Shown here: positions 1 through 64,000 of the stretch, piece after piece
Layout of the letters: every line of letters begins with the position of its first letter
Numbering within the stretch: position 1 is the stretch's first letter
Assembly: GCF_018263905.1 (NCBI RefSeq)
Contig: NZ_JAAFZU010000028.1
Location: 47,731-111,730, forward strand
Reading direction: 5' to 3'
Length of the DNA stretch: 64,000 nucleotides
From: Loktanella sp. SALINAS62
GTDB lineage: Bacteria > Pseudomonadota > Alphaproteobacteria > Rhodobacterales > Rhodobacteraceae
Notes under the pieces: generated by a model
Databases searched by the model: none
What the model was told of the DNA's origin: nothing
Seen by the model: the letters and a program-made list of their open reading frames with translations, nothing else
Position numbers and translations under genes: made by a program

Positions 1-59
1 TTCTCCCCGCCATGATCATCGGCCTGATCATTGGTGGACGTCTGAAAGCGTTGTTCTGA
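1..59 (+). CDS. C-terminal tail of an upstream protein (partial, probably membrane)
   Basis: The first bases form an open frame that ends with TGA at 57-59. The visible tail is short and hydrophobic with a basic end (GLIIGGRLKALF). That composition suits the end of a membrane protein, for example a TauE/YeeE-type sulfur transporter, which is often found beside MBL-fold sulfur hydrolases. The family guess rests on context only. The gene starts outside the window and is 25 bases upstream of the next start, so the two are probably co-transcribed. Confidence 0.5.
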   Translation, partial: LPAMIIGLIIGGRLKALF

Positions 60-84
60 AACGAAACACAAAGAGAGACTTAAC

Positions 85-990
85 ATGACAGATCGTGTCG
101 AACGCCATTCACCGTCCAAAGGCGCAGGTTCACCGGATGTCTGGGGCGTCTATGATCCGCCCACCGGATCGGCCCAGTTTGTCGTCGCCTGTCCCGTCAC
201 AAAGCGCGCGGCGCTTGTGGATATCGTGCAGGACTTTGACCCACAGCATTATGCGACCGGCGATAAAGCGATCGCACAGGTCAAAGCGCTGGTCGCACGC
301 GAGGGCCTGACCGTCGAATGGGTGCTGGATACGCATCCGCACGCGGATCACCTGACGGCCTCTGCCCTGCTGGCGGACCACTATGATGTGCCCAACGGGA
401 TCGGCAGGCGGGTCAGTGACATCGCAGAGCTTTGGCGCGAGTATTACAACCTGCCAAACGCATTCGATGTGTCCAAACACTATGCAAGGCTGTTTGCCGA
501 TGACGACACGTTCAACATCGGCAATTTGCCGGTCAAGGTCATGCTGTCACCGGGGCATACCTTGGGGTCGATCACCTATGTCATCGGCGATGACTGCGCG
601 CTGGTCCATGATACCCTGATGCAGCCCGACCGTGGCACGGCGCGCTGCGATTTCCCCGGCGGGTCCGCTGCCGCGCTGTGGCGATCCATTCAGGATATCC
701 TTGCGCTGGGTGAAACCACCCGTCTGTTCGTCGGTCATGATTATCCCGATGACACACGGTCTGACCCCCAGTGGGAAGCGACCATCGCTGATCATCTGGC
801 GCAGAACATTCACGTGTCATCGGATGCGGATCGTGACGACTGGATTGCAACCCGCGAAAGCCGCGATGCCACGTTACCGCTGCCCGACCGCATGCTGGCA
901 GCACTTCAGATCAATCTGCGTGCTGGCAACCTGCCACCGGCAGAAAACGACGGCCACCACTACGTCAAAATCCCGTTGAACAAATTCTGA
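85..990 (+). CDS. MBL-fold metallo-hydrolase, persulfide dioxygenase (ETHE1/Blh)-like
   Basis: A 301-residue metallo-beta-lactamase-fold protein. The metal motif HxHxDH is seen as THPHADH (His84, His86, Asp88, His89), followed by PGHTLGS and a late FVGHDYP, the order seen in glyoxalase II and ETHE1-type enzymes. The stretch after the PGHT histidine (D..TARCDFPGGS..LW.SI) resembles the persulfide dioxygenase branch, which oxidises glutathione persulfide to sulfite, more than glyoxalase II. The start follows an AGAGAG ribosome site. It lies directly after a probable membrane protein, consistent with a sulfur-handling pair. The exact substrate is inferred. Confidence 0.8.
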   Translation: MTDRVERHSPSKGAGSPDVWGVYDPPTGSAQFVVACPVTKRAALVDIVQDFDPQHYATGDKAIAQVKALVAREGLTVEWVLDTHPHADHLTASALLADHYDVPNGIGRRVSDIAELWREYYNLPNAFDVSKHYARLFADDDTFNIGNLPVKVMLSPGHTLGSITYVIGDDCALVHDTLMQPDRGTARCDFPGGSAAALWRSIQDILALGETTRLFVGHDYPDDTRSDPQWEATIADHLAQNIHVSSDADRDDWIATRESRDATLPLPDRMLAALQINLRAGNLPPAENDGHHYVKIPLNKF

Positions 991-1178
991 CCGCCAGACG
1001 GGGCGAACAGAACAAGCTGCCGAAGGGTGGCAAAGAGATATAGTGGAGGAAAGGCATGCCACCTGACCGGTGTCTTCCGTTGCAATCGGTTGTCTCTGTG
1101 GGCCGGCGTACAGACTTAATTTTAACGTAAATCGAAATCGACTGGGACGCGATGATCTGGACGATCCAGACAGAGTGC

Positions 1179-2952
1179 CTATGCAGACTCCTTGAGCATA
1201 TCCTCGAGCGTTCCGTCATCGAAATCTGTGATCGAACCACTGGCGACCACGCGGCCTGCCTCAATCTTGACGTAACGGTCGCACAGCCGGATCGACGAGA
1301 GGTGGTGGCTTATCACGATGGTTGTGCCCCGGCCTCGACGATCATCAAGAATCTTCAGCGCGGCAGTCTCTGACAAAATATCCATCGCGTTTGTCGCTTC
1401 GTCGAGGATCAGCAATGCCGGGTCCCTGACCAAGGCGCGGGCGAGCGAAATGCGTTGACGCTGACCTGCGGAAAGGCTGACGCCCTTGTCGCCGACATCC
1501 GTGTCGTAGGCTTGTGGCAGCGCGGAGATAAAGTCATGCGCATCGGCGGCACGGGCCGCCTCTATGATTTGATCGTGGGGCGCCTCGGGCGCGCCATAAC
1601 GGATGTTCTCGGCGATGGTGCCATCGAACAGCTCGAGCTCTTGGCTGGCAAGCGCGACAGAGTTCAGCCACGAGATTGTGTCGATGGCTGTCATAGGCAC
1701 GCCGTCGACCAAAATTTTTCCGTCAGTTGGCACAAGGAGACCGCATATCAGATTTGCAATCGTCGATTTACCCGATCCCGATCGGCCAATGATCGCGACC
1801 GACGACCCGGCAGGAATATCGAGTGACACGCCCGACAGCGCAGAACTGGAACGTCCGTCGCCCTGGTAACGGTAACTGACGTTATTCAGCTTTATGCCAT
1901 TCTGCAGGCTGGGAGCAGGAACGGCATCCGACATCGACGGTTTGCCCGACGACGTAGTCAAGAGCCACTGTACCTCGTCCAGCGATCCGTTCCAGCCGCG
2001 GAGGGAGGATAGCGCGCTTTGGATTTGCCGGACCTGCGGCTGCAGGCGATAGAGCAGGATGGATGAAAGCGGCGGCTGTCCCAAAAGAAACGCTGACGCC
2101 CCAAGCGACGAAGATCACGATCATGAAGAGAATGGCATGCGCGATTTCGATCATCGGCCCGACCGCAACCTGGCGACTTTGCAGGCGTAAAGCGGCGCGC
2201 CGGACCAGCTCTGACGCGTCCTCGAAATTCTCTTTTTCGGCCTTTTCGCGATTGAACAGGCGGATGAGCCGCCATGAGTTCACAACGTGAAGCATGCGAC
2301 CGGCGAGCCAGCGGTTTTGCTGTGCGATTTCGCTTCCCAGACGTGAAAAGTGCCTGGAAAGGCGGTCGTGGGCAACGTGGATCATCGCCAGCCCCACCAG
2401 CACGACGATGGTGAGCTGTGGTGACAGGGCGAACAGAAAAAGCAGGAAAATCAGCGTCGCCGCGGCACTGACGAGGACGGAGAGCAGGGCCGCGACCGCG
2501 TCCGAGGCGCGCCACGATTCATTGGACACAATGTTGAGCAGCCGGGACGGCGGTTGCGTCATGCAGTAGCCGGATTCCATCGACACCAGCTGATCCGACA
2601 ACAGGTTCCGCAGGTGATGGCCGGACTGCCCATAGATCCAAGCCTGTAGCAGACCATTAAAGTAGGCCACGATATTTTTGAGGACAACCATCAGCAGGAT
2701 CGCACCGCCCAAGAAGATACCTCTTTGGTCCTCGGAAATGGACTCGCCGACCGAAATTAGAATCCCGGGCATCCAGCCTTGCGTGTTCGTCTCTCCGGAC
2801 ATGACGACGTCAAGTAGCGGGATCACAAGCCCGATGCCGATACCCTCGAAGGCGGTCGCAAGGAGGCCCAGAAGCACGACAGCGGGAACATAGGCCCGCA
2901 ATGGCCAAATTACCTTTTTCAGGCAGGGATGAACGTAAGTGGATATCCGCAT
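1179..2952 (-). pseudogene. ABC exporter (fused permease-ATPase), frameshifted
   Basis: Two overlapping minus-strand frames together make one ABC exporter of about 590 residues. The first (start ATG at 2952, AGGA ribosome site) gives the membrane domain with repeated hydrophobic segments. It runs out of frame after SVSFG near 2085, and its out-of-frame tail ends at 1882. The second frame picks up at about 2084 (LGQPPLSSILLY) and carries the ATPase: Walker A GRSGSGKST, signature LSAGQRQR, Walker B LLILDEATNAMD and the ISHHLSS switch. The shift lies in or beside a short T/G run, so it is either a real one-base lesion or a base-calling error. It is divergent from a glycosyltransferase operon, which suggests a role in exporting a polysaccharide or glycolipid. 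Function is inferred from family. Confidence 0.75.
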
Positions 2953-3120
2953 CTGTATCCTAAGCTGAAGCGATTGCTACGACCAAGATGGCAGTAACGC
3001 GTCAGGATAGAATTCGTTGCCAAGTTTGGAACATTTGTTGCAATCGTACGTTCCACATCGCGAAATACTAGAACACTGAGATTTTGATGCGATAACCAAA
3101 TTGCAACCCAAGGATTAACG

Positions 3121-4284
3121 TTGCCATTAGTTTCGATCATCATTCCTGTCTACGATGCTGAATGTTTTTTGGCGCCCGCAATCGCCAGCATTTTGGCCCA
3201 GACTCACCGAAACCTGGAGATCATCATTATAAATGATGGGTCCACGGACAATTCGTCGTCTGTCCTTCGCAGATTCGAAGCCTTGGACGATCGGATCAGG
3301 TTGATCGAGCGAAACAATCTAGGATTGATTGATACACTGAACGAAGGCATCGGACTGGCGCGCGGTGACTTTGTCGCACGAATGGACGCTGATGACATTT
3401 CCTATCCCGATCGGATTGCCGCGCAGCTGCAGGCTTTTGACGCAGACCCTAGCCTCGCGATGTGCGGCTGCAACTTCGACACCATCATCAGCGGCCAGCG
3501 GTTGGCCGAGCCCCATGTGCCGGAATTCACGGATTCACACAATCTGCGCGTCCTATCCCGGTTCTGCACGATCCTGCGCCACCCGTCGGTGATGTTCCGT
3601 CGCAGCCGGATCCCAGACGACCTGTTCCACTTTGATGCCAGCTATCCCTGCGCCGAAGATTTCGACATCTTCCGCCGTATTGCGAGCCGCTGCACCGTCG
3701 CTCAACTTCCGCAGCCGCTTCTTGCGTACCGACTCCATCCCGGCAGCGTAAGCGAAACGCGCTTCGACATGATGGCACGTTCGCATATGCGAATTGTGGA
3801 GGAAAATACGCTGGAGCATTATCCAGACGCGTCAGGGACCGGTTTTTGCGCGATCGCAGATACGGTTTCTGCTGAAACTGTGGATGCCGCCGCCTCTTTT
3901 GTCAGAAAGCTTGACCATCTTGCGCAGGCGCAGCCAGAGTCGGATCAAGACGCGTTCGAGGTGGGACGCAAAGTCAACTTTTACTTTCTTTACGCGCTCA
4001 TCAGCCGCTCTGGCCGTTATGATTTAGCCCACACTTTCGTCGAGCATAGCGGCCGATGGGACCTTATCCGCCGGCGCGAACATTCCTTGCTGAAGTCGGC
4101 AAGCGCGGCGCCGCGGCTGGCGGCTCTGGGTTACGACGCAATCAATACGCAGGCTCGCATCGTCAGATGGTTGAAGGGGCGCAATCTGCGACAGGTCATT
4201 CCGCAGTTCGGTAAAATCATGGCGGCGGCCCATGGTACGGCGGTCGATCCGACAGCGGAGAATGTTTTGAATGGGCGTGTCTGA
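3121..4284 (+). CDS. Glycosyltransferase family 2
   Basis: A 387-residue GT-A fold glycosyltransferase. The nucleotide-binding strand is PLVSIIIPVYDAE at the N-terminus, NDGSTD lies near residues 38-43, and the metal-binding acidic motif is RMDADD (about 87-92). It would transfer a sugar from a nucleotide donor to a growing glycan on the cytoplasmic side. The start is TTG, chosen because the conserved first strand begins at once and AAGGA lies about 8 bases upstream. The C-terminal third has no motif that I recognise. It overlaps the next glycosyltransferase by 14 bases, so the two are translationally coupled. Donor and acceptor cannot be read from the sequence. Confidence 0.88.
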   Translation: MPLVSIIIPVYDAECFLAPAIASILAQTHRNLEIIIINDGSTDNSSSVLRRFEALDDRIRLIERNNLGLIDTLNEGIGLARGDFVARMDADDISYPDRIAAQLQAFDADPSLAMCGCNFDTIISGQRLAEPHVPEFTDSHNLRVLSRFCTILRHPSVMFRRSRIPDDLFHFDASYPCAEDFDIFRRIASRCTVAQLPQPLLAYRLHPGSVSETRFDMMARSHMRIVEENTLEHYPDASGTGFCAIADTVSAETVDAAASFVRKLDHLAQAQPESDQDAFEVGRKVNFYFLYALISRSGRYDLAHTFVEHSGRWDLIRRREHSLLKSASAAPRLAALGYDAINTQARIVRWLKGRNLRQVIPQFGKIMAAAHGTAVDPTAENVLNGRV

Positions 4285-5203
4285 ACTCGACATCAGCATC
4301 ATCATCTGCACGTGCGATCGTCCTATGCCGCTGATGCGGTGTTTGAAATCCATCGCCAACGCGATGAACGAGACGCCCGGCCTGACGGTCGAAATCGTTG
4401 TCGTCGAAAATGGAAGTTCCGACGGACTGCGACTGGACGAAATGGGGGTACGACAGGCGGGCGGATCATGTGTCAGGCTGATCCAGTTGCCCAGCGGAGG
4501 TCTGGCGCAAGCCCGGAACGAGGGCATGCGGATGGCGAGGGGGCGCATTTTCGTCTTTACAGACGACGATTGCATCATGGACCGTAACTATTTGCGCGAT
4601 CTTTCGAAACACGACTGCGAGGCGTCAGGCGACATGTTCATCGGCGGACGCGTCAAGCTTGCCGATGCGACAGATCTTGAATTCACCATTAAAAACGTGC
4701 CCGAAAGAGAACTATTCGAGGTGCATATACATCCAGGCGGTTTCCTGCAGGGCTGTAACTTGGCCATTGCGCGGGATACTGCGAAGAAGATCGGCGAATT
4801 CGACACCCGTTTCGGCGCGGGATCACCGCTCAAAGCCGGAGAGGACACCGACTACATGATTCGCGCGCATATCGCTGGCATGCGGATTGAGTACGTGCCT
4901 GACATGAGCATCTATCATAAACACGGCAGAAAACTGGTCCGGCAGGTCCAAGAGCTTAATCACCAGTACGCTTTTGCCAACGGCGCGATTTACGCAAAAT
5001 ACCTTCTACGCCAGCCTTGGCTTCTTAAACGTTTCTTTTGGACCGCCCGCGCAGCAGCGATCGAACGGTTCTTGGGCGGCCCAAAGTTTAATGACGGGCT
5101 CGGCCTTACTTGGGGGTCACTGCTCAAGAGCCATCTCATGGGTTTTATCGGCTATTTTGCGCATGCGCTGACTGCGCCCCGACATCTGACAAAGAGGAGA
5201 TAG
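4271..5203 (+). CDS. Glycosyltransferase family 2
   Basis: A 310-residue family 2 glycosyltransferase. It opens with ISIIICTCDRP and has the metal motif TDDD at about residues 97-100, then GEDTDYMIRA near residue 195, which looks like the catalytic-base ED region. The C-terminal part carries aromatic and basic residues that may form a membrane-associated tail. It overlaps the upstream glycosyltransferase by 14 bases and is followed after two bases by an acyltransferase, so the three are one operon for building and decorating a surface glycan. Substrate unknown. Confidence 0.88.
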   Translation: MGVSELDISIIICTCDRPMPLMRCLKSIANAMNETPGLTVEIVVVENGSSDGLRLDEMGVRQAGGSCVRLIQLPSGGLAQARNEGMRMARGRIFVFTDDDCIMDRNYLRDLSKHDCEASGDMFIGGRVKLADATDLEFTIKNVPERELFEVHIHPGGFLQGCNLAIARDTAKKIGEFDTRFGAGSPLKAGEDTDYMIRAHIAGMRIEYVPDMSIYHKHGRKLVRQVQELNHQYAFANGAIYAKYLLRQPWLLKRFFWTARAAAIERFLGGPKFNDGLGLTWGSLLKSHLMGFIGYFAHALTAPRHLTKRR

Positions 5204-5205
5204 CG

Positions 5206-6321
5206 TTGAAAGGGCTGGCGACCGGATCACTCAACTATTTTCCGGCACTGGACGGTCTTCGCGCGCTCGCCGTCCTTGCTGTGTTTGCCGAGCATTTTAC
5301 CTACAACGAGTTCGTGCGAGGCTGGGGCCCCGGCACTATCGGCGTCAGAACGTTCTTTGTGCTGTCAGGCTTTCTCATCACATCTATCTTATTGAAAGAG
5401 ATCGGCACGGCACCCGTCAGCAAGCTCGCGACACGGTTCTACGGTCGACGACTGTTGCGACTGGCGCCGGCCTTTTACGTGGCGATCGCACTGGCGGCAC
5501 TGTTGGGCATTGCAGAGATGCGGTCCGCCTGGTGGATCCACGGCCTCTACCTGTCAAACTTTCAGATCCTGCTTCAGGAACGGTGGACGGGGGCTGGCCA
5601 TTTCTGGACGTTGGCGGTTGAAGAACAGTTCTACCTCCTTTGGTTTCCACTTGTCGTACTTGCGCCCCGCCGCTGGCTGCTGCCGCTCGTTTTGACCTGT
5701 CTCGCGCTCGCACCCGCCTTCCGCAGCCTGATCCCTATGGGTGCCAGTCCGTTTATTAACGTCATGCTGCCCGGCCAAGTCGACAGCCTCGCCGCCGGTG
5801 CGCTGGTCGCGCTCGCCCGCTTCCGGTCCGACCTGCGGTGGCTCGACCAAATATTCTTGTCCCGGGCTTGGCTTATTGTGCTGTGGACGATGACGCTGGC
5901 AGTCAGCGCACCGCTTTACCACAAGCCAGCCTTTCTAAGCTGGGTATTGCTACCCTCGTTAATGAGTTTGGCGGCCGCCTGCCTCGTGCGTACCTGCGTC
6001 GAAGGACAGGCAACGGCGTTGCGACTTCTGTGTCGGCCAGCCATGATCTGGATGGGCAAGCGGTCCTATGGGCTCTACATCTTTCACTATCTCGTTCCGC
6101 CGTTTCTCTTCTCCTATATACCCGCAATCGAACTGCTGGGTGATGGCCCCCTGAAGTTTGTTCGGTTGGTAATCTGGGTCGTCCTGACCCTCGTGCTTGC
6201 CGAACTCTCGTGGCGATATGTTGAGCGTCCGTTCCTGCGGCTCAAGGACCGGTTCCGGCCAGAGCAAAGTGGCACGGCAGGCCGATCAATGTCGCACGAC
6301 GGGTTGCCGCATAAACTCTAA
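5206..6321 (+). CDS. Acyltransferase family 3 (OafA/YrhL-like) membrane protein
   Basis: An integral membrane acyltransferase of about 371 residues. It starts with the family motif YFPALDGLRALAVLAV, followed by AEHF (likely catalytic His about residue 30), then RTFFVLSGFLIT and FWTLAVEEQFYLLWF, and about ten hydrophobic segments. Such proteins O-acetylate or otherwise acylate surface sugars. The open frame extends upstream to 5110, but the TTG at 5206 is preferred: it follows GAGGAG at the right distance and sits just after the stop of the glycosyltransferase at 5203. It is the last gene of the glycan operon. Confidence 0.85.
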   Translation: MKGLATGSLNYFPALDGLRALAVLAVFAEHFTYNEFVRGWGPGTIGVRTFFVLSGFLITSILLKEIGTAPVSKLATRFYGRRLLRLAPAFYVAIALAALLGIAEMRSAWWIHGLYLSNFQILLQERWTGAGHFWTLAVEEQFYLLWFPLVVLAPRRWLLPLVLTCLALAPAFRSLIPMGASPFINVMLPGQVDSLAAGALVALARFRSDLRWLDQIFLSRAWLIVLWTMTLAVSAPLYHKPAFLSWVLLPSLMSLAAACLVRTCVEGQATALRLLCRPAMIWMGKRSYGLYIFHYLVPPFLFSYIPAIELLGDGPLKFVRLVIWVVLTLVLAELSWRYVERPFLRLKDRFRPEQSGTAGRSMSHDGLPHKL

Positions 6322-6374
6322 GTTTGCACCTGTCACGGTTTGATGCCGCTCCTTTGCTAGCATTTACTGCAATA

Positions 6375-6642
6375 ATGGAGACTGACTATGGAACGAAACG
6401 AACGGACGAATTTCGGCAAGATGCGGTGCGGTTTGTGCTGACGAGCGGGCTGACAAGAAGTCAGGTGGCGTCAGACTTGGCCGTTGGCCTTTCGGCGCTG
6501 AACAAATGGGGTGACGGCGCATCGTGGTACGGATGTGGTGTCGGACTAGGATCTGAATATTGCGTGCAAGAATGAACGGCTTCGCCGCGAGAGCCGCATC
6601 CTCAAGGAGGAGAGGGACAACCTACTTCGCCGCCCAAAAGCC
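6375..6642 (+). pseudogene. IS3-family transposase OrfA remnant
   Basis: The frame from ATG 6375 gives an OrfA-type N-terminus (TDEFRQDAVRFVLTSGLT, then QVASDLAVG..LNKW), the helix-turn-helix of IS3-family OrfA proteins. It then loses similarity at a lesion near 6510. A second piece in another frame (NERLRRESRILKEERDNL, about 6566-6625) matches the leucine-zipper tail of the same protein. No OrfB follows, so it is a dead fragment. The rest of the 6322-6694 gap holds nothing else I recognise. Confidence 0.7.
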
Positions 6643-6694
6643 ATGAGTAGCTCAGAATTTGAAGGGTGGTGCGTTTAGCTACCTACCGCCGTTG

Positions 6695-7483
6695 CTACTG
6701 GCATAGCCGGAACTCTCCGCGCCGTTTACGAACGTCGAGATGCAGGTGATCGGCATGTGACTCGTCCGAGCCGGGTCCAAGGACCGTCGTGAAATTGAGG
6801 CATGCGGTAGATCGCACCGCATCCTGAAACGCCTCGGCCATGGTCCCGTCGCGTTCGCGCGGCTGGACCCGGATCGGATCGCCGTCGGCAAAGCGGAACG
6901 CCATGACATCGACCGCGTTGCCAAACGAATGCTCTGAAAGCTTGCCGTCTGGGCTGTTATTGCGGCGGCGGCAGACATAGGTGCTTCCCTGTTCGATCGC
7001 GTCCAGCGAACCGCGATCGTCAAGATGCTTCGCCGCCGGCATCACAAACTGCTCAACCCATCCTGCGAAGGCTAGCGCCGTCTCGCAGCGCATGACACCT
7101 GCGGGCTCCAAAGCCACGGCGCCCGGCACACTGGTCAGTCGCACCGGATTATGAACGCCGCATGCGGTGTCATCCGCATCAGCGATTGGGTCGATGATCT
7201 CGTAGTTCGCGCCAAGTGCGTCAAGTTCCGCCAAGCAAGCATCCAGTTCGGCATCCCCGACGGCCAGACGGTCCGGTATCGGTGGTCCAGAATCGACCAC
7301 GTCCACATCGTTTTCGGCCGCGACATAGCCCGGCGCGCCCGCCTCTGGCATCTCGCCAAGCCCTTCGGGGCGGATCTTGGGGGTAGGTGTCGTCTCGGGC
7401 GGTGGCCCCGCTTGGGTCGGCGCGGATGTCTCTTGCGCCACGGCTGGCGCGGCCATCAACGCCAGCACGGCCAGCCAACGCAT
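6695..7483 (-). CDS. Extensin-like C-terminal domain protein, secreted
   Basis: A 262-residue exported protein. The N-terminus (MRWLAVLALMAAPAVAQ) is a signal peptide, followed by a proline/threonine-rich linker and an extensin-like domain. Key features are the Cys in CGVHNPVRL, the Cys of MRCETALAFAGW, SEHSFGNAVDV and the histidine cluster SHADHLHLDV, a pattern related to D-Ala-D-Ala peptidase/M15-like folds. Start at 7483 is chosen over an upstream frame because GGAGG lies just upstream and the signal peptide begins there. The start shares one base with the stop of the L,D-transpeptidase gene, so both are co-translated. This context points to a role in peptidoglycan. The biochemical activity of the family is poorly known. 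Confidence 0.85.
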   Translation of the reverse strand: MRWLAVLALMAAPAVAQETSAPTQAGPPPETTPTPKIRPEGLGEMPEAGAPGYVAAENDVDVVDSGPPIPDRLAVGDAELDACLAELDALGANYEIIDPIADADDTACGVHNPVRLTSVPGAVALEPAGVMRCETALAFAGWVEQFVMPAAKHLDDRGSLDAIEQGSTYVCRRRNNSPDGKLSEHSFGNAVDVMAFRFADGDPIRVQPRERDGTMAEAFQDAVRSTACLNFTTVLGPGSDESHADHLHLDVRKRRGEFRLCQ

Positions 7484-8448
7484 TAATTGTCCTCCGAGAC
7501 GAAACTTACCGCGGTTCCCTGATCGACCATACCGGCCAGTTCGCGCGCGTCCCAGTTGGTCAGACGCACGCAACCATGGCTCTGGTCCTGAAACAGCTCA
7601 TCGGGGTCTGAAGTCCCGTGGATGCCATAGGTCGGTTTGCTCAGATCGATCCAGACGATTCCCACGGGACCGTTTGCGCCGGGCGGAAGCACAAGTATCT
7701 CATCGTTGTCGCCCTGCCGAAAGTTCTCGTCGGGTCTGTAGGTGTAGGTCGGTTCAATAGCGATGGCGGTGATCTCGTGCGTGCCCGAGGGGGAGGGAAG
7801 CTCGGCAGACCCTACCGTAGCCGGGTAGTTGGCCACCATGATGTCGTCTTTTGAAAACGCCGCGACGCGGCCCACGTCCTTGCGAACCTCGACCCGAGTG
7901 ACCGTTGCGTCAATGGGATCGCCGGTTGCCGCTACGAAGATCGTCTCGCCGGCCTGAAACGCAGCATCGGGATTCAGGTTGCGCAGAAACGCCTGATCCA
8001 TGTGGAAATCTTCGGCCAGTCGTTCGGCCACGCTGGTATAGCCCAGCCAATCCATCTTGGCGAGCTTGGCGTAGTCGTCTGGCAGTCCGTCCGTCAGACC
8101 GACGGCGTCCTCCTCGGTGATCCGGTATGATCGCAGGATTTGGCCACGGTCGTCACCGTCCAGCGCTTTCCAGACGTCGCTGTCCATGACGCCGTCGGCC
8201 TCCAACCCCTCCCGCGCTTCGAATGCCCGGATGGCACTGCGTGACATGGGTCCACGAAAACCATCGATCACACCAGGGCTGATCGCGGCTCGGTCCAGCA
8301 GAACCTGCACGACGACCGTGATCGCGGATTGACCCTCCGGCAGTGGCCCTCCGGCATAGTTTGTCTTGGATATGGCCTCGGGGCTCAGCTGCGCGATAGC
8401 TTGGGCGGGTGCCAGTAAGATGCCGACTATAAAACAGAAATTTTTCAT
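7483..8448 (-). CDS. L,D-transpeptidase (YkuD) with peptidoglycan-binding domain
   Basis: An exported protein of about 321 residues with signal peptide MKNFCFIVGILLAPAQAIAQ. A peptidoglycan-binding-like region follows (FRGPMSRSAIRAFE), then a central region possibly LysM-like (LAEDFHMDQAFLRNLNPD), and a YkuD catalytic domain with HGTSD and SHGCVRLTNWDA, whose Cys (about 293) is the nucleophile. These enzymes form 3-3 cross-links in peptidoglycan or attach proteins to it. The ATG at 8448 begins the signal peptide. An earlier ATG at 8466 is in frame but gives an unlikely leader. It is coupled to the extensin-like gene. Confidence 0.88.
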   Translation of the reverse strand: MKNFCFIVGILLAPAQAIAQLSPEAISKTNYAGGPLPEGQSAITVVVQVLLDRAAISPGVIDGFRGPMSRSAIRAFEAREGLEADGVMDSDVWKALDGDDRGQILRSYRITEEDAVGLTDGLPDDYAKLAKMDWLGYTSVAERLAEDFHMDQAFLRNLNPDAAFQAGETIFVAATGDPIDATVTRVEVRKDVGRVAAFSKDDIMVANYPATVGSAELPSPSGTHEITAIAIEPTYTYRPDENFRQGDNDEILVLPPGANGPVGIVWIDLSKPTYGIHGTSDPDELFQDQSHGCVRLTNWDARELAGMVDQGTAVSFVSEDN

Positions 8449-8735
8449 TGGTGAATAACGCGCCATTGTAGGGATTGGTTCCTACGAGAAGCGAGCGAGA
8501 CCATCAAAAGCCGTACTGTCAAAGAGACAAATCCACCCCCGATTGGCGCACGCCCCGTGCAATATCGATAAACGTTGACGGGACCGCAATGCACTGGATG
8601 GGCAAAGGCGAGGATAATTTTCCTGCTCCAGTTATACCAATCGAAACATTCATGCAGGCACTTTGATTTGGATCAAAGAGTTCAGCAGTCGGGAGCTGAA
8701 AATATTCCATGAGCTTTTAAAATAAGGAGGATCGT

Positions 8736-8960
8736 ATGCCTGCAACATTTCTCGTTGTTTCATCCGAAGATTTGGACGGACGGTTTATGGAAACGAAACA
8801 TATCCAAGCGGCAACTCAAAAGGAGGCTATTGCAGAGTCTGGATTTACGGATGCAGTTGCAATTCCCGCGAGTATATCCGTAACCACAAACGCCGGTCTT
8901 CGTCGAAAGGGTCAACGCAAACAGCACAGCGGCAAAACTGAACCCGGGCCTACAACTTAA
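8736..8960 (+). CDS. Small hypothetical protein
   Basis: A 74-residue open frame with a very strong ribosome site (AAGGAGG at about 8725) eight bases before ATG. The N-terminus (MPATFLVVSSEDLDG) reads like a folded beta-strand start, and the C-terminus is rich in Lys, Arg, Gln and Gly. No family recognised. Its neighbours are a cell-wall operon on the other strand and another small gene with a strong ribosome site, so it may belong to a set of small accessory genes. Confidence 0.5.
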   Translation: MPATFLVVSSEDLDGRFMETKHIQAATQKEAIAESGFTDAVAIPASISVTTNAGLRRKGQRKQHSGKTEPGPTT

Positions 8961-9123
8961 AATGATTGCACTTGAAGGCCTTCGTTAAACCGAAAGCAGA
9001 AGGGCAGGTCTCGCTGGCGTTCGCGTAAGAGATCGGAGAGTTCTCGCCGAGAATACGCTGCAAGAAATTGTGATGCAACGAAGTGTTCGGCCATTGGTAT
9101 TATTTTGATAGGAGGAAACCACC

Positions 9124-9315
9124 ATGAAGCTACACCTGTTAGACCAAACCCGCACTTATAATTCGAATAACCGGCTGAAGCAGTTCCTGCGCATGCTGCG
9201 CGGTCAGTTCCGTCATCCGTCGACGGAGGCTCTTATGCGGCGCGAACGCAATCGCGACCCGCAGGTGGCGCGTGTCGCGAGCTGGCAAAAGGCCCGTCGT
9301 GGGTCAGAGAATTAG
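9124..9315 (+). CDS. Small basic hypothetical protein
   Basis: A 63-residue frame preceded by AGGAGG eight bases before ATG. The product is strongly basic (repeated Arg/Lys, for example RRERNRD and KARRGSEN) with no membrane segment. The composition would suit a nucleic-acid-binding or DUF1127-like small protein, but I recognise no family signature. The support is the ribosome site and a clean frame. Confidence 0.45.
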   Translation: MKLHLLDQTRTYNSNNRLKQFLRMLRGQFRHPSTEALMRRERNRDPQVARVASWQKARRGSEN

Positions 9316-9456
9316 GCGCAAACCAGCGTTTCAACGGCCTCAATCCCGGCAGTTCGTTTGGAAAGTAGCTGCGCCTTGGCGCGCGTGCTTGTCACATAGC
9401 TGACTCGTGTCAATGCGAGCTGAGGGCGCTACCGCATTGGATCAGAGGTGTCATAG

Positions 9457-9594
9457 TCCATTGTCAGTCTGACCGATCGCGCCGTCGGCTATGGTTTACG
9501 ACCGCTACTGCAGCGCCTGAACCTGCGGATCGATCAGGATGACCGTATCGCCGTACTGGGGCGCACTGGCGCCGCATCTGTTGATCCGCGATAA
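9457..9594 (+). pseudogene. ABC-F type ATPase fragment
   Basis: One frame encodes VSLTDRAVGYG, then RLNLRIDQDDRIAVLGRTGA. This is the start of the second ATPase domain of ABC-F proteins up to the Walker A glycine loop. The lysine and serine of GKST are absent and a stop follows within six codons. Nothing upstream or downstream continues the gene. It is a decayed fragment inside the otherwise gene-free stretch 9316-9811, where I see nothing else. Confidence 0.55.
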
Positions 9595-9811
9595 GATCAA
9601 CCATCTGGACATCAAAGCAAGACAGTTTCAGCACCGATCCGATCCGCCAAACGGTGGGACTGATCGTCCAAGGCTGTATTTATCGGGCAGCGTCTGCGAC
9701 AAGCGTCGTTATCAGCTTTGTCCGCACACTGAACAGCGCAACATAAATATTTTAGCGGGGCTGGTCACTGTTGTTTTCCACGGCAGCTATAGGCGGAAAA
9801 GGAACCAGACT

Positions 9812-10579
9812 GTGGCTAAAACTCCAACGTCCCGAATAGACAAGCTCCTGTCTTCCATGGGCTATGGTTCACGCAACGAAATCGCGCAAATGGCCAGGCG
9901 GGGCGGTATTCGTCTGGACGCTGCGAACATCCGGGACGTCACCAAACGCATTCCTGTGACTTCGGATTTGCCGGTCCGCATGAAAATCCACGGCGAGGCG
10001 CTTGACCCCCTTCCGGGCATGGTCATCCTGATGAACAAACCTTTGGACATGACGTGTTCGCACAAGGAAGACGGGCCATTGGTCTATGACGTCCTGCCGG
10101 AGCGCTGGAAAAGACGTGATCCGGCGGTTTCGTCCATCGGCCGGTTGGATAAGCTGACGACGGGTCTTTTGTTACTGACAGATGATGGCGGCCTGCTGCA
10201 CCGTATTATCAGCCCAAAGCGCCACGTCGCAAAAATCTATCGTGTCAAGCTGGCCCGCCCGCTTAATGGCAGCGAAGGCGGCCTGTTCTCCTCGGGTCAG
10301 TTGATGCTGAAAGGCGAGGACAAGCCGCTGCTTCCTGCGGAACTGGAGGTGGTCTCGGAAACCGAAGCCCTGCTGAGGATCACCGAGGGCCGATACCATC
10401 AGGTGCGTCGCATGTTTGCTGCCACCGGCAACCACATCGAAAAACTGCATCGCGAGAGTATGGGCGGTCTGTCGCTCCCTGATGGCATCGCACCCGGTCA
10501 GTGGAAGCTGCTGAGTGAGGAAGAGATCGCCTTGATCTTCCACGCGCGTTGCGACCGGAGCGGAGAGTCGGCTGAGTGA
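9812..10579 (+). CDS. 16S rRNA pseudouridine synthase, RsuA/RluB/E/F family
   Basis: About 255 residues. An S4-like RNA-binding domain at the N-terminus (SRIDKLLSSMGYGSRNEIAQM) is followed by the pseudouridine synthase domain with the catalytic motif SSIGRLDKLTTGLLLLTDDG, where the Asp of GRLD is the nucleophile, and the late motif EGRYHQVRRMFAATGN. It isomerises a uridine in ribosomal RNA, most likely 16S U516 if RsuA-like. The open frame reaches back to 9539, but GTG at 9812 is preferred: AAAAGGAA lies upstream and the S4 domain starts there. The exact rRNA site cannot be read from sequence. Confidence 0.85.
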   Translation: MAKTPTSRIDKLLSSMGYGSRNEIAQMARRGGIRLDAANIRDVTKRIPVTSDLPVRMKIHGEALDPLPGMVILMNKPLDMTCSHKEDGPLVYDVLPERWKRRDPAVSSIGRLDKLTTGLLLLTDDGGLLHRIISPKRHVAKIYRVKLARPLNGSEGGLFSSGQLMLKGEDKPLLPAELEVVSETEALLRITEGRYHQVRRMFAATGNHIEKLHRESMGGLSLPDGIAPGQWKLLSEEEIALIFHARCDRSGESAE

Positions 10580-10589
10580 ATGTCCGCTT

Positions 10590-10865
10590 GGATGTCGAAC
10601 TTGAGATGTTTGCTGGCTGCGATTTCAAACGCCTTGGTCTTCTTGCGAGATTAGTGAATGTTCTTCGCTGGATCGCCACCCTTGGCGGCGAGGATGCGAT
10701 TCATGCGCAGTCTCGAACCATCGCAGACCCGTGTCCGAAGACTTGGCGCTTGCCACGCACCATGATGCGCAACACCCATCGGCCAGCACCGGAATTTGAC
10801 GCACCGTCGTATTGGCCCCCACCGTCTGTATGTGTGTCCGGCGGCGCAGACCGAACAAAGACGGC
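10590..10865 (-). pseudogene. Tyrosine-recombinase (DUF4102-type) fragment
   Basis: In the minus frames there is TDGGG, then SGAGRWVLRIMVRGKRQVFGHGSAMV. This is the pattern of the arm-binding N-terminal domain of P4-like integrases (normally DGGGLYL..SGAK.W.FR). A second piece in another frame (RILAAKGGDPAKN) matches the next conserved part of the same domain. Frames are broken and no catalytic domain is present. It is the second integrase relic of the window, distinct from the one at 33.4-36.6 kb. Confidence 0.5.
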
Positions 10866-11458
10866 TTTCGGTTGCTTTTCGAAATGCGGCATATGCCACT
10901 TTCCGGGCGTTAATCGCTGCTGGACATTCGTTTTTACATCCACATTCGCGCCCACATTTTCTGCACGATAGCGGGAAGGTGCAAAAAGCGTAACGCCCTG
11001 AAAAGCCGAAACCTTTCAGTATCCACTGGGTATGGGAATGAACACTTTTGGCGTGTGGCGGAGCGACAGTCCGCCAAATTTTTGCGACAAAATACTGTTA
11101 TTAAAGCATTATTTATCAAGCACATGGAAATATACCTCATAAAATACCGCATGAGGAAGTAATTTTGTTTGCGTTTAAACGGTCCGGCAAATTTGGAAAG
11201 CGTGCTAAGATGTATCCAACCTTGAAGGCAGGATGCAACATTTCGCGCGACAGCGTAGCCAACATGACGGCGTTTTCAGTTCCGCCTCGGTATCGGTTTG
11301 AACTTGCCCCCTAGGATCGAAATTCTGGGCGCGGAAGATCGACTTGGCTCTCCAGTCTGCCGGTCTCGACCAGTTCGTTCTGTGCAGGCTCCACGCGAAT
11401 GCAACCTGCTTGCAGGGTTGATCCGGCCCCAGCGCAGGCTTTGCTTCTTGGCGCATGC
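10866..11458. other. Gene-free stretch, AT-rich in its centre
   Basis: No coding region that I can support lies between the integrase fragment and the LysR gene. The centre (about 11040-11200) is richer in A/T than its neighbours and contains one hairpin followed by a T-run. Small open frames exist on both strands but lack ribosome sites or recognisable products. Confidence 0.5.
11056..11083 (+). terminator. Possible rho-independent terminator
   Basis: A 7-bp perfect stem (TGGCGGA / TCCGCCA) with a 7-base loop is followed by AATTTTT. It reads as a terminator on the plus strand. The gene it would serve is not visible, since the pseudouridine synthase ends 480 bases upstream. Confidence 0.4.
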
Positions 11459-12409
11459 TTACGCGCTCCAGATCACCGCGTTCTCGTGGCGCAGGATGAT
11501 CGCCCGCAGATCGTCGAACGCCACGCTGATGAATCGCACCAGCTTGTCGCACGTGGGCAGGGACGGCGCGTTCTTCAGGCGTAAGATACCTAGCGACCGT
11601 TCCGGTTGTGGTATCTTCATCGGAACGGTCTTGAACTTGCCTGTTTGGCGGAAGGCGAACAGCACGCTTTGTGGCAGCACCGTCAGGGCATCGGTTTCTT
11701 CAAGATAGTTCAGCACGCTCATCAACGAGCCGCCGGAATAGCGCACGTTCACCTCGCTCATGCCGATGGACAACAGGATTGAGTGGATGTCCGCCAAAAG
11801 CGGCGACCCCGGCAGCGGCGCGATCCACGGGTAGCGGAGTAGATCGGTGGAGGTGACGGATTTCTTGCGGAAAATCGGATGGCGGACCCGCGCGGCGACA
11901 ACATTGCGCCCCGGCAGGATCTCGGTGAAGTCCAGTTCCGACCCCGGTTCGACCATGCCAAGCGGACAGATCGCCATGTCAAGCTGGCCCGACCTAAGAC
12001 CCGCTTGGATCTCGGGCAGGTTGCCGTAAGACTGGTCGACGCGGATATCGGGCCACTTCACTTGAAACTGGCCGATCATGCGGGAAATGACGGCGTCCAT
12101 GAAGAACGGCACGCCAGCGATCCGCACGGTGCCCGCGGACCCACTGCGAAACCCGTCCACGGTTTCGGACGCCTTGCGTCCGGCCTCAAGGATTACCTTG
12201 CCATGCGCAGCAAGCTGCCGCCCGATGATCGTGGGCACCAGCGGACGCCTGCCGGGCATGAACAGCGGTTCGCCCAACCGCTTTTGAAGCGCTGACAGCG
12301 TGCGGGAAACGGCGGGCTGGCTGAGACCCAGAAGGTTCGCGCCTTCGGTCACGCCGCCTGCCTCGATCACGGCGGCAAGCTGCGCCAGATGCTTCTCGTC
12401 AATCTTCAT
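11459..12409 (-). CDS. LysR-family transcriptional regulator of the aromatic cluster
   Basis: A 316-residue LysR regulator. The N-terminal winged helix-turn-helix is clear (GGVTEGANLLGLSQPAVSR, then LQKRLGEPLFMPGRR), followed by an effector-binding domain of two alpha/beta lobes (VRIAGVPFFMDAVISRM onward). It is divergent from the catabolic operon with 78 bases between starts, and a perfect 17-bp palindrome lies in that gap. LysR proteins in this arrangement usually activate the divergent operon when a pathway substrate or intermediate binds, and repress themselves. The inducer is unknown. Confidence 0.9.
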   Translation of the reverse strand: MKIDEKHLAQLAAVIEAGGVTEGANLLGLSQPAVSRTLSALQKRLGEPLFMPGRRPLVPTIIGRQLAAHGKVILEAGRKASETVDGFRSGSAGTVRIAGVPFFMDAVISRMIGQFQVKWPDIRVDQSYGNLPEIQAGLRSGQLDMAICPLGMVEPGSELDFTEILPGRNVVAARVRHPIFRKKSVTSTDLLRYPWIAPLPGSPLLADIHSILLSIGMSEVNVRYSGGSLMSVLNYLEETDALTVLPQSVLFAFRQTGKFKTVPMKIPQPERSLGILRLKNAPSLPTCDKLVRFISVAFDDLRAIILRHENAVIWSA

Positions 12410-12436
12410 ATCAATTCGTTATATCGCAGGTCTGAA

Positions 12437-12453
12437 ATTCGATACTATCGAAT
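12437..12453. promoter_or_regulatory. Palindromic LysR operator (LTTR box)
   Basis: ATTCGATA-C-TATCGAAT is a perfect 17-bp inverted repeat containing the T-N11-A pattern of LysR-type binding sites. It lies 27 bases upstream of the LysR start and 34 bases upstream of the first catabolic gene. A possible half site (ATTCG) is at about 12415. It is the best candidate for the recognition site of the divergent LysR protein. Confidence 0.6.
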
Positions 12454-12487
12454 GTCGCGCCGTTTACGGTGGAAGTCAAACGGGGGG

Positions 12488-13333
12488 ATGACGACCATGG
12501 ATGGGGGCAAGGCGCCAAATCGTCGGGGGAACGGGTTTGCGCAACATGCCGCAACCCGCGACACGCGCCTTGCCGCCATCATTGCCGATCTTGTGGGGGC
12601 GGTCGAGGCTGTGGTCGTCAAGCACCGGGTCACGCGCGACGAATTAAGCGTGGCCATGTGCTTTGCGACGGATGTCGGGCTGTCGACGGATGACCGGCGA
12701 AACGAATGGGCTTTGCTGTCGGATGCGACCGGCCTGACCGACCTGATCGAAAAGATCGGGGTGGATCGGCCGATGGGCGCGACCGCGCAGACCATGCTCG
12801 GGCCATTTTACAGGGACGGCGCGCCGCGCAAGGCATCGGGCGACACCATCTCGATCGACGGGATCGGCGTGCCGCTGAGCTTCGTCGCCCATGTCACCGA
12901 CCTTGATGGCGACCCGGTGCCGGGGGCCACGGTGGACGTGTGGCAGGCAAACGGGGACGGGACGTTCGAAAACCAGAACCCCGATAGCCAGCCGGACTAC
13001 AACCTGCGCGGGCGGTTCGTTACCGACGCGCAGGGTGTTGTGACATTCCGGACGGTGCGGCCCGCTGGTTATAGCTTGCCCGCCGATGGACCCGTGGCCG
13101 CGTTGCTTCGCGCGCTTGACCTGTCGCTGGTCAGGCCAGCGCACATACAGTTCCGCGTCGCTGCGACCGGGTTCCAGACACTTGTTACGCATGTGTTCGA
13201 CAAGTCCGACCCGCAAATCGGCGCCGACCCTCTTTGGTGCGCGGCGCCGGACCTGCTGGCCGATTTCGGGGACAAGACGACCGGATTTACCTTCAAGCTT
13301 GCCCGGGCCCGCCCGGATCATCACCGTCGATAA
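12488..13333 (+). CDS. Intradiol ring-cleavage dioxygenase homologue lacking two iron ligands
   Basis: About 281 residues with the intradiol dioxygenase architecture: an N-terminal helical domain (about 15-110), then the beta-sandwich catalytic domain starting at TMLGPFYRDGAP. Enzymes of this family (catechol or hydroxyquinol 1,2-dioxygenase) hold Fe(III) with two Tyr and two His. Here the first Tyr position reads GTFEN (Phe about residue 160) and the second His of the PAHxH motif reads PAHIQF (Gln about 221). Only Tyr195 (GYSLP) and His219 remain. The product may be inactive, an iron-free partner subunit, or altered in activity. ATG 12488 is preferred over an open frame reaching 12389. An in-frame ATG at 12497 is an alternative. 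It is the first gene of the catabolic operon. Confidence 0.8.
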   Translation: MTTMDGGKAPNRRGNGFAQHAATRDTRLAAIIADLVGAVEAVVVKHRVTRDELSVAMCFATDVGLSTDDRRNEWALLSDATGLTDLIEKIGVDRPMGATAQTMLGPFYRDGAPRKASGDTISIDGIGVPLSFVAHVTDLDGDPVPGATVDVWQANGDGTFENQNPDSQPDYNLRGRFVTDAQGVVTFRTVRPAGYSLPADGPVAALLRALDLSLVRPAHIQFRVAATGFQTLVTHVFDKSDPQIGADPLWCAAPDLLADFGDKTTGFTFKLARARPDHHRR

Positions 13334-13353
13334 ACTTTGGGGAGGAGAAAACC

Positions 13354-14310
13354 ATGGCTCAGATCAGCGGCTATCATCACATGACGCTCAGCACGCATGG
13401 CGTGCAGGAGGACTATGATTTCTATACCAAGACGCTTGGCCTTTACTCGGTCAAGCGCACGGTGCTGTTCGATGGAGTGTTGCCGGTCTACCACCTGTAC
13501 TACGGCGCGAAAAATGGCGACGCTTCGACCATCATCACGACCTTCCCGTTCAAGAAGCCCGGCATCTACGGGCGGCGCGGATCGAACCAGTCCAAGATCG
13601 TGATGCAGTCGATCCCAGTGGGCGCAGCAGATTATTGGGTCAACCGTCTGAACGGGATGGGCGTAGAGGCCACCAAGACCACGCGTTTCGGGGCGGATCG
13701 CGTGGTGTTCGAACATCCCTGCGGCATCCCGCACGAACTGGTCGAAAACCCAAGCGACAACCGCACACCGATTGCCAACGAGGTGCAGGGCGTCAGCGCG
13801 GAACATGGAATCAAGGGCATCTACGGCGGGGCCATTTCTGTGATGGACCGCAGTGCGATGGACGATTTTCTGACCATCGCGCTGCCGATGGAAAAGATCG
13901 CCGACAGCCATGAAGGTCTGGCCTTTGCCGTTCCCACGAACGATGGCGCGAAATCCATCGTGGAGGTTCTGCATGAACCCGATGTTCCGCAGGGCACCTG
14001 GACGCTGGCGGGTGGCACGGTGCATCACTTGGCGCTGAACACCGGGACCGAGGAAAACCAGATGGCGCTGCGGGCGCATATCGAAGGGTTGGGTTTCACC
14101 GACATCTCGGAACAGAAGGACCGGATGTATTTCAAATCCTGCTACGTCCGCAGCCCAGGCGGCGCGTTGTTCGAACTGGCCTGGACCGTGCCCGAGGGGT
14201 GGGCCAAGGACGAACCCGCCGACGCCATCGGCCAGACGCTGGTGTTCCCGCCATGGTTCGAGGATCGCCGCGCCGAGATGGAAGCGGGTCTTGAACCCGC
14301 GAGCTTCTGA
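13354..14310 (+). CDS. PcpA/LinE-type hydroquinone 1,2-dioxygenase (VOC family)
   Basis: A 318-residue protein with paired vicinal-oxygen-chelate domains. Candidate Fe(II) ligands are His9 (GYHHMTL), His225 (TVHHLAL) and Glu274 (ALFELAW). Their spacing, 216 and 49 residues, equals that reported for PcpA, the 2,6-dichlorohydroquinone dioxygenase (His11, His227, Glu276), as I recall it. Such enzymes open (chloro)hydroquinone rings. MhqA/MhqO proteins of the same family also act on quinone-derived compounds. The start follows GGGGAGGAG. It stands 20 bases after the intradiol homologue and upstream of a hydrolase and a maleylacetate reductase, the expected next steps. The ring substitution pattern it accepts is not known. 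Confidence 0.82.
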   Translation: MAQISGYHHMTLSTHGVQEDYDFYTKTLGLYSVKRTVLFDGVLPVYHLYYGAKNGDASTIITTFPFKKPGIYGRRGSNQSKIVMQSIPVGAADYWVNRLNGMGVEATKTTRFGADRVVFEHPCGIPHELVENPSDNRTPIANEVQGVSAEHGIKGIYGGAISVMDRSAMDDFLTIALPMEKIADSHEGLAFAVPTNDGAKSIVEVLHEPDVPQGTWTLAGGTVHHLALNTGTEENQMALRAHIEGLGFTDISEQKDRMYFKSCYVRSPGGALFELAWTVPEGWAKDEPADAIGQTLVFPPWFEDRRAEMEAGLEPASF

Positions 14311-14319
14311 GGCACAAGG

Positions 14320-14967
14320 ATGGGCAACCCGATCCATGTCGGCGCGACGTCCGATGATGCGAACGTGATTTGCATCGTCGTGCACGGACGCGGCCAGACG
14401 CAAGGCGACATGCTGGCGATGATCGTTGACCGGCTGGATCTGCCGGACGTCCGGTTCGCGCTTCCCAAATCCGTCTCCGAAGCCTGGTACGCGGCGCGCG
14501 CCATCGACCCGCTAGGCGACCGGACGCCGGCAGAGCTGGATCACGGGATTGCGCAGATCGCCGCCGTGATCGCGGCGGAGCGCGCCAATGCACCGGGCCG
14601 CCCAGTTTTGCTATGCGGCTTTTCACAGGGCGCGTGCATGGCGGTCGAACTGTTGATGCGGCGGCCCGATCTGGCCGATGCCGCCTGCCTGTTGACCGGC
14701 TGCCGTGTCGGAGTTGAGTCTGACGATCTGCCGTTCGCGCGGCTGGACGGCGTGCCGGTTTATGCAAGCTGCGGAGATGATGACCCGTGGATACCGGCGG
14801 GCGATCATCACAAAATGCTGGCGACGCTGACCCGCGCGGGCGCACGACTGCGCGCCGACATGTTTCCGGGTCGCCCACATGCGGTCAACGACACCGAGAT
14901 TGCCGTTCTGTCCGGGATGCTGATCGACCTGGCGTTGGGGCATGTGCCTATGGCGGGCGACACATGA
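14320..14967 (+). CDS. Alpha/beta hydrolase, phospholipase/carboxylesterase (MhqD-like)
   Basis: A 215-residue cytoplasmic alpha/beta hydrolase. The oxyanion region is IVVHGRGQ, the nucleophile elbow is GFSQGA (Ser about residue 106), the acid lies in CGDDDPWIP, and the catalytic His is in FPGRPHAV. This matches the carboxylesterase type 2 group that includes MhqD, usually found beside MhqO/MhqA ring-cleavage dioxygenases, as here. It sits 9 bases after the dioxygenase and overlaps the next gene by 4 bases. A role in hydrolysing a ring-cleavage product is inferred from context. Confidence 0.82.
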   Translation: MGNPIHVGATSDDANVICIVVHGRGQTQGDMLAMIVDRLDLPDVRFALPKSVSEAWYAARAIDPLGDRTPAELDHGIAQIAAVIAAERANAPGRPVLLCGFSQGACMAVELLMRRPDLADAACLLTGCRVGVESDDLPFARLDGVPVYASCGDDDPWIPAGDHHKMLATLTRAGARLRADMFPGRPHAVNDTEIAVLSGMLIDLALGHVPMAGDT

Positions 14968-16025
14968 CTGCGCCGTTCGTCTTTCCGGGGATCTCCACGC
15001 GGGTCGTGTTCGGCAGCGGCACACTGGATCTGGTCGCGGATGAACTGGCCGCACTTTGCCACCGCGCGGCACTGGTAGTGTCCACGCCTCAGCAGGCCGA
15101 TCAAGCGCGCGCAGTCGCGGACAGGCTTGGCACCGCCGCCGCCGGTCTGTTCACCAAAGCGGCGATGCACACCCCAATCGAGGTGACGGACCGCGCGGTC
15201 GACGCGTTTCTCCGAAGCGGCGCGGCCTGTGTCGTGGCTATCGGCGGCGGGTCCACCGTGGGGTTGGCCAAGGCCATTGCAACGCGCACCGGGGCGGATC
15301 AGATTGTGATCCCCACGACCTATGCCGGGTCCGAGATGACCGATATTCTGGGCGAAACGGCGCAGGGCGAAAAAACCACGCGCCGCGATGAATCGATCCG
15401 GCCCGAAGTGGTAATCTACGATGTGAATTTGACGCTTGGCCTGCCGGTGGCCATGACCGTCACATCTGCGCTGAATGCCATCGCGCATGGGGTAGAGGGG
15501 CTTTATGCCCGTGACGCGAACCCGATCACGGACATGATGGCGCTAGATGCGATGCGTGCGTTTCGGGACGGTCTGCCCAAGGTCGTTGCCGCGCCCGACG
15601 ATCACGACGCGCGCGCCAAGGTGCTTTACGGCGCATGGCTGTGTTCCACCGCGCTTGGTCATGTCTCGATGGCGCTGCACCACAAGCTGTGCCACGTGCT
15701 TGGCGGGTCTTTCGGCCTGCCGCACGCCGATACGCACGCGATCATGTTGCCGCATACGGCGGGGTTCAACGGGGTGGCGGTACCCGACAAGCTGGCCCCT
15801 GTGGCAGAGATTTTCGGCGGCAGCGTGGGCGGTGGGCTATGGGATTTTGCCAAGTCCAACGGCGCGCCCCTGCGGCTTGCCGATCTTGGCGTAACCGAAG
15901 CCGATCTGGACCGCGCCGCCGAGATCGCGACCCGCAATCCATACGACAACCCACGCCCCTTCGGGCGGGAGGAAATAAGGTCGATACTGGGCGCAGCCTG
16001 GCGGGGGGATCGGCCGGAAACCTGA
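14964..16025 (+). CDS. Maleylacetate reductase
   Basis: A 353-residue protein of the iron-type alcohol dehydrogenase superfamily. Typical points are VFGSGT near the N-terminus, the nucleotide loop AIGGGSTVGLAKAIA, PTTYAGSEMT, and HHKLCHVLGGSFGLPHADTHA. The combination is characteristic of maleylacetate reductase, which uses NAD(P)H to turn maleylacetate into 3-oxoadipate, the common exit of hydroxyquinol and chlorohydroquinone pathways. Start ATG 14964 overlaps the previous stop (ATGA). An earlier in-frame start inside the hydrolase gene is rejected. Its presence ties the cluster to hydroxyquinol/hydroquinone rather than simple catechol breakdown. Confidence 0.9.
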   Translation: MTAPFVFPGISTRVVFGSGTLDLVADELAALCHRAALVVSTPQQADQARAVADRLGTAAAGLFTKAAMHTPIEVTDRAVDAFLRSGAACVVAIGGGSTVGLAKAIATRTGADQIVIPTTYAGSEMTDILGETAQGEKTTRRDESIRPEVVIYDVNLTLGLPVAMTVTSALNAIAHGVEGLYARDANPITDMMALDAMRAFRDGLPKVVAAPDDHDARAKVLYGAWLCSTALGHVSMALHHKLCHVLGGSFGLPHADTHAIMLPHTAGFNGVAVPDKLAPVAEIFGGSVGGGLWDFAKSNGAPLRLADLGVTEADLDRAAEIATRNPYDNPRPFGREEIRSILGAAWRGDRPET

Positions 16026-16058
16026 CCAAACTGCAATCATATAGAGGGAGGAACTCAG

Positions 16059-17339
16059 ATGATTACGCGACGTAGACTACTCAAGACGGCAGCGGCAACC
16101 GGGCTGATCACCGGGGCGACGGGGCTGGCGATGCCAGCGATTGCGCAACGCCGCGCAGTGCGCATCGGCTATGTCAGCCCGCAGACTGGGCCACTGGCGG
16201 GCTTTGCGGAGGCCGACAGCTTTACCATCGCGATGTTCAACCGCGTGATGGCCGAGCAGGGCATCGCGGTCGAGGTCATCGTGAAGGACAGCCAGTCGAA
16301 CCCGAACCGGGCGGCGGCGGTCGCGCAGGAACTGATCATCGATGACGAGATCGATTTCATGCTGGTCGCCTCCACGCCGGAAACGACCAATCCCGTGGCG
16401 ACTGTCTGCGAAGGCGAAGAGATCCCCGTGATTTCGACCAAAGCACCGTGGCAGCCGTTCTTCATTGGGCAGCAGGGCAATCCGGGCGATCCGGAAAGCT
16501 GGCAGCCGTTCAACTTTGCCTACCACTATTTCTGGGGGCTAGAGGATGTGATCGGCGTCTTCACCAATATGTGGAACCAGTTGGACACCAACAAGCAGGT
16601 TGGCGGGCTGTTCCCGAACGACGCGGATGGTAACGCTTGGGGCGACCCCAATGTGGGCGTCGCACCGGGATTCTCCGAAGCGGGATACACGACGACCGAT
16701 CCGGGCCGGTTCCAGAACCTGACCGACGATTTCAGCGCTCAGATCAACGCGTTCAAGGCGGCCAATGCCGAGATCGTCACCGGCGTTGTGATCCCGCCCG
16801 ACTTCACCACCTTCCGTAACCAGGCGATCCAGCAGGGCTTCAGCCCCAAGGCGATCACGGTGGCCAAGGCGATCTTGTTTCCGCAGTCAGTCGAAACGCT
16901 TGGCGAGGCGGGCCACAATCTGTCGTCCGAGGTGTGGTGGTCTGCAAGCCACCCGTTCACCTCGTCCCTGACCGGCGAAAGCTGCGCCGATCTGGCGGCC
17001 AGTTTCACCGAGGCGACGGGGCGGCCTTGGACACAGCCCATCGGGTTCGTTCATTCGCTGTTCGAAATGGCGGCGGACGTCATCAAGCGGGCGGAAGACC
17101 CGACTGATCCCGAAGGCGTGGTCGAGACGATCCGTGCGACCGAACTGGACACGATGGTCGGCCGCATCGCCTGGGACGGTGCGGGCGTGCCGCCCTTCGC
17201 GGCGCAGAACGTTTGCAAGACGCCCCTCGTCGGTGGCCAGTGGCGGCGGCAGGAGGACGGATCGTTCGAGCTCGTGGTGGTCGACAACACCACCGCGCCG
17301 AACATCCCGACCGGCGGCACCATGGAAGCGCTGGCCTAG
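16059..17339 (+). CDS. Branched-chain-amino-acid-type ABC transporter substrate-binding protein (Tat signal)
   Basis: A 426-residue periplasmic binding protein of the Leu/Ile/Val (HAAT) class. The N-terminus (MITRRRLLKTAAATG..MPAIAQ) is a twin-arginine signal, so the protein is exported folded. The mature part begins VRIGYVSPQTGPLAGFAEA and shows SNPNRAAAVAQELI and VASTPETTNPVA, typical of type I periplasmic receptors. A strong GGGAGG ribosome site precedes it. It is followed by two ATPases and two permeases and enclosed by ring-cleavage genes, so the likely ligand is an aromatic compound or acid rather than an amino acid. That is inference. Confidence 0.88.
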   Translation: MITRRRLLKTAAATGLITGATGLAMPAIAQRRAVRIGYVSPQTGPLAGFAEADSFTIAMFNRVMAEQGIAVEVIVKDSQSNPNRAAAVAQELIIDDEIDFMLVASTPETTNPVATVCEGEEIPVISTKAPWQPFFIGQQGNPGDPESWQPFNFAYHYFWGLEDVIGVFTNMWNQLDTNKQVGGLFPNDADGNAWGDPNVGVAPGFSEAGYTTTDPGRFQNLTDDFSAQINAFKAANAEIVTGVVIPPDFTTFRNQAIQQGFSPKAITVAKAILFPQSVETLGEAGHNLSSEVWWSASHPFTSSLTGESCADLAASFTEATGRPWTQPIGFVHSLFEMAADVIKRAEDPTDPEGVVETIRATELDTMVGRIAWDGAGVPPFAAQNVCKTPLVGGQWRRQEDGSFELVVVDNTTAPNIPTGGTMEALA

Positions 17340-17397
17340 AGCTTTGAACCCGCAGGCCCTGTCGTTTGGCGGGGCCTGCAACCCTTCAGGAAATCCG

Positions 17398-18117
17398 ATG
17401 TCCATTTTGAGCCTTCAAAACGTCTCCAAATCCTTCGGCGCGCTTACGGTGTCCGATGACGTCAGCTTTGACGTGCCCAAGGGCGAGGCGTTGGGAATCA
17501 TCGGGCCGAATGGAGCCGGGAAATCGACGCTGTTCAACTTGATCAACGGAAAATTCGCGCCCGATCGCGGACGGATCACCTTTGATGGGGTGGACGTGAC
17601 AAAGGTGCCACCGATGCAGCGCTGTCTGGCGGGCGTCGGGCGGTCGTTCCAGATCCCGCAGCCGTTCGGCAATCTGACGGTGTTCGAGAATCTGCTGGTG
17701 TCGGCCACCCACGGGCAAGGGCGGTCGGAACGCGAGGTTACGGCAGAGTGCGCCGCCATTCTTGAACAGACCGAATTGATGGCGGTCGCCAACACCACCG
17801 CTGGAACGTTAAGCCTGCTGCAACGCAAGCGGCTGGAACTGGCGCGCGCCATGGCGACGGGGCCGAAGCTGCTGTTACTTGATGAAATCGCAGGCGGCCT
17901 GACAGAGGGTGAATGCCGGTCGCTGATCGAGACGATCAAGTCGATCCACGCGGGCGGCATCACGATCATCTGGATCGAACATGTGCTGCACGCGCTCAAC
18001 TCTGTGGTGGAACGGCTTTTGGTGCTGGATTTTGGCAAGGTCATCGGCCTTGGCGCGCCCGCAGAGATCATGGAGAGCCGCGAGGTCAGGGAAATCTATC
18101 TGGGGATCGATATATGA
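17398..18117 (+). CDS. ABC transporter ATP-binding protein, LivG type
   Basis: A 239-residue ATPase. Walker A is GPNGAGKST, the Q-loop region is GRSFQIPQPF, and Walker B is LLLLDEIAGGL. The signature position reads LSLLQRKRLELARAM, slightly degenerate as in LivG proteins. It pairs with the LivF-type ATPase that follows with an ATGA overlap. The start ATG 17398 has AGGA upstream. The frame is open further back into the binding-protein gene, but that part is shadow. Confidence 0.9.
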   Translation: MSILSLQNVSKSFGALTVSDDVSFDVPKGEALGIIGPNGAGKSTLFNLINGKFAPDRGRITFDGVDVTKVPPMQRCLAGVGRSFQIPQPFGNLTVFENLLVSATHGQGRSEREVTAECAAILEQTELMAVANTTAGTLSLLQRKRLELARAMATGPKLLLLDEIAGGLTEGECRSLIETIKSIHAGGITIIWIEHVLHALNSVVERLLVLDFGKVIGLGAPAEIMESREVREIYLGIDI

Positions 18118-18821
18118 GCCTGCTTGCAACCCACGACTTGACCGCTGGTTACGGCGATTTCCAGGCGCTGTTCGGTGTCGACATCGCGCTGGACGAGGGC
18201 GAGACGATCGCAATCATCGGGGCGAACGGGGCAGGCAAGACCACCCTGATGCGGTCCATCGCAGGGGTTTTGCGGAACGCGCCCCAGATGGTGACGTTCG
18301 AGGGACGGCAGGTCGGCGCGCTGCCCGCGGACGAGATCGTAGGCCTAGGCATCGCGATGGTGCCCGAGGGGCGCAAACTGTTCCCGTCACTCAGCGTCGA
18401 AGAGAACCTTTTGATCGGGGCGCATGGGCGCAGCGGCAATGGTTACTGGTCCTTGCAGCGCATCTATGACCTGTTTCCGATCCTCAAGGAAAAGCGCAGG
18501 GTGCCCGGAACTTCGCTGTCTGGGGGGCAGCAACAGATGGTCGCCATCGGGCGCGCGTTGATAAGTAACCCCCGCGTGCTTCTATGCGACGAGATCAGCC
18601 TTGGCCTTGCGCCGGTCGTGATCCGCGACATCTACGCCGCCTTGCCGCAGATCCAGGAGGCGGGCGCTGCGGTGATCGTGGTTGAACAAGACATCGGTCA
18701 GGCGATGAAGGTCGCGGACCGCGTGCATTGCATGATGGAGGGGCGCGTGACGCTGAGCGGCGCGCCATCCGACCTGAGCCGCGATGCCATCCACAATGCC
18801 TATTTCGGAGCGGCGGCATGA
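18114..18821 (+). CDS. ABC transporter ATP-binding protein, LivF type
   Basis: A 235-residue ATPase. Walker A is GANGAGKTT, the signature is LSGGQQQMVAIGRAL, and Walker B is VLLCDEISLGLAP. The family feature VPEGRKLFPSLSVEENL is present. It overlaps both neighbours by four bases (ATGA), so the ATPases and the first permease are translated as a unit. It energises the import of the ligand captured by the binding protein at 16059. Confidence 0.9.
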   Translation: MSLLATHDLTAGYGDFQALFGVDIALDEGETIAIIGANGAGKTTLMRSIAGVLRNAPQMVTFEGRQVGALPADEIVGLGIAMVPEGRKLFPSLSVEENLLIGAHGRSGNGYWSLQRIYDLFPILKEKRRVPGTSLSGGQQQMVAIGRALISNPRVLLCDEISLGLAPVVIRDIYAALPQIQEAGAAVIVVEQDIGQAMKVADRVHCMMEGRVTLSGAPSDLSRDAIHNAYFGAAA

Positions 18822-19681
18822 TCTGGATCGACACAATTGCGCAGGGCATTCTTCTGGGCGGGCTCTACGCCCTGTTCGCCGCAGGATTGTCGCTGGTGTT
18901 CGGGATCATGCGGCTGGTGAACCTTGCGCATGGCGACCTGATCGTATTGGGCGCCTACCTGATTTTGCTCGTCGTCTCGATTCTCGGGATCAACCCGTTT
19001 CTTGCCGCCGCCATCGCGATGCCTGTTATGTTCGGCTTCGGATGGGTCTTGCAGCGCTTGGTCCTGAACCGGGTGCTGGGCGAGGATATCTTGCCGCCGC
19101 TTCTGGTAACCTTTGGGCTGTCCATCGTGCTACAAAACGCGCTTCTGGAGGGGTTTACGGCAGACAGCCAGCGGGTGCGCGCGGGCCCGCTTGAGACCGC
19201 ATCGGTCGATCTAGGTGCGGTCACGCTTGGCGTGATGCCGATGCTGACCTTCGCATCGGCTATCGTGGTGATCGTCGCGCTGAACCAGATCTTCTATCGC
19301 ACCGCTTTGGGGCGGGCGTTCCGCGCCACATCTGACGATCCGGTGACCGCCAGCCTGATGGGGATCAAGCCGGCAAGCGTCTTCGCGGTGGCCACCGGCA
19401 TTGCCATGATCGTGGTGACGATTGCGGCGCTTTACCTTGGAATGCGCTCCAACTTCGACCCCACAATCGGCCCCGCCCGACTGATCTACGCGTTCGAGGC
19501 GGTGATCATCGGGGGGCTTGGGTCGCTGTGGGGGACGCTGGTCGGTGGCATCATCATCGGCGTAGCGCAGACGGTCGGGGCTGCGATCAACCCCGAATGG
19601 CAGATCCTGGCGGGACATGTCGCCTTTCTGGTGGTGCTGCTGATCAAGCCGCGCGGGCTGTTCCCGCGCGCTTACGACTAG
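18818..19681 (+). CDS. ABC transporter permease, LivH type
   Basis: A 287-residue integral membrane protein with about eight hydrophobic segments. It begins IDTIAQGILLGGLYALFAAGLSLV and has the Liv-permease features GIMRLVNLAHGD near residue 30 and EAVIIGGLGSLWGTLVGG near the end. It forms half of the inner-membrane channel with the LivM-type permease downstream. The ATG at 18818 overlaps the previous stop. Confidence 0.9.
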   Translation: MIWIDTIAQGILLGGLYALFAAGLSLVFGIMRLVNLAHGDLIVLGAYLILLVVSILGINPFLAAAIAMPVMFGFGWVLQRLVLNRVLGEDILPPLLVTFGLSIVLQNALLEGFTADSQRVRAGPLETASVDLGAVTLGVMPMLTFASAIVVIVALNQIFYRTALGRAFRATSDDPVTASLMGIKPASVFAVATGIAMIVVTIAALYLGMRSNFDPTIGPARLIYAFEAVIIGGLGSLWGTLVGGIIIGVAQTVGAAINPEWQILAGHVAFLVVLLIKPRGLFPRAYD

Positions 19682-19691
19682 AGGGCTGAGC

Positions 19692-20744
19692 ATGATCCAG
19701 ACGCATACCTACACGGTGCAGACCAGAACGCCCGCCTCGCAACTGGCGGCAATCGGTGCAGCGATTCTGTTGATTGTGGCGGTTGCGGTCCCGCTGTTCG
19801 CCAGCCGCAGCCTGATCCAGGATCTGTTCTTCATCTTGACGATGCTGACATTGGCCCAGTTCTGGAACCTGCTGGCAGGATACGGCGGCCTTGTCAGCGT
19901 CGGGCAACAGGCCTTCGTCGGGCTTGGTGCCTACGCGCTGTTCGGGGCCGCGATCCTGTGGGGCATGGACCCGGTCGCCGCGTTGATGTTGTCTGGCATC
20001 GCCGCCGCCGTGGTCGCGGTGCCGACGGCTTTTTTCGCCTTTCGCCTGCAAGGCGCGTATTTTGCCATCGGAACCTGGGTCGTGGCAGAGGTCGTGCGGC
20101 TGAGCGTTGCGCAATGGAAGGCCGTCGGCGGCGGAACAGGTACATCGCTGCCGCCCGATGCGCGCGACTTCTGGGGCGTCGCAACGGTAGAGTCGCTGTT
20201 CGACGTGCGCGCCAGTGCCGCGCGCGACATCGTCACCTACTGGCTGGCACTGGCGCTGGCGGTTGTCACCGTTGGCGGCATCTACTGGCTGCTGCGCACC
20301 AAGCGCGGGCTGGCGCTTGCGGCAGTACGTGACAACATCGAGGCTGCGAAATCCGTGGGCGTGGACGCAGGTCGCATGAAATGGCTTGTCTTCATCGTAT
20401 CGGCCTTCGGCACCGGGGTCGCGGGCGGGCTAATCTACTTGCAAAAAGCAAGGATCAGCCCCGATGCCGCGTTCAGCGTCACCGACTGGACCGCCTATGT
20501 CATCTTCATCGTCGTGATCGGCGGGATCGGCACCATCGAAGGCCCGATCATCGGCGTCCTGGTGTTTTTCGCGCTACAAAGCCTGCTGGCTGATTTCGGA
20601 AGCTGGTACTTGATGGTTCTTGGCGGGCTCGGCATTCTCGTGATGCTGTTCGCGCCGCGCGGGCTTTGGGGCCTGATTTCCAACAAGACCGGGTTGCAAT
20701 TGTTCCCGATCCGGCGCCGCCTTTACCCAACACCGAAGAAATAG
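19692..20744 (+). CDS. ABC transporter permease, LivM type
   Basis: A 350-residue membrane protein. After a short cytoplasmic N-terminus it has repeated hydrophobic segments and the LivM features GLVSVGQQAFVGLGAYAL and FRLQGAYFAIGTWVVAEV, then VIGGIGTIEGPIIG near the C-terminus. It completes the importer with the LivH-type permease and the two ATPases. It is followed after 10 bases by the flavin monooxygenase, so transport and catabolism are one transcription unit. Confidence 0.9.
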   Translation: MIQTHTYTVQTRTPASQLAAIGAAILLIVAVAVPLFASRSLIQDLFFILTMLTLAQFWNLLAGYGGLVSVGQQAFVGLGAYALFGAAILWGMDPVAALMLSGIAAAVVAVPTAFFAFRLQGAYFAIGTWVVAEVVRLSVAQWKAVGGGTGTSLPPDARDFWGVATVESLFDVRASAARDIVTYWLALALAVVTVGGIYWLLRTKRGLALAAVRDNIEAAKSVGVDAGRMKWLVFIVSAFGTGVAGGLIYLQKARISPDAAFSVTDWTAYVIFIVVIGGIGTIEGPIIGVLVFFALQSLLADFGSWYLMVLGGLGILVMLFAPRGLWGLISNKTGLQLFPIRRRLYPTPKK

Positions 20745-20754
20745 GGAGGACACC

Positions 20755-22539
20755 ATGGCAGACATGGAAACCGACGTTCTGATCATTGGCACCGGGCCTG
20801 CCGGCTCTGCCAGTGCCGCCTTGCTGTCGACCTACGGCATCGAAAACATCGCCATCAACCGCTATCGCTGGCTCGCCAACACGCCGCGCGCGCACATCAC
20901 AAACCAGCGCACAATGGAGGTCTTGCGCGACCTTGGCCGCGATGTCGAGGCTGAGGCCTACCTGCACGCGACCGAGCAGGAGCTGATGGGCGAGAACGTG
21001 TTTTGCGAAAGCCTTGCCGGTGAAGAAATCGGCCGGATGAAAAGCTGGGGCACACATCCGATGTCGAAGGCGGAGCACCTGTTGTCGTCGCCCACATTCA
21101 TGAACGATCTGCCGCAGACCTTCATGGAACCGATCCTGTTCAAGACGGCCGCCAGTCGTGGCACCCAAGCCCGGATGAGCACGGAATACCTTAGCCATGT
21201 GCAGGATGCCGATGGCGTCACCACGACGGTGCGCGACCGACTGACGGGGCAGGACCTGACGATCCGGTCGAAATACCTGATCGGCGCGGATGGCGGCAAT
21301 TCACGTGTGGCCGAGAACGAGGCGCTGCCGATCGAAGGCAAAATGGGCGTCGGCGGGTCGATGAACATTCTGTTCCGGGCCGATTTGTCCCGCTTCGTCG
21401 CGCATCGCCCGTCTGTCCTTTACTGGGTGATGCAGCCCGGCGCGAACGTCGGCGGCATCGGAATGGGGCTGGTGCGGATGATCCGGCCCTGGAATGAATG
21501 GCTGATCGTCTGGGGCTACGACATCAACGAAGCGGCCCCCGACGTGACGCCCGCCTATGCGACCGAGGTCGCGCGCCAGTTGGTTGGCGATCCCGAGCTT
21601 GAGATCGAGTTGATCAGCGCTAGCACCTGGACGGTCAACAACGCCTATGCAACCAAGATGCAGAAGGGCCGTGTGTTCATTATGGGCGATGCCGCGCACC
21701 GGCATCCACCGTCCAACGGGCTCGGCTCCAACACATCGATCCAAGATGCGTTCAACCTGTGCTGGAAACTGGCCGCCGTGCTGAAAAGGCAGGCGGGTCC
21801 GGGGCTTCTGGACAGCTACACCGCAGAACGTGCGCCTGTCGCCAAACAGATCGTGACCCGCGCCAACCAGTCGATCGGAGAGTTCGGGCCGATCTTCGAT
21901 GCGCTTGGGCTGAGCGGGTCTGTCGACCCGGTAAAGATGCAGCAAAACATGGATGCTAGGACCGAAGCCAACAGCGCCGCCGAGAAGCAGCGCGCTGCGC
22001 TGCGGGACGCCATCGCCTTCAAGAAATACGAGTTTGACTGCCACGGAGTGGAGATGAACCAGCGATACGCTTCGGACGCGGTCGTGACGGATGGGCAGTT
22101 GGAGCCCGCTTTTTCAATGGACGAGGAACTGCATTACCATCCGACCACTTGGCCCGGCGCGCGCCTGCCACATGTCTGGGTCTTCACGCCAGAGGGCGAG
22201 AAGCTATCGACCCTTGATCTTGTCGGGCACGGGGCGTTTTCGCTGCTGACCGGGATAGGCGGCGAGGCTTGGGAGGACGCCGCGCGCATCGTGGGCGCAG
22301 AGCTCGGGCTATCGGTGAACGTCCACCTAATCGGGCCGCGTCGCAGGGTTCAGGACCACACCGGCGACTGGTCGCGCGCGTCTGAAGTGCGCGACAGCGG
22401 TTGCGTCCTTGTACGTCCCGATCACCACGTCGCATGGCGCACCGACGAGATGGTCGCCGACCCGACGACTGAATTGCGACGCGTTCTGACGGAAATCTTG
22501 CAACCAAGCGTACCAAGAAAAATGGAGGGTGCGGCATGA
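20755..22539 (+). CDS. FAD-dependent aromatic monooxygenase (TfdB/PcpB/phenol hydroxylase-like)
   Basis: A 594-residue flavoprotein hydroxylase. The FAD-binding GxGxxG is IIGTGPAGSASA at the N-terminus. The DG motif is KYLIGADGGNSRV, and the GD motif that contacts the ribityl phosphate is VFIMGDAAHRHPP, followed by NGLGSNTSIQDAFNLCWKLA. The length and the C-terminal thioredoxin-like part match the TfdB, PcpB and phenol 2-monooxygenase group, which add a hydroxyl ortho or para to a phenol using NAD(P)H and O2. A GGGAGG ribosome site precedes it and it overlaps the dioxygenase that follows. It would feed hydroxyquinol or a hydroquinone to the ring-cleavage enzymes. The precise phenol is unknown. 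Confidence 0.87.
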   Translation: MADMETDVLIIGTGPAGSASAALLSTYGIENIAINRYRWLANTPRAHITNQRTMEVLRDLGRDVEAEAYLHATEQELMGENVFCESLAGEEIGRMKSWGTHPMSKAEHLLSSPTFMNDLPQTFMEPILFKTAASRGTQARMSTEYLSHVQDADGVTTTVRDRLTGQDLTIRSKYLIGADGGNSRVAENEALPIEGKMGVGGSMNILFRADLSRFVAHRPSVLYWVMQPGANVGGIGMGLVRMIRPWNEWLIVWGYDINEAAPDVTPAYATEVARQLVGDPELEIELISASTWTVNNAYATKMQKGRVFIMGDAAHRHPPSNGLGSNTSIQDAFNLCWKLAAVLKRQAGPGLLDSYTAERAPVAKQIVTRANQSIGEFGPIFDALGLSGSVDPVKMQQNMDARTEANSAAEKQRAALRDAIAFKKYEFDCHGVEMNQRYASDAVVTDGQLEPAFSMDEELHYHPTTWPGARLPHVWVFTPEGEKLSTLDLVGHGAFSLLTGIGGEAWEDAARIVGAELGLSVNVHLIGPRRRVQDHTGDWSRASEVRDSGCVLVRPDHHVAWRTDEMVADPTTELRRVLTEILQPSVPRKMEGAA

Positions 22540-23420
22540 GCAACCAGACCGAACAGGGCTATTTCACCGAGGAGAACTCGGCCGAGGTGGTTGTCAGTCG
22601 TAATGCCAACGCGTCAGATGCACGCTTAGCCGAATTGATGGAGGCGATTACCCGCCACCTGCACGCCGCGGTCAAGGAAGTCGAACCGACGCAGGAGGAG
22701 TGGTTCAAGGCGATCATGTTCCTGACAGAGACCGGCCATAAATGTGATGACTGGAGGCAGGAATTCATTTTGTTGTCGGACGTGCTGGGCGTGTCGATGC
22801 TGGTCGATGCCATCAATAATCGCAAACCAAGCGGCGCATCGGAAAGCACCGTTCTGGGCCCGTTCCACGTGCCCGATGCACCTGAACGACCAATGGGAGC
22901 GGATATCTGTCTTGACGGCAAGGGCGACCGGATGCTGGTCAAGGGGCGCATTCTTGATACGGACGGGAACCCGATCGCAGGCGCCAGGATCGACGTCTGG
23001 CAGACCAATGACGACGGGTTCTACGACGTGCAACAAAAGGGCATCCAACCCGATTTCAACTTTCGCGGCGTGTTCCGCACCGGTGCGGACGGAGTGTATT
23101 GGTTCTGGGGGGCCAAGCCGAAATCCTATCCGATCCCCGACGATGGCCCTGTCGGCAAGATGCTAGCAGCCCTTGGGCGGCACCCCTACCGGCCCGCGCA
23201 TCTGCACTACATCATAGAGGCGGAGGGCTTCGAAACGCTTGTCACGCATATCTTCGACCCGCGGGACGAGTACATCCATTCCGACGCGGTCTTTGGCGTC
23301 AAGCAGTCCTTGATGGCGGAGTTCGAGCTGGTAGAAGACAAGGCCCGCATCGAAGCCAAGGGCGCGCAAGCGCCTTTCTTTGAGGTGAAACATGACTTCG
23401 TATTGGCAGGTACATCATGA
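22536..23420 (+). CDS. Hydroxyquinol 1,2-dioxygenase (intradiol)
   Basis: A 294-residue intradiol dioxygenase with all four Fe(III) ligands visible: Tyr in GFYDVQ, Tyr in KSYPIPDDGP, and the two His of RPAHLHY. The N-terminal helical domain (about 25-110) precedes the catalytic domain, which starts at STVLGPFHVPDAP. WQTNDDGFYDVQQ is the form usual for hydroxyquinol 1,2-dioxygenases. These open 1,2,4-trihydroxybenzene to maleylacetate, the substrate of the reductase at 14964. It overlaps the monooxygenase by four bases. It is clearly different from the ligand-poor homologue at 12488. Confidence 0.88.
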   Translation: MSNQTEQGYFTEENSAEVVVSRNANASDARLAELMEAITRHLHAAVKEVEPTQEEWFKAIMFLTETGHKCDDWRQEFILLSDVLGVSMLVDAINNRKPSGASESTVLGPFHVPDAPERPMGADICLDGKGDRMLVKGRILDTDGNPIAGARIDVWQTNDDGFYDVQQKGIQPDFNFRGVFRTGADGVYWFWGAKPKSYPIPDDGPVGKMLAALGRHPYRPAHLHYIIEAEGFETLVTHIFDPRDEYIHSDAVFGVKQSLMAEFELVEDKARIEAKGAQAPFFEVKHDFVLAGTS

Positions 23421-23637
23421 CCGGACCCTTGCCTGACTTTGACCTTTTTCTAGTCTGTCCAAATTTCCATTCGATGATCCATTGAAGGCATAAGGATGCT
23501 ACAATCACCGAGATGCGCAGGATGTTGGGGCGAAGCTGACAACAAACCGCAACGGCCCCAGGACGAGGTGTTTGTTCCCACGGTTTGATGGTGTGTTAAT
23601 AATCGTAAAAATCTGATCGATGATCGGAATGAACGGA
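23421..23637. other. Short stretch without recognisable genes
   Basis: Between the dioxygenase stop and the IS110 fragment no frame resembles a known product. The sequence is less GC-rich than the cluster and probably belongs to the mobile-element debris beside it. Confidence 0.4.
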
Positions 23638-23766
23638 TCAAGCTTCGGGCGGACAGACAAAGCATTTCGCCGATAGCTCACTTTCGAGCATAACCTTGCC
23701 TTTGACATCAAACACACAGATGGCACACGAGCGAGGTGACACATCCAAACCGGCAAAATATTCCAT
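23638..23766 (-). pseudogene. IS110-family transposase N-terminal fragment
   Basis: The minus frame from ATG 23766 reads EYFAGLDVSPRSCAICVFD, then GKVMLESELSAKC, the start of the DEDD domain of IS110-family transposases, where the Asp of GLDVS is the first catalytic acid. It stops after 42 codons. No remainder of the transposase is present nearby, so it is a remnant. GGGAG lies upstream of the ATG. Confidence 0.65.
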
Positions 23767-23860
23767 CAATCATCTCCCTTGTTCACTGTCTGACTGTGAT
23801 TTCAACGGGAGCTCGACCTCTGAATAGGGGCAGCCAAATTACGCGCGTAGCTTGTTCGAA

Positions 23861-25387
23861 TTACCGATGCCCGACCCAGCCGCGATCATCGGTGAAAGCA
23901 CGCGCGTCGGAGATTTGGGTAGGGATGTAGCCGCCTGACAACCGGACGAGAGGCTCAAGCGGACGGAGGGAAGCAGCGAAGAGAATATTGGTGCGGCCCG
24001 ACGTGTACACGTGACCCTGCACGGCCTTAACGTGGGGATAAAACTCCTGCAGGATGGCTTGGACGCCGCGCGCGAGGGGACCGTCGGGACGATCCAAAAG
24101 GTTCACATAGACTGGGCCGTCGACGATCTCACGCAGCCGGGCGAAGGTTTCACGCGTGACCAGATGCGCCGGGACCGAACCAGAGGAAAACGCATCCATC
24201 ACGACGGCGTCGAAGCGTCGATCTGTTTCATTCAGGTAGACCCGTCCGTCCGCATGAACGATTCCGAGCCGACCGTCTGCATCTACTGCCTCGGAAGCGT
24301 CATAGCCGGTCTGCGCGATCATCTCCGCGGCACGCGGCATGTGCATGCGCACCACGTCGGTCACCAAGGGATCTATTTCGACAACCCTTGCATTTGCGTC
24401 CGGTCGCGAAGCGAGCAGCTTGGTCGGCAGAGTGTAGCCGCCGCCGCCGATGAACAGAACCGATGCCTCAGGCCCCAGGTCGCGGTCCATGCGTTCCCAG
24501 ACCCACTCGGTATAGCTAAGCGCCAGGCCGACCGTGTCATCGTCGCCCTCTGCCGACGCGGGCCGCTCAGCGGCTTGCACTGTGCCGTCAGAAACAAGGC
24601 GCACCTCCGGACCTCGCTGGACGACGTGCAAGCATGACAGACCGGATTCGTATTGGCAGGCCGGGGACCCGGCGAGGCCGGCAAAGGCGACGAACCCCGC
24701 CGCTGCGACGATGACGCCGGGGTGGCCGGGCGGCCCGCCACGCACGAAAGGCAGGCAGAGCAGGGCTATGGCCCCACAGGCGGCGAAAGTAGCCGTCGAT
24801 CCGATCAGAGGCAGGGTCACGAACCCGGCGAGGATGGCCCCGAAGATCGCCCCGACCGACCCTGCGGCCAGCACGAAGCCCAGCGACGATCCCTCCCGGT
24901 CCGGTCGCGCCTCCATTGCGAGTTTTGCAAGCAAGGGTGACGGAAGCGTCACAAATACGGATGCTGGAAAGAACACGAGAAACACGCTCAGCAACATCCC
25001 ATCGGTGCCGCGCGCGCCCCAAGAATACACCAGACCGAGCACCGTTGGCGATACGGCCATCAGCACCGCCGTCGCGACAAGCGCGCTGCGGACATTGCCT
25101 AACGCAACGCTGCGAGGTCGGTCCGCCACGATTCCACCAAGGGCGCTGCCCAGAGAAAACCCGCCTAAAACTGTCGCGATCACAGTCGTCCAAGTCAGCA
25201 GCGATGTGCCAAAATAAGGGGCCAATACGCGGCCTGCGGCAATCTCGTAGGTCAGCCCCACGGCGGACAGAACGAGGATGAGAGCGATGGTGACTGAAAA
25301 GCGGATGGCGGCCTCCTTGTCGATTATTTGGGCGTGGATGAGCACGACTTCCCCCGCGCGAACCCATGAAGTAGCAGGATTTTCCAA
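23861..25387 (-). CDS. Membrane-fused spermidine synthase-like protein
   Basis: A 508-residue protein of two parts. Residues about 30-240 hold several hydrophobic segments in an MFS-like arrangement (VGLTYEIAAGRVLAPYFGTS, then GGFSLGSALGG). The second half is a spermidine-synthase-type Rossmann fold with the SAM-pocket glycine motif LFIGGGGYTLP, the acidic ARVVEIDPLV and DAVVMDAFSSGSVP. Proteins of this design are common in proteobacteria, but their substrate is mostly unproven. An aminopropyltransferase role is therefore not certain. It is a single gene flanked by IS110 and ATP-grasp debris. The start is uncertain; a downstream start nearer the first membrane segment is possible. Confidence 0.8.
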   Translation of the reverse strand: MENPATSWVRAGEVVLIHAQIIDKEAAIRFSVTIALILVLSAVGLTYEIAAGRVLAPYFGTSLLTWTTVIATVLGGFSLGSALGGIVADRPRSVALGNVRSALVATAVLMAVSPTVLGLVYSWGARGTDGMLLSVFLVFFPASVFVTLPSPLLAKLAMEARPDREGSSLGFVLAAGSVGAIFGAILAGFVTLPLIGSTATFAACGAIALLCLPFVRGGPPGHPGVIVAAAGFVAFAGLAGSPACQYESGLSCLHVVQRGPEVRLVSDGTVQAAERPASAEGDDDTVGLALSYTEWVWERMDRDLGPEASVLFIGGGGYTLPTKLLASRPDANARVVEIDPLVTDVVRMHMPRAAEMIAQTGYDASEAVDADGRLGIVHADGRVYLNETDRRFDAVVMDAFSSGSVPAHLVTRETFARLREIVDGPVYVNLLDRPDGPLARGVQAILQEFYPHVKAVQGHVYTSGRTNILFAASLRPLEPLVRLSGGYIPTQISDARAFTDDRGWVGHR

Positions 25388-25574
25388 AAATACATGTTTT
25401 GCCGGAACAAACTGGCAGATGAGAATCTTGCCAGTGTGCAGATGGGCAGGGCAACAACATGCAGTCTGTCTTCACAAACGTTGTGTATCCACGAAATACA
25501 AGAACTTCGCCCTCGACGGACTATCCTGAAAGGTCCGCTCGCCGGACCAGCTTCTTGCTGGGCACGTCTACTAG

Positions 25575-25964
25575 CGCCTCGTCGACGCAGCGGAGGGGTC
25601 GCAGGCCGTCGACCTACGCACGTCGTTGAAGGGCGGTGAGGTCCTCATCGTGATCAAGATGCGTCGGCCGCTGAAACGCCGCTTCGAGAACTATCAGGAT
25701 GGCTTGCGGTTTCACGAGCCCCAGGAGGTCTACTCGGTTGACGAACTCGACAAGCTGTCACGTTTCGCAGCCCGGCTCGGCCTCGACTTCGGCGAGGTGG
25801 ATGCTCTTCGCGACTGGGACGGGCGGCACTACGTCGTCGACGTCAACAACCGCCCCACCGGACCAGCCAAGGAGTTGCGCGAAGACCGGAAGCGGCGCGC
25901 ATTCGACCGGAGGGCCACCCGATTTGCCGTTCTCGTGGACGATATCAGGGCGGCCGCGGCATAG
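25575..25964 (+). pseudogene. C-terminal fragment of an ATP-grasp-like protein
   Basis: The frame is open from 25575, after a TAG, to the stop at 25964. It contains KGGEVLIVIKMRRPLKRRFE and FAARLGLDFGEVDALRD, then YVVDVNNRPTGPAKEL. The last part resembles the metal-binding end of ATP-grasp domains (D.NxxP). There is no N-terminal ATP-binding half and no ribosome site before the first ATG at 25626, so it is most likely the tail of a truncated gene. The family call is tentative. Confidence 0.45.
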
Positions 25965-26360
25965 GCAGACGCCCGGAGACGAGGGACGGCACTCGACAAC
26001 GCATGATCCTCCCCGTGCAAGATTTCGGCTCCACCCGACGAGGTATCGATCTTGCTCGTTAGCGTACGTTCAAATTGAATGGACATCCGTGCAAAGTGCA
26101 GCGAAAGCCTGCAATGTCCCGCATATCTGACACTGGCGATAAGCGCAGCGAATTCACACTTTCCACCCGCTCGCGTTCCGCAGCACGACCCCGTCCAGCG
26201 TTATCACGCCAGATCGGGCCGGTTGGCGATGTCGGCAAGAGAGCTGAAGCGCATCGCCAACACAGTTTGTCGATCCGCGAGGTGGCCAGTCTGATCATGG
26301 CGCGGGTCTGCTCATGCCAGCCTGACGATCAACCCGTGCAGCACGTCCGCGTCGAGCAGA
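25965..26360. other. Stretch without recognisable genes
   Basis: Between the ATP-grasp fragment and the antiporter gene no frame on either strand resembles a known product. The sequence may contain old transposase debris, but nothing can be supported. Confidence 0.4.
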
Positions 26361-27278
26361 TTATTGCGCGACATACACGTAGACGACATACAGGATCAGC
26401 AGGCCCACACCCAGACCGCGTCCGACAATCGGTCGCGTCAGCAGCAGAGCAGCGAACAGCACGGACGCCGCGATCATCACCGGCAGGTCGAACGTCAGGA
26501 ACCGCGCCTCGACGGGGATGGGCGCGATCAGCGCCGTGACGCCGAGGATGCCCAGCACGTTAAAGATGTTCGACCCCACGATGTTGCCGATCGCGATTTC
26601 GGACTGTTTGCGGAAGGCTGCGATGATCGAGGTCGCCAGTTCCGGCAACGACGTGCCCACCGCCACGATTGTCAGGCCGATAAACGCTTCGGAAAGGCCA
26701 AAGTCCCGCGCAATGTCTGTGGCACCCGTGACGAGGAAGCGCGCACCGAAGATCAGCACGACCAGACCGCCGACCACCCACAGGACAGACACCGGTATCG
26801 ACTTGGGCACCGCGCCGTCCACATCATCCTCGGCCGCATCACCCGGCTGCAGATAGGCCCAGACCAGATAGCCGATCAGGCCCGCCAGCAGTAGGAAACC
26901 CGTCAGCCGTCCCATCTGCCCGGTCACGAAAATCGGGACCAGCACCAATGCCGCCGCGATCATCACGCCTGTGTCCCGCTTCAGCGTGGCGCCCGACACG
27001 CGGATTGGCCAGACCAGACAGGTCAGGCCACCGATGAGCAGGATGTTGGCGATGTTCGATCCGACGATATTGCCGATGGCGATGGCCGGCACATCGTTCA
27101 GCGCCGCCTGCACCGATACCAGCAGCTCCGGCGTCGATGTGCCAAAGCCCACGACTGTCAGGCCGATCAGCAAAGATGACATGCCAAGCCGTTTGGCGAT
27201 GCCGACGCTGCCGCGCACCAGCGCTTCGCCGCCGAAGAAGAGGCCGATCAACCCGGCCACGATGTAGATGTAATCCAA
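26361..27278 (-). CDS. Calcium/sodium antiporter (CaCA superfamily, YrbG-like)
   Basis: About 305 residues. Two homologous halves each carry the alpha-repeat: GLTVVGFGTSTPELLVS in the first half and GLTIVAVGTSLPELATS in the second, each followed by AIGNIVGSNI. Ten hydrophobic segments are visible. These proteins exchange Na+ or H+ for Ca2+ across the inner membrane. The frame is open back to ATG 27443, but that would add 55 residues of non-membrane sequence. A TTG at 27278, after GGGGAAG, starts directly at the first membrane segment and gives the normal family length. The start is uncertain. It is monocistronic. Confidence 0.85.
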   Translation of the reverse strand: MDYIYIVAGLIGLFFGGEALVRGSVGIAKRLGMSSLLIGLTVVGFGTSTPELLVSVQAALNDVPAIAIGNIVGSNIANILLIGGLTCLVWPIRVSGATLKRDTGVMIAAALVLVPIFVTGQMGRLTGFLLLAGLIGYLVWAYLQPGDAAEDDVDGAVPKSIPVSVLWVVGGLVVLIFGARFLVTGATDIARDFGLSEAFIGLTIVAVGTSLPELATSIIAAFRKQSEIAIGNIVGSNIFNVLGILGVTALIAPIPVEARFLTFDLPVMIAASVLFAALLLTRPIVGRGLGVGLLILYVVYVYVAQ

Positions 27279-27485
27279 GACGCTTCCCCACTTGCCGACA
27301 CTGCCACTGCTGCTGCGCAGGTAGGTGTGCGATGGCAGTTTGAATAGTGATGCCGCAAAACTGTTCCGACGCTTGGCAGATATGTGCCAAAGGCGACATA
27401 GGACGGCTGCCTGACCGCTGAGCCCGCGCGCCATGTCGGCCAATCAGAAGGGGAGGGCAGGAGCTTAAATCACCCGGGAACCTGA

Positions 27486-27662
27486 CCGTTGATCCGGGGG
27501 TGGCTCAATTCCGACGCCGGAGCCCTCCGCAAAATCTTCCACCGGATCGTGTGCCTGACCCCGGGAGAATACCGGCAGCGCTTCCATGCGCAATGTCAGT
27601 GGATTAGTGAAGACTTCCGTAAACCCATACGATCTCAGCTTGAAGGGGCGAATGTCGCGTAA
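27486..27662 (+). pseudogene. C-terminal fragment of an AraC-family regulator
   Basis: The frame between the TGA at 27483 and the TAA at 27660 includes GALRKIFHRIVCLTPGEYRQRFH. This is the second helix-turn-helix and end of AraC/GlxA-type regulators (usually ALRK.F.R..GLTPG.YR.RF). The first helix-turn-helix and the sensor domain are missing. The fragment lies 430 bases upstream of the sugar-kinase operon. Confidence 0.6.
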
Positions 27663-28095
27663 AGGGTCGTTAAGGTTATCCGTTGGTGCAGTGAACTCTC
27701 TGGGATTGAAACGATCTGTCCGCTACGGCCAGCTCTGCTCGAACAGCCTGCATGTGCGGCGAATGCCGGAATCCGTCCCTGCTGAAGGCGGCAGCGAACC
27801 GAACAAACCCGCTAGTCGTCGATGGGTTATGTGCCTACCTGGCAACGCATCATTCGACGCAGCTGTGCACCTCTATCCCCTGCCAACACTTCGATTGAGC
27901 TTATAAAAGGGGATCTTCTCAAAGGGGGAAACCATTCATTCTAGACCGTCACATTCCAACCCTTGACGGACGCAAAATTTCATTGAGCGTCAATCACGGA
28001 CAATTCTCAAGACTACTGTCGGCATTCATTTTAATAACCATGTCTGGAACGCCAATCGGCCATCGGGTTAACTTATGGGTAACTAGGAGTAAGAC
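27663..28095. other. Upstream region of the sugar kinase/ABC operon
   Basis: No gene that I can support. The last 150 bases must hold the promoter of the kinase operon. TTGACG at about 27963 and CGTCAA at about 27988 form an inverted pair separated by 19 bases, which could be an operator or part of the promoter, though this may be chance. Confidence 0.35.
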
Positions 28096-29553
28096 ATGAA
28101 GAATGCTCGAATTGTGGGGATTGACGTTGGCACGACATCCGTAAAAGCCGCGGTCATAGATGAGGCAGGGCAGGTGATCTCACGTTTTTCGCATAGTTAT
28201 CCGACCCATTGGCAGACTGGCGGCGCGGTTGAACAAGATCCGCAAGACTGGGTGCGTCTGGTCCATCTGGCCCTAGCCGAGATGGACCTAGACGGTGTTG
28301 TGGCAGCAGGGCTGACCAGTCAGGTAAATACGCACGTGTTTGCAGACGCCGACGGTACGGCACTTTTGCCCGCTATCGTTTGGCAAGATGGGCGCGCGCA
28401 ATCTGTCGCAATCGCCTTGGATGCTCGTGTCACCACAGAAGACAAATTGAAATGGTGGGGCGCACCAATGCCAATCGATGCCAGTCATGCATGCTCGCGG
28501 ATGGCTTGGGTTGCCGAAAACATGCCGGATATATGGCAGCAGACACGCTGGGTCATGTTGCCCAAAGATTACGTTGCGTTTCATCTGACGGGAGTGGTCG
28601 CGACAGACGCCGTGTCCAGCATCGGGCTGGTCGATCAGACCTTAGGCTATGTGCTGGATATACTTGATCTCGTGCCCGGCGCACGTGACCGGGTCGCGCC
28701 GATCGCCGGGATCATGCAATCGATTGGACTGATCAAAGAGGGCCCGCTCAAGGGTGTGCCGCTGATCTGTGGTACGATGGATGCCTGGGCCGGTCTGGTC
28801 GGCACCGGCGGAGCACAAGACGGCACATCGATGTATCTCAGCGGTACGAGCGAGATTATGGGAATTTCGTCGCAAACCGTCACGCCAACTTCTGGTGTCA
28901 TCGTCTTTCCCGATTATGACGGTATCCGCCTTCACGCTGCTCCGACGCAGTCAGGGGGCGACGCGAAAATGTGGTTTGCGCAATCCAACGGCCTAAAACT
29001 GGATGAGATGTCAGCGCTGGTCGCCCAGACATCACCCAGCACCGCGACCCCTTTGTTCCTGCCCCAGCTACAAGGAGAACGCGCCCCGCTTTGGGATGCG
29101 GATCTGCGGGCTGCGTTCTTGGGCGTCAGCCGGGCAACCGCAAGAGGTGACTTCGCGCGCGCCGTCTACGAAGGCGTCGCCATGTCCGCACGCATGGCCC
29201 TCGAGGCGCTACAAGCCTCCGCTGGCGTCAAAAGCGATGTGATCCTTTGTGGCGGAGGCGGGTTTCGATCCGCCTCATGGAATCAAATCCGTGCAGACAT
29301 ACTTGGGGCAGAATTACGCGTACTTGAATTGGGCGAACCCGGCGTTTTGGGGGCTGCTATGATGGCCGGTGTCGGCGCAGGTCATTTTACGCATATCACC
29401 GAAGCGCTCGGGGCTTTGGCTACATATGATCGCACGTATACGCCTGATCCTAGTCAGCGTTTCCGGACTGAAGATCTACATTCGCTCTATTGCGATGCGA
29501 TCCGGCAAACCGGTGATCTGGGAAAACGACTGACACAGATAAATGCCCGTTAA
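28096..29553 (+). CDS. FGGY-family carbohydrate kinase, xylulokinase-like
   Basis: A 485-residue sugar kinase. The N-terminal phosphate loop is IVGIDVGTTSVKAA. The substrate region IVWQDGRA and the C-terminal ATP region LCGGGGFRSASWNQIRADIL are those of FGGY kinases, closest in pattern to xylulokinases. It phosphorylates a sugar or polyol brought in by the ABC transporter encoded next. AGGAGT precedes the ATG. No isomerase or dehydrogenase is present, so the sugar is probably a ketose or polyol handled elsewhere. The specificity within FGGY (xylulose, ribulose, erythritol and others) is not certain. Confidence 0.82.
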   Translation: MKNARIVGIDVGTTSVKAAVIDEAGQVISRFSHSYPTHWQTGGAVEQDPQDWVRLVHLALAEMDLDGVVAAGLTSQVNTHVFADADGTALLPAIVWQDGRAQSVAIALDARVTTEDKLKWWGAPMPIDASHACSRMAWVAENMPDIWQQTRWVMLPKDYVAFHLTGVVATDAVSSIGLVDQTLGYVLDILDLVPGARDRVAPIAGIMQSIGLIKEGPLKGVPLICGTMDAWAGLVGTGGAQDGTSMYLSGTSEIMGISSQTVTPTSGVIVFPDYDGIRLHAAPTQSGGDAKMWFAQSNGLKLDEMSALVAQTSPSTATPLFLPQLQGERAPLWDADLRAAFLGVSRATARGDFARAVYEGVAMSARMALEALQASAGVKSDVILCGGGGFRSASWNQIRADILGAELRVLELGEPGVLGAAMMAGVGAGHFTHITEALGALATYDRTYTPDPSQRFRTEDLHSLYCDAIRQTGDLGKRLTQINAR

Positions 29554-29606
29554 ACTTGCCCTTTGGCGGCAACGCGGTAAGGATATTTTAAACAAGGGAG
29601 AAAAAA

Positions 29607-30515
29607 ATGGCAAAACTGTTATCGACTGCCGCCGCGCTTGCAATTTTGGCGGCCGGCGCCTGGGCTGAAACCGTGGCGGTGATCACGCCTTACCTTTCAC
29701 AGCCCGGTACGCAAGCTTACGTCGAAGGGTTCGAAGCGGCTGCGGCCCAAAAAGGCTGGGACGTGAACGTGATCGACACAGCTGGCGATGTCGCTGCCGT
29801 CATCAGCCGACTCGAGGATTCCGTCACACAGAACGTCGATGCCATCGTTATCAATGTTGATCCTGCTCAGGTAAATGTTGGGCTTCTGGCTGCACGCGAT
29901 GCCGGCATTCCGGTTGTGGGGATGGATGCAGGCTCCGACCCACTGATCGCGGCAAACGTGACATCAAACGGCTACGCGATGGCGGCGGAAACCTCCGTCT
30001 ATGTGGCCAACCGCATTGGCGGTGAAGGCAATGTGGTGATGTTCGTCTTTGAAGCTTTCCCCCCCGTTCAAATCCGGGGTGTGATTGCAGATGCAGTCTT
30101 TGACAACTTTCCAGACATCGATGTGCTGGACCGTATCACACCAGACGTATCTGATGGCGGTATCGCCGATAGCCGTGCAAAGATGGAAGCCATCCTTGCC
30201 GCGAACCCTGAAACCGGCAGCATCGCCGCTGTCTGGGCCGCATGGGACCAGCCAGCATTGGGTGCATTGCAGGCCATTGAAGATGCAGGTCGCGCGGATG
30301 AAGGCATTGTTATCACGGGGATTGACGCGAACCCACAGGCACGTGATGCGATTGCTGCGGGGGGTAATTTTGAGGCCTCTATTGCGCAGGACTTTGCAGG
30401 GATCGGTTCCACTGCAGCAGATGTTGTTGCTCGTCTTTTGGCCGGTGAAGAGCTGCGCGGAAGTGTGATTTATGTGCCCACCAAGCTCGTGACCTCCGCC
30501 AACGCGGCCGAGTAA
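29607..30515 (+). CDS. Ribose-type sugar ABC transporter substrate-binding protein
   Basis: A 302-residue periplasmic protein with signal peptide MAKLLSTAAALAILAAGAWA. The mature part is a type I periplasmic fold: VAVITPYLSQPGTQAYVEGFEAA, then VINVDPAQVN, IPVVGMDAGSD and the late TGIDANPQARDAI. This is the pattern of ribose/galactose-type binding proteins. It precedes the ATPase and permease and follows the kinase, forming a four-gene uptake and phosphorylation unit. The ligand is unknown. Confidence 0.87.
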   Translation: MAKLLSTAAALAILAAGAWAETVAVITPYLSQPGTQAYVEGFEAAAAQKGWDVNVIDTAGDVAAVISRLEDSVTQNVDAIVINVDPAQVNVGLLAARDAGIPVVGMDAGSDPLIAANVTSNGYAMAAETSVYVANRIGGEGNVVMFVFEAFPPVQIRGVIADAVFDNFPDIDVLDRITPDVSDGGIADSRAKMEAILAANPETGSIAAVWAAWDQPALGALQAIEDAGRADEGIVITGIDANPQARDAIAAGGNFEASIAQDFAGIGSTAADVVARLLAGEELRGSVIYVPTKLVTSANAAE

Positions 30516-30523
30516 TTTGCGCG

Positions 30524-32023
30524 GTGAACCATCTTGAATTTCGCAACATCTGCAAATCCTATGGGTCTGCCAAAGCCCTCGACGGTGTGGACCTGTCCCT
30601 CAGGGGCGGACAGGTCCATGCGCTTATGGGCGAAAACGGGGCGGGCAAAAGTACGCTGATCAAGGTATTGGCAGGTGTCGTGCATGCTGACGCACTAACT
30701 GCGAAGGTTGACGGTATTGAAATCACGTTAACCTCTGCTCAAGCAGCACAGCGGGTGGGCTTTCGTTTTATCCATCAAGAACTGAATATCGTACCGCAGG
30801 TTTCTGTAGCAGAGAACATGTTGTTGGGCCGGACTTTTCCGCGCCGCTTTGGCTTGGCGGTAGACTGGCGCAAGGTGAATGCGCGTGCGCAAGACGCTTT
30901 AGCCTTTCTTGGCGCGGATCATATCAATGTAGGGGCGCCTGCGGGTGACCTAAACACCGGCGACCGCATGTTAATGAAGATCGCCGCCGCCTTTGTTTTC
31001 GATCCTGTCACTGATGAACGCGCAGTCCTTTATGTGCTGGATGAACCCACAGCCGCCCTTACCAGCGCGGAGTCAGAACTACTGTTTGATGTAATCGGCC
31101 GTTTGGCGGCCACGGGGGCCGCGGTGCTGTATGTCTCTCACCGTATCGATGAGGTCTTGCGCATCTGCGACTCAGTGACGGTGTTGCGCGATGGGCAACT
31201 GGTTTCGTCTGGCCCGACGTCCGAAACAAACAAGGCGCAGATCATCCGCGATATGACCGGGCGCGACGTGGCTGACGCCTATCCGACGGCGGCCGCGGCA
31301 CCTCGACCAAATTTGATTGTTGGCATGGCTGGCGTTTCAGCTGGGCCTTTATCAGATATAACCTTCGAGTTACGCGCTGGTGAAGTCATCGGCATTGCCG
31401 GCTTGGCCAACGCAGGACAAAGCATACTACTAGAGACCTTCATGGGTCTGAATCCGATCACAAGTGGCCATGCGCAACTGCAAGGTGGCGCACTGCCGCG
31501 TTCACCAGAACATGCATGGAAGCGTGGCGTGGCTTATCTTCCCAAAGAGCGTCGCTCGGAAGGATTGATGCTGAATATGTCGATCCGCTCCAACATCGCT
31601 TTGCCCCATCTGACGGGCGTGCAAGCCAGCGTTCGTCGAGAACGGCAGATGGCAGAGACACTCGGTCGTCAGATGCGACTTAAATGCGAACATCTTGACC
31701 AACCCGTCGCGCAACTTTCCGGTGGCAACCAGCAAAAGGTACTGTTTGCCCGCGCGCTGCACGGTCTACCTGATCTGGTGCTGCTGGATGAGCCAACACG
31801 CGGCGTCGATGTGGGCGCGAAATACGACATCTATTGCACCGTACGTGAGGCTAGCTCCAAAGGCTGCGCTGTTCTCATGACGTCATCGGACTTGCCAGAG
31901 CTTTTGGGTATGTGCGACCGCATCCTCGTCCTTCAGGACGGACGGCAGGCGCATATGCTTGACTGCGACGGTCTATCAAGTTCTGACCTTCTTTCTTACT
32001 TTTACGCACCTAAGGCCGCATGA
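30524..32023 (+). CDS. Sugar ABC transporter ATP-binding protein (RbsA/XylG type, double ATPase)
   Basis: A 499-residue protein with two ATPase domains. The first has Walker A GENGAGKST and Walker B VLYVLDEPTAALT; its signature LNTGDRMLMKIAAA is divergent. The second has a degenerate Walker A (GIAGLANAGQS), signature LSGGNQQKV and LVLLDEPTRGVDVG, as usual in RbsA-type proteins. The start is GTG 30524, 8 bases after the previous stop. It overlaps the permease gene by 4 bases and drives uptake of the sugar bound by the upstream protein. Confidence 0.88.
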   Translation: MNHLEFRNICKSYGSAKALDGVDLSLRGGQVHALMGENGAGKSTLIKVLAGVVHADALTAKVDGIEITLTSAQAAQRVGFRFIHQELNIVPQVSVAENMLLGRTFPRRFGLAVDWRKVNARAQDALAFLGADHINVGAPAGDLNTGDRMLMKIAAAFVFDPVTDERAVLYVLDEPTAALTSAESELLFDVIGRLAATGAAVLYVSHRIDEVLRICDSVTVLRDGQLVSSGPTSETNKAQIIRDMTGRDVADAYPTAAAAPRPNLIVGMAGVSAGPLSDITFELRAGEVIGIAGLANAGQSILLETFMGLNPITSGHAQLQGGALPRSPEHAWKRGVAYLPKERRSEGLMLNMSIRSNIALPHLTGVQASVRRERQMAETLGRQMRLKCEHLDQPVAQLSGGNQQKVLFARALHGLPDLVLLDEPTRGVDVGAKYDIYCTVREASSKGCAVLMTSSDLPELLGMCDRILVLQDGRQAHMLDCDGLSSSDLLSYFYAPKAA

Positions 32024-32973
32024 CCCATACACTCCGACAATCCGGAACTCTTTTGGGTTTTGCCGCCATCCTGGTCTTTTTGACAGTTCAACTGCCAGGT
32101 ACGTTTCTGACGACACAAAACCTGATCAACATAACGCAACAACTTTCGATGCTGGCCGTGGTGGCAGCAACGATGACCATCGTAATGGTTATGAACGACT
32201 TCGATCTATCCGTCGGCTCAATGGCGAGTCTTTCCGGGATCGTCGCCGCGGTCCTCTTTTCGATGGGGTTTCCAGTATGGTTTGGCTTGCTGGCAGCATT
32301 GGGGGTTGGATTGATAGGCGGTTTGTTTAACGGGTTTCTCGTTTCCGTCCTCGGGATTTTGCCATTTGTAGCAACGCTAGGCACGTTAACCGTATTCAGC
32401 GGCACCGCCTTCCTAATCAGTGATGGAAAGACGATCTTTGGGCGCGATATACCAGCCGGTTTCTCCGGCTTTGCCCGTGCCGGGATCGATATCAACAATG
32501 TCAAAGTTCCGTTTCTGACCCTGGCCGCTTTGGCAGTCATCGCCGTCTGCTGGTTTGTTCTGGAGCAAACAAATTTTGGACGCAGGCTTTACGCAATTGG
32601 CGGCAATCGTGAGGCGGCATACCTTGCAGGTATCCGAGTAAAGCGGCTGCGATTAGTCGCCTTCGCTCTGACTGGGCTTGGTGCCGCAGGCGCGGGCCTG
32701 ATGTACGCCGCACGTGTTGCATCGGCCAACCCCACGCAGGGGTCGGGTTTGATGCTTGATGCAATCGCGGCTGTGTTTCTTGGTATGACCATGAGCCGCT
32801 ATGGAGAACCAAGGGTGATGTACACGCTAATCGGCGTTCTGATGCTAGGTGTGCTTGATAACGGTCTGACACAACTGCGTGTCGACAGCTATATTCGCGA
32901 AATCCTTGTCGGACTGATCGTGATCAGTGCGGTTGCGACGGCATCGTTTTCGAAACAAACCAGACGGGTTTAG
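32020..32973 (+). CDS. Sugar ABC transporter permease (RbsC type)
   Basis: A 317-residue integral membrane protein with eight to ten hydrophobic segments. Characteristic points are NDFDLSVGSMASLSG near residue 60, LGTLTVFSGTAFLISDG, and GRRLYAIGGNREAAYLAGI, the conserved loop of RbsC/XylH permeases. It pairs with the double ATPase upstream (ATGA overlap). It ends the operon and is followed by mobile-element debris. Confidence 0.88.
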   Translation: MTHTLRQSGTLLGFAAILVFLTVQLPGTFLTTQNLINITQQLSMLAVVAATMTIVMVMNDFDLSVGSMASLSGIVAAVLFSMGFPVWFGLLAALGVGLIGGLFNGFLVSVLGILPFVATLGTLTVFSGTAFLISDGKTIFGRDIPAGFSGFARAGIDINNVKVPFLTLAALAVIAVCWFVLEQTNFGRRLYAIGGNREAAYLAGIRVKRLRLVAFALTGLGAAGAGLMYAARVASANPTQGSGLMLDAIAAVFLGMTMSRYGEPRVMYTLIGVLMLGVLDNGLTQLRVDSYIREILVGLIVISAVATASFSKQTRRV

Positions 32974-33079
32974 ATGAGGCCCGTTGTACGCGAAGGCTGT
33001 GCAAACATTTGTTCGGATTAGGTTAGGCTCTCAGGGAGCGGTGGAGTGCCCCCATCGAGTGGTCCAGATTCAATGTTAA

Positions 33080-33284
33080 TGCACGGTCGGTCTTTGGTCT
33101 ATCGGGACAATGCTCTTGGATGCTGCCGGGGGGCGTCCACCCCATCGGATAAGTCCGACGCGCGCCGAGCGCCTGAGCTACTTGATGGCACCGCGCCCGG
33201 CGCGCTTGCCACAACCCGAAACCGACGAATATCAAACCCAAGGACTCTCGCTATGAACGAGGGACGAACGGGGGGCAGGTCACA
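33080..33284 (+). mobile_element. Probable IS3-like element end (transposase tail and terminal repeat)
   Basis: An open frame from 33080 to the TGA at 33254-33256 ends ...DEYQTQGLSL and is followed 17 bases later by GGGGGCAGGTCA. A transposase tail just before a terminus of this kind is typical of IS3-family right ends. The family assignment is tentative because only the tail is present. The terminus is repeated in inverse orientation at 33350-33360. Confidence 0.4.
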
Positions 33285-33360
33285 TCGTAAAAGCGGTCGT
33301 TTGAAGTTCCCGGCCAAAGATGCAATCCAAACAAAGAACCAAGAGGAGATGTGACCTGCC
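33274..33360. repeat. 11-bp inverted repeat pair, 65-bp spacer
   Basis: GGCAGGTCACA at 33274-33284 and its exact complement TGTGACCTGCC at 33350-33360 face each other across 65 bases. The first looks like the right end of an insertion element. The second may be the left end of another copy, whose remainder (about 33361-33417) abuts the truncated integrase. Confidence 0.5.
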
Positions 33361-33404
33361 ACTGAACTTTCATCCATCGGGAACAGGAGCCCTTTGGCTC
33401 ACTT

Positions 33405-33657
33405 TTACTCTGCCGTTGACATCGATACTTCAGGCTGGTTGATACTTTCGATCGGCATCCGGCCAATCTTGGGGAATGCATAGTCGCGCAATGTATTGAT
33501 CCATTGCTGACCATGCTTGGCGCTTTTCCAGGTCGGCATGTGTGCCAGATGAACTTGCTGCGCCACTTCCTCGAACGTCGGTATCCCGCGTCTTGCATTA
33601 AAGCGGGGGTTCAGACCTTGCTGCGCCATCCGGCGATATTCCAGTGCCCGGTCGCGC
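33405..33657 (-). pseudogene. Tyrosine integrase fragment, downstream part (split by IS66)
   Basis: This minus frame continues the integrase that starts at 36638. After removal of the IS66 element and one 8-bp duplication the two parts join in frame: ...VVTLNQA + RDRALEYRRMAQQGL. It then holds the core-binding domain of a P4-like integrase (GIPTFEEVAQQVHL, then GRMPIESINQPEV). Similarity ends at about 33420 and a stop follows at 33405, so the catalytic domain with the R-H-R-Y residues is missing. The joined frame is 156 codons. The gene is therefore broken twice: by IS66 and by loss of its 3' half. Confidence 0.75.
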
Positions 33658-33665
33658 GCCTGATT
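33658..33665. repeat. Left 8-bp target-site duplication of the IS66 element
   Basis: GCCTGATT directly before the left terminus GTAAGC. The identical octamer follows the right terminus at 36421-36428. Eight bases is the normal duplication length for IS66 elements. Confidence 0.85.
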
Positions 33666-33724
33666 GTAAGCCTGCGGGGGCGGCCGTCTGATCTTGGGAT
33701 CGATCCGATGGTAAGTCCGACCTT

Positions 33725-34128
33725 ATGTCCGACTTTTTCAACCGCCCTCAAATCGAAGTTCTTTCCGCGGCTGACGGTGAACGCCGTCGGTATTGGTCGG
33801 ATGATGACAAACTGCACATTGTGAAGGAAAGCTTCATTGGCCACCGCCAGGCGGCAGCCACGGCGCGGCGGCACGGCATTTGCCGGTCACTACTGACAAC
33901 TTGGCGGCGACAGTATCGCAACGGTGAACTTGGGTCTTGTCGCCGGTATCGTTCGCGCCGGTAACCGTGACGAACGCGCCAGCGCCGCAGACCAATTCGG
34001 TTGATCCCTGTCCGCCTCCGGACTGTCAGGTCGAGATAGCCCTGCCAAATGGGCGCCGGCTCATTGTGTCTGTTGGCGTGGAGCCCGAAGCACTTGCGCG
34101 GATCTTGACCGTGGTGGACGGACAATGA
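33725..34128 (+). pseudogene. tnpA: IS66 TnpA, frameshifted
   Basis: The first frame from ATG 33725 gives the helix-turn-helix half of IS66 TnpA (RRRYWSDDDKLHIVKESF, then AAATARRHGICRSLLTTWRRQYRNGEL) and ends at 33964. The second half lies in another frame (FAPVTVTNAPAPQ, then VEIALPNGRRLIVSVGVEPEALARIL) to the TGA at 34128. A one-base lesion near 33930 separates them. TnpA is needed for IS66 transposition, so the copy is either inactive now or the base is misread. Confidence 0.75.
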
Positions 34129-34475
34129 TCGCGTTTCCGGCAGGCGTGAAGGTTTGGATTGCGGGCGGCGTCACCGATATGCGGCGGGGCATGAACACGC
34201 TGGCGCTACAGGTGCAGGAAGGGCTCGGCCGCGACCCCCATGCGGGTGAGATCTTCTGCTTCCGCGGCCGTAAGGGCGATCTGGTCAAGATCCTGTGGCA
34301 TGATGGTGTGGGCATGTCGCTTTACCTGAAGCGCTTGGAAGCAGGCAAGTTCATCTGGCCGGTGAGCCGGACGGGCGACGCGGTGCAGATCTCGGCGGCG
34401 CAGTTGGGCTATCTTCTGGAGGGCATTGACTGGCGCAACCCACGCTGGACGCAACGCCCTGCGAAGGCTGGGTAA
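34125..34475 (+). CDS. tnpB: IS66 accessory protein TnpB
   Basis: A 116-residue protein of the IS66 Orf2 family: KVWIAGGVTDMRRGMNTLALQVQ, then FCFRGRKGDLVKILWHDGVGMSLYLKRLE. This is the full family length. It overlaps the tnpA stop by 4 bases (ATGA). TnpB is required for transposition in IS66 elements, though its biochemical role is not settled. Confidence 0.92.
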   Translation: MIAFPAGVKVWIAGGVTDMRRGMNTLALQVQEGLGRDPHAGEIFCFRGRKGDLVKILWHDGVGMSLYLKRLEAGKFIWPVSRTGDAVQISAAQLGYLLEGIDWRNPRWTQRPAKAG

Positions 34476-34535
34476 ATCGCGCTGAGCACCCTGTTTTTAT
34501 TGCTGTTCTGCGGCCCCGGCTGATAAATATTGGCT

Positions 34536-36167
34536 ATGTCTGATGCCGTCTCTGAACTCGCCGAATTACGCGCTGCCTTGGCCGCCGCCGAGGCCCGTGC
34601 AGATGCTGCGGAAAGCGAGCTGGCACAGACCCGCGCCGTTGTCTCCTGCTCGGACGCGATGATCCAAGAGCTCAAGCTCGAGATCGCCAAACTGCGCCGC
34701 GACAAATACGGTATCTCGTCAGAACGACGCGCGCGGCTGATCAATCAACTGGAACTGCAGCTTGAGGAACTGGAAGCGGCGGCCACCGAGGATGCCTTGG
34801 CCGCAGAGCAGGCGGCTGCAAAGGCCGGCACGGTGCGCGCCTTCGCGCGCCGCCACCCAGTGCGCAAGCCGTTCCCGGATCACCTGCCGCGCGAGCGGGT
34901 TGTTGTCGAGGCACCAGCCGCTTGCACCTACTGCGGCTCGGACCGGATCGTGAAGACGGGCGAAGATGTCACCGACACGCTGGAGGTGATCCCCCGTCAG
35001 TGGAAGGTGATCCAGACCGTGCGCGAGAAGTTCACGTGCCGGGCCTGCGAGAAGATCAGCCAGCCGCCAGCCCCGTTCCATGCGATCCCGCGTGGTTGGG
35101 CCGGGCCCAGCCTGACCGCCATGCTCGTTTTCGAAAAGTATGGCCAGCACCAGCCACTGAACCGGCAGGCCGAACGCTTCGCCCGTGAAGGCGTCGCGTT
35201 GAGCCTGTCGACCCTGGCAGACCTGGTTGGTCACGCAACCGTCGCGTTGCAGCCTATCCATGCCCTTATCGAGGCCCACGTGCGTGCCGGTCACCGCCTG
35301 CATGGTGATGACACGACTGTGCCGCTTCTGGCGCGTGGTGGCGCGAAGAAGGCTCGGCTTTGGACTTATGTGCGTGATGACCGGCCCTGGAATGGCGGAG
35401 CGCCTCCGGCCGCGTTCTTCCGCTTCTCTCGCGATCGCGCGGCAACCAATCCCAATCAGCACCTGGCCAGATGGCAAGGCGTGCTGCAAGTGGACGCCTA
35501 TGGTGGATACAACGATCTCTATCGCACCGACCGTGATGCGGGGCCCGTGACCAGTGCGCTGTGCTGGGCGCATGCGCGCCGGAAGTTCTTCGAGCTGGCC
35601 GACATCGCGGGCAACGTCCGCAAGGGCAAACCCGCCCATCAGATCTCACCGGTCGCCTTGGAGGCGGTGAAACGGATCGATGCCATCTTCGACATCGAGC
35701 GCGAGTTGGGTGGGCTGGATGCCGATGCCCGCCTTGCCATCCGTCAGGACCTGTCTCGGCCTTTGGTCAACAGCCTCCATGACTGGCTGCAGGAAGAGCG
35801 CGCAAAACTGTCCAAGCACAACAAGGTGGCCAAGGCGATCAACTACATGTTCGAGAAAGACGGCCGTTGGCAGGCGTTCACGGCATTCCTCGAGGACGGG
35901 CGTATCTGCCTGACGAATAATGCGGCCGAACGCGCCCTGCGCGGCGAGGCCCTGGGCAGAAAGTCGTGGCTCTTCGCAGGTTCCGAGCGCGGCGGTGAGC
36001 GAGCGGCTGCCATGTATACACTGATCGTCACGGCCAAAATGAACGACATCGACCCACAGGCCTGGCTGGCCGATGTTCTCGCCCGGCTGCCCGATATACC
36101 CGTCTCGCGCATCCATGAACTTCTGCCCTGGCATTGGAAAACTCAGTCCCTCGCCAAGGCAGCATGA
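34536..36167 (+). CDS. tnpC: IS66 transposase TnpC (DDE)
   Basis: A 543-residue transposase. An N-terminal coiled coil (about 5-90, rich in Ala, Glu and Leu) is followed by a zinc-finger-like CTYCGS..CRAC pair, then the catalytic core: LHGDDTTVPLL (first Asp), LQVDAYGGYNDL (second Asp) and late TNNAAERALRG (Glu). CWAHARRKFFEL is the usual IS66 signature. ATG 34536 is preferred over a TTG six bases earlier. It looks intact. Confidence 0.92.
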   Translation: MSDAVSELAELRAALAAAEARADAAESELAQTRAVVSCSDAMIQELKLEIAKLRRDKYGISSERRARLINQLELQLEELEAAATEDALAAEQAAAKAGTVRAFARRHPVRKPFPDHLPRERVVVEAPAACTYCGSDRIVKTGEDVTDTLEVIPRQWKVIQTVREKFTCRACEKISQPPAPFHAIPRGWAGPSLTAMLVFEKYGQHQPLNRQAERFAREGVALSLSTLADLVGHATVALQPIHALIEAHVRAGHRLHGDDTTVPLLARGGAKKARLWTYVRDDRPWNGGAPPAAFFRFSRDRAATNPNQHLARWQGVLQVDAYGGYNDLYRTDRDAGPVTSALCWAHARRKFFELADIAGNVRKGKPAHQISPVALEAVKRIDAIFDIERELGGLDADARLAIRQDLSRPLVNSLHDWLQEERAKLSKHNKVAKAINYMFEKDGRWQAFTAFLEDGRICLTNNAAERALRGEALGRKSWLFAGSERGGERAAAMYTLIVTAKMNDIDPQAWLADVLARLPDIPVSRIHELLPWHWKTQSLAKAA

Positions 36168-36391
36168 TCATGCAACTCAACAAGGTGCATTCCGTCAAGA
36201 CCATTGACCGCGTTGCAGCCGAACTGGGCGAAACCGTCGACAGGATCTTCGATCTGGCCATCGATATGGAAACCGAAGATGGCGTGATCTGGGTCTACGG
36301 CCCCTGCGACGACAGCGTCATCGCCTTCACTCCGTTTGGCATCGAAAACCTGCAAGAGCTCATCGAAATGGATCGTGACGGCGCGCGTTGA
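36164..36391 (+). CDS. Small IS66-associated protein
   Basis: A 75-residue acidic protein (KVHSVKTIDRVAAELGETV, then VWVYGPCDDSVIAFTP-like text with I for the first V). It starts inside the tnpC stop (ATGATCATG) and ends 29 bases before the right terminus, so it travels with the element. Proteins of this type are seen as a fourth gene in some rhodobacteral IS66 elements. The function is unknown. Confidence 0.7.
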   Translation: MIMQLNKVHSVKTIDRVAAELGETVDRIFDLAIDMETEDGVIWVYGPCDDSVIAFTPFGIENLQELIEMDRDGAR

Positions 36392-36420
36392 CCTCGCTGT
36401 GGCCTACGCCGGATGCTTAC

Positions 36421-36428
36421 GCCTGATT
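36421..36428. repeat. Right 8-bp target-site duplication of the IS66 element
   Basis: GCCTGATT, identical to 33658-33665. It lies in the integrase reading frame, and removing the element with one copy restores that frame. Confidence 0.85.
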
Positions 36429-36638
36429 CAACGTGACGACGTCCGCACCGCCCAAACCGAAGTCGGTTCGCAGCGGCGCACCCATTTTGTTTTTTTGCCC
36501 TTTCACCGTGACGCGCACGATCCAGCGCCGCGCACCCGAAGGGTCGACGACCAGGTAAAGGCCGTTGCCATCCCCGTGCCGACCAGCGCCAAGGTTCTCG
36601 ATCAATTTTCTTGTCAGCTTGCCGGACAGTGCCACCAT
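36421..36638 (-). pseudogene. Tyrosine integrase fragment, N-terminal part (split by IS66)
   Basis: From ATG 36638 the minus frame encodes an integrase arm-binding domain: LTRKLIENL, then GDGNGLYLVVDPSGARRWIVRV and TDFGLGGADVVTLNQA. It runs into the IS66 right end. The rest continues at 33657. The start lies 146 bases from the 3' end of tRNA-Ser and points away from it, the usual layout for an integrase beside its tRNA attachment site. Confidence 0.8.
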
Positions 36639-36783
36639 TCATAACACTATTTATACCACGCAAGGAACGAATATCAGTAAAATCGAACGAAATTCAGTGT
36701 GATTACGGAATGCCTTAAACCCAAGAAAACAATAAAAAAAGGCCGCCAGAGGCGACCAAGTCACTGCGATCATAATGGTAGGT

Positions 36784-36873
36784 TGGCGGAGAGACAGGGA
36801 TTCGAACCCTGGGAACCCGTGAAGGCTCAACGGTTTTCGAGACCGCCCCGTTCGACCACTCCGGCACCTCTCC
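36784..36873 (-). tRNA. tRNA-Ser(CGA)
   Basis: Read on the minus strand the gene begins GGAGAGGTGCCGGAGTGG and ends GGTTCGAATCCCTGTCTCTC followed by GCCA. The acceptor stem (GGAGAG/CTCTCC), the anticodon loop CTCGAAA with anticodon CGA, the long variable arm of class II tRNAs and the TTCGAATC T-loop are all visible. CCA is encoded. It is next to an integrase remnant, so its 3' end is the probable attachment site of a mobile island. Confidence 0.95.
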
Positions 36874-37004
36874 GCACCAAGGGTCAACGGTGCGGCGTTT
36901 AATCGGCCTGCGCCCGGTCCGCAAGCCCCAAGATTCGCCGGCTGGGGTTGCTTGCGTGCGGGCTTGCGGTCACTGTCGATTGCACACGCAAAAGGATGCC
37001 GCCG

Positions 37005-37829
37005 ATGCTTCGTGCCCTACGCAGACAGCTAACCGCCGTTATCATCGGTTTCGTGGCAACGACGGCCGCCGCTGACACGATTGATTCCATGTTCGACGCC
37101 ATGCGCATGGACGAGATGGTCGATCTGTTACGTGATGAAGGCTTGGACTACGGGACCGACATCGCAGAAGAGATGTTTACCGGGCCGCCCAGTGTCGCGT
37201 GGGCCGCCGCGGTCGACGCGATTTTCGATGCGGGAACGATGGCCGAAACGCTGCGTGCGCGTATCGGTGATGGTCTGGATAAAGCCGAAATTGCACAAAT
37301 TGCCGGGTTCTACCAAAGCGAGCTCGGCCAGCAGTTGGTTGCGCTGGAAATGTCTGCGCGAAAGGCGATGCTGGATCCGTCGATCGAAGAAGCCGCGATG
37401 CAGGCTGCAACAGAAGCCGTGGTCGCAGGCGGTCCGCGCATCGAAATGATGAAAAGCTACATCAAGGATAACGGCATCATCGAAGCAGAGGTCGCATCGA
37501 ACATGAACGCCAGCGTCGCGTTTTATGTTGGATTGCTGGATGGCGGTGCCGTTTCCGCGTCGGTTACGGAACAGGACATCCTGAATGATGTCTACAGCCG
37601 TCAGGATGACATCCGCGACGATGTGATGGCGCGAATCCATGCTTATTTGTTTCTGGCCTATCGGCCGCTGTCAGATGCACAGTTGGATCAATACATCCAT
37701 TTCGCACAATCAGCGTCCGGTCAGGCGTTGAATGCGGCGATGTATGATGCGTTCGACAGCTATTATATCGACGCCTCGCGCCAGCTTGCACTGGCGGCAG
37801 CAGCGCAAATGCAGGGGGCAGACCTGTAG
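37005..37829 (+). CDS. DUF2059-containing exported protein
   Basis: About 274 residues. It starts with a signal peptide (MLRALRRQLTAVIIGFVATTAAA). The mature part is helical, with DEMVDLLRDEGLDYG, then IAQIAGFYQSELGQQLVALEMSAR, the DUF2059 pattern, and a related repeat near the C-terminus (DAQLDQYIHFAQSASGQALN). The family function is unknown. Start 37005 is chosen because AAAGGA sits 8 bases upstream; the in-frame ATG at 36996 lies only one base after that AAAGG. It is convergent with the small lipoprotein gene. Confidence 0.78.
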   Translation: MLRALRRQLTAVIIGFVATTAAADTIDSMFDAMRMDEMVDLLRDEGLDYGTDIAEEMFTGPPSVAWAAAVDAIFDAGTMAETLRARIGDGLDKAEIAQIAGFYQSELGQQLVALEMSARKAMLDPSIEEAAMQAATEAVVAGGPRIEMMKSYIKDNGIIEAEVASNMNASVAFYVGLLDGGAVSASVTEQDILNDVYSRQDDIRDDVMARIHAYLFLAYRPLSDAQLDQYIHFAQSASGQALNAAMYDAFDSYYIDASRQLALAAAAQMQGADL

Positions 37830-38159
37830 TCAGCCGCCCCAGATCAGCAGCGCACTGGCGAGCGCACCGGGGCTTGCGGCATATAGCCCGCTATCGGATC
37901 GCAACTGGATGATCCGGGCCGGACGGTCTGCGACCGGCACGCCAGCGGCATCAAATGCACGGGTCAGGGCAGGGCCGCCGCCCGCCGATACATCGTTCAT
38001 GATGGCGGGCAGTTCGGATTTGACCGCCAGTTCGACGGCCCCGCGCTGTTGATCGGACAGGGATGGCTTTGACAACACCCCGGTAAACGGGTTTTGCAGG
38101 GCGACACCGGCGGGCGCACAGGCGCCCAGAATGATCAGGCAGGACAGGGTCAGGCGCAT
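37830..38159 (-). CDS. Small putative lipoprotein
   Basis: A 109-residue exported protein. MRLTLSCLIILGACAPAG contains a lipobox (LGAC), so it is probably lipid-anchored at Cys14. The rest has LSDQQRGAVELAVKSELPAIMNDVS, with no known domain. AAGGA precedes the ATG at 38159. The frame extends upstream through the rplU region, but that is shadow of the other strand. Confidence 0.65.
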   Translation of the reverse strand: MRLTLSCLIILGACAPAGVALQNPFTGVLSKPSLSDQQRGAVELAVKSELPAIMNDVSAGGGPALTRAFDAAGVPVADRPARIIQLRSDSGLYAASPGALASALLIWGG

Positions 38160-38342
38160 GGGTTTTCCTTGTTTCGCAGGGGTTGACTTGTATCGCAGTT
38201 GGTCAGATAAGCCGCCATCCGGACAAGTCCCTTGTTGCGGTAATGACATGAATTCGCCCACGGGCGCGCTGTTGACGGGTGGCACTGGCCGCGAATGCCC
38301 TGCGGGGAACCCTACCGACGCGAAAGACAAAAGGAAGACCCT

Positions 38343-39059
38343 ATGTTTGCGGTTATGAAAACCGGTGGCAAACAGTATCGCGTCCAGTCGGGCGATGTGC
38401 TGCGTGTCGAAAAGCTGAACGCCGAAGCTGGCGACGAAATCCAGTTCAACGATATCCTGATGGTCGGCGACACTGTCGGCGCACCGCTGGTCGAAGGCGC
38501 AGGCGTCAAGGCGACCGTGATCGACCAGATCAAAGGCCCCAAAACGATCAACTTCGTCAAGCGTCGCCGTAAGCACGGTTCGCAGCGTCGCAAGGGTCAT
38601 CGTCAGCAACTGACGCTGGTTCGGATTGGCGACATTCTGGAATCCGGCGCTGATAAATCCGGCATTCGTGCCGCCGTTTCGGGCCGTGGTATCGCATTCG
38701 CCGTGGCCGGTGTGGCTGCTGCTGCAGGTGCCGCCGCTGCCTATGCCGCGACCCGCGGGAACGACAGCGACACCGCGAAAGCCGCCCCCAAGGCAAAGCC
38801 GTCTGCCACCGAGAAAGAAGCGCCCAAGGCGAAATCCGCCAAGGAGGCATCGGTAACGTCAGGCGCAGACGATCTGAAACTGCTGTCGGGCGTTGGCCCT
38901 GCACTGGAAAAGAAACTGCATGCTGAAGGTATCACAACCTTTGCACAGATCGCCGCTTGGACTGACGCAGAAGTCGAGGAGTTCGGTGAAAAGCTGAGCT
39001 TCAAGGGCCGGATCGAGCGTGAAGGCTGGATCGAGCAAGCTAAAGAACTTTCGAAGTAA
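38343..39059 (+). CDS. rplU: 50S ribosomal protein L21 with long C-terminal extension
   Basis: A 238-residue protein. Residues 1-103 are L21 ([18 protein letters not shown], then [20 protein letters not shown]), which binds 23S rRNA in the large subunit. The rest is an extension: an unusual Ala/Val-rich hydrophobic stretch (about 115-137), a Lys/Ala/Pro-rich linker (141-168), and a helix-hairpin-helix domain (about 175-238, [22 protein letters not shown]). Extensions ending in such a domain are known in Rhodobacteraceae L21. The hydrophobic stretch is less expected. It is followed 12 bases later by rpmA. Confidence 0.93.
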
Positions 39060-39071
39060 GGAGACCGACAC

Positions 39072-39341
39072 ATGGCACACAAAAAAGCAGGCGGTTCATC
39101 CCGTAACGGACGCGACTCAGCAGGTCGTCGTCTTGGCGTCAAGAAATTCGGTGGCGAAGTCGTCATTCCGGGCAACATCATCATGCGCCAGCGCGGCACA
39201 AAGATGTGGCCGGGCAACGGCGTCGGCATGGGCAAGGATCACACGATCTTTGCAACCGTCGAAGGCAACGTGCAGTTCCACAAGGGTCTGAAGGGTCGCA
39301 CCTTTATTTCCGTCCTGCCGATGGCCGAGGCCGCAGAGTAA
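39072..39341 (+). CDS. rpmA: 50S ribosomal protein L27
   Basis: An 89-residue protein with the L27 hallmark [20 protein letters not shown] and [20 protein letters not shown]. The flexible N-terminus reaches the peptidyl-transferase centre. AAGGAGA precedes the start. It pairs with rplU, and a strong terminator follows. Confidence 0.97.
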
Positions 39342-39363
39342 GCGCCTGACCCGCAACACATTT

Positions 39364-39396
39364 AAGGGGACCGGCGCACCGTCGGTCCCCTTTTTC
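39364..39396 (+). terminator. Rho-independent terminator of rplU-rpmA
   Basis: A 10-bp perfect stem (AAGGGGACCG / CGGTCCCCTT) with a 9-base loop is followed by a T-run. It starts 23 bases after the rpmA stop. Confidence 0.9.
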
Positions 39397-39440
39397 GTTT
39401 CAGGCCCGCGCTTCGGGCCGCATCTTTGGGAGGAGATGTG

Positions 39441-39998
39441 ATGCAGTTTGGCCCCGTGACATCGATGCAGCCAGTCGGGCAGTCGTCCTATCACGCCGGA
39501 CGGTTCATCCTGCGCCCCTTGCGGACGTCAGATACTGGTCTGATCAGCATGTATGCGTCCGACCCGGTATTGGCACGCGGCGCACGATCCATTCCTCATC
39601 CGCTGCCCGCTGGCGTGATCGAGGCCATGATCGCGCGTGCGTCACAGGCTGATCGGACCGAAGATATCTGGGCGATGGACGGATCGAATGCTGGCCATGC
39701 AGAGGTGCTGGGCCTTGTCAGTCTGGTGCGCATGGACCGCGCCCAGTCCGAAGTGTTTTTCTGGGTGGCCCCCGGATTCTGGAACGTTGGTTTCGCCACC
39801 GAAGCGCTGCGCACACTGCTGACGGCAAATCCCCATGCCGCACGGCAGTATTTTGCCGAAAGCTTTCAGGACAACCCCGGTTCGGCCCGCGTTTTGACAA
39901 ATTGTGGTTTCGACTATCTGGGCGATGCAGAGGCGTTTAGCCTTGCCCGTAACGCTGTGGTGCCGACATGGACCTATATGCTGAAAACCGGGCTTTAG
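39441..39998 (+). CDS. GNAT acetyltransferase (RimJ/RimL type), first of three
   Basis: A 185-residue GNAT protein. FILRPLRTSDTGLISMYASD is the usual RimJ/RimL opening, and the acetyl-CoA region FFWVAPGFWNVGFATEALRTLL is present. Such enzymes acetylate protein N-termini or small molecules. The start ATG 39441 follows GGGAGGAG. It overlaps the next GNAT by 31 bases. The substrate is unknown. Confidence 0.83.
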   Translation: MQFGPVTSMQPVGQSSYHAGRFILRPLRTSDTGLISMYASDPVLARGARSIPHPLPAGVIEAMIARASQADRTEDIWAMDGSNAGHAEVLGLVSLVRMDRAQSEVFFWVAPGFWNVGFATEALRTLLTANPHAARQYFAESFQDNPGSARVLTNCGFDYLGDAEAFSLARNAVVPTWTYMLKTGL

Positions 39999-40486
39999 CG
40001 CGGCATATCCAGACGGACCGTCTGACTTTGCGGCCTGTTGTGCCGTCTGACGCTGGTGCCATCGTCGCGGCACTGAATGATTGGGATGTGACGCGCTGGC
40101 TGTCGGTGGTGCCATTTCCCTATACAGCCAGTGATGCGGCATGGTGGATCGGTCACGCGGATCAGCCCGGTCATTGGGCCATCGACGCAGGCGATGGATT
40201 GATCGGTGCCGTATCGATCAAACCGGATCTGGGGTATTGGCTGGCCTCGGACCATCATGGCAAAGGGTTCATGACCGAAGCCGCCCGCGCGGTCGTCGCG
40301 GATTATTTTTGCACATCGGACGCCGATCTGGAATCGGGACATTATCCCGCGAACGCGGCGTCCCGCGCGGTGCTGGTGCGGCTTGGATTTGCTGACACCG
40401 TGCTGGATACTGAACGTCAGGTCGCGACTGGCATGGATGTCGCCGTGCAGCGGATGCGGCTGGCGCAGGATGATTTTCATGGCTGA
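39968..40486 (+). CDS. GNAT acetyltransferase, second of three
   Basis: A 172-residue GNAT protein with DRLTLRPVVPSDAGAIVAAL at the start, then DLGYWLASDHHGKGFMTEAARAVVADYF as acetyl-CoA site and YPANAASRAVLVRLGF near the end. The long overlap with the gene before and the 8-base overlap with the gene after show tight coupling. The partner or substrate is unknown. Confidence 0.83.
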   Translation: MDLYAENRALARHIQTDRLTLRPVVPSDAGAIVAALNDWDVTRWLSVVPFPYTASDAAWWIGHADQPGHWAIDAGDGLIGAVSIKPDLGYWLASDHHGKGFMTEAARAVVADYFCTSDADLESGHYPANAASRAVLVRLGFADTVLDTERQVATGMDVAVQRMRLAQDDFHG

Positions 40487-40976
40487 CGGTCTGCCGCGTT
40501 CGATCGCACCGCAGGATGTCGACGACATTCACGCCATTGCCAGCCATTGGCCCAGCGTGCGGCAGATGGGCGCCTGGCCCTGGCCTGCGGACCGCGACTT
40601 TACCCGCAGCAGGTGTAAACCTTTTGCTGATAAGGGCTTTGTCTGGGCGATCCCGCTGGACGACCGCATCGTCGGCAGCATGGCTGTCACGCGGGCAGAG
40701 CTGGGATATATGCTGCATCCGGATGCCGCGGGCAGGGGGCTGGCGACCCGTTACGGGCAAATGGCCGTGGACCACGCCTTTGACCAGTATGATTGGGACG
40801 CGCTGAACGCCACGGTCTGGTATGATAACCCCGCGTCCTACCGTGTGCTGACGAAACTGGGGTTTGTGCATTGGCAGACGGTGTTGATGCGCGGTGCTGT
40901 GCGTTATCCGTGTCTGACATATTGTTTTCGCTTGACCCGCGCACGCTGGCACACCTTGAGAGGCGACGCACAATAG
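40479..40976 (+). CDS. GNAT acetyltransferase, third of three
   Basis: A 165-residue GNAT protein. [26 protein letters not shown] is the acetyl-CoA motif, and [18 protein letters not shown] follows. It differs clearly from the two upstream GNATs, so this is not a simple recent triplication. ATG 40479 overlaps the previous stop. The gene precedes obgE by 37 bases. Confidence 0.82.
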
Positions 40977-41013
40977 ATTACGTGCAGGCGAAACCCGAAA
41001 AGGCGCTGTTGAC

Positions 41014-42060
41014 ATGAAATTTCTCGATCTCTCCAAGATCTATATCCGGTCCGGCGGTGGCGGTGCGGGCTGCGTGTCGTTCCGGCGTGAAAAGTTCATC
41101 GAATACGGCGGCCCCGACGGCGGCGATGGCGGCAACGGCGGGTCTGTCATTGCCGTGGCCGTGGACGGGCTGAACACGCTGATCGACTTTCGGTATCAGC
41201 AGCACTGGTTCGCCAAATCCGGCCAGCACGGCATGGGCAGTCAGAAAACCGGTAAATCCGGCGAGGATGTCGTGTTGCGCGTGCCCGTCGGCACCGAAAT
41301 TCTGGACGAAGATCAGGAAACCGTGATCGCCGACATGACGGAGGTCGGCCAGCGCGTCGTTCTGGCCAGCGGCGGCAATGGCGGCTGGGGCAACCTGCAT
41401 TTCAAATCGGCGACCCATCAGGCACCACGTCGCGCCAATCCGGGACAGGAAGGTGTCGAACGGACGCTGTGGTTGCGGCTGAAACTGATCGCGGACGCGG
41501 GGCTTTTGGGGATGCCGAACGCCGGTAAATCGACGTTCCTTGCCGCGACATCGAACGCGCGTCCGAAAATTGCCGATTATCCGTTCACCACGCTGGTTCC
41601 GAACCTTGGTGTGGTGGGCGTCGACGGTGTGGAATTTGTGGTCGCCGACATTCCCGGCCTGATCGAGGGTGCATCCGAAGGGCGCGGACTGGGCGATCTG
41701 TTTCTGGGCCACGTCGAACGGTGCAACGTGTTGTTGCACCTGATCGACGGCACCAGCGGCGACCCGATGCAGGATGGCAAGACGATCATCCATGAAATCC
41801 AGTCCTATGCCACGGAACTGGCGGACAAGCCGCGTGTGACGGTCATCAACAAGATCGACGCGCTGGACGCCGAAGAGCGCGCTTTTTTAAAAGACGAGGT
41901 CGAAGCAGCACTTGGCACACCCGTCATGCTGATGTCCGCCGTCACGGGCGAAGGCGTCGTGGACGTGCTGCGCGCGCTACGGACCCAGATTGACGATGGC
42001 CGTCTGCGCCATAAAATCGAAGAAGCCGCCCCCGAAGAGGACGCGCAGTGGCAACCCTGA
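41014..42060 (+). CDS. obgE: GTPase ObgE/CgtA
   Basis: A 348-residue GTPase. The glycine-rich Obg fold occupies about 1-158 ([19 protein letters not shown], then [14 protein letters not shown]). The G domain follows: G1 [10 protein letters not shown]2 region [13 protein letters not shown]3 [10 protein letters not shown]4 NKID. It is essential for ribosome assembly and links growth to stress. The C-terminal OCT domain is short or absent, as in many alphaproteobacteria. It overlaps proB by 13 bases. Confidence 0.96.
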
Positions 42061-43172
42061 CCGATGCCAAGCGGCTGGTGGTCAAGATCGGGTCTGCCCT
42101 GTTGGTGGATCGTGACACTGGCGCGCTGCGGTCCGACTGGCTGACTTCACTCGCACAGGATGTGGCCCGGCTGCGCGCGCGCGGCACCGATGTGATCCTT
42201 GTGTCGTCGGGGTCCATCGCACTTGGGCGGGGGGTCTTGGGGCTGCCAAAGGGTGATTTGCCGCTGGAGCAAAGCCAGGCGGCGGCGGCAGTCGGGCAGA
42301 TCCAGCTGGCACGGGCCTATCAGGACGCCTTGGGGCCGCTTGGGATCACGACCGGGCAGGTGCTTGTGACGCTCGACGACAGCAGTGATCGGCGGCGATA
42401 TCTGAATTCCCGCGCGACGATGGCGACGATGTTGTCGCTGGGTGTTGTACCCATTGTGAATGAAAACGATACGATCGCGACCGATGAAATCCGTTATGGC
42501 GACAATGACCGTCTGGCCGCACAGGTTGCCGTGACCGTGGGTGCCGATCAACTTGTGCTGCTTTCGGATGTTGACGGGCTCTATACGGCTAATCCGAATA
42601 CCGATCCGGATGCACGCCATATCCCGACCGTCGATACATTGACTGCGGAAATCCTTGCGATGGCGGGCGATGCTGTCTCTGGCCTGTCCAAAGGCGGGAT
42701 GAAGACCAAAGTGATGGCCGCGCGTGTTGCGACAGAAGCAGGCTGCGCGCTTGCAATCACATTAGGGTCGCGGCTGAACCCATTGGCTAAGCTGGAAGAA
42801 GGCGCGCGCTGCACGTGGTTCACAGCGCAGATTACACCGCAGGCCGCGCGCAAAAGCTGGATCGCGGCGATGAAACCGCGCGGGGTTCTGGGCGTGGATG
42901 CGGGGGCAGTGCAGGCACTGACCCAAGGCAAAAGCCTGTTACCGGCGGGCGTCACGGCGGTATTGGGCGATTTCGAACGCGGCGATCCGGTGCAGATCGC
43001 GAATGCAGCAGGTGCGCATCTGGGGATCGGCCTTGCCGGCTACCCATCGACAGAGGCGCGGACGATTGCGGGGCACCGCAGCGGGGATATCGCTGAACTG
43101 CTTGGCTACAAGGGCAGGCCCGCCTTGATCCACCGCGATGATATGGTGCTATCCGACAGGGGAACGACATGA
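42048..43172 (+). CDS. proB: Glutamate 5-kinase
   Basis: A 374-residue enzyme with the amino-acid-kinase domain ([11 protein letters not shown], then [33 protein letters not shown]) and a C-terminal PUA domain (about 280-370). It makes glutamyl 5-phosphate in the first step of proline synthesis. The start is GTG 42048 inside the end of obgE, with GAGG about 6 bases upstream. It is translationally coupled to proA (ATGA). Confidence 0.96.
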
Positions 43173-44362
43173 CCGACGACGCAGCCGCCATGATGACCCG
43201 TATCGGCACAGCGGCCCGTGCTGCGGCGCAAACGCTCTCCATGGCCAGCAGCGCAGCAAAGCAAACCGCGTTGAACGCAGCCGCAGATGCAGTCTGGTCA
43301 CGGCGCGCGAATATCATGGCCGCGAACGCCAAGGATATGGATTTCGGCCGGGGCAAGGGGCTGTCGGACGCGATGCTGGACCGGCTGATGCTGGACGAAG
43401 ACCGCATAGACAGCATCGTTACGGGCCTGCGTGCCGTAGCCGGGCAGGCCGATCCTGTCGGTCAGGTGATCGAAGAATGGGACCAGCCGACTGGCCTGCA
43501 TATCCGCCGGGTTCGGACCCCGATCGGTGTCATCGGCGTGATTTATGAATCGCGACCCAATGTGACGGCGGATGCTGGCGCGCTGTGCCTGAAATCCGGC
43601 AATGCGGTCATATTGCGCGGAGCCGGGCTGCCGGATACTGCCATCCAGCTTGTGCCAACGCGGGACCGTGCGGCTGTTTCAGCGATGTTGCAGGCTGTCG
43701 ACCACATCGATGTGATCGTGCCGCGCGGCGGCAAGGGGTTGGTGGGCTTGGTGCAAAAGGATGCGCGCGTTCCCGTGTTCGCCCACCTTGAAGGTATCTG
43801 CCATGTCTACGTGGATGGCGCGGCTGATCCGGTCAAGGCGCGCAACGTGCTGCTGAACGCGAAAACGCGGCGCACAGGTATCTGTGGATCTGCGGAATGT
43901 GTGCTGATTGATCGGACGTATTGGGACGCACATGGTCCCGATCTGATCCAGGCATTGCTGGATGCCGGGGTAGAGGTGCGTGCCGATGGCGATGCGGCCC
44001 TTGCCGGAACCGTAGCGGCGCAGCCCGATGATTTTGGCAAGGAATTTCTGGACATGGTAATCGCCGCGCGCATCGTGGACGGCGTGCAGGGTGCGATGGA
44101 TCATATCCGCCGCTACGGGTCGGGCCATACAGACGCGATCCTGACCGAAGACGACGCAACGGCAGATGCGTTCTTTCGCGGATTGGATAGCGCGATCCTG
44201 ATGCGCAACGCATCGACCCAGTTTGCCGACGGCGGCGAATTCGGGATGGGGGCAGAGATCGGTATCGCGACGGGCAAACTGCATGCGCGCGGTCCTGTCG
44301 GCGCGACCCAGCTGACCAGTTTCAAATACCTTGTGACCGGCAACGGCACGATCCGCGACTGA
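43169..44362 (+). CDS. proA: Gamma-glutamyl phosphate reductase
   Basis: A 397-residue aldehyde-dehydrogenase-fold enzyme. The catalytic Cys lies in [30 protein letters not shown] and VPRGGKGLV are typical ProA segments. It reduces glutamyl phosphate to the semialdehyde with NADPH, the second step of proline synthesis. It is the last gene of the obgE-proB-proA unit and is convergent with chpT, two bases away. Confidence 0.96.
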
Positions 44363-44364
44363 CG

Positions 44365-44970
44365 TCAGACCGATTCAGCCGTCACACGGATGGCAATCAG
44401 CGTCGGTTCGATCTGGCAGGACAGGTTGCAATGCGCATCTTTCAATGCGCGCACCAGTAGCGCAAACTGGACCTGCGATGCCGTGCAATCCGGCGGCGGG
44501 GCGTCGGCCATCAATGCCCCCCAGATGATGGGATCGGCGGCAATCCGATCCGATCGGGCGGTGATCTGCAAAATGTCACCGACCTGATGGAACGCGACGG
44601 CACCACCCGTTGGCAGGGCCGATTCCATGCATTGCGCCGCCAGCAGGGCGATCTGCGCCAGCGGCCGCGTGATTTCGCCCGTGATTGTCCAATCGTACGT
44701 GATGCGCCCGCCATCAGCCAAGTCTGCCAGCACGGATACGATATCGGCGTTGACCAGCCACTGATCTGGCCGTGCCGATCCATATGCGATCCGGAAAAAG
44801 CGGATGCGTGCGCTGGCACTGCCGACCGATCCGGTGATCAGTTTCATTTCCTGCGATCCACTGCCGCCGGACATCGCCAGCAATTCGACCCCATTGCCGA
44901 TTGCGCCGATTGGACTGATAAGGTCATGGCAAATGCGGGATGCAACCAGCGCTGCAAGATTATCAGCCAC
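44365..44970 (-). CDS. chpT: Histidine phosphotransferase ChpT
   Basis: A 201-residue protein with the ChpT H-box ASRICHDLISPIGAIGNGVELL (His15 as phosphorylated residue), then a degenerate ATPase-like C-terminal domain without ATP motifs. In alphaproteobacteria ChpT passes phosphate from CckA to CtrA and CpdR, controlling cell cycle and, in roseobacters, motility and gene transfer agents. Length and order match the family. It stands alone, convergent with proA. Confidence 0.9.
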   Translation of the reverse strand: MADNLAALVASRICHDLISPIGAIGNGVELLAMSGGSGSQEMKLITGSVGSASARIRFFRIAYGSARPDQWLVNADIVSVLADLADGGRITYDWTITGEITRPLAQIALLAAQCMESALPTGGAVAFHQVGDILQITARSDRIAADPIIWGALMADAPPPDCTASQVQFALLVRALKDAHCNLSCQIEPTLIAIRVTAESV

Positions 44971-45002
44971 GGCGCATTCCCCCCCAGACAGGACCGCCGA
45001 AC

Positions 45003-45185
45003 ATGCCCCATGACATGAACGATATGCTTGAACCGGGAATGCTGGTCCAAAATCCGGACGCCCCGCATTGGGGAACGGGACAGGTGCAATCCAATATTGG
45101 CGGCAAGGTCACGGTGAATTTCCGCGAGGAAGGCAAGGTTGTCATCGACGCGCGACAGGTCATGCTGATCCCCGTGTTTGAATAA
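45003..45185 (+). CDS. DUF3553-containing small protein
   Basis: About 60 residues, mostly one DUF3553 domain: EPGMLVQNPDAPHWGTGQVQS, then KVTVNFREEGKVVID. This short beta-barrel-like domain is also fused to UvrD-type helicases. A free copy next to chpT is known in this family. A second ATG at 45015 is equally possible as start. The biochemical role is unproven. Confidence 0.8.
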   Translation: MPHDMNDMLEPGMLVQNPDAPHWGTGQVQSNIGGKVTVNFREEGKVVIDARQVMLIPVFE

Positions 45186-45317
45186 TCAATCTTTCATAGC
45201 AGGGTGTACCAATGCGTCAAACCTGCCACCCACACGTTGCGGGCAATTGGTTTCAAACTGATTAAGCCTCGCGTATAGCTTTGCGCCTGACTTGAATTCT
45301 AGGATTGACCCGACCGG

Positions 45318-46088
45318 ATGCTTGCCATTGCCCCTGGTTTTACAGCGCGATTTGCCCGCAGCGACAGCGATCTGCGGTCAGTGCAAAGCTTGCGTTACGA
45401 CGTTTTCGTCAAGGAAATGGGGGCTGGCGGCCCCTCTGTCGACCATGCAACGGGGCGGGAATCGGATGTCTTTGACATCTTTGCCAGTCATCTGATGCTG
45501 GAACATGATGCACATGGCCAGCGCCAGCTTGCCGGGGTTTACCGTTTGATGGACCGCGCGCAGGCACAGGCCGCTGGCGGGTTTTCGGCGGCGGCCGAAT
45601 TTGATCTGGCACCACTGCTGAACAGTGGCCGCCCGGTGATCGAGGTCGGCCGATCCTGTGTGCGTGCTGATTACAGGGGCGGGCAGGCGATGCATATGCT
45701 GTGGTCAGGATTGGCCAGCCATCTGCGCCGCACCGGAGCAGAGGTGTTGTTCGGTGCGGCATCCTTTGCCGGGACCGACAGTGCCGCATTGCGCGCACCA
45801 TTGGGGCTGTTGATGGCACAACATCTGGCACCGCCCGACCTGCGGACGCAAGCCCGGGGTCCGGGTGCCGTCGACGTGACGCCGGACGCGGGCGCCGACC
45901 GCAAGGCCACGCTGCGGGCCATTCCCGCGCTGATCAAGGCGTATCTGCGTCTGGGTGGTGTTGTGGGGCAGGGTGCCTGTGTCGATGCCGATTTCGGTAC
46001 TACGGACGTCTGTATGATTCTGGATGTGGCGCGCATGCGTCCCGATCTTGCGCGGCAATTCGGGCAGTGTCATGACCTGGTCGGCTGA
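45318..46088 (+). CDS. olsB: Ornithine-acyl[acyl-carrier-protein] N-acyltransferase OlsB
   Basis: A 256-residue GNAT-like acyltransferase. SLRYDVFVKEMG and the region VIEVGRSCVRADYRGGQAMHMLW, then EVLFGAASFAG, follow the OlsB pattern. It N-acylates ornithine with a 3-hydroxy fatty acid, the first step of ornithine-lipid synthesis. It overlaps olsA by 17 bases, which supports the assignment. Confidence 0.88.
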   Translation: MLAIAPGFTARFARSDSDLRSVQSLRYDVFVKEMGAGGPSVDHATGRESDVFDIFASHLMLEHDAHGQRQLAGVYRLMDRAQAQAAGGFSAAAEFDLAPLLNSGRPVIEVGRSCVRADYRGGQAMHMLWSGLASHLRRTGAEVLFGAASFAGTDSAALRAPLGLLMAQHLAPPDLRTQARGPGAVDVTPDAGADRKATLRAIPALIKAYLRLGGVVGQGACVDADFGTTDVCMILDVARMRPDLARQFGQCHDLVG

Positions 46089-46872
46089 GCCCGCGCCGCC
46101 GATCCGCGGCCTGACATGGTCTGACCGCTTGCGCGTGATCCGACGTGCTGTGCCGATGGTGATTGTCGTCTTTGGCGGTCTGGCCTTGCTGTTGGTCGTT
46201 CGGGTGATCGAAAAACCGCTGTTCAAACAAAACCGCCCATGGACACCGCATATCACGCGGATCGTTTGCATCATGGCGCTTGCCCTGATGGGCTTGCGCC
46301 GTGAACAGCACGGTACGCCATTGACGGGTGCGGGGGCCATCGTGGCAAATCATGCAAGCTGGCTTGATATCTTTGCCCTGAACGCCGGTAGCTGCGTGAC
46401 CTTCATTGCCAAGTCAGAGGTCGCCGATTGGCCCGGTATCGGTTGGTTGGCCCGTGCGACAGGCACGTTGTTCATCGCGCGGAACCGGGGCCAGGCGCGC
46501 CATCACGTCGACGCCATCGGGCAGCGGTTGCAGCACGATCAAACGCTTGTATTCTTTCCCGAAGGCACGTCCAGCGACGGGCGACGCGTGCTGCCGTTCA
46601 AACCGACGCTGTTTGCGCCGTTCATCGGGTCGGCGGCGCTGTTGCAACCGGTCACCGTGCAATTTTACCCCCCGGCAGGCACAGACCCGCGCACCTATGG
46701 TTGGTGGGGCGATATGGATTTTGCGCCGCATCTGCTCGCAACACTGGCCCTGCAGCGGCAGGGCCGCGTGGTGGTTAACTATCATCCGCCCGTGCAGGCT
46801 GGCCCCGGTTCAGACCGCAAAACGCTGGCACGCACGATCGAAACGACAGTGCGCGACGGTTTCGTCAGCTGA
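46072..46872 (+). CDS. olsA: Lyso-ornithine lipid O-acyltransferase OlsA (PlsC family)
   Basis: A 266-residue membrane-anchored acyltransferase. One hydrophobic segment lies at about 25-45. The catalytic motif is NHASWLDIF (Hx4D). FFPEGTSSDG is the second motif of the PlsC family. It adds the second fatty acid to lyso-ornithine lipid, and members may also make phosphatidic acid. Start ATG 46072 overlaps olsB. It is convergent with the ThiE-like gene (8-base overlap). Confidence 0.88.
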   Translation: MTWSAEPAPPIRGLTWSDRLRVIRRAVPMVIVVFGGLALLLVVRVIEKPLFKQNRPWTPHITRIVCIMALALMGLRREQHGTPLTGAGAIVANHASWLDIFALNAGSCVTFIAKSEVADWPGIGWLARATGTLFIARNRGQARHHVDAIGQRLQHDQTLVFFPEGTSSDGRRVLPFKPTLFAPFIGSAALLQPVTVQFYPPAGTDPRTYGWWGDMDFAPHLLATLALQRQGRVVVNYHPPVQAGPGSDRKTLARTIETTVRDGFVS

Positions 46873-47488
46873 ACGCAGCGCGTAAGGATTGCAGTGCTGC
46901 GGCGGGATCATCGCTGGACCAGATTTCGTCACCGATGCCGAAAAAATCGGTATGCGGAGCGATCTGCTGGATCAGGTCCGCGTCCAGCGCGCCTTCGGCC
47001 ACGACCGGGACTTCGATCATCTGGCTCCACCAGTCGAACAATTCCAGATTGGCCTGTGCGCCGTCGTCCAGCGCGGTTTGTCCGACGGGGCCAAAACTGA
47101 CGTAATCGGCATTGACCTCTCCGGCGGTCATGCCGTCGTGGCGGGATTGGGCGCAATAGGTGCCGACGATGGCGTCTTCGCCCAACGCTTTGCGCGCGGC
47201 GGCGACCCCGCGCGAGCCGTCCAGCAGATGCACGCCGTCCAGCCCATGGCGTGTGACCAGCCCGGTATGCCGTTCAATGACCAATGCCACATCGCGTTGC
47301 TCGGTCACACCGCGCAACGCATCGGCGGCACGGCCCAGACGGTCTTCGTCCCGTGTAGCAAGCGCCATGCGCAGACAGGCGACCGGCACCGCATCCAGAC
47401 AGGCAGCAAGCTGGTCGGGAAAGATCGTCAGATCGAAATCAGTCGGTGAGATCAGATAGATCTGCGGAATGTCGTCGGCGTCGTCCAT
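46865..47488 (-). CDS. Thiamine phosphate synthase-like protein (ThiE family)
   Basis: A 207-residue TIM-barrel protein. It starts IPQIYLISPTDFDL, with VALVIERHTGLVTRHGLDGVHL and NADYVSFGPVGQTA, the ThiE order of phosphate-binding and substrate loops. Key ThiE residues are only partly conserved and no other thiamine gene is near, so it may be a divergent paralogue. Start ATG 47488 is chosen. The longer frame reaching 49102 is an artefact of GC-rich shadow sequence. Confidence 0.75.
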   Translation of the reverse strand: MDDADDIPQIYLISPTDFDLTIFPDQLAACLDAVPVACLRMALATRDEDRLGRAADALRGVTEQRDVALVIERHTGLVTRHGLDGVHLLDGSRGVAAARKALGEDAIVGTYCAQSRHDGMTAGEVNADYVSFGPVGQTALDDGAQANLELFDWWSQMIEVPVVAEGALDADLIQQIAPHTDFFGIGDEIWSSDDPAAALQSLRAAFS

Positions 47489-47662
47489 GTTCAGCGTCCC
47501 TTGCGGATATCGGCCACACTTAGGGCCAATCGCAGGGGTCTGTCCATGGTGCCACCGTACTTTCGGGGCGGCTGTCGCAGGACATCGGGTGTCGCGGCGT
47601 CCGTCGTCTTGTTCCGGCGGTCCGCTTATTCTACATCGGCGCGACACTGATGAAAGACCGCC

Positions 47663-48388
47663 ATGACCGACCTGCAACCCGCCTTTGTGCTGATCCGCCC
47701 GCAAATGGGTGAAAACATAGGTGCTGCCGCCCGTGCGATGTGGAATTTCGGACTGGATCGGATGCGTCTGACCGCGCCGCGCGACGGCTGGCCCAACCCG
47801 GCTGCCAATGCGATGGCGTCGGGTGCGGGCCGCCTGCTGGATGCGGCGCGTGTCTTTGACACGACAGAGGCCGCGTTGGACGATTGCCACTATACCTATG
47901 CCACGACCGCCCGCCCGCGCGAGCTGACCAAACCGGTGCTGACCCCGCACGAAGCGATGGCCGACGCCCATGCCCGGTTGTCGCGCGGCGAACGTGTTGC
48001 CGTGATGTTCGGCCCCGAACGTGCCGGGCTGGAAAACAGTGATATCGCGCAGGCGAACGCGATCATATCTGTCCCGGTGAACCCGCAGTTCGCGTCGCTT
48101 AATCTGGCGCAATGCGTGTTGCTGACGGCCTATGAATGGCAACTTGCAAAGGGTGATCCGTTGCGCGACGCCTTTGTGCAGCCGTCGCAGGCCACAGGTC
48201 AGGACATTGCAGCACTGGCCCGCCATTACGAAGACCGGCTGGACGAAGCGGGGTTCTTTTACCCCGACCACAAGGCCGAAAGCATGAAGCTGAACCTGCG
48301 CAACATGTGGAGCAGGATGCCGCTGACGGCCCATGACGTGCGGATGTTGCACGGCATGCTGCGGCAGTTGATCCGTGGGCGTGACTGA
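47663..48388 (+). CDS. SpoU/TrmJ-type RNA 2'-O-methyltransferase
   Basis: A 241-residue SPOUT methyltransferase. Motif 1 (VLIRPQMGENIGAAARAMWNFGL), motif 2 (VAVMFGPERAGLENSDI) and motif 3 (NPQFASLNLAQCVLLTAYEW) are clear. TrmJ methylates position 32 of several tRNAs using SAM. The C-terminal extension of about 75 residues fits TrmJ. It is a single gene divergent from the ThiE-like gene, with 174 bases between starts. Confidence 0.88.
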   Translation: MTDLQPAFVLIRPQMGENIGAAARAMWNFGLDRMRLTAPRDGWPNPAANAMASGAGRLLDAARVFDTTEAALDDCHYTYATTARPRELTKPVLTPHEAMADAHARLSRGERVAVMFGPERAGLENSDIAQANAIISVPVNPQFASLNLAQCVLLTAYEWQLAKGDPLRDAFVQPSQATGQDIAALARHYEDRLDEAGFFYPDHKAESMKLNLRNMWSRMPLTAHDVRMLHGMLRQLIRGRD

Positions 48389-48403
48389 AAAAAACGCACC
48401 CCG

Positions 48404-48417
48404 TTGATCTGTGTCAA
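48404..48417. promoter_or_regulatory. FNR/FnrL-type box upstream of usp
   Basis: TTGAT-CTGT-GTCAA is a perfect match to the FNR dyad (TTGAT-N4-RTCAA). It is centred about 68 bases before the usp start and just after the methyltransferase stop, a position suited to activation under low oxygen. Confidence 0.65.
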
Positions 48418-48478
48418 CGCGGAACCCTGCCAGTAGTGGCACCCTTGGGTTATCGCAACAGGCACAAGGATTCTGATC

Positions 48479-48913
48479 ATGTTTGAAAATATCGTTGTCG
48501 CGGTCGACCGGTCGACCCATGCTATGCATGCCATCGAAACGGCCTGCAAACTGGCCAAGACATACAACAGCAAGCTGCATCTGCTGCACGCACCGCAAAT
48601 TCCGCCCGACGCCATGGCGGTGGGTGCAGGGGCGTTCGTGTCCTATCCTACGCCCGAGATGGTGCAGGAAACCGGCGCCGACACAATGGAAGCGGCTGTC
48701 GCCAAATCCAAGGAATGCGGCATCACACCCACCACCACGCGGATCAGCCCCGGCAGTGCGGCAGAAGATACGATCGCGCTTGCCGACGAAATGAAGGCGG
48801 ACCTGATCGTGGTCGGACGGCGCGGGCGTGGCGGGTTCGGTAGCCTGATGATGGGATCGACGTCGCTGAAGATCGGGCATCTGGCCCCTTGTGCGGTGTT
48901 GACTGTCAAATAG
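48479..48913 (+). CDS. Universal stress protein UspA family
   Basis: A 144-residue Usp domain. It opens NIVVAVDRSTHAMHAIETA and has the ATP-binding motif GRRGRGGFGSLMMGSTSLKI near the C-terminus (G-2x-G-9x-G-S/T), so it is of the ATP-binding type. AAGGA precedes the start. The upstream FNR box suggests control by oxygen level, as reported for usp genes in Rhodobacter. Confidence 0.9.
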   Translation: MFENIVVAVDRSTHAMHAIETACKLAKTYNSKLHLLHAPQIPPDAMAVGAGAFVSYPTPEMVQETGADTMEAAVAKSKECGITPTTTRISPGSAAEDTIALADEMKADLIVVGRRGRGGFGSLMMGSTSLKIGHLAPCAVLTVK

Positions 48914-48996
48914 GGATCGGTCGGCCCGTGACACCCTGACGCTTGCGGCGCACCGATGCCGGGCATAGGTTGCGCGCAAGCGACAGGAGACCCCAC

Positions 48997-50142
48997 ATGC
49001 CGACCAAAACGCGCAGCATTTTCGAAGACGTCGGGACCACGCAAAAGCAGACAGCGACGCCCGGTGGCATCGATTCCAAAGGCCAGGGCGCACGCGGTGC
49101 AATCCGCCTCTGGCTGATGCTGTTGTTTGCGCTGCTGGTGGTGATGATCGCGGTTGGCGGGCTGACCCGGCTGACCGATTCCGGTCTGGCCATCACCGTC
49201 TGGGCGCCATTATCCGGTGCCATTCCTCCGTTGAATGCGGCGGACTGGCAGGCCGAATTTGATGCGTACCGCCAAATCCCCGAATACCAGTTGCAGAACG
49301 TCGGCATGAGCATGGCCGAATTCAAGCAGATCTATTGGTGGGAATGGGGCCACCGACAGTTGGGCCGCGTGATCGGTCTGGTCTGGGCCATCGGATTTTT
49401 CGGGTTTCTGGTCATGCGAAAAATTCCAAAGGGCTGGACGGGGCGTCTGTTGTTCATCGGCGCACTTGGCGGTTTGCAGGGGGCAATCGGTTGGTGGATG
49501 GTCGCCAGCGGCCTGACCGACAATCGGGTGGATGTCGCGTCCTACCGGTTGGCCACGCATCTGGGGCTGGCGTTCGTCATTTTTGGTTTCATCACGTGGT
49601 TTATCCTCAGGATTGGCCGTCGCAGTGCGGATCTGCTGACAGCACGGCGCGCGGGCGATGCGCGGCTGGTGACGCTGACCACCGTGCTGGTTGCGCTGAC
49701 GTTCGTTCAGATCATTCTGGGCGCGCTTGTCGCAGGCATCGACGCGGGCCGCGCCTATCCGGACTGGCCGTTGATGGCAGGGGGTTTTTTCCCGCCCGAT
49801 ATGTGGGGGCTGACGCCGGTCTGGCGCAACCTGTTTGAAAACAACGGCACCGTGCAGTTCATTCACCGCGTCAGCGGCTATATCCTGTTTGCCTATGGCT
49901 TGTTCGTCTGGTGGCGCAGCCGTCAAAGCGCCAATCTGCGCACCCGCCGCGCGTATGTCTTTGTGATGGGGATGCTGGTGGTGCAGATGCTGATCGGGAT
50001 CTGGACCGTCATGACCATGGCGGAACCCTATATCGCGATCACCCATCAGTTCGGGGCCGTGGTCCTGTGGGCGCTGGTCCTGCGGGCGCGGTTCGTGGCG
50101 CAATATCCATTTACCCAATCCGTCAGAGGCGCGCGCGCATGA
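48997..50142 (+). CDS. ctaA: Heme A synthase (COX15/CtaA)
   Basis: A 381-residue membrane protein with eight hydrophobic segments. It has GGLTRLTDSGLAITVWAPLSG, KQIYWWEWGHRQLGR (heme-ligand His) and FIHRVSGYILFAYG, the alphaproteobacterial CtaA type 2 pattern. It oxidises heme O to heme A for aa3-type cytochrome oxidase. AGGAGA precedes ATG 48997. It overlaps the M32 peptidase by 4 bases. Confidence 0.94.
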   Translation: MPTKTRSIFEDVGTTQKQTATPGGIDSKGQGARGAIRLWLMLLFALLVVMIAVGGLTRLTDSGLAITVWAPLSGAIPPLNAADWQAEFDAYRQIPEYQLQNVGMSMAEFKQIYWWEWGHRQLGRVIGLVWAIGFFGFLVMRKIPKGWTGRLLFIGALGGLQGAIGWWMVASGLTDNRVDVASYRLATHLGLAFVIFGFITWFILRIGRRSADLLTARRAGDARLVTLTTVLVALTFVQIILGALVAGIDAGRAYPDWPLMAGGFFPPDMWGLTPVWRNLFENNGTVQFIHRVSGYILFAYGLFVWWRSRQSANLRTRRAYVFVMGMLVVQMLIGIWTVMTMAEPYIAITHQFGAVVLWALVLRARFVAQYPFTQSVRGARA

Positions 50143-51611
50143 CCACCCCCTTTGATGATCTGATGGACCACCAGCGCGAGACAGAGGCGCTGTCACAGGT
50201 GGCTGGCAGGCTGGGCTGGGATCAGGAAACCATGATGCCCGACGGAGCCACCGAACAGCGCGCCGAGGAACACGGGGCGATGGCGGCCGTGCTGCACGCC
50301 CGGCGCATTGACCCGCGCATCGGTGAATGGTTGCAAACCGCAACAGCGCCGGACGCCGTGGGCGATGCCCAGCTACGGCTGATCCAGCGCAGTTTCGACC
50401 GGACGGCCAAAGTGCCAGCACAACTGGCCACCGCACTGGCGCGTGAAACATCGCGTGCACATCGCATCTGGGCGCGCGCACGCGCGGACGAAGATGTCGC
50501 TGCATTTCTGCCAGCGCTGTCGCGCGTGCTGGACCTGCGCCGCGAAGAAGCGGCCTGCATCGCGGGGGATGCCGACCCCTATGATGCACTGTTGAACGAT
50601 TACGAACCGGGGGCCACCGGCGCGCAGTTATCCGCGATGTTCGGCGCGTTGCGACCCCGGCTGTCTGCCCTGCGCGCGGCCATTCTGGACCGTCCGGCGC
50701 CGCCTGCGTTACAGGGCAATTTCCCAGAGGCTGGTCAACTGGCGCTAAGCCGGACACTGGCGCTGGCATTCGGTTACGATTTATCACAGGGCCGCATCGA
50801 CAAGGCCGTGCATCCGTTTTCGTCCGGTTCAGGCCTTGATGTGCGGATCACCACGCGCACGGCGGCGGACGATCCGTTCAACTGTTTCTATTCCACCGTG
50901 CACGAGGTCGGTCATGCCTGTTACGAACAGGGCATCGACCGCGCCTATCTGCTGACCCCTGTGGGCGGGGGCGTGTCGATTGGCGTGCACGAAAGCCAAA
51001 GCCGGATCTACGAAAATCAGCTTGGCCGGTCAGAGCCGTTCACAGGCTGGCTATATGGTCAGATGCGCGACATTTTTGGCGATATCGGCATCGCGAACGA
51101 ACGCGACTTTTTCGCCTGCGTGAACAGCGTGCGGTCCGGGTTCATCCGGACAGAGGCGGACGAGGTGCAATACAATCTGCACGTGCTGCTGCGGTTCGAT
51201 CTGGAACGCGCGCTGGTATCCGGCGATCTGGGCGTCAACGATCTGGAAGCCGCGTGGAACGACCGCTTTGCAGCCGATTTCGGATTTGCCGTCGATCGGC
51301 CGTCGAACGGGGTGTTGCAGGATGTGCACTGGTCCGAAGGTCTGTTCGGCTACTTTCCGACCTATTCGCTGGGCAACGTTTATGCGGGATGTCTGCACGA
51401 CGCGTTGCGCCGCGACCTGCCTGCACTGGACGATGATCTGGCGCGGGGCGATCCTTCTGCGGCGACCGGCTGGCTGCGGCAGCATGTCCAGCAGCACGGT
51501 GGATTGTTCGAACCCATCGACCTGATCACGCGGGCGACCGGCGCTGTGCCTGACGAGGCGCCGCTGCTGGCCTATCTGGACCGCAAGTTCGGGGACATCT
51601 ACGGGATCTAA
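50139..51611 (+). CDS. Carboxypeptidase M32
   Basis: A 490-residue metallopeptidase of the M32 family. The zinc motif is TVHEVGHACYEQG (HExxH) with GVHESQSRIYENQLGRS as the downstream Glu motif. GWDQETMMPDGA near residue 30 and VRITTRTAADDPFNCFYSTVHE are typical. It removes C-terminal amino acids from peptides in the cytoplasm. It is translationally coupled to ctaA and convergent with the BCCT gene (4-base overlap). Confidence 0.93.
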   Translation: MTTPFDDLMDHQRETEALSQVAGRLGWDQETMMPDGATEQRAEEHGAMAAVLHARRIDPRIGEWLQTATAPDAVGDAQLRLIQRSFDRTAKVPAQLATALARETSRAHRIWARARADEDVAAFLPALSRVLDLRREEAACIAGDADPYDALLNDYEPGATGAQLSAMFGALRPRLSALRAAILDRPAPPALQGNFPEAGQLALSRTLALAFGYDLSQGRIDKAVHPFSSGSGLDVRITTRTAADDPFNCFYSTVHEVGHACYEQGIDRAYLLTPVGGGVSIGVHESQSRIYENQLGRSEPFTGWLYGQMRDIFGDIGIANERDFFACVNSVRSGFIRTEADEVQYNLHVLLRFDLERALVSGDLGVNDLEAAWNDRFAADFGFAVDRPSNGVLQDVHWSEGLFGYFPTYSLGNVYAGCLHDALRRDLPALDDDLARGDPSAATGWLRQHVQQHGGLFEPIDLITRATGAVPDEAPLLAYLDRKFGDIYGI

Positions 51612-53242
51612 ACCGTATTGCCGGGATCTTGTGTCTTGGGGTCAGGTCGCTTTGGGTCGTGGATTTCGACCTGATCGATGGTCTCGCGGCTGAACGCCAC
51701 GATCATCGACACGACCATCATGCAGACCATTACGAAAATCGGCAGGCCGATCACGGTGATGACCTGTTGCAACGCGTTCAGCGCCTGATCCCCCGCAAGG
51801 ATCATCAGGGATGCGGCTACCGCCCCTTCGGATATGCCCCAAAAGGCGCGTTGCCGCACCGGCCCCGCCTCTGTCTGGCCGGAACACAGCATATCGACGA
51901 CCAGTGACGCCGAATCCGATGAGGTGGCAAAAAAGATCGCCACAATCACTACTGCCAGCCCCTGAACGAGCGTTGTGAACGGAAAGCTTTCAAAGAATGC
52001 GAACATGGCCAGCGGCACGCTTTGCGCCACGGCGTCGGAAATGCGTCCGGCCTGATCGCCCAGTTCCGCACGCGCGGCATCCCCGATCCCGTCGATACCC
52101 ATTGCGGCCCAGCCGAAAATGGCGAACCAGACCACCGTGAACAGCGACGGCGCAAACAGCACGCCCAATACGAATTCGCGGATCGTGCGCCCCTTGGATA
52201 TGCGCGCGACGAACAGCCCGATGAACGGCGACCACGTCACCGTCCACGCCCAGTAAAAGACGGTCCACGATCCTTGCCAGCCCCAATCTTCGGTATCCGG
52301 GCGGTAGCTGGCCATCATGTCGTTCCAGAACGCGAGACGCGGCAGGTTCGACAGATAGATACCAAAGGTTTCAACGATCCCGCGCAGCAGAAACAGGGTC
52401 GATCCCGTCGCCAGCACGAACAGCATCAGGCCGACGGCAAGCCCGATGTTGATGTTCGACAGCAGTTTCACCCCGTTATCCAGCCCGGCCACGATCGAAA
52501 GCACCGCCACACAAGTCAGCACAAACAGGATGCCAAGTCGCAGGGGGAGGGCGTCGGTCCAGCCGAACAGCTCTTGCAGGCCTGCCGCGATCTGGCTGGT
52601 GCCCAGCCCCAGCGATACCGCAACACCGAAAACGGTGCCAAGTATGGCGAAGATGTCGATGGTCTTGCCGATGGGACCATGGATACGGTCGCCCAGCAGC
52701 GGCCAAAACACCGAACTGACCCGCACCGGCAGGTGGTAGCGATAGATGAAATAGGCGAACGCCAGACCGGGCAGCGCAAAAATCGTCCAGGTGTGCAGCG
52801 CCAGATGATAGTTGGATATGGCGATGGCATCGCGTGCGGCATCGGGTGAATAGGGCGCGACACCCGGCAGGGGGGGGTTGGAAAAGTGCGAAATCGGTTC
52901 CGCCACGCCCCAGAACATCAAAACCGTGCCGATGCCGCCCGCAAACAGCATCGTGAACCAGCTTAGGTTGGTATATTCGGGCCGCGAGTCCGGTTCGCCC
53001 AGGCGGATATGACCATAGGCTGAAAAAGCCGCGAACAGCAAAAAGCCAAGCCACAGGTTGACGCCCAGAATAAAGAACCAGCCCAGATTCCGCACGATCC
53101 AGTCGCGCGCCACGGCAAACGCAGCGCCAATAGGGCCGGGCGCGATGGCCAATGCCGCCACGAAGAACACCATCAGTCCAGCCGCTATGAAAAAGATAAC
53201 CGGATCGGTGCGAAGCCCAAGGCGTTTTGCAAGCGCGTGCAT
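51608..53242 (-). CDS. BCCT-family betaine/carnitine/choline transporter
   Basis: About 544 residues with twelve hydrophobic segments. The BCCT signature FYWAWTVTWSPFIGLFVARISKGRTIREF is present and contains the conserved Trp residues of the substrate box. Such carriers use Na+ or H+ to import glycine betaine, choline or carnitine, and in marine bacteria also DMSP. Start 53242 follows AAAGGAC; the ATG at 53275 lies before that site and is less likely. No osmoregulatory C-terminal extension is evident. Confidence 0.92.
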   Translation of the reverse strand: MHALAKRLGLRTDPVIFFIAAGLMVFFVAALAIAPGPIGAAFAVARDWIVRNLGWFFILGVNLWLGFLLFAAFSAYGHIRLGEPDSRPEYTNLSWFTMLFAGGIGTVLMFWGVAEPISHFSNPPLPGVAPYSPDAARDAIAISNYHLALHTWTIFALPGLAFAYFIYRYHLPVRVSSVFWPLLGDRIHGPIGKTIDIFAILGTVFGVAVSLGLGTSQIAAGLQELFGWTDALPLRLGILFVLTCVAVLSIVAGLDNGVKLLSNINIGLAVGLMLFVLATGSTLFLLRGIVETFGIYLSNLPRLAFWNDMMASYRPDTEDWGWQGSWTVFYWAWTVTWSPFIGLFVARISKGRTIREFVLGVLFAPSLFTVVWFAIFGWAAMGIDGIGDAARAELGDQAGRISDAVAQSVPLAMFAFFESFPFTTLVQGLAVVIVAIFFATSSDSASLVVDMLCSGQTEAGPVRQRAFWGISEGAVAASLMILAGDQALNALQQVITVIGLPIFVMVCMMVVSMIVAFSRETIDQVEIHDPKRPDPKTQDPGNTV

Positions 53243-53420
53243 TGTGTCGTCCTTTATGTCTCGATTGACAGCCACTTAGGGCCGGACTTGCGAAAATCAT
53301 TTTTTCTGTGCGCTTGTTTGCAGTTGCCCCGGCGTCGACTTTGTCCTGTGCCTGCGTTTGCGATTGTCACGTCGCATGCCGCGTGGTTCCCTGTGTCGAT
53401 CACGAGGAAGGGCTGTCAGC

Positions 53421-53843
53421 ATGACACTGCGGATGACGAAACAGGATCTGGAGGGTTTTCTGATCCGGGAATTTCCACAGGTCGGCACGGATTTTGCCAT
53501 CGACGCCTTGTCCGACGCTGAACTGACGGTCCGGCTGAAAGTGGCTGAACGACACTTGCGGCCCGGTGGCACGGTATCGGGGCCGTCGATGTTTGCGCTT
53601 GCGGATGTGTCCGTTTATCTGGCCGTGCTGTCACGGCTTGGACCCGTGGCGCTGGCGGTGACAACGAATTGTTCCATCGATTTCATGCGCAAGCCAGCGG
53701 CGGGCGTCGACCTTTTGTGCCAGACCCGGCTGCTAAAGCTGGGCAGGTCACTGGCCGTCGGTGACGCGCTGCTGTTTTCCAAAGGCATGGATGCCCCGGT
53801 GGCACGGGCGACCTTGACCTATGCGATCCCGCCCGCGCGCTAA
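53421..53843 (+). CDS. PaaI-family (hotdog) thioesterase
   Basis: A 140-residue single hotdog domain. RHLRPGGTVSGPSMFALADVSVYLAVL carries the catalytic region, and TTNCSIDFMRKPAAGVDLLCQTRLLKLGRSLAVGDAL follows, as in PaaI-type acyl-CoA thioesterases. GAGGAAGG precedes ATG 53421. It stands alone between the BCCT transporter and a DUF1127 gene. The substrate is unknown. Confidence 0.85.
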   Translation: MTLRMTKQDLEGFLIREFPQVGTDFAIDALSDAELTVRLKVAERHLRPGGTVSGPSMFALADVSVYLAVLSRLGPVALAVTTNCSIDFMRKPAAGVDLLCQTRLLKLGRSLAVGDALLFSKGMDAPVARATLTYAIPPAR

Positions 53844-53844
53844 A

Positions 53845-54072
53845 TCAGGTTTGATAGAACGGCTTTGCAGCCTCTTTTTCGGCCTGACCCTGTGTCAGGC
53901 CCACGTCGCGCAGTTGCGCGGGCTCTAGTGTCTGCAAATGCTTTCGGGTGCGGCGACGCAAATCCCACACGGTCAGGATCACCGCCAGCGCCACGCAAAT
54001 CTGGGCGGCCTTTGGCAGGACGGCCTGGCCGTCAAGCCATGCAAGTTGTGCGGGATGAAGGGCGTGTGACAT
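53845..54072 (-). CDS. DUF1127-containing small protein
   Basis: A 75-residue protein. A hydrophobic segment (AAQICVALAVILTVW) is followed by the DUF1127 helix pair RRTRKHLQTLEPAQLRDVGLTQGQAEKEAAKPFY. DUF1127 proteins are small regulators or RNA-binding adaptors in alphaproteobacteria. AGGAAGG precedes the ATG. It is divergent from the MocR regulator and shares the operator region, so that protein may control it. Confidence 0.83.
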   Translation of the reverse strand: MSHALHPAQLAWLDGQAVLPKAAQICVALAVILTVWDLRRRTRKHLQTLEPAQLRDVGLTQGQAEKEAAKPFYQT

Positions 54073-54082
54073 GGGGTGCCTT

Positions 54083-54132
54083 CCTATTGTATTGACACAA
54101 TCGGCGTAATTGCCTATTGAGTGGATACAATC
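54083..54132. promoter_or_regulatory. Tandem operator repeats between DUF1127 and MocR genes
   Basis: CCTATTGTATTGACACAATC at 54083-54102 and CCTATTGAGTGGATACAATC at 54113-54132 agree at 16 of 20 positions. They start exactly 30 bases apart, about three helix turns. Each half is an imperfect inverted repeat of ATTGT/ACAAT. Tandem sites on one face of DNA are the known target form of MocR/PdxR dimers. Confidence 0.6.
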
Positions 54133-54160
54133 CGTAAATCCTATTCGCCAGAGAAACATT

Positions 54161-55561
54161 GTGACCGATACAAAGTGGAGTCCGTCGCTGCCGGATGGGC
54201 AAGACCGACGGCCAAAGTACGACCGTCTGGCGGGCGCGATCCGCGATGGAATTGCCTCTGGCGATCTGGCAACGGGGCAAAAGCTGCCCCCGGTCCGCGA
54301 TCTGGCGTGGAAGGTGGGGGTGACGCCCGGCACGGCGGCGCGCGCGTACCGTCTGCTGATCGACGCAGGTGTGCTGACCGCAGGTGTGGGGCGCGGCACC
54401 TATGTGGCGCAACTGGCAGCGGTGCCCGATGCCGTGCTGACCGCCGATTCCGGACCCGATGGCCCCGAAGAGGTCAACCTGATCGGACCCCGCATGCCAG
54501 AGGTCGGACAATCGGCCCTGATGGCGCGTTGTCTGGCGCAGGTCATGGCGGCGATGCCGTCCAGCCGTTTGATGCGCTATCCCAGCCGGACATCGGACCA
54601 TGCCGCCCGCGTCGCGTTTCACGCGACGTTGTCCCCGGACATCGGGCCTGCGGACGTCGAAGACGTGGTGCTGTCCAACGGGGGGCAGAACGGGATCGTG
54701 ATGATCCTGCAGGCCATTCTGCGTGGGCCAAATCCGGTGATCTTGGGGGACGCGATCAGCTATAACGGGTTTCGCAGTGCGGCCGATCTGTGCCGTGCCG
54801 AACTGATCCCTGTGCCTTGGGATGCCGAAGGCCCCGACCCGCGCATGTTCGAAGCGCTGCTGCGCCAGCATGGCGCCCAAGTCTATTGCACCGCATCAGA
54901 GGTGAACAATCCGACCGGGCAGGCCACCAGCCCCGCCCGGCGGCGCATTATCGCAGACATTGCGGTGCGCCACGGCCTGCATGTGATCGATGATGATTGC
55001 TATGCGCGGATCGTCCGCACGGGGCCCAGTTACCGCGCGCTGCTACCAACGCTGGGGTGGCATGTCGCCAGCCCGTCCAAAACGATTTCTCCGGCGTTGC
55101 GGATCGGTTTTGTTGTCGCGCCAAAACCGTCAACCGCCGATCTGGTGCGCACGGCGGCGGGCCAGTCGTTTGGCGTATCACCCATGCTGACGGATCTATA
55201 CGCCGCACTTTTACGGTCGCCCGAATTGCCTGGCGTTTTGGCGCGGGTGCGGGGCCGGATCGATCAGGATATCGGAGTTGCCGCCGCGACGTTTGCCGAC
55301 TGTCACCCCGGCCATGTGCCGGGCGTGCCGTTCCTGTGGCTGCCATTGCCAGCAAGCTGGCGGGTCAACGCTTTTGTCGAAGGCGCAAAGGCGCGCGGCA
55401 TTCACCTTAAGCCGTCTGAAAGCTTTCTGCACCGTGACAGCCGGGCCGTGCATGCCGTGCGCATCGCGGTCAACGGCATGATCCAGCACGCCCAATTCGC
55501 GCAGGCCATGGTGCAACTGCGTGATCTGATGGACAGCCCGCCGGCGCGGATTTCGGTCTAG
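54161..55561 (+). CDS. MocR-type GntR regulator with aminotransferase domain
   Basis: A 466-residue protein. The N-terminal winged helix is GntR-type (YDRLAGAIRDGIASGDLATGQKLPPVRDLAWKVGVTPGTAARAYRLL). The rest is a fold type I aminotransferase domain with a candidate PLP lysine in SPSKTISPALRIGFVV. MocR proteins sense PLP or amino-group ligands. GTG 54161 gives the usual short leader before the winged helix. The tandem repeats upstream suggest autoregulation and control of the DUF1127 gene. Confidence 0.88.
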   Translation: MTDTKWSPSLPDGQDRRPKYDRLAGAIRDGIASGDLATGQKLPPVRDLAWKVGVTPGTAARAYRLLIDAGVLTAGVGRGTYVAQLAAVPDAVLTADSGPDGPEEVNLIGPRMPEVGQSALMARCLAQVMAAMPSSRLMRYPSRTSDHAARVAFHATLSPDIGPADVEDVVLSNGGQNGIVMILQAILRGPNPVILGDAISYNGFRSAADLCRAELIPVPWDAEGPDPRMFEALLRQHGAQVYCTASEVNNPTGQATSPARRRIIADIAVRHGLHVIDDDCYARIVRTGPSYRALLPTLGWHVASPSKTISPALRIGFVVAPKPSTADLVRTAAGQSFGVSPMLTDLYAALLRSPELPGVLARVRGRIDQDIGVAAATFADCHPGHVPGVPFLWLPLPASWRVNAFVEGAKARGIHLKPSESFLHRDSRAVHAVRIAVNGMIQHAQFAQAMVQLRDLMDSPPARISV

Positions 55562-56058
55562 GGTCCAGTAAATGTGATGGTCCGATCATGGACCCAAGGC
55601 CCACCGCGATAGTGCCACAGCTGCAGGCCTGTCGCCACGATTGGAAAGGGCGTGAAATCCCGTGCAAGCTGCGGATACACGCTGGCGGCGGGCGTCACCT
55701 TGTTCTGGATCGTGACATGGGCATGAAAATGGCGGTCCTGCGGGGTCAGCCAGTCCGACCAACCATCGGCAAGCGCTGCCCGCCAAACCTTTAGTGTTTC
55801 GCTTTCGATGTGGATCGCGGCCCCTGGGTTCAAATCCATCACCCGTGTCGCGGTCATCGGAAATGGCGCGGTTGCGGCGCACAGTCGGTCGAGTCGCGCG
55901 TCGATATGATCGCGATGCCGGGCAGGCAGGTTATGGAACAATGTCAGATGCGCGGGCAGCCGATATCCACGGTCCGGGAAATGCGTCTGACGCAGATCAT
56001 CAAGCCACGCAAACGCGGTTTTATCCAGTGCGAGGGTCAAAATCATCGGGTCATCCAT
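55558..56058 (-). CDS. 2H phosphoesterase / 2'-5' RNA ligase-like protein
   Basis: A 166-residue protein of the 2H superfamily. The two histidine motifs are AHLTLFHNL and AHVTIQNK (HxT/SxP-type), one in each half of the fold. Members hydrolyse cyclic phosphodiesters or join RNA 2'-5' ends. The precise activity is unknown. It is convergent with the MocR gene, with a 4-base overlap. Confidence 0.82.
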   Translation of the reverse strand: MDDPMILTLALDKTAFAWLDDLRQTHFPDRGYRLPAHLTLFHNLPARHRDHIDARLDRLCAATAPFPMTATRVMDLNPGAAIHIESETLKVWRAALADGWSDWLTPQDRHFHAHVTIQNKVTPAASVYPQLARDFTPFPIVATGLQLWHYRGGPWVHDRTITFTGP

Positions 56059-56163
56059 GCCCCGGACCTAGATTGCGGACCATTCAGGGCAAGATTTATG
56101 GGGTATTTTGATACCGCAATTTTAAGGCATTGATTTCACGAGTTTTTACCGGGGTATCTGCGC

Positions 56164-56191
56164 TTGACGCGACGCGCAGGGGCCGTATAAG
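56164..56191 (+). promoter_or_regulatory. Sigma-70 promoter of rplM-rpsI
   Basis: TTGACG and TATAAG are separated by 16 bases, about 50 bases before the rplM start. The boxes are close to the housekeeping consensus, as expected for a ribosomal operon. A GC-rich leader follows. Confidence 0.65.
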
Positions 56192-56242
56192 CCGCCTATC
56201 CGAATGACGGGCCCTGCGGCCCCTTAGACCCTTGGTGAGATA

Positions 56243-56704
56243 ATGAAAACTTATACCGCGACTCCGGCGGATATCGACAAGAAATGGATTCTGATCGACG
56301 CCGAAGGCCTCGTTCTGGGCCGTCTTGCGTCCGTCATCGCCATGCGCCTGCGTGGCAAGCACAAGCCGACCTTTACGCCGCATATGGACATGGGTGACAA
56401 CGTCATCGTGATCAATGCCGACAAGGTCCAGTTGACCGGCAAGAAGCGCGACGAAAAATTCTACTGGCACACCGGCCACCCCGGCGGCATCAAGTCCAAG
56501 ACGAAGGACGAAATCCTGACTGGCGCGCATCCTGAGCGCGTTGTGTTTCAGGCCGTCAAGCGCATGCTTCCCGGCAACAAGCTGCGCAACACGCAGCTGA
56601 CGCACCTGCGCATCTTTGCCGGTGCAGAGCACGGCATGGAAGCCCAGAAGCCCGAGATTCTGGACGTTGCGTCCATGAACAAGAAGAACACGAGGACTGC
56701 ATAA
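56243..56704 (+). CDS. rplM: 50S ribosomal protein L13
   Basis: A 153-residue protein, with [24 protein letters not shown], then [27 protein letters not shown], the full L13 pattern. It is an early assembly protein of the large subunit. It shares one base with the rpsI start (TAATG), the usual pairing. Confidence 0.97.
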
Positions 56705-57216
56705 TGGCTGACCAGATCAACTCCCTCGAAGAGCTTGGCGGCGCCGTGAACGCCGATATCGGCGGCGTTCAGGGCACAGACCCCGAAGCCACGACACAGG
56801 CCGCACCGCGCGAATCCATCAAGGATGAACTCGGCCGGTCCTATGCCACAGGCAAGCGTAAGGACGCCGTCGCACGCGTCTGGATCAAGCCGGGTTCCGG
56901 CAAGGTCACTGTCAACGGCAAGGAAATGGGCGTCTATTTCGCGCGCCCGGTGCTGCAGATGATCCTGGCACAGCCGTTTTCGGTTGCCGGTGTCGCAGGT
57001 CAGTTCGACGTCGTCGCAACCGTCAAGGGTGGCGGCCTGTCCGGTCAAGCCGGTGCGGTCAAGCACGGCGTATCCAAGGCGCTGCAACTGTTTGACCCGT
57101 CGCTGCGCCCCGCGCTGAAAGCCGCTGGTTTCCTGACCCGCGACAGCCGCGTTGTTGAACGTAAGAAGTACGGCAAGGCGAAAGCCCGTAAGAGCTTCCA
57201 GTTCTCCAAGCGTTAA
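56704..57216 (+). CDS. rpsI: 30S ribosomal protein S9, with N-terminal extension
   Basis: A 170-residue protein. The S9 core starts near residue 47 ([21 protein letters not shown]) and ends in the conserved [17 protein letters not shown] tail, which contacts tRNA in the P site. An acidic extension of about 45 residues precedes the core, as seen in other Rhodobacteraceae. A terminator follows. Confidence 0.97.
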
Positions 57217-57238
57217 GCTGCGCTTTATCAATTTGCGG

Positions 57239-57267
57239 AAAAGGGCGTCTTTTGGGGCGCCCTTTTT
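57239..57267 (+). terminator. Rho-independent terminator of rplM-rpsI
   Basis: AAAAGGGCG and CGCCCTTTT form a 9-bp stem with a 10-base loop, followed by a further T. It lies 23 bases after the rpsI stop. Confidence 0.85.
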
Positions 57268-57364
57268 GCATCTTGGCGCAGCATGCAGGCAGACGTGTTT
57301 CTTTGGTGTGTCGGCGCGTCAATTTGCCATTGATCTTTACCGCTTAGGATTTGAACATCGTCTG

Positions 57365-58240
57365 ATGATGTGGCCCCGTAACATAACGCAAGACCAGACA
57401 CGGGCGATTCGTCTGTTGGGTATTCCGTTCGTCTATGCGTTGCTGCTGCTCGCGGTGCCGCTTGGGGCCATCTTGCTGTTCAGTTTCTGGACGCAGGATT
57501 TCATGACGGTGGATACGACGTTCACCTTGGACAACTACCGAGAGATTGCCGACAGCCCGATCTATGCAATGCTTTTGCAAAGATCGTTGATGGTGTCGGG
57601 GATCGTGACGGCGGTCACGGTGATCCTTGCCTATCCGGTTGCCTATTTTGTCAGTTTCCACGTCGCACCGTCGAAAAAATCGCTGTGGCTGTTTTTGATC
57701 ACCATTCCGTTCTGGACCAGCTATCTGATCCGCGTATTTCTGTGGAAGGTGATCCTTGGCTACAACGGCGTGATCAACTCTGCCCTGTTGCAGGTTGGCA
57801 TAATCGACGCGCCGTTGACGTTCATCCTGTATAATGTGAACGCGGTGATCATCACGCTTGCCCATGCATTTGCACCGTTTGCGATCCTACCCATTTTTGT
57901 CGTGCTGGAAAAAATCGACCGGTCGCTGTTGGAAGCATCGCAGGATCTGGGGGAAAGCCGCTTTTCAACGTTCTTTCGGGTGACGTTGCCGCTGTCGATG
58001 CCCGGCGTCGTGGGCGCGGTTCTGATCGTATTCATCCCCACCATCGGGGATTACGTCACACCCGAACTGATGGGTGGGGCGGGTGGCAAACTGATCGCCA
58101 ACATGATCCAGACCCAGTTTTTGCAATTGAACAACGCCCCCTTGGGCGCTGCACTGGCCATCGTCGCGATGGTCTGCGTCACCGCCGTTGCATTGGCGTT
58201 CGTCTTTCTGAACCGCCGCTGGCTGAGGGCGCGCCGATGA
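57365..58240 (+). CDS. Spermidine/putrescine-type ABC permease (PotB-like)
   Basis: About 291 residues with six hydrophobic segments. The permease loop EASQDLGESRFSTFFRVTLPLSMPGV (EAA motif) contacts the ATPase. PYFWTSYLIR-like text, here IPFWTSYLIRVFLW, is typical of PotB. Two ATGs (57365 and 57368) start the protein. A further open frame back to 57152 overlaps rpsI and is rejected. It is coupled to the second permease by an ATGA overlap. Confidence 0.88.
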   Translation: MMWPRNITQDQTRAIRLLGIPFVYALLLLAVPLGAILLFSFWTQDFMTVDTTFTLDNYREIADSPIYAMLLQRSLMVSGIVTAVTVILAYPVAYFVSFHVAPSKKSLWLFLITIPFWTSYLIRVFLWKVILGYNGVINSALLQVGIIDAPLTFILYNVNAVIITLAHAFAPFAILPIFVVLEKIDRSLLEASQDLGESRFSTFFRVTLPLSMPGVVGAVLIVFIPTIGDYVTPELMGGAGGKLIANMIQTQFLQLNNAPLGAALAIVAMVCVTAVALAFVFLNRRWLRARR

Positions 58241-59037
58241 GCTTGCGTATCTATGCCATCGCCTATCTGATCTTTCTGTATGCGCCGATCTTGCTGCTGC
58301 CGGTCTTTGCATTCAACGATGCAACGATTATCGCGTTTCCGCTGTCAGGTATGACAACCGAATGGTTTGCCGCCTTGCAGACCAACAAATCATTGCACGC
58401 GGCCCTTGGGAATTCACTGATCATCGCGGGCTGTACGGCGGTGTTTTCCACGCTTCTGGGTATGTGTGCGGCGCGGGCTGCGGCGATGTCGCATTTTCCG
58501 GGCAAGGGCGGGATCACCGGGTTTGTCATGCTGCCGCTGGTGCTGCCCGAAATCATTGTGGCGGTGTCGCTGTTGGTGATCCTGCGGCAAGTCCTGGGGC
58601 TGGATCTGGGCAACTGGACGATCATCATGGCGCACGTGCTGATCTGCACCCCGTTTTCCATCGCCATCCTGAACGGGGCGTTTGGCAACCTTGATCCTGC
58701 CATGGAAGAGGCGGCGCTTGATCTGGGTGAAACCCGTTGGTCGGCGTTCCGGTTGGTGACGTTGCCGCTGGTCATGCCGGGGATCATTTCATCGATGCTG
58801 ATCGCATTCACGATATCGCTGGATGAATTCATCATCGCGTTCTTCCTGACGGGGTCGAACCCGACCCTGCCTGTTTATATCTGGGGCTTGCTGCGCTTTC
58901 CGGCGCAATTGCCCGTCGTCATGGCACTGGGGACGATCCTTGTGGGCCTGTCCATCATCCTGCTGACCATTGCAGAGGTTTTCCGCCGTCGCGGCCTCGC
59001 GCGGTCGGGCGGAAAAGACACCGGGGGTTTCCTTTGA
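58237..59037 (+). CDS. Spermidine/putrescine-type ABC permease (PotC-like)
   Basis: A 266-residue permease with six hydrophobic segments. The EAA loop is EAALDLGETRWSAFRLVTLPLVMPGI, and YAPILLLPVFAFND near the start is PotC-like. It forms the channel with the PotB-like protein and overlaps the ATPase gene by 4 bases. The imported compound may be a polyamine, but related systems carry other organic cations or acids. Confidence 0.88.
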   Translation: MSLRIYAIAYLIFLYAPILLLPVFAFNDATIIAFPLSGMTTEWFAALQTNKSLHAALGNSLIIAGCTAVFSTLLGMCAARAAAMSHFPGKGGITGFVMLPLVLPEIIVAVSLLVILRQVLGLDLGNWTIIMAHVLICTPFSIAILNGAFGNLDPAMEEAALDLGETRWSAFRLVTLPLVMPGIISSMLIAFTISLDEFIIAFFLTGSNPTLPVYIWGLLRFPAQLPVVMALGTILVGLSIILLTIAEVFRRRGLARSGGKDTGGFL

Positions 59038-60116
59038 CCGATCTGATCCAGTTGCGCGGCGTCAACAAATACTATGGCGATTATCATGCGTTGCGCGATA
59101 TCGACCTGACAATCCGGGCGGGCGAATTCTTTTCCCTGCTGGGGCCATCGGGCTGCGGCAAGACCACGCTTTTGCGCGTCATTGCCGGGTTCGAAGGCGT
59201 GTCGGGTGGCACCGTGATGATTTCCGACAAGAACATGAAAGACGTGCCGCCCAACAAGCGGCCGACCAACATGGTGTTCCAGTCCTATGCCATCTTTCCG
59301 CATCTGAGCGTTGCGCAAAACGTCGCCTTTGGTCTGCGCACGCGCAAGGATATCGACAAGGCCAACCACAAGGCGCTGGTCGAAGAAGCGCTGAACATGG
59401 TTGGCCTGTCGGGCTTTGGCGGGCGTGCGGCACACGCCCTGTCAGGCGGTCAACGTCAACGTGTGGCGCTTGCCCGTGCCCTGATCCTGAAACCAAAGGT
59501 GCTTTTGCTGGACGAGCCACTGTCCGCACTGGACAAGAAGATGCGCGAACACATGCAGGTGGAATTGATCCGCCTGCAACGTCACGTGGGCATCACATTC
59601 ATCCTTGTGACACACGATCAGGAAGAGGCACTGGTCATGTCCGACCGGATCGCTGTGATGTTCGCGGGGGAAATCGGCCAGATGGACGATCCTGAAACGC
59701 TGTACCGGCGTCCCAAAAGCCGCCGGGTCGCGGAATTCATCGGCAAGATGAATTTCCTGCCGGGTCAGGTGCAGACCGTGGGCGACACGCTTGATCTAAC
59801 GATTGCGGGGTTCGGTGCGGCACAAATCACGCCCGATCAGATGCCCGAAGGCGCGCGCACTGGTGACGTGTCGGTCGGTATCCGCCCGGAAACATTGGCA
59901 ATTCTGTTTGATGGCGAAACCGCGCGGCGGCACGAATGTCCCGGCACCGTGGACGAGGTCGTTTATTATGGTGACATGACCTATTACGATGTGCGGGTCA
60001 AAGACGTGCCGCAACCTCTTACGATTGCGATGAAAAACCTGATCGGGCGGCCAGTGCTGGACGTGGGTGAAACCTGCCGCATCGCATGGGATGACCGGGC
60101 GCTGGTCCTGTTCTAA
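59034..60116 (+). CDS. Spermidine/putrescine-type ABC ATPase (PotA-like)
   Basis: A 360-residue ATPase. Walker A GPSGCGKTT, Q-loop FQSYAIFPHL, signature LSGGQRQRVALARAL and Walker B VLLLDEPLSALD are all intact. A C-terminal TOBE domain starts near residue 270 (SVGIRPETLAILFDG). It completes a permease-permease-ATPase set. No periplasmic binding protein lies beside it, which is unusual for this system. Confidence 0.9.
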   Translation: MTDLIQLRGVNKYYGDYHALRDIDLTIRAGEFFSLLGPSGCGKTTLLRVIAGFEGVSGGTVMISDKNMKDVPPNKRPTNMVFQSYAIFPHLSVAQNVAFGLRTRKDIDKANHKALVEEALNMVGLSGFGGRAAHALSGGQRQRVALARALILKPKVLLLDEPLSALDKKMREHMQVELIRLQRHVGITFILVTHDQEEALVMSDRIAVMFAGEIGQMDDPETLYRRPKSRRVAEFIGKMNFLPGQVQTVGDTLDLTIAGFGAAQITPDQMPEGARTGDVSVGIRPETLAILFDGETARRHECPGTVDEVVYYGDMTYYDVRVKDVPQPLTIAMKNLIGRPVLDVGETCRIAWDDRALVLF

Positions 60117-60122
60117 CGCGGC

Positions 60123-60737
60123 TTAGTCGGGCGGCAGGATGCCCAGACCGCGCAGGTAAATCCCGATCCCGGTTTCCAGCAGATCATCGGGGGGATACGG
60201 GCTTTGCGTGCCGGGGGCGCCGCGCGCGAACAATTCCACAACGCCATGGGACATGGCCCAGACATGGGCCGCGAACATCTGCGGCGGTGGTCGTTTGGCC
60301 GCCGGGATATGGGATGACAGCGCGGTTGCGGCTGTTTCCATCACGCCCAGCGCGCGGCGTGCTGTCTTGAACAGTTCCGTCGAACGATTGATGGAAATAC
60401 CGCTTTCGAACATGGCCACGTAATGGCCGGGGTGTTCGCGGGCAAAGGTCAGATAGGCCGTGCCGGTGTTCAAAAATGCGGTCAGGTCGGACGGCTGGCC
60501 TTTGGCATATGCCGTTTCCATCCGGTCTGCAAAGATGGCGTAGCCCTGCAATGCGGCTTCTGCGATCAGGTCTTCGCGGCCTTCGAAATGGCGATAGACG
60601 GCTGCCGGTGTCACCCCCGCCTCGCGCGCGGCTTCGGACAGGGTGAATCCGGTCGGTCCCTTGACCTTGATCAGGTCCAGACAGGCCTCCACCAGTGCCT
60701 GCGCCAGATTACCGTGGTGGTAGCCGCGTTTAGTCAT
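60123..60737 (-). CDS. TetR/AcrR-family regulator
   Basis: A 204-residue regulator. The N-terminal helix-turn-helix ([32 protein letters not shown]) is canonical. The C-terminal ligand domain contains an [14 protein letters not shown] segment of the WHG type. Its start overlaps the PPK2 stop by 8 bases, so the regulator is translated after PPK2. The ligand and targets are unknown. Confidence 0.88.
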
Positions 60738-61608
60738 GGCCGCGGGCATGCCACAACTGCGGCGTGCCGACGATGGCGGTGTCGATATCCCCCAAGGCGG
60801 CGGTGTCCTTGTTGGTATAATCGATCTTGGACAGGACGGACCGGATCGCATTCAGCCGTGCGCGGCGTTTGTCGTCAGTCAGAATGACGGTCCAAGGGGC
60901 CGCGTCGGTATGTGTCCGGTCCAGCGTTTCACCGATCGCTGCCGAATAATCATCCCAACGCGCCAACCCTTTGACGTCGATCATGCTGAGTTTCCAGTGC
61001 TTTAGCGGGTCTTTTTCACGGTCCAGAAAACGGCGTAGCTGTTCGGCGCGCCCGACTGTCAGCCAGATTTTGAACAGTTGAATCCCGTCCTCGACCAGCA
61101 TTTTTTCGAATGGCGTGACCTGTGCGAAAAACCGGGCGCGTTCATCTGCGGTGCAAAAGCCAAAGACCTGTTCGACAACACCGCGGTTATACCAGCTTCG
61201 GTCGAAAAACGTTATATTACCGCCAGCTGGCAAGTGTTTGATATAACGCTGAAAATACCACTGGGTCCGTTCATCTTCGTTCGGTTTGGGCAGGGCCACC
61301 ACATGGGCAGAGCGCGGGTTCAGGTTTTCACGAAACCGGGAAATCGTGCCGCCCTTGCCAGCGGCGTCGCGGCCCTCGAACACCACCGCGATGCGCGCGC
61401 CGGTTTCAATCGCCCACGTCTGCATCTTGACCAGTTCGATCTGCAGCGCGTCCAGTTCGGCCTCGTATCGCTTTTTCTCGATCTCTTCCGCGTGGGGGTA
61501 GAGCGGGGACAGAATGGGATCATCGCCGGATGCGATCAGGTTGCGCACAGCGTCCGGTGCGTCGTCGTGGAAATAGGCGCTGATCGCACCGTCAAAGGGC
61601 AGTCGCAT
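60730..61608 (-). CDS. ppk2: Polyphosphate kinase 2 (PPK2)
   Basis: A 292-residue kinase. Walker A is [13 protein letters not shown], and the lid and base motifs are [28 protein letters not shown] and [16 protein letters not shown]. This is the single-domain PPK2 form that moves phosphate between polyphosphate and nucleoside diphosphates or monophosphates. AGAGGA precedes ATG 61608. An upstream in-frame ATG at 61677 has no such site. Confidence 0.92.
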
Positions 61609-61648
61609 GGCACATCCTCTTTTTGCGCAGTCTGGACGCTTCGGCAGG

Positions 61649-62650
61649 TCAGCGCAATCCAGCGCGCGCCGCGGCACGGTCGATGGCGGCGACCGCTTCT
61701 TGGGGGGCCACGTGATGGGGCATGTGGCCGACGCCGGGCAGACGGGTCAGGTTGGCCGAAGGCACGAGTTTAACGATCTGTTCAGAGTGGATGTCGATTG
61801 GCACGGTGGTGTCTTTTGTCCCGTGCAAGATCTCTATCGGGATCGAAAGTTCGGGATAGCGTTTTTCCATTTCGACGACGTGCGGTCGCAGGGTGTTGAC
61901 CTGCCGCACATTGGCGCGGAACGATTTTGGGCGCAGTGTCAGCGGCGCACCAATGAAATCGCCATAGCCTTCGGGCGCCGGTTGCGGGGCAAAGGTGGAT
62001 TCGATGGCATTCTTGATGGTCGATGTCGGCACAAATGCCGCCAAAAGCGGGATCGTGACGGCACCGCCGAACGCGCTGCCGTTGATCGTGTAATAGGCGC
62101 CCAGATCGCCGGGCCATGGCATCGCCACCCCGGCAAAGCTGACGACGGCAGCGGCGTCGACCGGCTGTGGTTCGTCCAGCCCCATCAGCGCCCATTGATA
62201 CGCGACAATCCCGCCAAAGCTGTGTCCGGCGACGATGGGGTTTTCGATCCCCAGCTTTGCGGCCGCCTGCCGCAACATCAGTGCTTGTTGCAGCGGGCTT
62301 TCGCCTGCTGTGGCAAAGGGGCCATCGGGAATGCCCGGAAAGCGGTCTGTATAGCCCAGACCGGGGCGGTCGAACGCGGTGACGCGGTAATCGTCGGTCA
62401 GGCGGTCAAACAGATCGAATTTGAAATCCCGCATGTTGCCACCCGCACCGTGGATCAACACCAGATCGGGGCCGCTGCCGGCCTGCAGGTAATGCACCTT
62501 TGCGCCACCATCGATCGTCACGAATTGCCCCATGGGGGAAAATCTGTCTTCTGCACTATCAACGCGCATTGCAGTTGTGCATCCGGTCACAACACTGCCC
62601 AAGCCAAGGGCCACAGCCGTCCATGTCAGGGCCTTAACCGCCAATCGCAT
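61649..62650 (-). CDS. Alpha/beta hydrolase, putative lipoprotein
   Basis: A 333-residue hydrolase. [24 protein letters not shown] is a lipoprotein signal (Cys24). The oxyanion motif is LIHGAGGN, the nucleophile elbow is AGHSFGGI, and GTKDTTVPI and GVGHMPHH carry the acid and the catalytic His. It probably acts in the periplasm or at the outer membrane on esters or lipids. It overlaps the metA gene by 17 bases, so it is downstream in the same transcript. Confidence 0.85.
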
Positions 62651-63557
62651 TCAAATCATACTCTGTTGTCTGGTAAATCTGGTTTATCCAATTGCCATAT
62701 AGAAGGTGAGCATGCGACCGCCACCTGTTCTGTGGCGGGTTCAAGGGATCGTCATCAAGATAGTAGTTGACCGGCAGGCTGACAGGTGTGCCAGAGGCAA
62801 CATCGCGGTCGTATTCCTGTTTCAGCGTATCGGTGTCGTATTCAAAGTGATTGAACACATAAAGCGCGCGGCGCACCGGGTCTTCGACCAGCGCGGGGCC
62901 CGCGTCGGGGCTGGTGATCAAGGTCTGCAACCCGCCCGCCGCATCGATGTCGGCCTGCCGCATTTCGGTCCAGCGGCTGACGGGCATGGCGCAATCATCA
63001 GAAAAGCCACGCAGATAGGGCGACGCGGGGTCTGTGACCGTATGGCGGAAGCATCCGAATTTTTTGGCGTCCAGCAGGTGTTTCGGGACGCCGTGGAAAT
63101 AGTTGATCATCGCCATGCCGCCCCAGCAGACGCCAAAGGTTGAATGGACATGGGTCTGGGTCCAGTCAAAAACCTGCTTGAGCTCGTCCCAATAGGTCAC
63201 ATCGGTGAAATCCAAATGTTCAATCGGGGCGCCTGTGATGATCAGCCCGTCAAATTTTTCACCCGTGGCCACGACGTCGGAAAACGGGCGATAGAATGCT
63301 TCCATATGGGCGGCGGCGGTGTTGCGGGTCTGGTGTTCGCTCATCCGGATCAGTGACAGTTCGATCTGCAACGGGGTCGCACCGATCAGACGGGCGAACT
63401 GATTTTCGGTGGCGATCTTTTTCGGCATCAGGTTCAGCAGCGCGATCCGCAGCGGCCGGATATCCTGGCGGTCGGCGGCATCTTCGGCCAGCACCATGAC
63501 GCCTTCCTTGTTCAGGACGGTGTAGGCGGGCAGGGAAGAAGGCAATTTGATGGGCAT
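62634..63557 (-). CDS. metA: Homoserine O-acyltransferase MetA, acetyl-type residue
   Basis: A 307-residue enzyme of the MetA family. [16 protein letters not shown] holds the nucleophile Cys, and [11 protein letters not shown] holds the catalytic His and Glu. The residue that selects the acyl donor sits in [10 protein letters not shown]: a Glu here is reported for acetyl-CoA users, while E. coli MetA has Gly (TGAPLGL) and uses succinyl-CoA. It should therefore make O-acetylhomoserine for methionine synthesis. The start follows AGGAATACGCCC. No SAM riboswitch space exists upstream. Confidence 0.92.
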
Positions 63558-63593
63558 GGGCGTATTCCTGTGAAGGCGGCACAGATAGGCGGC

Positions 63594-64000
63594 TTAGTCC
63601 CGCGTCTCAAGGGCATGCGCAATCATCGCGTCAAAGCCCGCGGCGTCATGGACCCCCATGACGTCCGACATGCCGACCGTCAGACCCCAGCTATCGGCCA
63701 TTGCGCGGTATCGGGGCTGGCGATGTGCCAGCGCTTTTGAAAATGCCCAACGGATGAAATGGTCGGGATCGACGTGGTCGGCCTCCACGTCATGTTCCGC
63801 CAGATAGGCGTGCCATGTGTCCAGCAGGAACACCGGATCATAAGACATCGGTTTGGGTTCGCGGTCGAATCTGCGGATCAGTTCCGCCATATGTTCGTCC
63901 GTGCCTTCGATCCAGACCATCAACGTGCGTGTGGACAGATGTGTCAGGATCGGGTCGGCGGGATCGGATGGATCAACCCATTCGCAAATCGAACCGCCCG
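63594..64000 (-). CDS. Hypothetical protein, 5' part outside the window
   Basis: The minus frame ends at 63594 and stays open to the window edge, so the gene starts beyond 64000. The visible 135 residues include CEWVDPSDPADPI, LMVWIEGTDEHMAELIRRFDR and MADSWGLTVGMSDVMGVHDA. I recognise no catalytic motif. The neighbouring metA is 37 bases downstream, so both may share a transcript. Confidence 0.65.
   Translation of the reverse strand, partial: GGSICEWVDPSDPADPILTHLSTRTLMVWIEGTDEHMAELIRRFDREPKPMSYDPVFLLDTWHAYLAEHDVEADHVDPDHFIRWAFSKALAHRQPRYRAMADSWGLTVGMSDVMGVHDAAGFDAMIAHALETRD

Follow-up and report, generated by a model that had tools for sequence, protein, structure and literature searches.

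Repeated loss of iron ligands in a paralogue of hydroxyquinol 1,2-dioxygenase that shares its operon

A conserved operon of Rhodobacterales and Rhizobiales begins with a paralogue of hydroxyquinol 1,2-dioxygenase, which we call IDO2, and ends with a gene for a hydroxyquinol 1,2-dioxygenase-like protein (HQD). One or two iron ligands of IDO2 have been lost about a dozen separate times. One of the copies concerned lies in the window, i.e., the whole stretch of 64,000 nucleotides from Loktanella sp. SALINAS62 that was analysed, and it lacks two of the four ligands. Our preferred reading, to which we give a probability of about 0.47, sees ligand-lost IDO2 as a pseudo-dioxygenase that is maintained although it can dispense with its iron site, that acts without turnover and that is most eroded in the genome of the window. 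The operon genes of the window and the four ligand codons of IDO2 are as follows.

11459-12409, minus strand: LysR-type regulator transcribed away from IDO2; of the operon genes, its tree is in closest agreement with the IDO2 tree
12488-13333, plus strand: IDO2, intradiol-dioxygenase-like protein with two of the four iron ligands missing, 281 aa; the start may be ATG 12497
12965-12967, plus strand: codon TTC for Phe160, at the first Tyr ligand position (codon check)
13070-13072, plus strand: codon TAT for Tyr195, the second Tyr ligand, retained (codon check)
13142-13144, plus strand: codon CAC for His219, the first His ligand, retained (codon check)
13148-13150, plus strand: codon CAG for Gln221, at the second His ligand position (codon check)
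13354-14310, plus strand: VOC ring-cleaving dioxygenase-like protein, kin of PcpA and MhqO
14320-14967, plus strand: carboxylesterase or dienelactone-hydrolase-like protein, scoring far below the MhqD cut-off
14964-16025, plus strand: iron-ADH family protein, probable maleylacetate reductase (MAR), with homologues in records so named
16059-17339, plus strand: ABC substrate-binding protein (LivK type)
17398-18117, plus strand: ABC ATPase (LivG type)
18114-18821, plus strand: ABC ATPase (LivF type)
18818-19681, plus strand: ABC permease (LivH type)
19692-20744, plus strand: ABC permease (LivM type)
20755-22539, plus strand: FAD-dependent aromatic hydroxylase whose nearest relative of solved structure is 2-hydroxybiphenyl 3-monooxygenase
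22536-23420, plus strand: HQD, hydroxyquinol 1,2-dioxygenase-like, with all four iron ligands

The usual gene order is a divergent LysR gene, IDO2, a MAR-like gene, a Liv-type transporter, a FAD hydroxylase resembling hydroxybiphenyl monooxygenase, and HQD. PcpA/MhqO-like VOC and esterase genes follow IDO2 in Rhodobacterales, Kaistia, Hoeflea and some Mesorhizobium loci; the VOC gene at 13354-14310, which agrees at 91% between the window and Marivivens, stands between IDO2 and MAR in only part of the family. By family resemblance, the operon genes fit a pathway via hydroxyquinol and maleylacetate. Two operons (L082 and L106) are reduced to LysR, IDO2 (with Phe), MAR and HQD, the transporter and hydroxylase genes being missing.

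An earlier note on this DNA had reported Phe for Tyr and Gln for His in IDO2 and a complete ligand set in the partner at 22536. The codons agree exactly with both statements, and those of HQD read Tyr163, Tyr198, His222 and His224. The window IDO2 thus lacks the Tyr, Tyr, His, His set by which hydroxyquinol/catechol 1,2-dioxygenases are recognized. It nonetheless scores above the Pfam cut-offs for both Dioxygenase_N (49.2 bits) and Dioxygenase_C (126.4 bits), as does HQD, and these two proteins are the only matches to PF00775 at E <= 0.001 in the 3.83 Mb assembly. The reading frame is open across its 281 codons, without the break expected of a pseudogene, and a Met corresponding to the alternative start at ATG 12497 is usable as a start in most of nine relatives compared. 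An AlphaFold2 model (mean pLDDT 90.1, from 54 aligned sequences out of 81) places hydroxyquinol dioxygenases first in a structure search (8r2x, E 8.1e-29, TM 0.79 and 0.80), so that the predicted fold is, with confidence, of the hydroxyquinol-dioxygenase type.

Relatives were collected by a family search and a search of genome contigs, the best 80 of 261 contig relatives being used. In the resulting tree IDO2 forms a separate clade, in which the first Tyr position is followed by Glu-Asn-Gln instead of the Asp-Val-Gln of HQD. Residues E161-N162, R109 and W74 of IDO2 are likewise mostly D-V, V and F in the HQD set. The Glu-Asn motif alone is insufficient to define the clade, because a few more distant proteins (L030, L161 and the second L177 gene) carry it too. 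The last of these is a second intradiol gene of the Glu-Asn type on a Sinorhizobium terangae plasmid (L177, 5992 onward), remote from the IDO2 clade.

Among the best 80 of 261 contig relatives, 63 IDO2 proteins carry Tyr-Tyr-His-His and 17 do not, a split that is not a fair sample since the loci were taken in order of similarity to the window protein; with nine family-search members added, 72 of 89 are complete, some genomes being counted twice. Plasmid loci were added as well (14 fetched of 389 matching records), and removal of duplicates, of L176 with its split gene and of two remote sequences (L161 and the second L177 gene) gave a set of 99 distinct sequences including the window. Of these, 77 are complete and 22 are short of one or two ligands. 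Most losses remove a single ligand; the window and L052, a Marivivens MAG, are down to two of four. HQD-type proteins are complete in 95 of 96 distinct cases (97 of 98 reading frames), the exception being cut off before the His positions, and so are 16 of 17 further intradiol frames with other motifs, the remaining one being the L176 fragment. In an even draw of 394 family genomes, 18 have IDO2 at E 1e-66 and three of them are ligand-lost, namely the window, G807 and G724, the last of which matches L052 at all 258 residues searched (100% identity); an earlier member with a complete IDO2, L012, is absent from these 18.

L052 is also the closest relative of the window protein among the matches listed (58% identity), and it carries the identical Phe and Gln replacements. 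Because a second genome has both, a sequencing error in the window gene is unlikely, and error or one-copy mutation was discarded as an explanation. The earlier note had expected that the copy would turn out to be simply mutated or misread if close relatives in the same operon had Tyr and His. Such relatives do exist, in the form of the 77 complete proteins, but the conclusion drawn from them is wrong, as the Phe/Gln state is common to the window and L052 and 20 other IDO2 proteins have lost at least one ligand.

A tree of 104 rows (99 IDO2 and 5 HQD), built with the ligand columns excluded, requires a minimum of 12 changes between complete and incomplete sets. A quick tree of 107 rows gives 12 as well, with 12 separate all-lost groups, and a model without return again yields 12; counting on a tree from five neighbour genes, for which 84 of 100 loci had enough genes, gives 11. 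By position, the 104-row tree places nine changes at the second His, two each at the first Tyr and the first His, and one at the second Tyr. Seven of the nine second-His losses lead to Gln, which only two of the nine single-base changes of a His codon produce (binomial probability of at least 7 of 9: 6e-4, ignoring mutation bias).

We propose that HQD, with its complete iron site, would be able to do the ring-cleavage chemistry, and that the iron site of IDO2 may be dispensable because of it and hence was lost about 12 times. The remainder of IDO2, including the clade-specific motif beside the iron site, is held by purifying selection in the five ligand-lost lineages that offer close pairs. 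Ligand-lost IDO2 would retain the fold and the aromatic pocket, may bind the aromatic substrate or product of the pathway without turnover, and could so help another component, the control side (LysR) or pathway flux being likelier than a role as a fixed subunit of HQD. The window protein stands at the most eroded end: it has lost two ligands, its rate residual is the highest, and the gene is missing from a sister genome. The absence of iron and of turnover and the non-catalytic role are what we infer for ligand-lost copies. The reduced operons L082 and L106 speak for a maintained pseudo-dioxygenase, as they still retain IDO2 after losing the transporter and hydroxylase. Against it, IDO2 is not essential to the pathway, as eight loci have the operon without it, and a ligand-lost copy (L123) occurs in a genome in which no HQD is found at E 1e-60, although the L123 operon is truncated.

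It is possible, if doubtful, that IDO2 is instead a redundant enzyme on its way out, a duplicate of HQD in which ligand loss comes first and deletion last, with the window at a late stage. Selection after ligand loss bears most directly on this (dN/dS by the NG86 counting method, pairs hand-picked from the tree). Close ligand-lost pairs give 0.087 (L065-L067, Hoeflea), 0.065 (L083-L168, R. ruizarguesonis group, from 2 nonsynonymous and 10 synonymous changes), 0.117 (L082-L106 and L124-L181 each) and 0.055 (L173-L174). These five values, 0.055-0.117, fall inside the range of ligand-keeping pairs (0.043-0.184, n = 19, some with a common member). Other ligand-lost pairs, deeper or with a member in common, give 0.057-0.215, one being not computable, and pairs of a ligand-lost with a complete copy outside the window's group give 0.048-0.116. 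Purifying selection thus acts on IDO2 in the five lineages that have lost ligands and offer close pairs. Ligands and gaps aside, ligand-keeping IDO2 has 53 columns with at least 98% fixation; 40 of them show no change in any of the 22 ligand-lost proteins, and across all 53 columns 1147 of 1166 cells (98%) are unchanged. Arg71, Asp79, Gly105, Pro106, Phe107, Arg109, Glu161, Asn162, Gln163, Arg174 and Arg216 occur in every one of the 22, and the unchanged columns include residues that separate IDO2 from HQD (Trp74, Arg109, Glu161, Asn162). Together, the dN/dS values of the five pairs and the 98% of cells unchanged argue that decay is not the general explanation. The ligand-lost group is also not faster than the ligand-keeping one (15 versus 49 terminal branches, p = 0.51), the bias of second-His replacements towards Gln does not suit decay, and none of the 22 distinct ligand-lost sequences has a broken frame. 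One further record, L176 from R. ruizarguesonis TP53, has IDO2 split over two frames (12344-13305); several of its other operon genes are also unannotated, which may reflect record quality.

The picture in the window's own lineage differs. There, IDO2 is clearly less constrained: dN/dS is 0.32 between the window and L052 (dS about 1.3; HQD of the same pair 0.105), 0.48 between the window and L053 (dS about 1.0) and 0.41 between L052 and L053. The two values for the window are raised yet below 1, and they average over a long stretch of evolution. Among 64 terminal branches, none exceeds those of the window and L052 in IDO2 rate residual, and these two proteins also depart most from columns at least 98% fixed (11 and 8 departures, ligands and one gap column counted, versus 0-3 in the 77 complete copies). 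These observations favour decay and weigh against maintenance. The weaker constraint on IDO2 generally also weighs against maintenance: where dN/dS is available for both proteins (30 pairs), IDO2 has the higher value in 25, whether or not the copies are complete, which makes it the less constrained paralogue. The earlier suggestion of a decaying copy is therefore contradicted in the five lineages with close pairs and supported, as relaxation, in that of the window, where the gene is moreover missing from a congener.

In this congener, G199, the LysR, VOC, esterase, transporter, hydroxylase and HQD genes are present, with identities of 57-89%. Its whole genome contains no IDO2 at E <= 0.001 and no maleylacetate reductase at E <= 1e-30; the operon without these two genes lies at 4500-14600 of locus L215 (G199:C41:6000-22500). 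The LysR gene of L215 (4524-5466) is in two frames (codons 1-185 and 186-314), by a true break or an assembly error. In the neighbour-gene tree the window and G199 are sisters and Marivivens lies outside (support 100 and 99). Most simply, therefore, the Phe/Gln state is older than the Marivivens split, and G199 lost IDO2 afterwards. Ten further HQD regions came from genomes in which no IDO2 had been seen; seven of them carry the operon but no IDO2, one is truncated by its contig and two have no operon. The operon thus occurs without IDO2 in eight loci in all, G199 included, which shows that IDO2 is dispensable to it. Two loci lacking IDO2, L219 and L220, are nested in a clade possessing it in the neighbour-gene tree, and with the G199 case they count in favour of decay.

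The earlier note had also raised the possibility of an iron-free partner in an IDO2-HQD heteromer, in the manner of the alpha subunit of protocatechuate 3,4-dioxygenase, which we consider unlikely. The Dioxygenase_N domain is the dimerisation route in the intradiol family, and both proteins have it. A second intradiol gene is present in 62 of the 80 IDO2 loci (in two as short pieces; best 80 of 261 relatives); of the 18 loci without one, 16 had their genomes searched, and an HQD-type gene is present in 14. An HQD in the locus accompanies 21 of 23 ligand-lost copies (L176 counted), and in L061 it lies further along the contig. On this count no tie between ligand loss and absence of HQD is seen. 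Against a heteromer, the rates of IDO2 and HQD show no covariation over 128 branches (rho -0.08; terminal branches only 0.17, p 0.18). As 13 of the 69 loci in this test have an HQD of less than 270 residues, fetched loci often ending inside the gene, it was repeated on the other 56 (102 branches), with rho -0.03. The HQD tree also agrees least of nine operon genes with that of IDO2 (0.29-0.30 of splits), although HQD agrees little with any. Among the 69 ten-gene loci, and for full-length HQD too, it has only about 0.3-0.4 of splits in common with any operon gene, owing either to swapping of this terminal gene or to little signal. Neither rates nor trees hence lend support to the heteromer. Hoeflea records pair a ligand-lost IDO2 with a distant HQD type (62-65%), in the usual operon IDO2 is the first and HQD the last gene, HQD occurs without IDO2 in eight operons, and most IDO2 proteins keep a full iron site, all of which counts against an iron-free subunit.

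Also unlikely is an altered but active metalloenzyme, in which the remaining Tyr and His, together with Gln, Asn or Phe, would hold iron or another metal for a modified reaction. Gln and Asn are able to bind metals, most cases involve a single ligand, and pocket residues are kept. Going by titles in the PDB, ligand mutants of protocatechuate 3,4-dioxygenase exist of which one set is said to maintain intradiol chemistry, so that single-ligand losses need not be inactive. Yet the lost position varies by lineage (Tyr160, Tyr195, His219, His221), unlike one new site, and the window and L052 are down to two of four ligands. A screen for substitutes (His, Cys, Asp, Glu, Tyr or Met at no more than 3% in ligand-keeping IDO2, present in all members of a ligand-lost lineage) found none common to more than two of the 12 lost lineages.

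A further, improbable proposal is a sensor or buffer working with LysR, in which ligand-lost IDO2 would bind a hydroxylated aromatic uncleaved in an intact pocket and tune induction of the operon, so that the losses would be some 12 parallel switches. IDO2 and LysR are the only clearly positive pair in rate covariation (0.32; 0.18-0.39 in subsets, with 0.39 over the 56 loci and 102 branches; terminal branches alone not significant), and their trees have 0.62 of splits in common; with LivG and LivF, the rates of IDO2 correlate negatively. In the LysR tree, five IDO2-less loci with a distant regulator group together, apart from the regulators of IDO2 loci (support 100), some of these rows being long branches flagged by the program, and the neighbour-gene tree splits the same five loci into two groups. 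Joint recombination of the adjacent genes explains the link as well as function does. Since neighbours can recombine as one block, the link is a lead, not proof.

The case also carries a warning for annotation. The Gln copy of Rhizobium strain TA1 (L168) is labelled 'dioxygenase', and elsewhere the name 6-chlorohydroxyquinol-1,2-dioxygenase is given to near-identical genes, their ligands not having been read individually. Among the titles and abstract openings listed in a literature search, nothing concerned ligand-lost bacterial intradiol paralogues or this operon, many subscription papers lying outside that scope. Going by partial texts, catalytically dead paralogues that activate an enzyme have been described for the trypanosome prozyme of AdoMet decarboxylase (PMC5201418) and for deoxyhypusine synthase (PMC3663545). 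The likeness to IDO2 lies in a conserved paralogue without catalytic residues beside an active one; these excerpts report functional complexes, whereas a complex with IDO2 would be putative, and IDO2 is missing from some operons.

The best matches of IDO2 in sequence and fold are the hydroxyquinol 1,2-dioxygenases TsdC of Rhodococcus jostii RHA1 (8r2x), PnpC (3n9t) and the N. simplex enzyme (1tmx). Both Pfam domains are in common with these enzymes; unlike them, the window IDO2 lacks two of the four iron ligands, and IDO2 forms a separate clade. The alpha subunit of protocatechuate 3,4-dioxygenase is an intradiol-fold relative without iron and without the N-terminal catechol-dioxygenase domain. 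Its model TIGR02423 gives the window IDO2 42.1 bits, below the cut-off of 126.25, and the ligand loss of IDO2 is scattered and recurrent where that of the alpha subunit is fixed. Most descriptions of pseudo-enzymes concern events that are old and happened once. In IDO2, some 12 losses at four metal-ligand positions coexist with operons that keep the ligands and operons that lack the gene, and this series makes the role of an enzyme fold after loss of its metal site testable by comparison.
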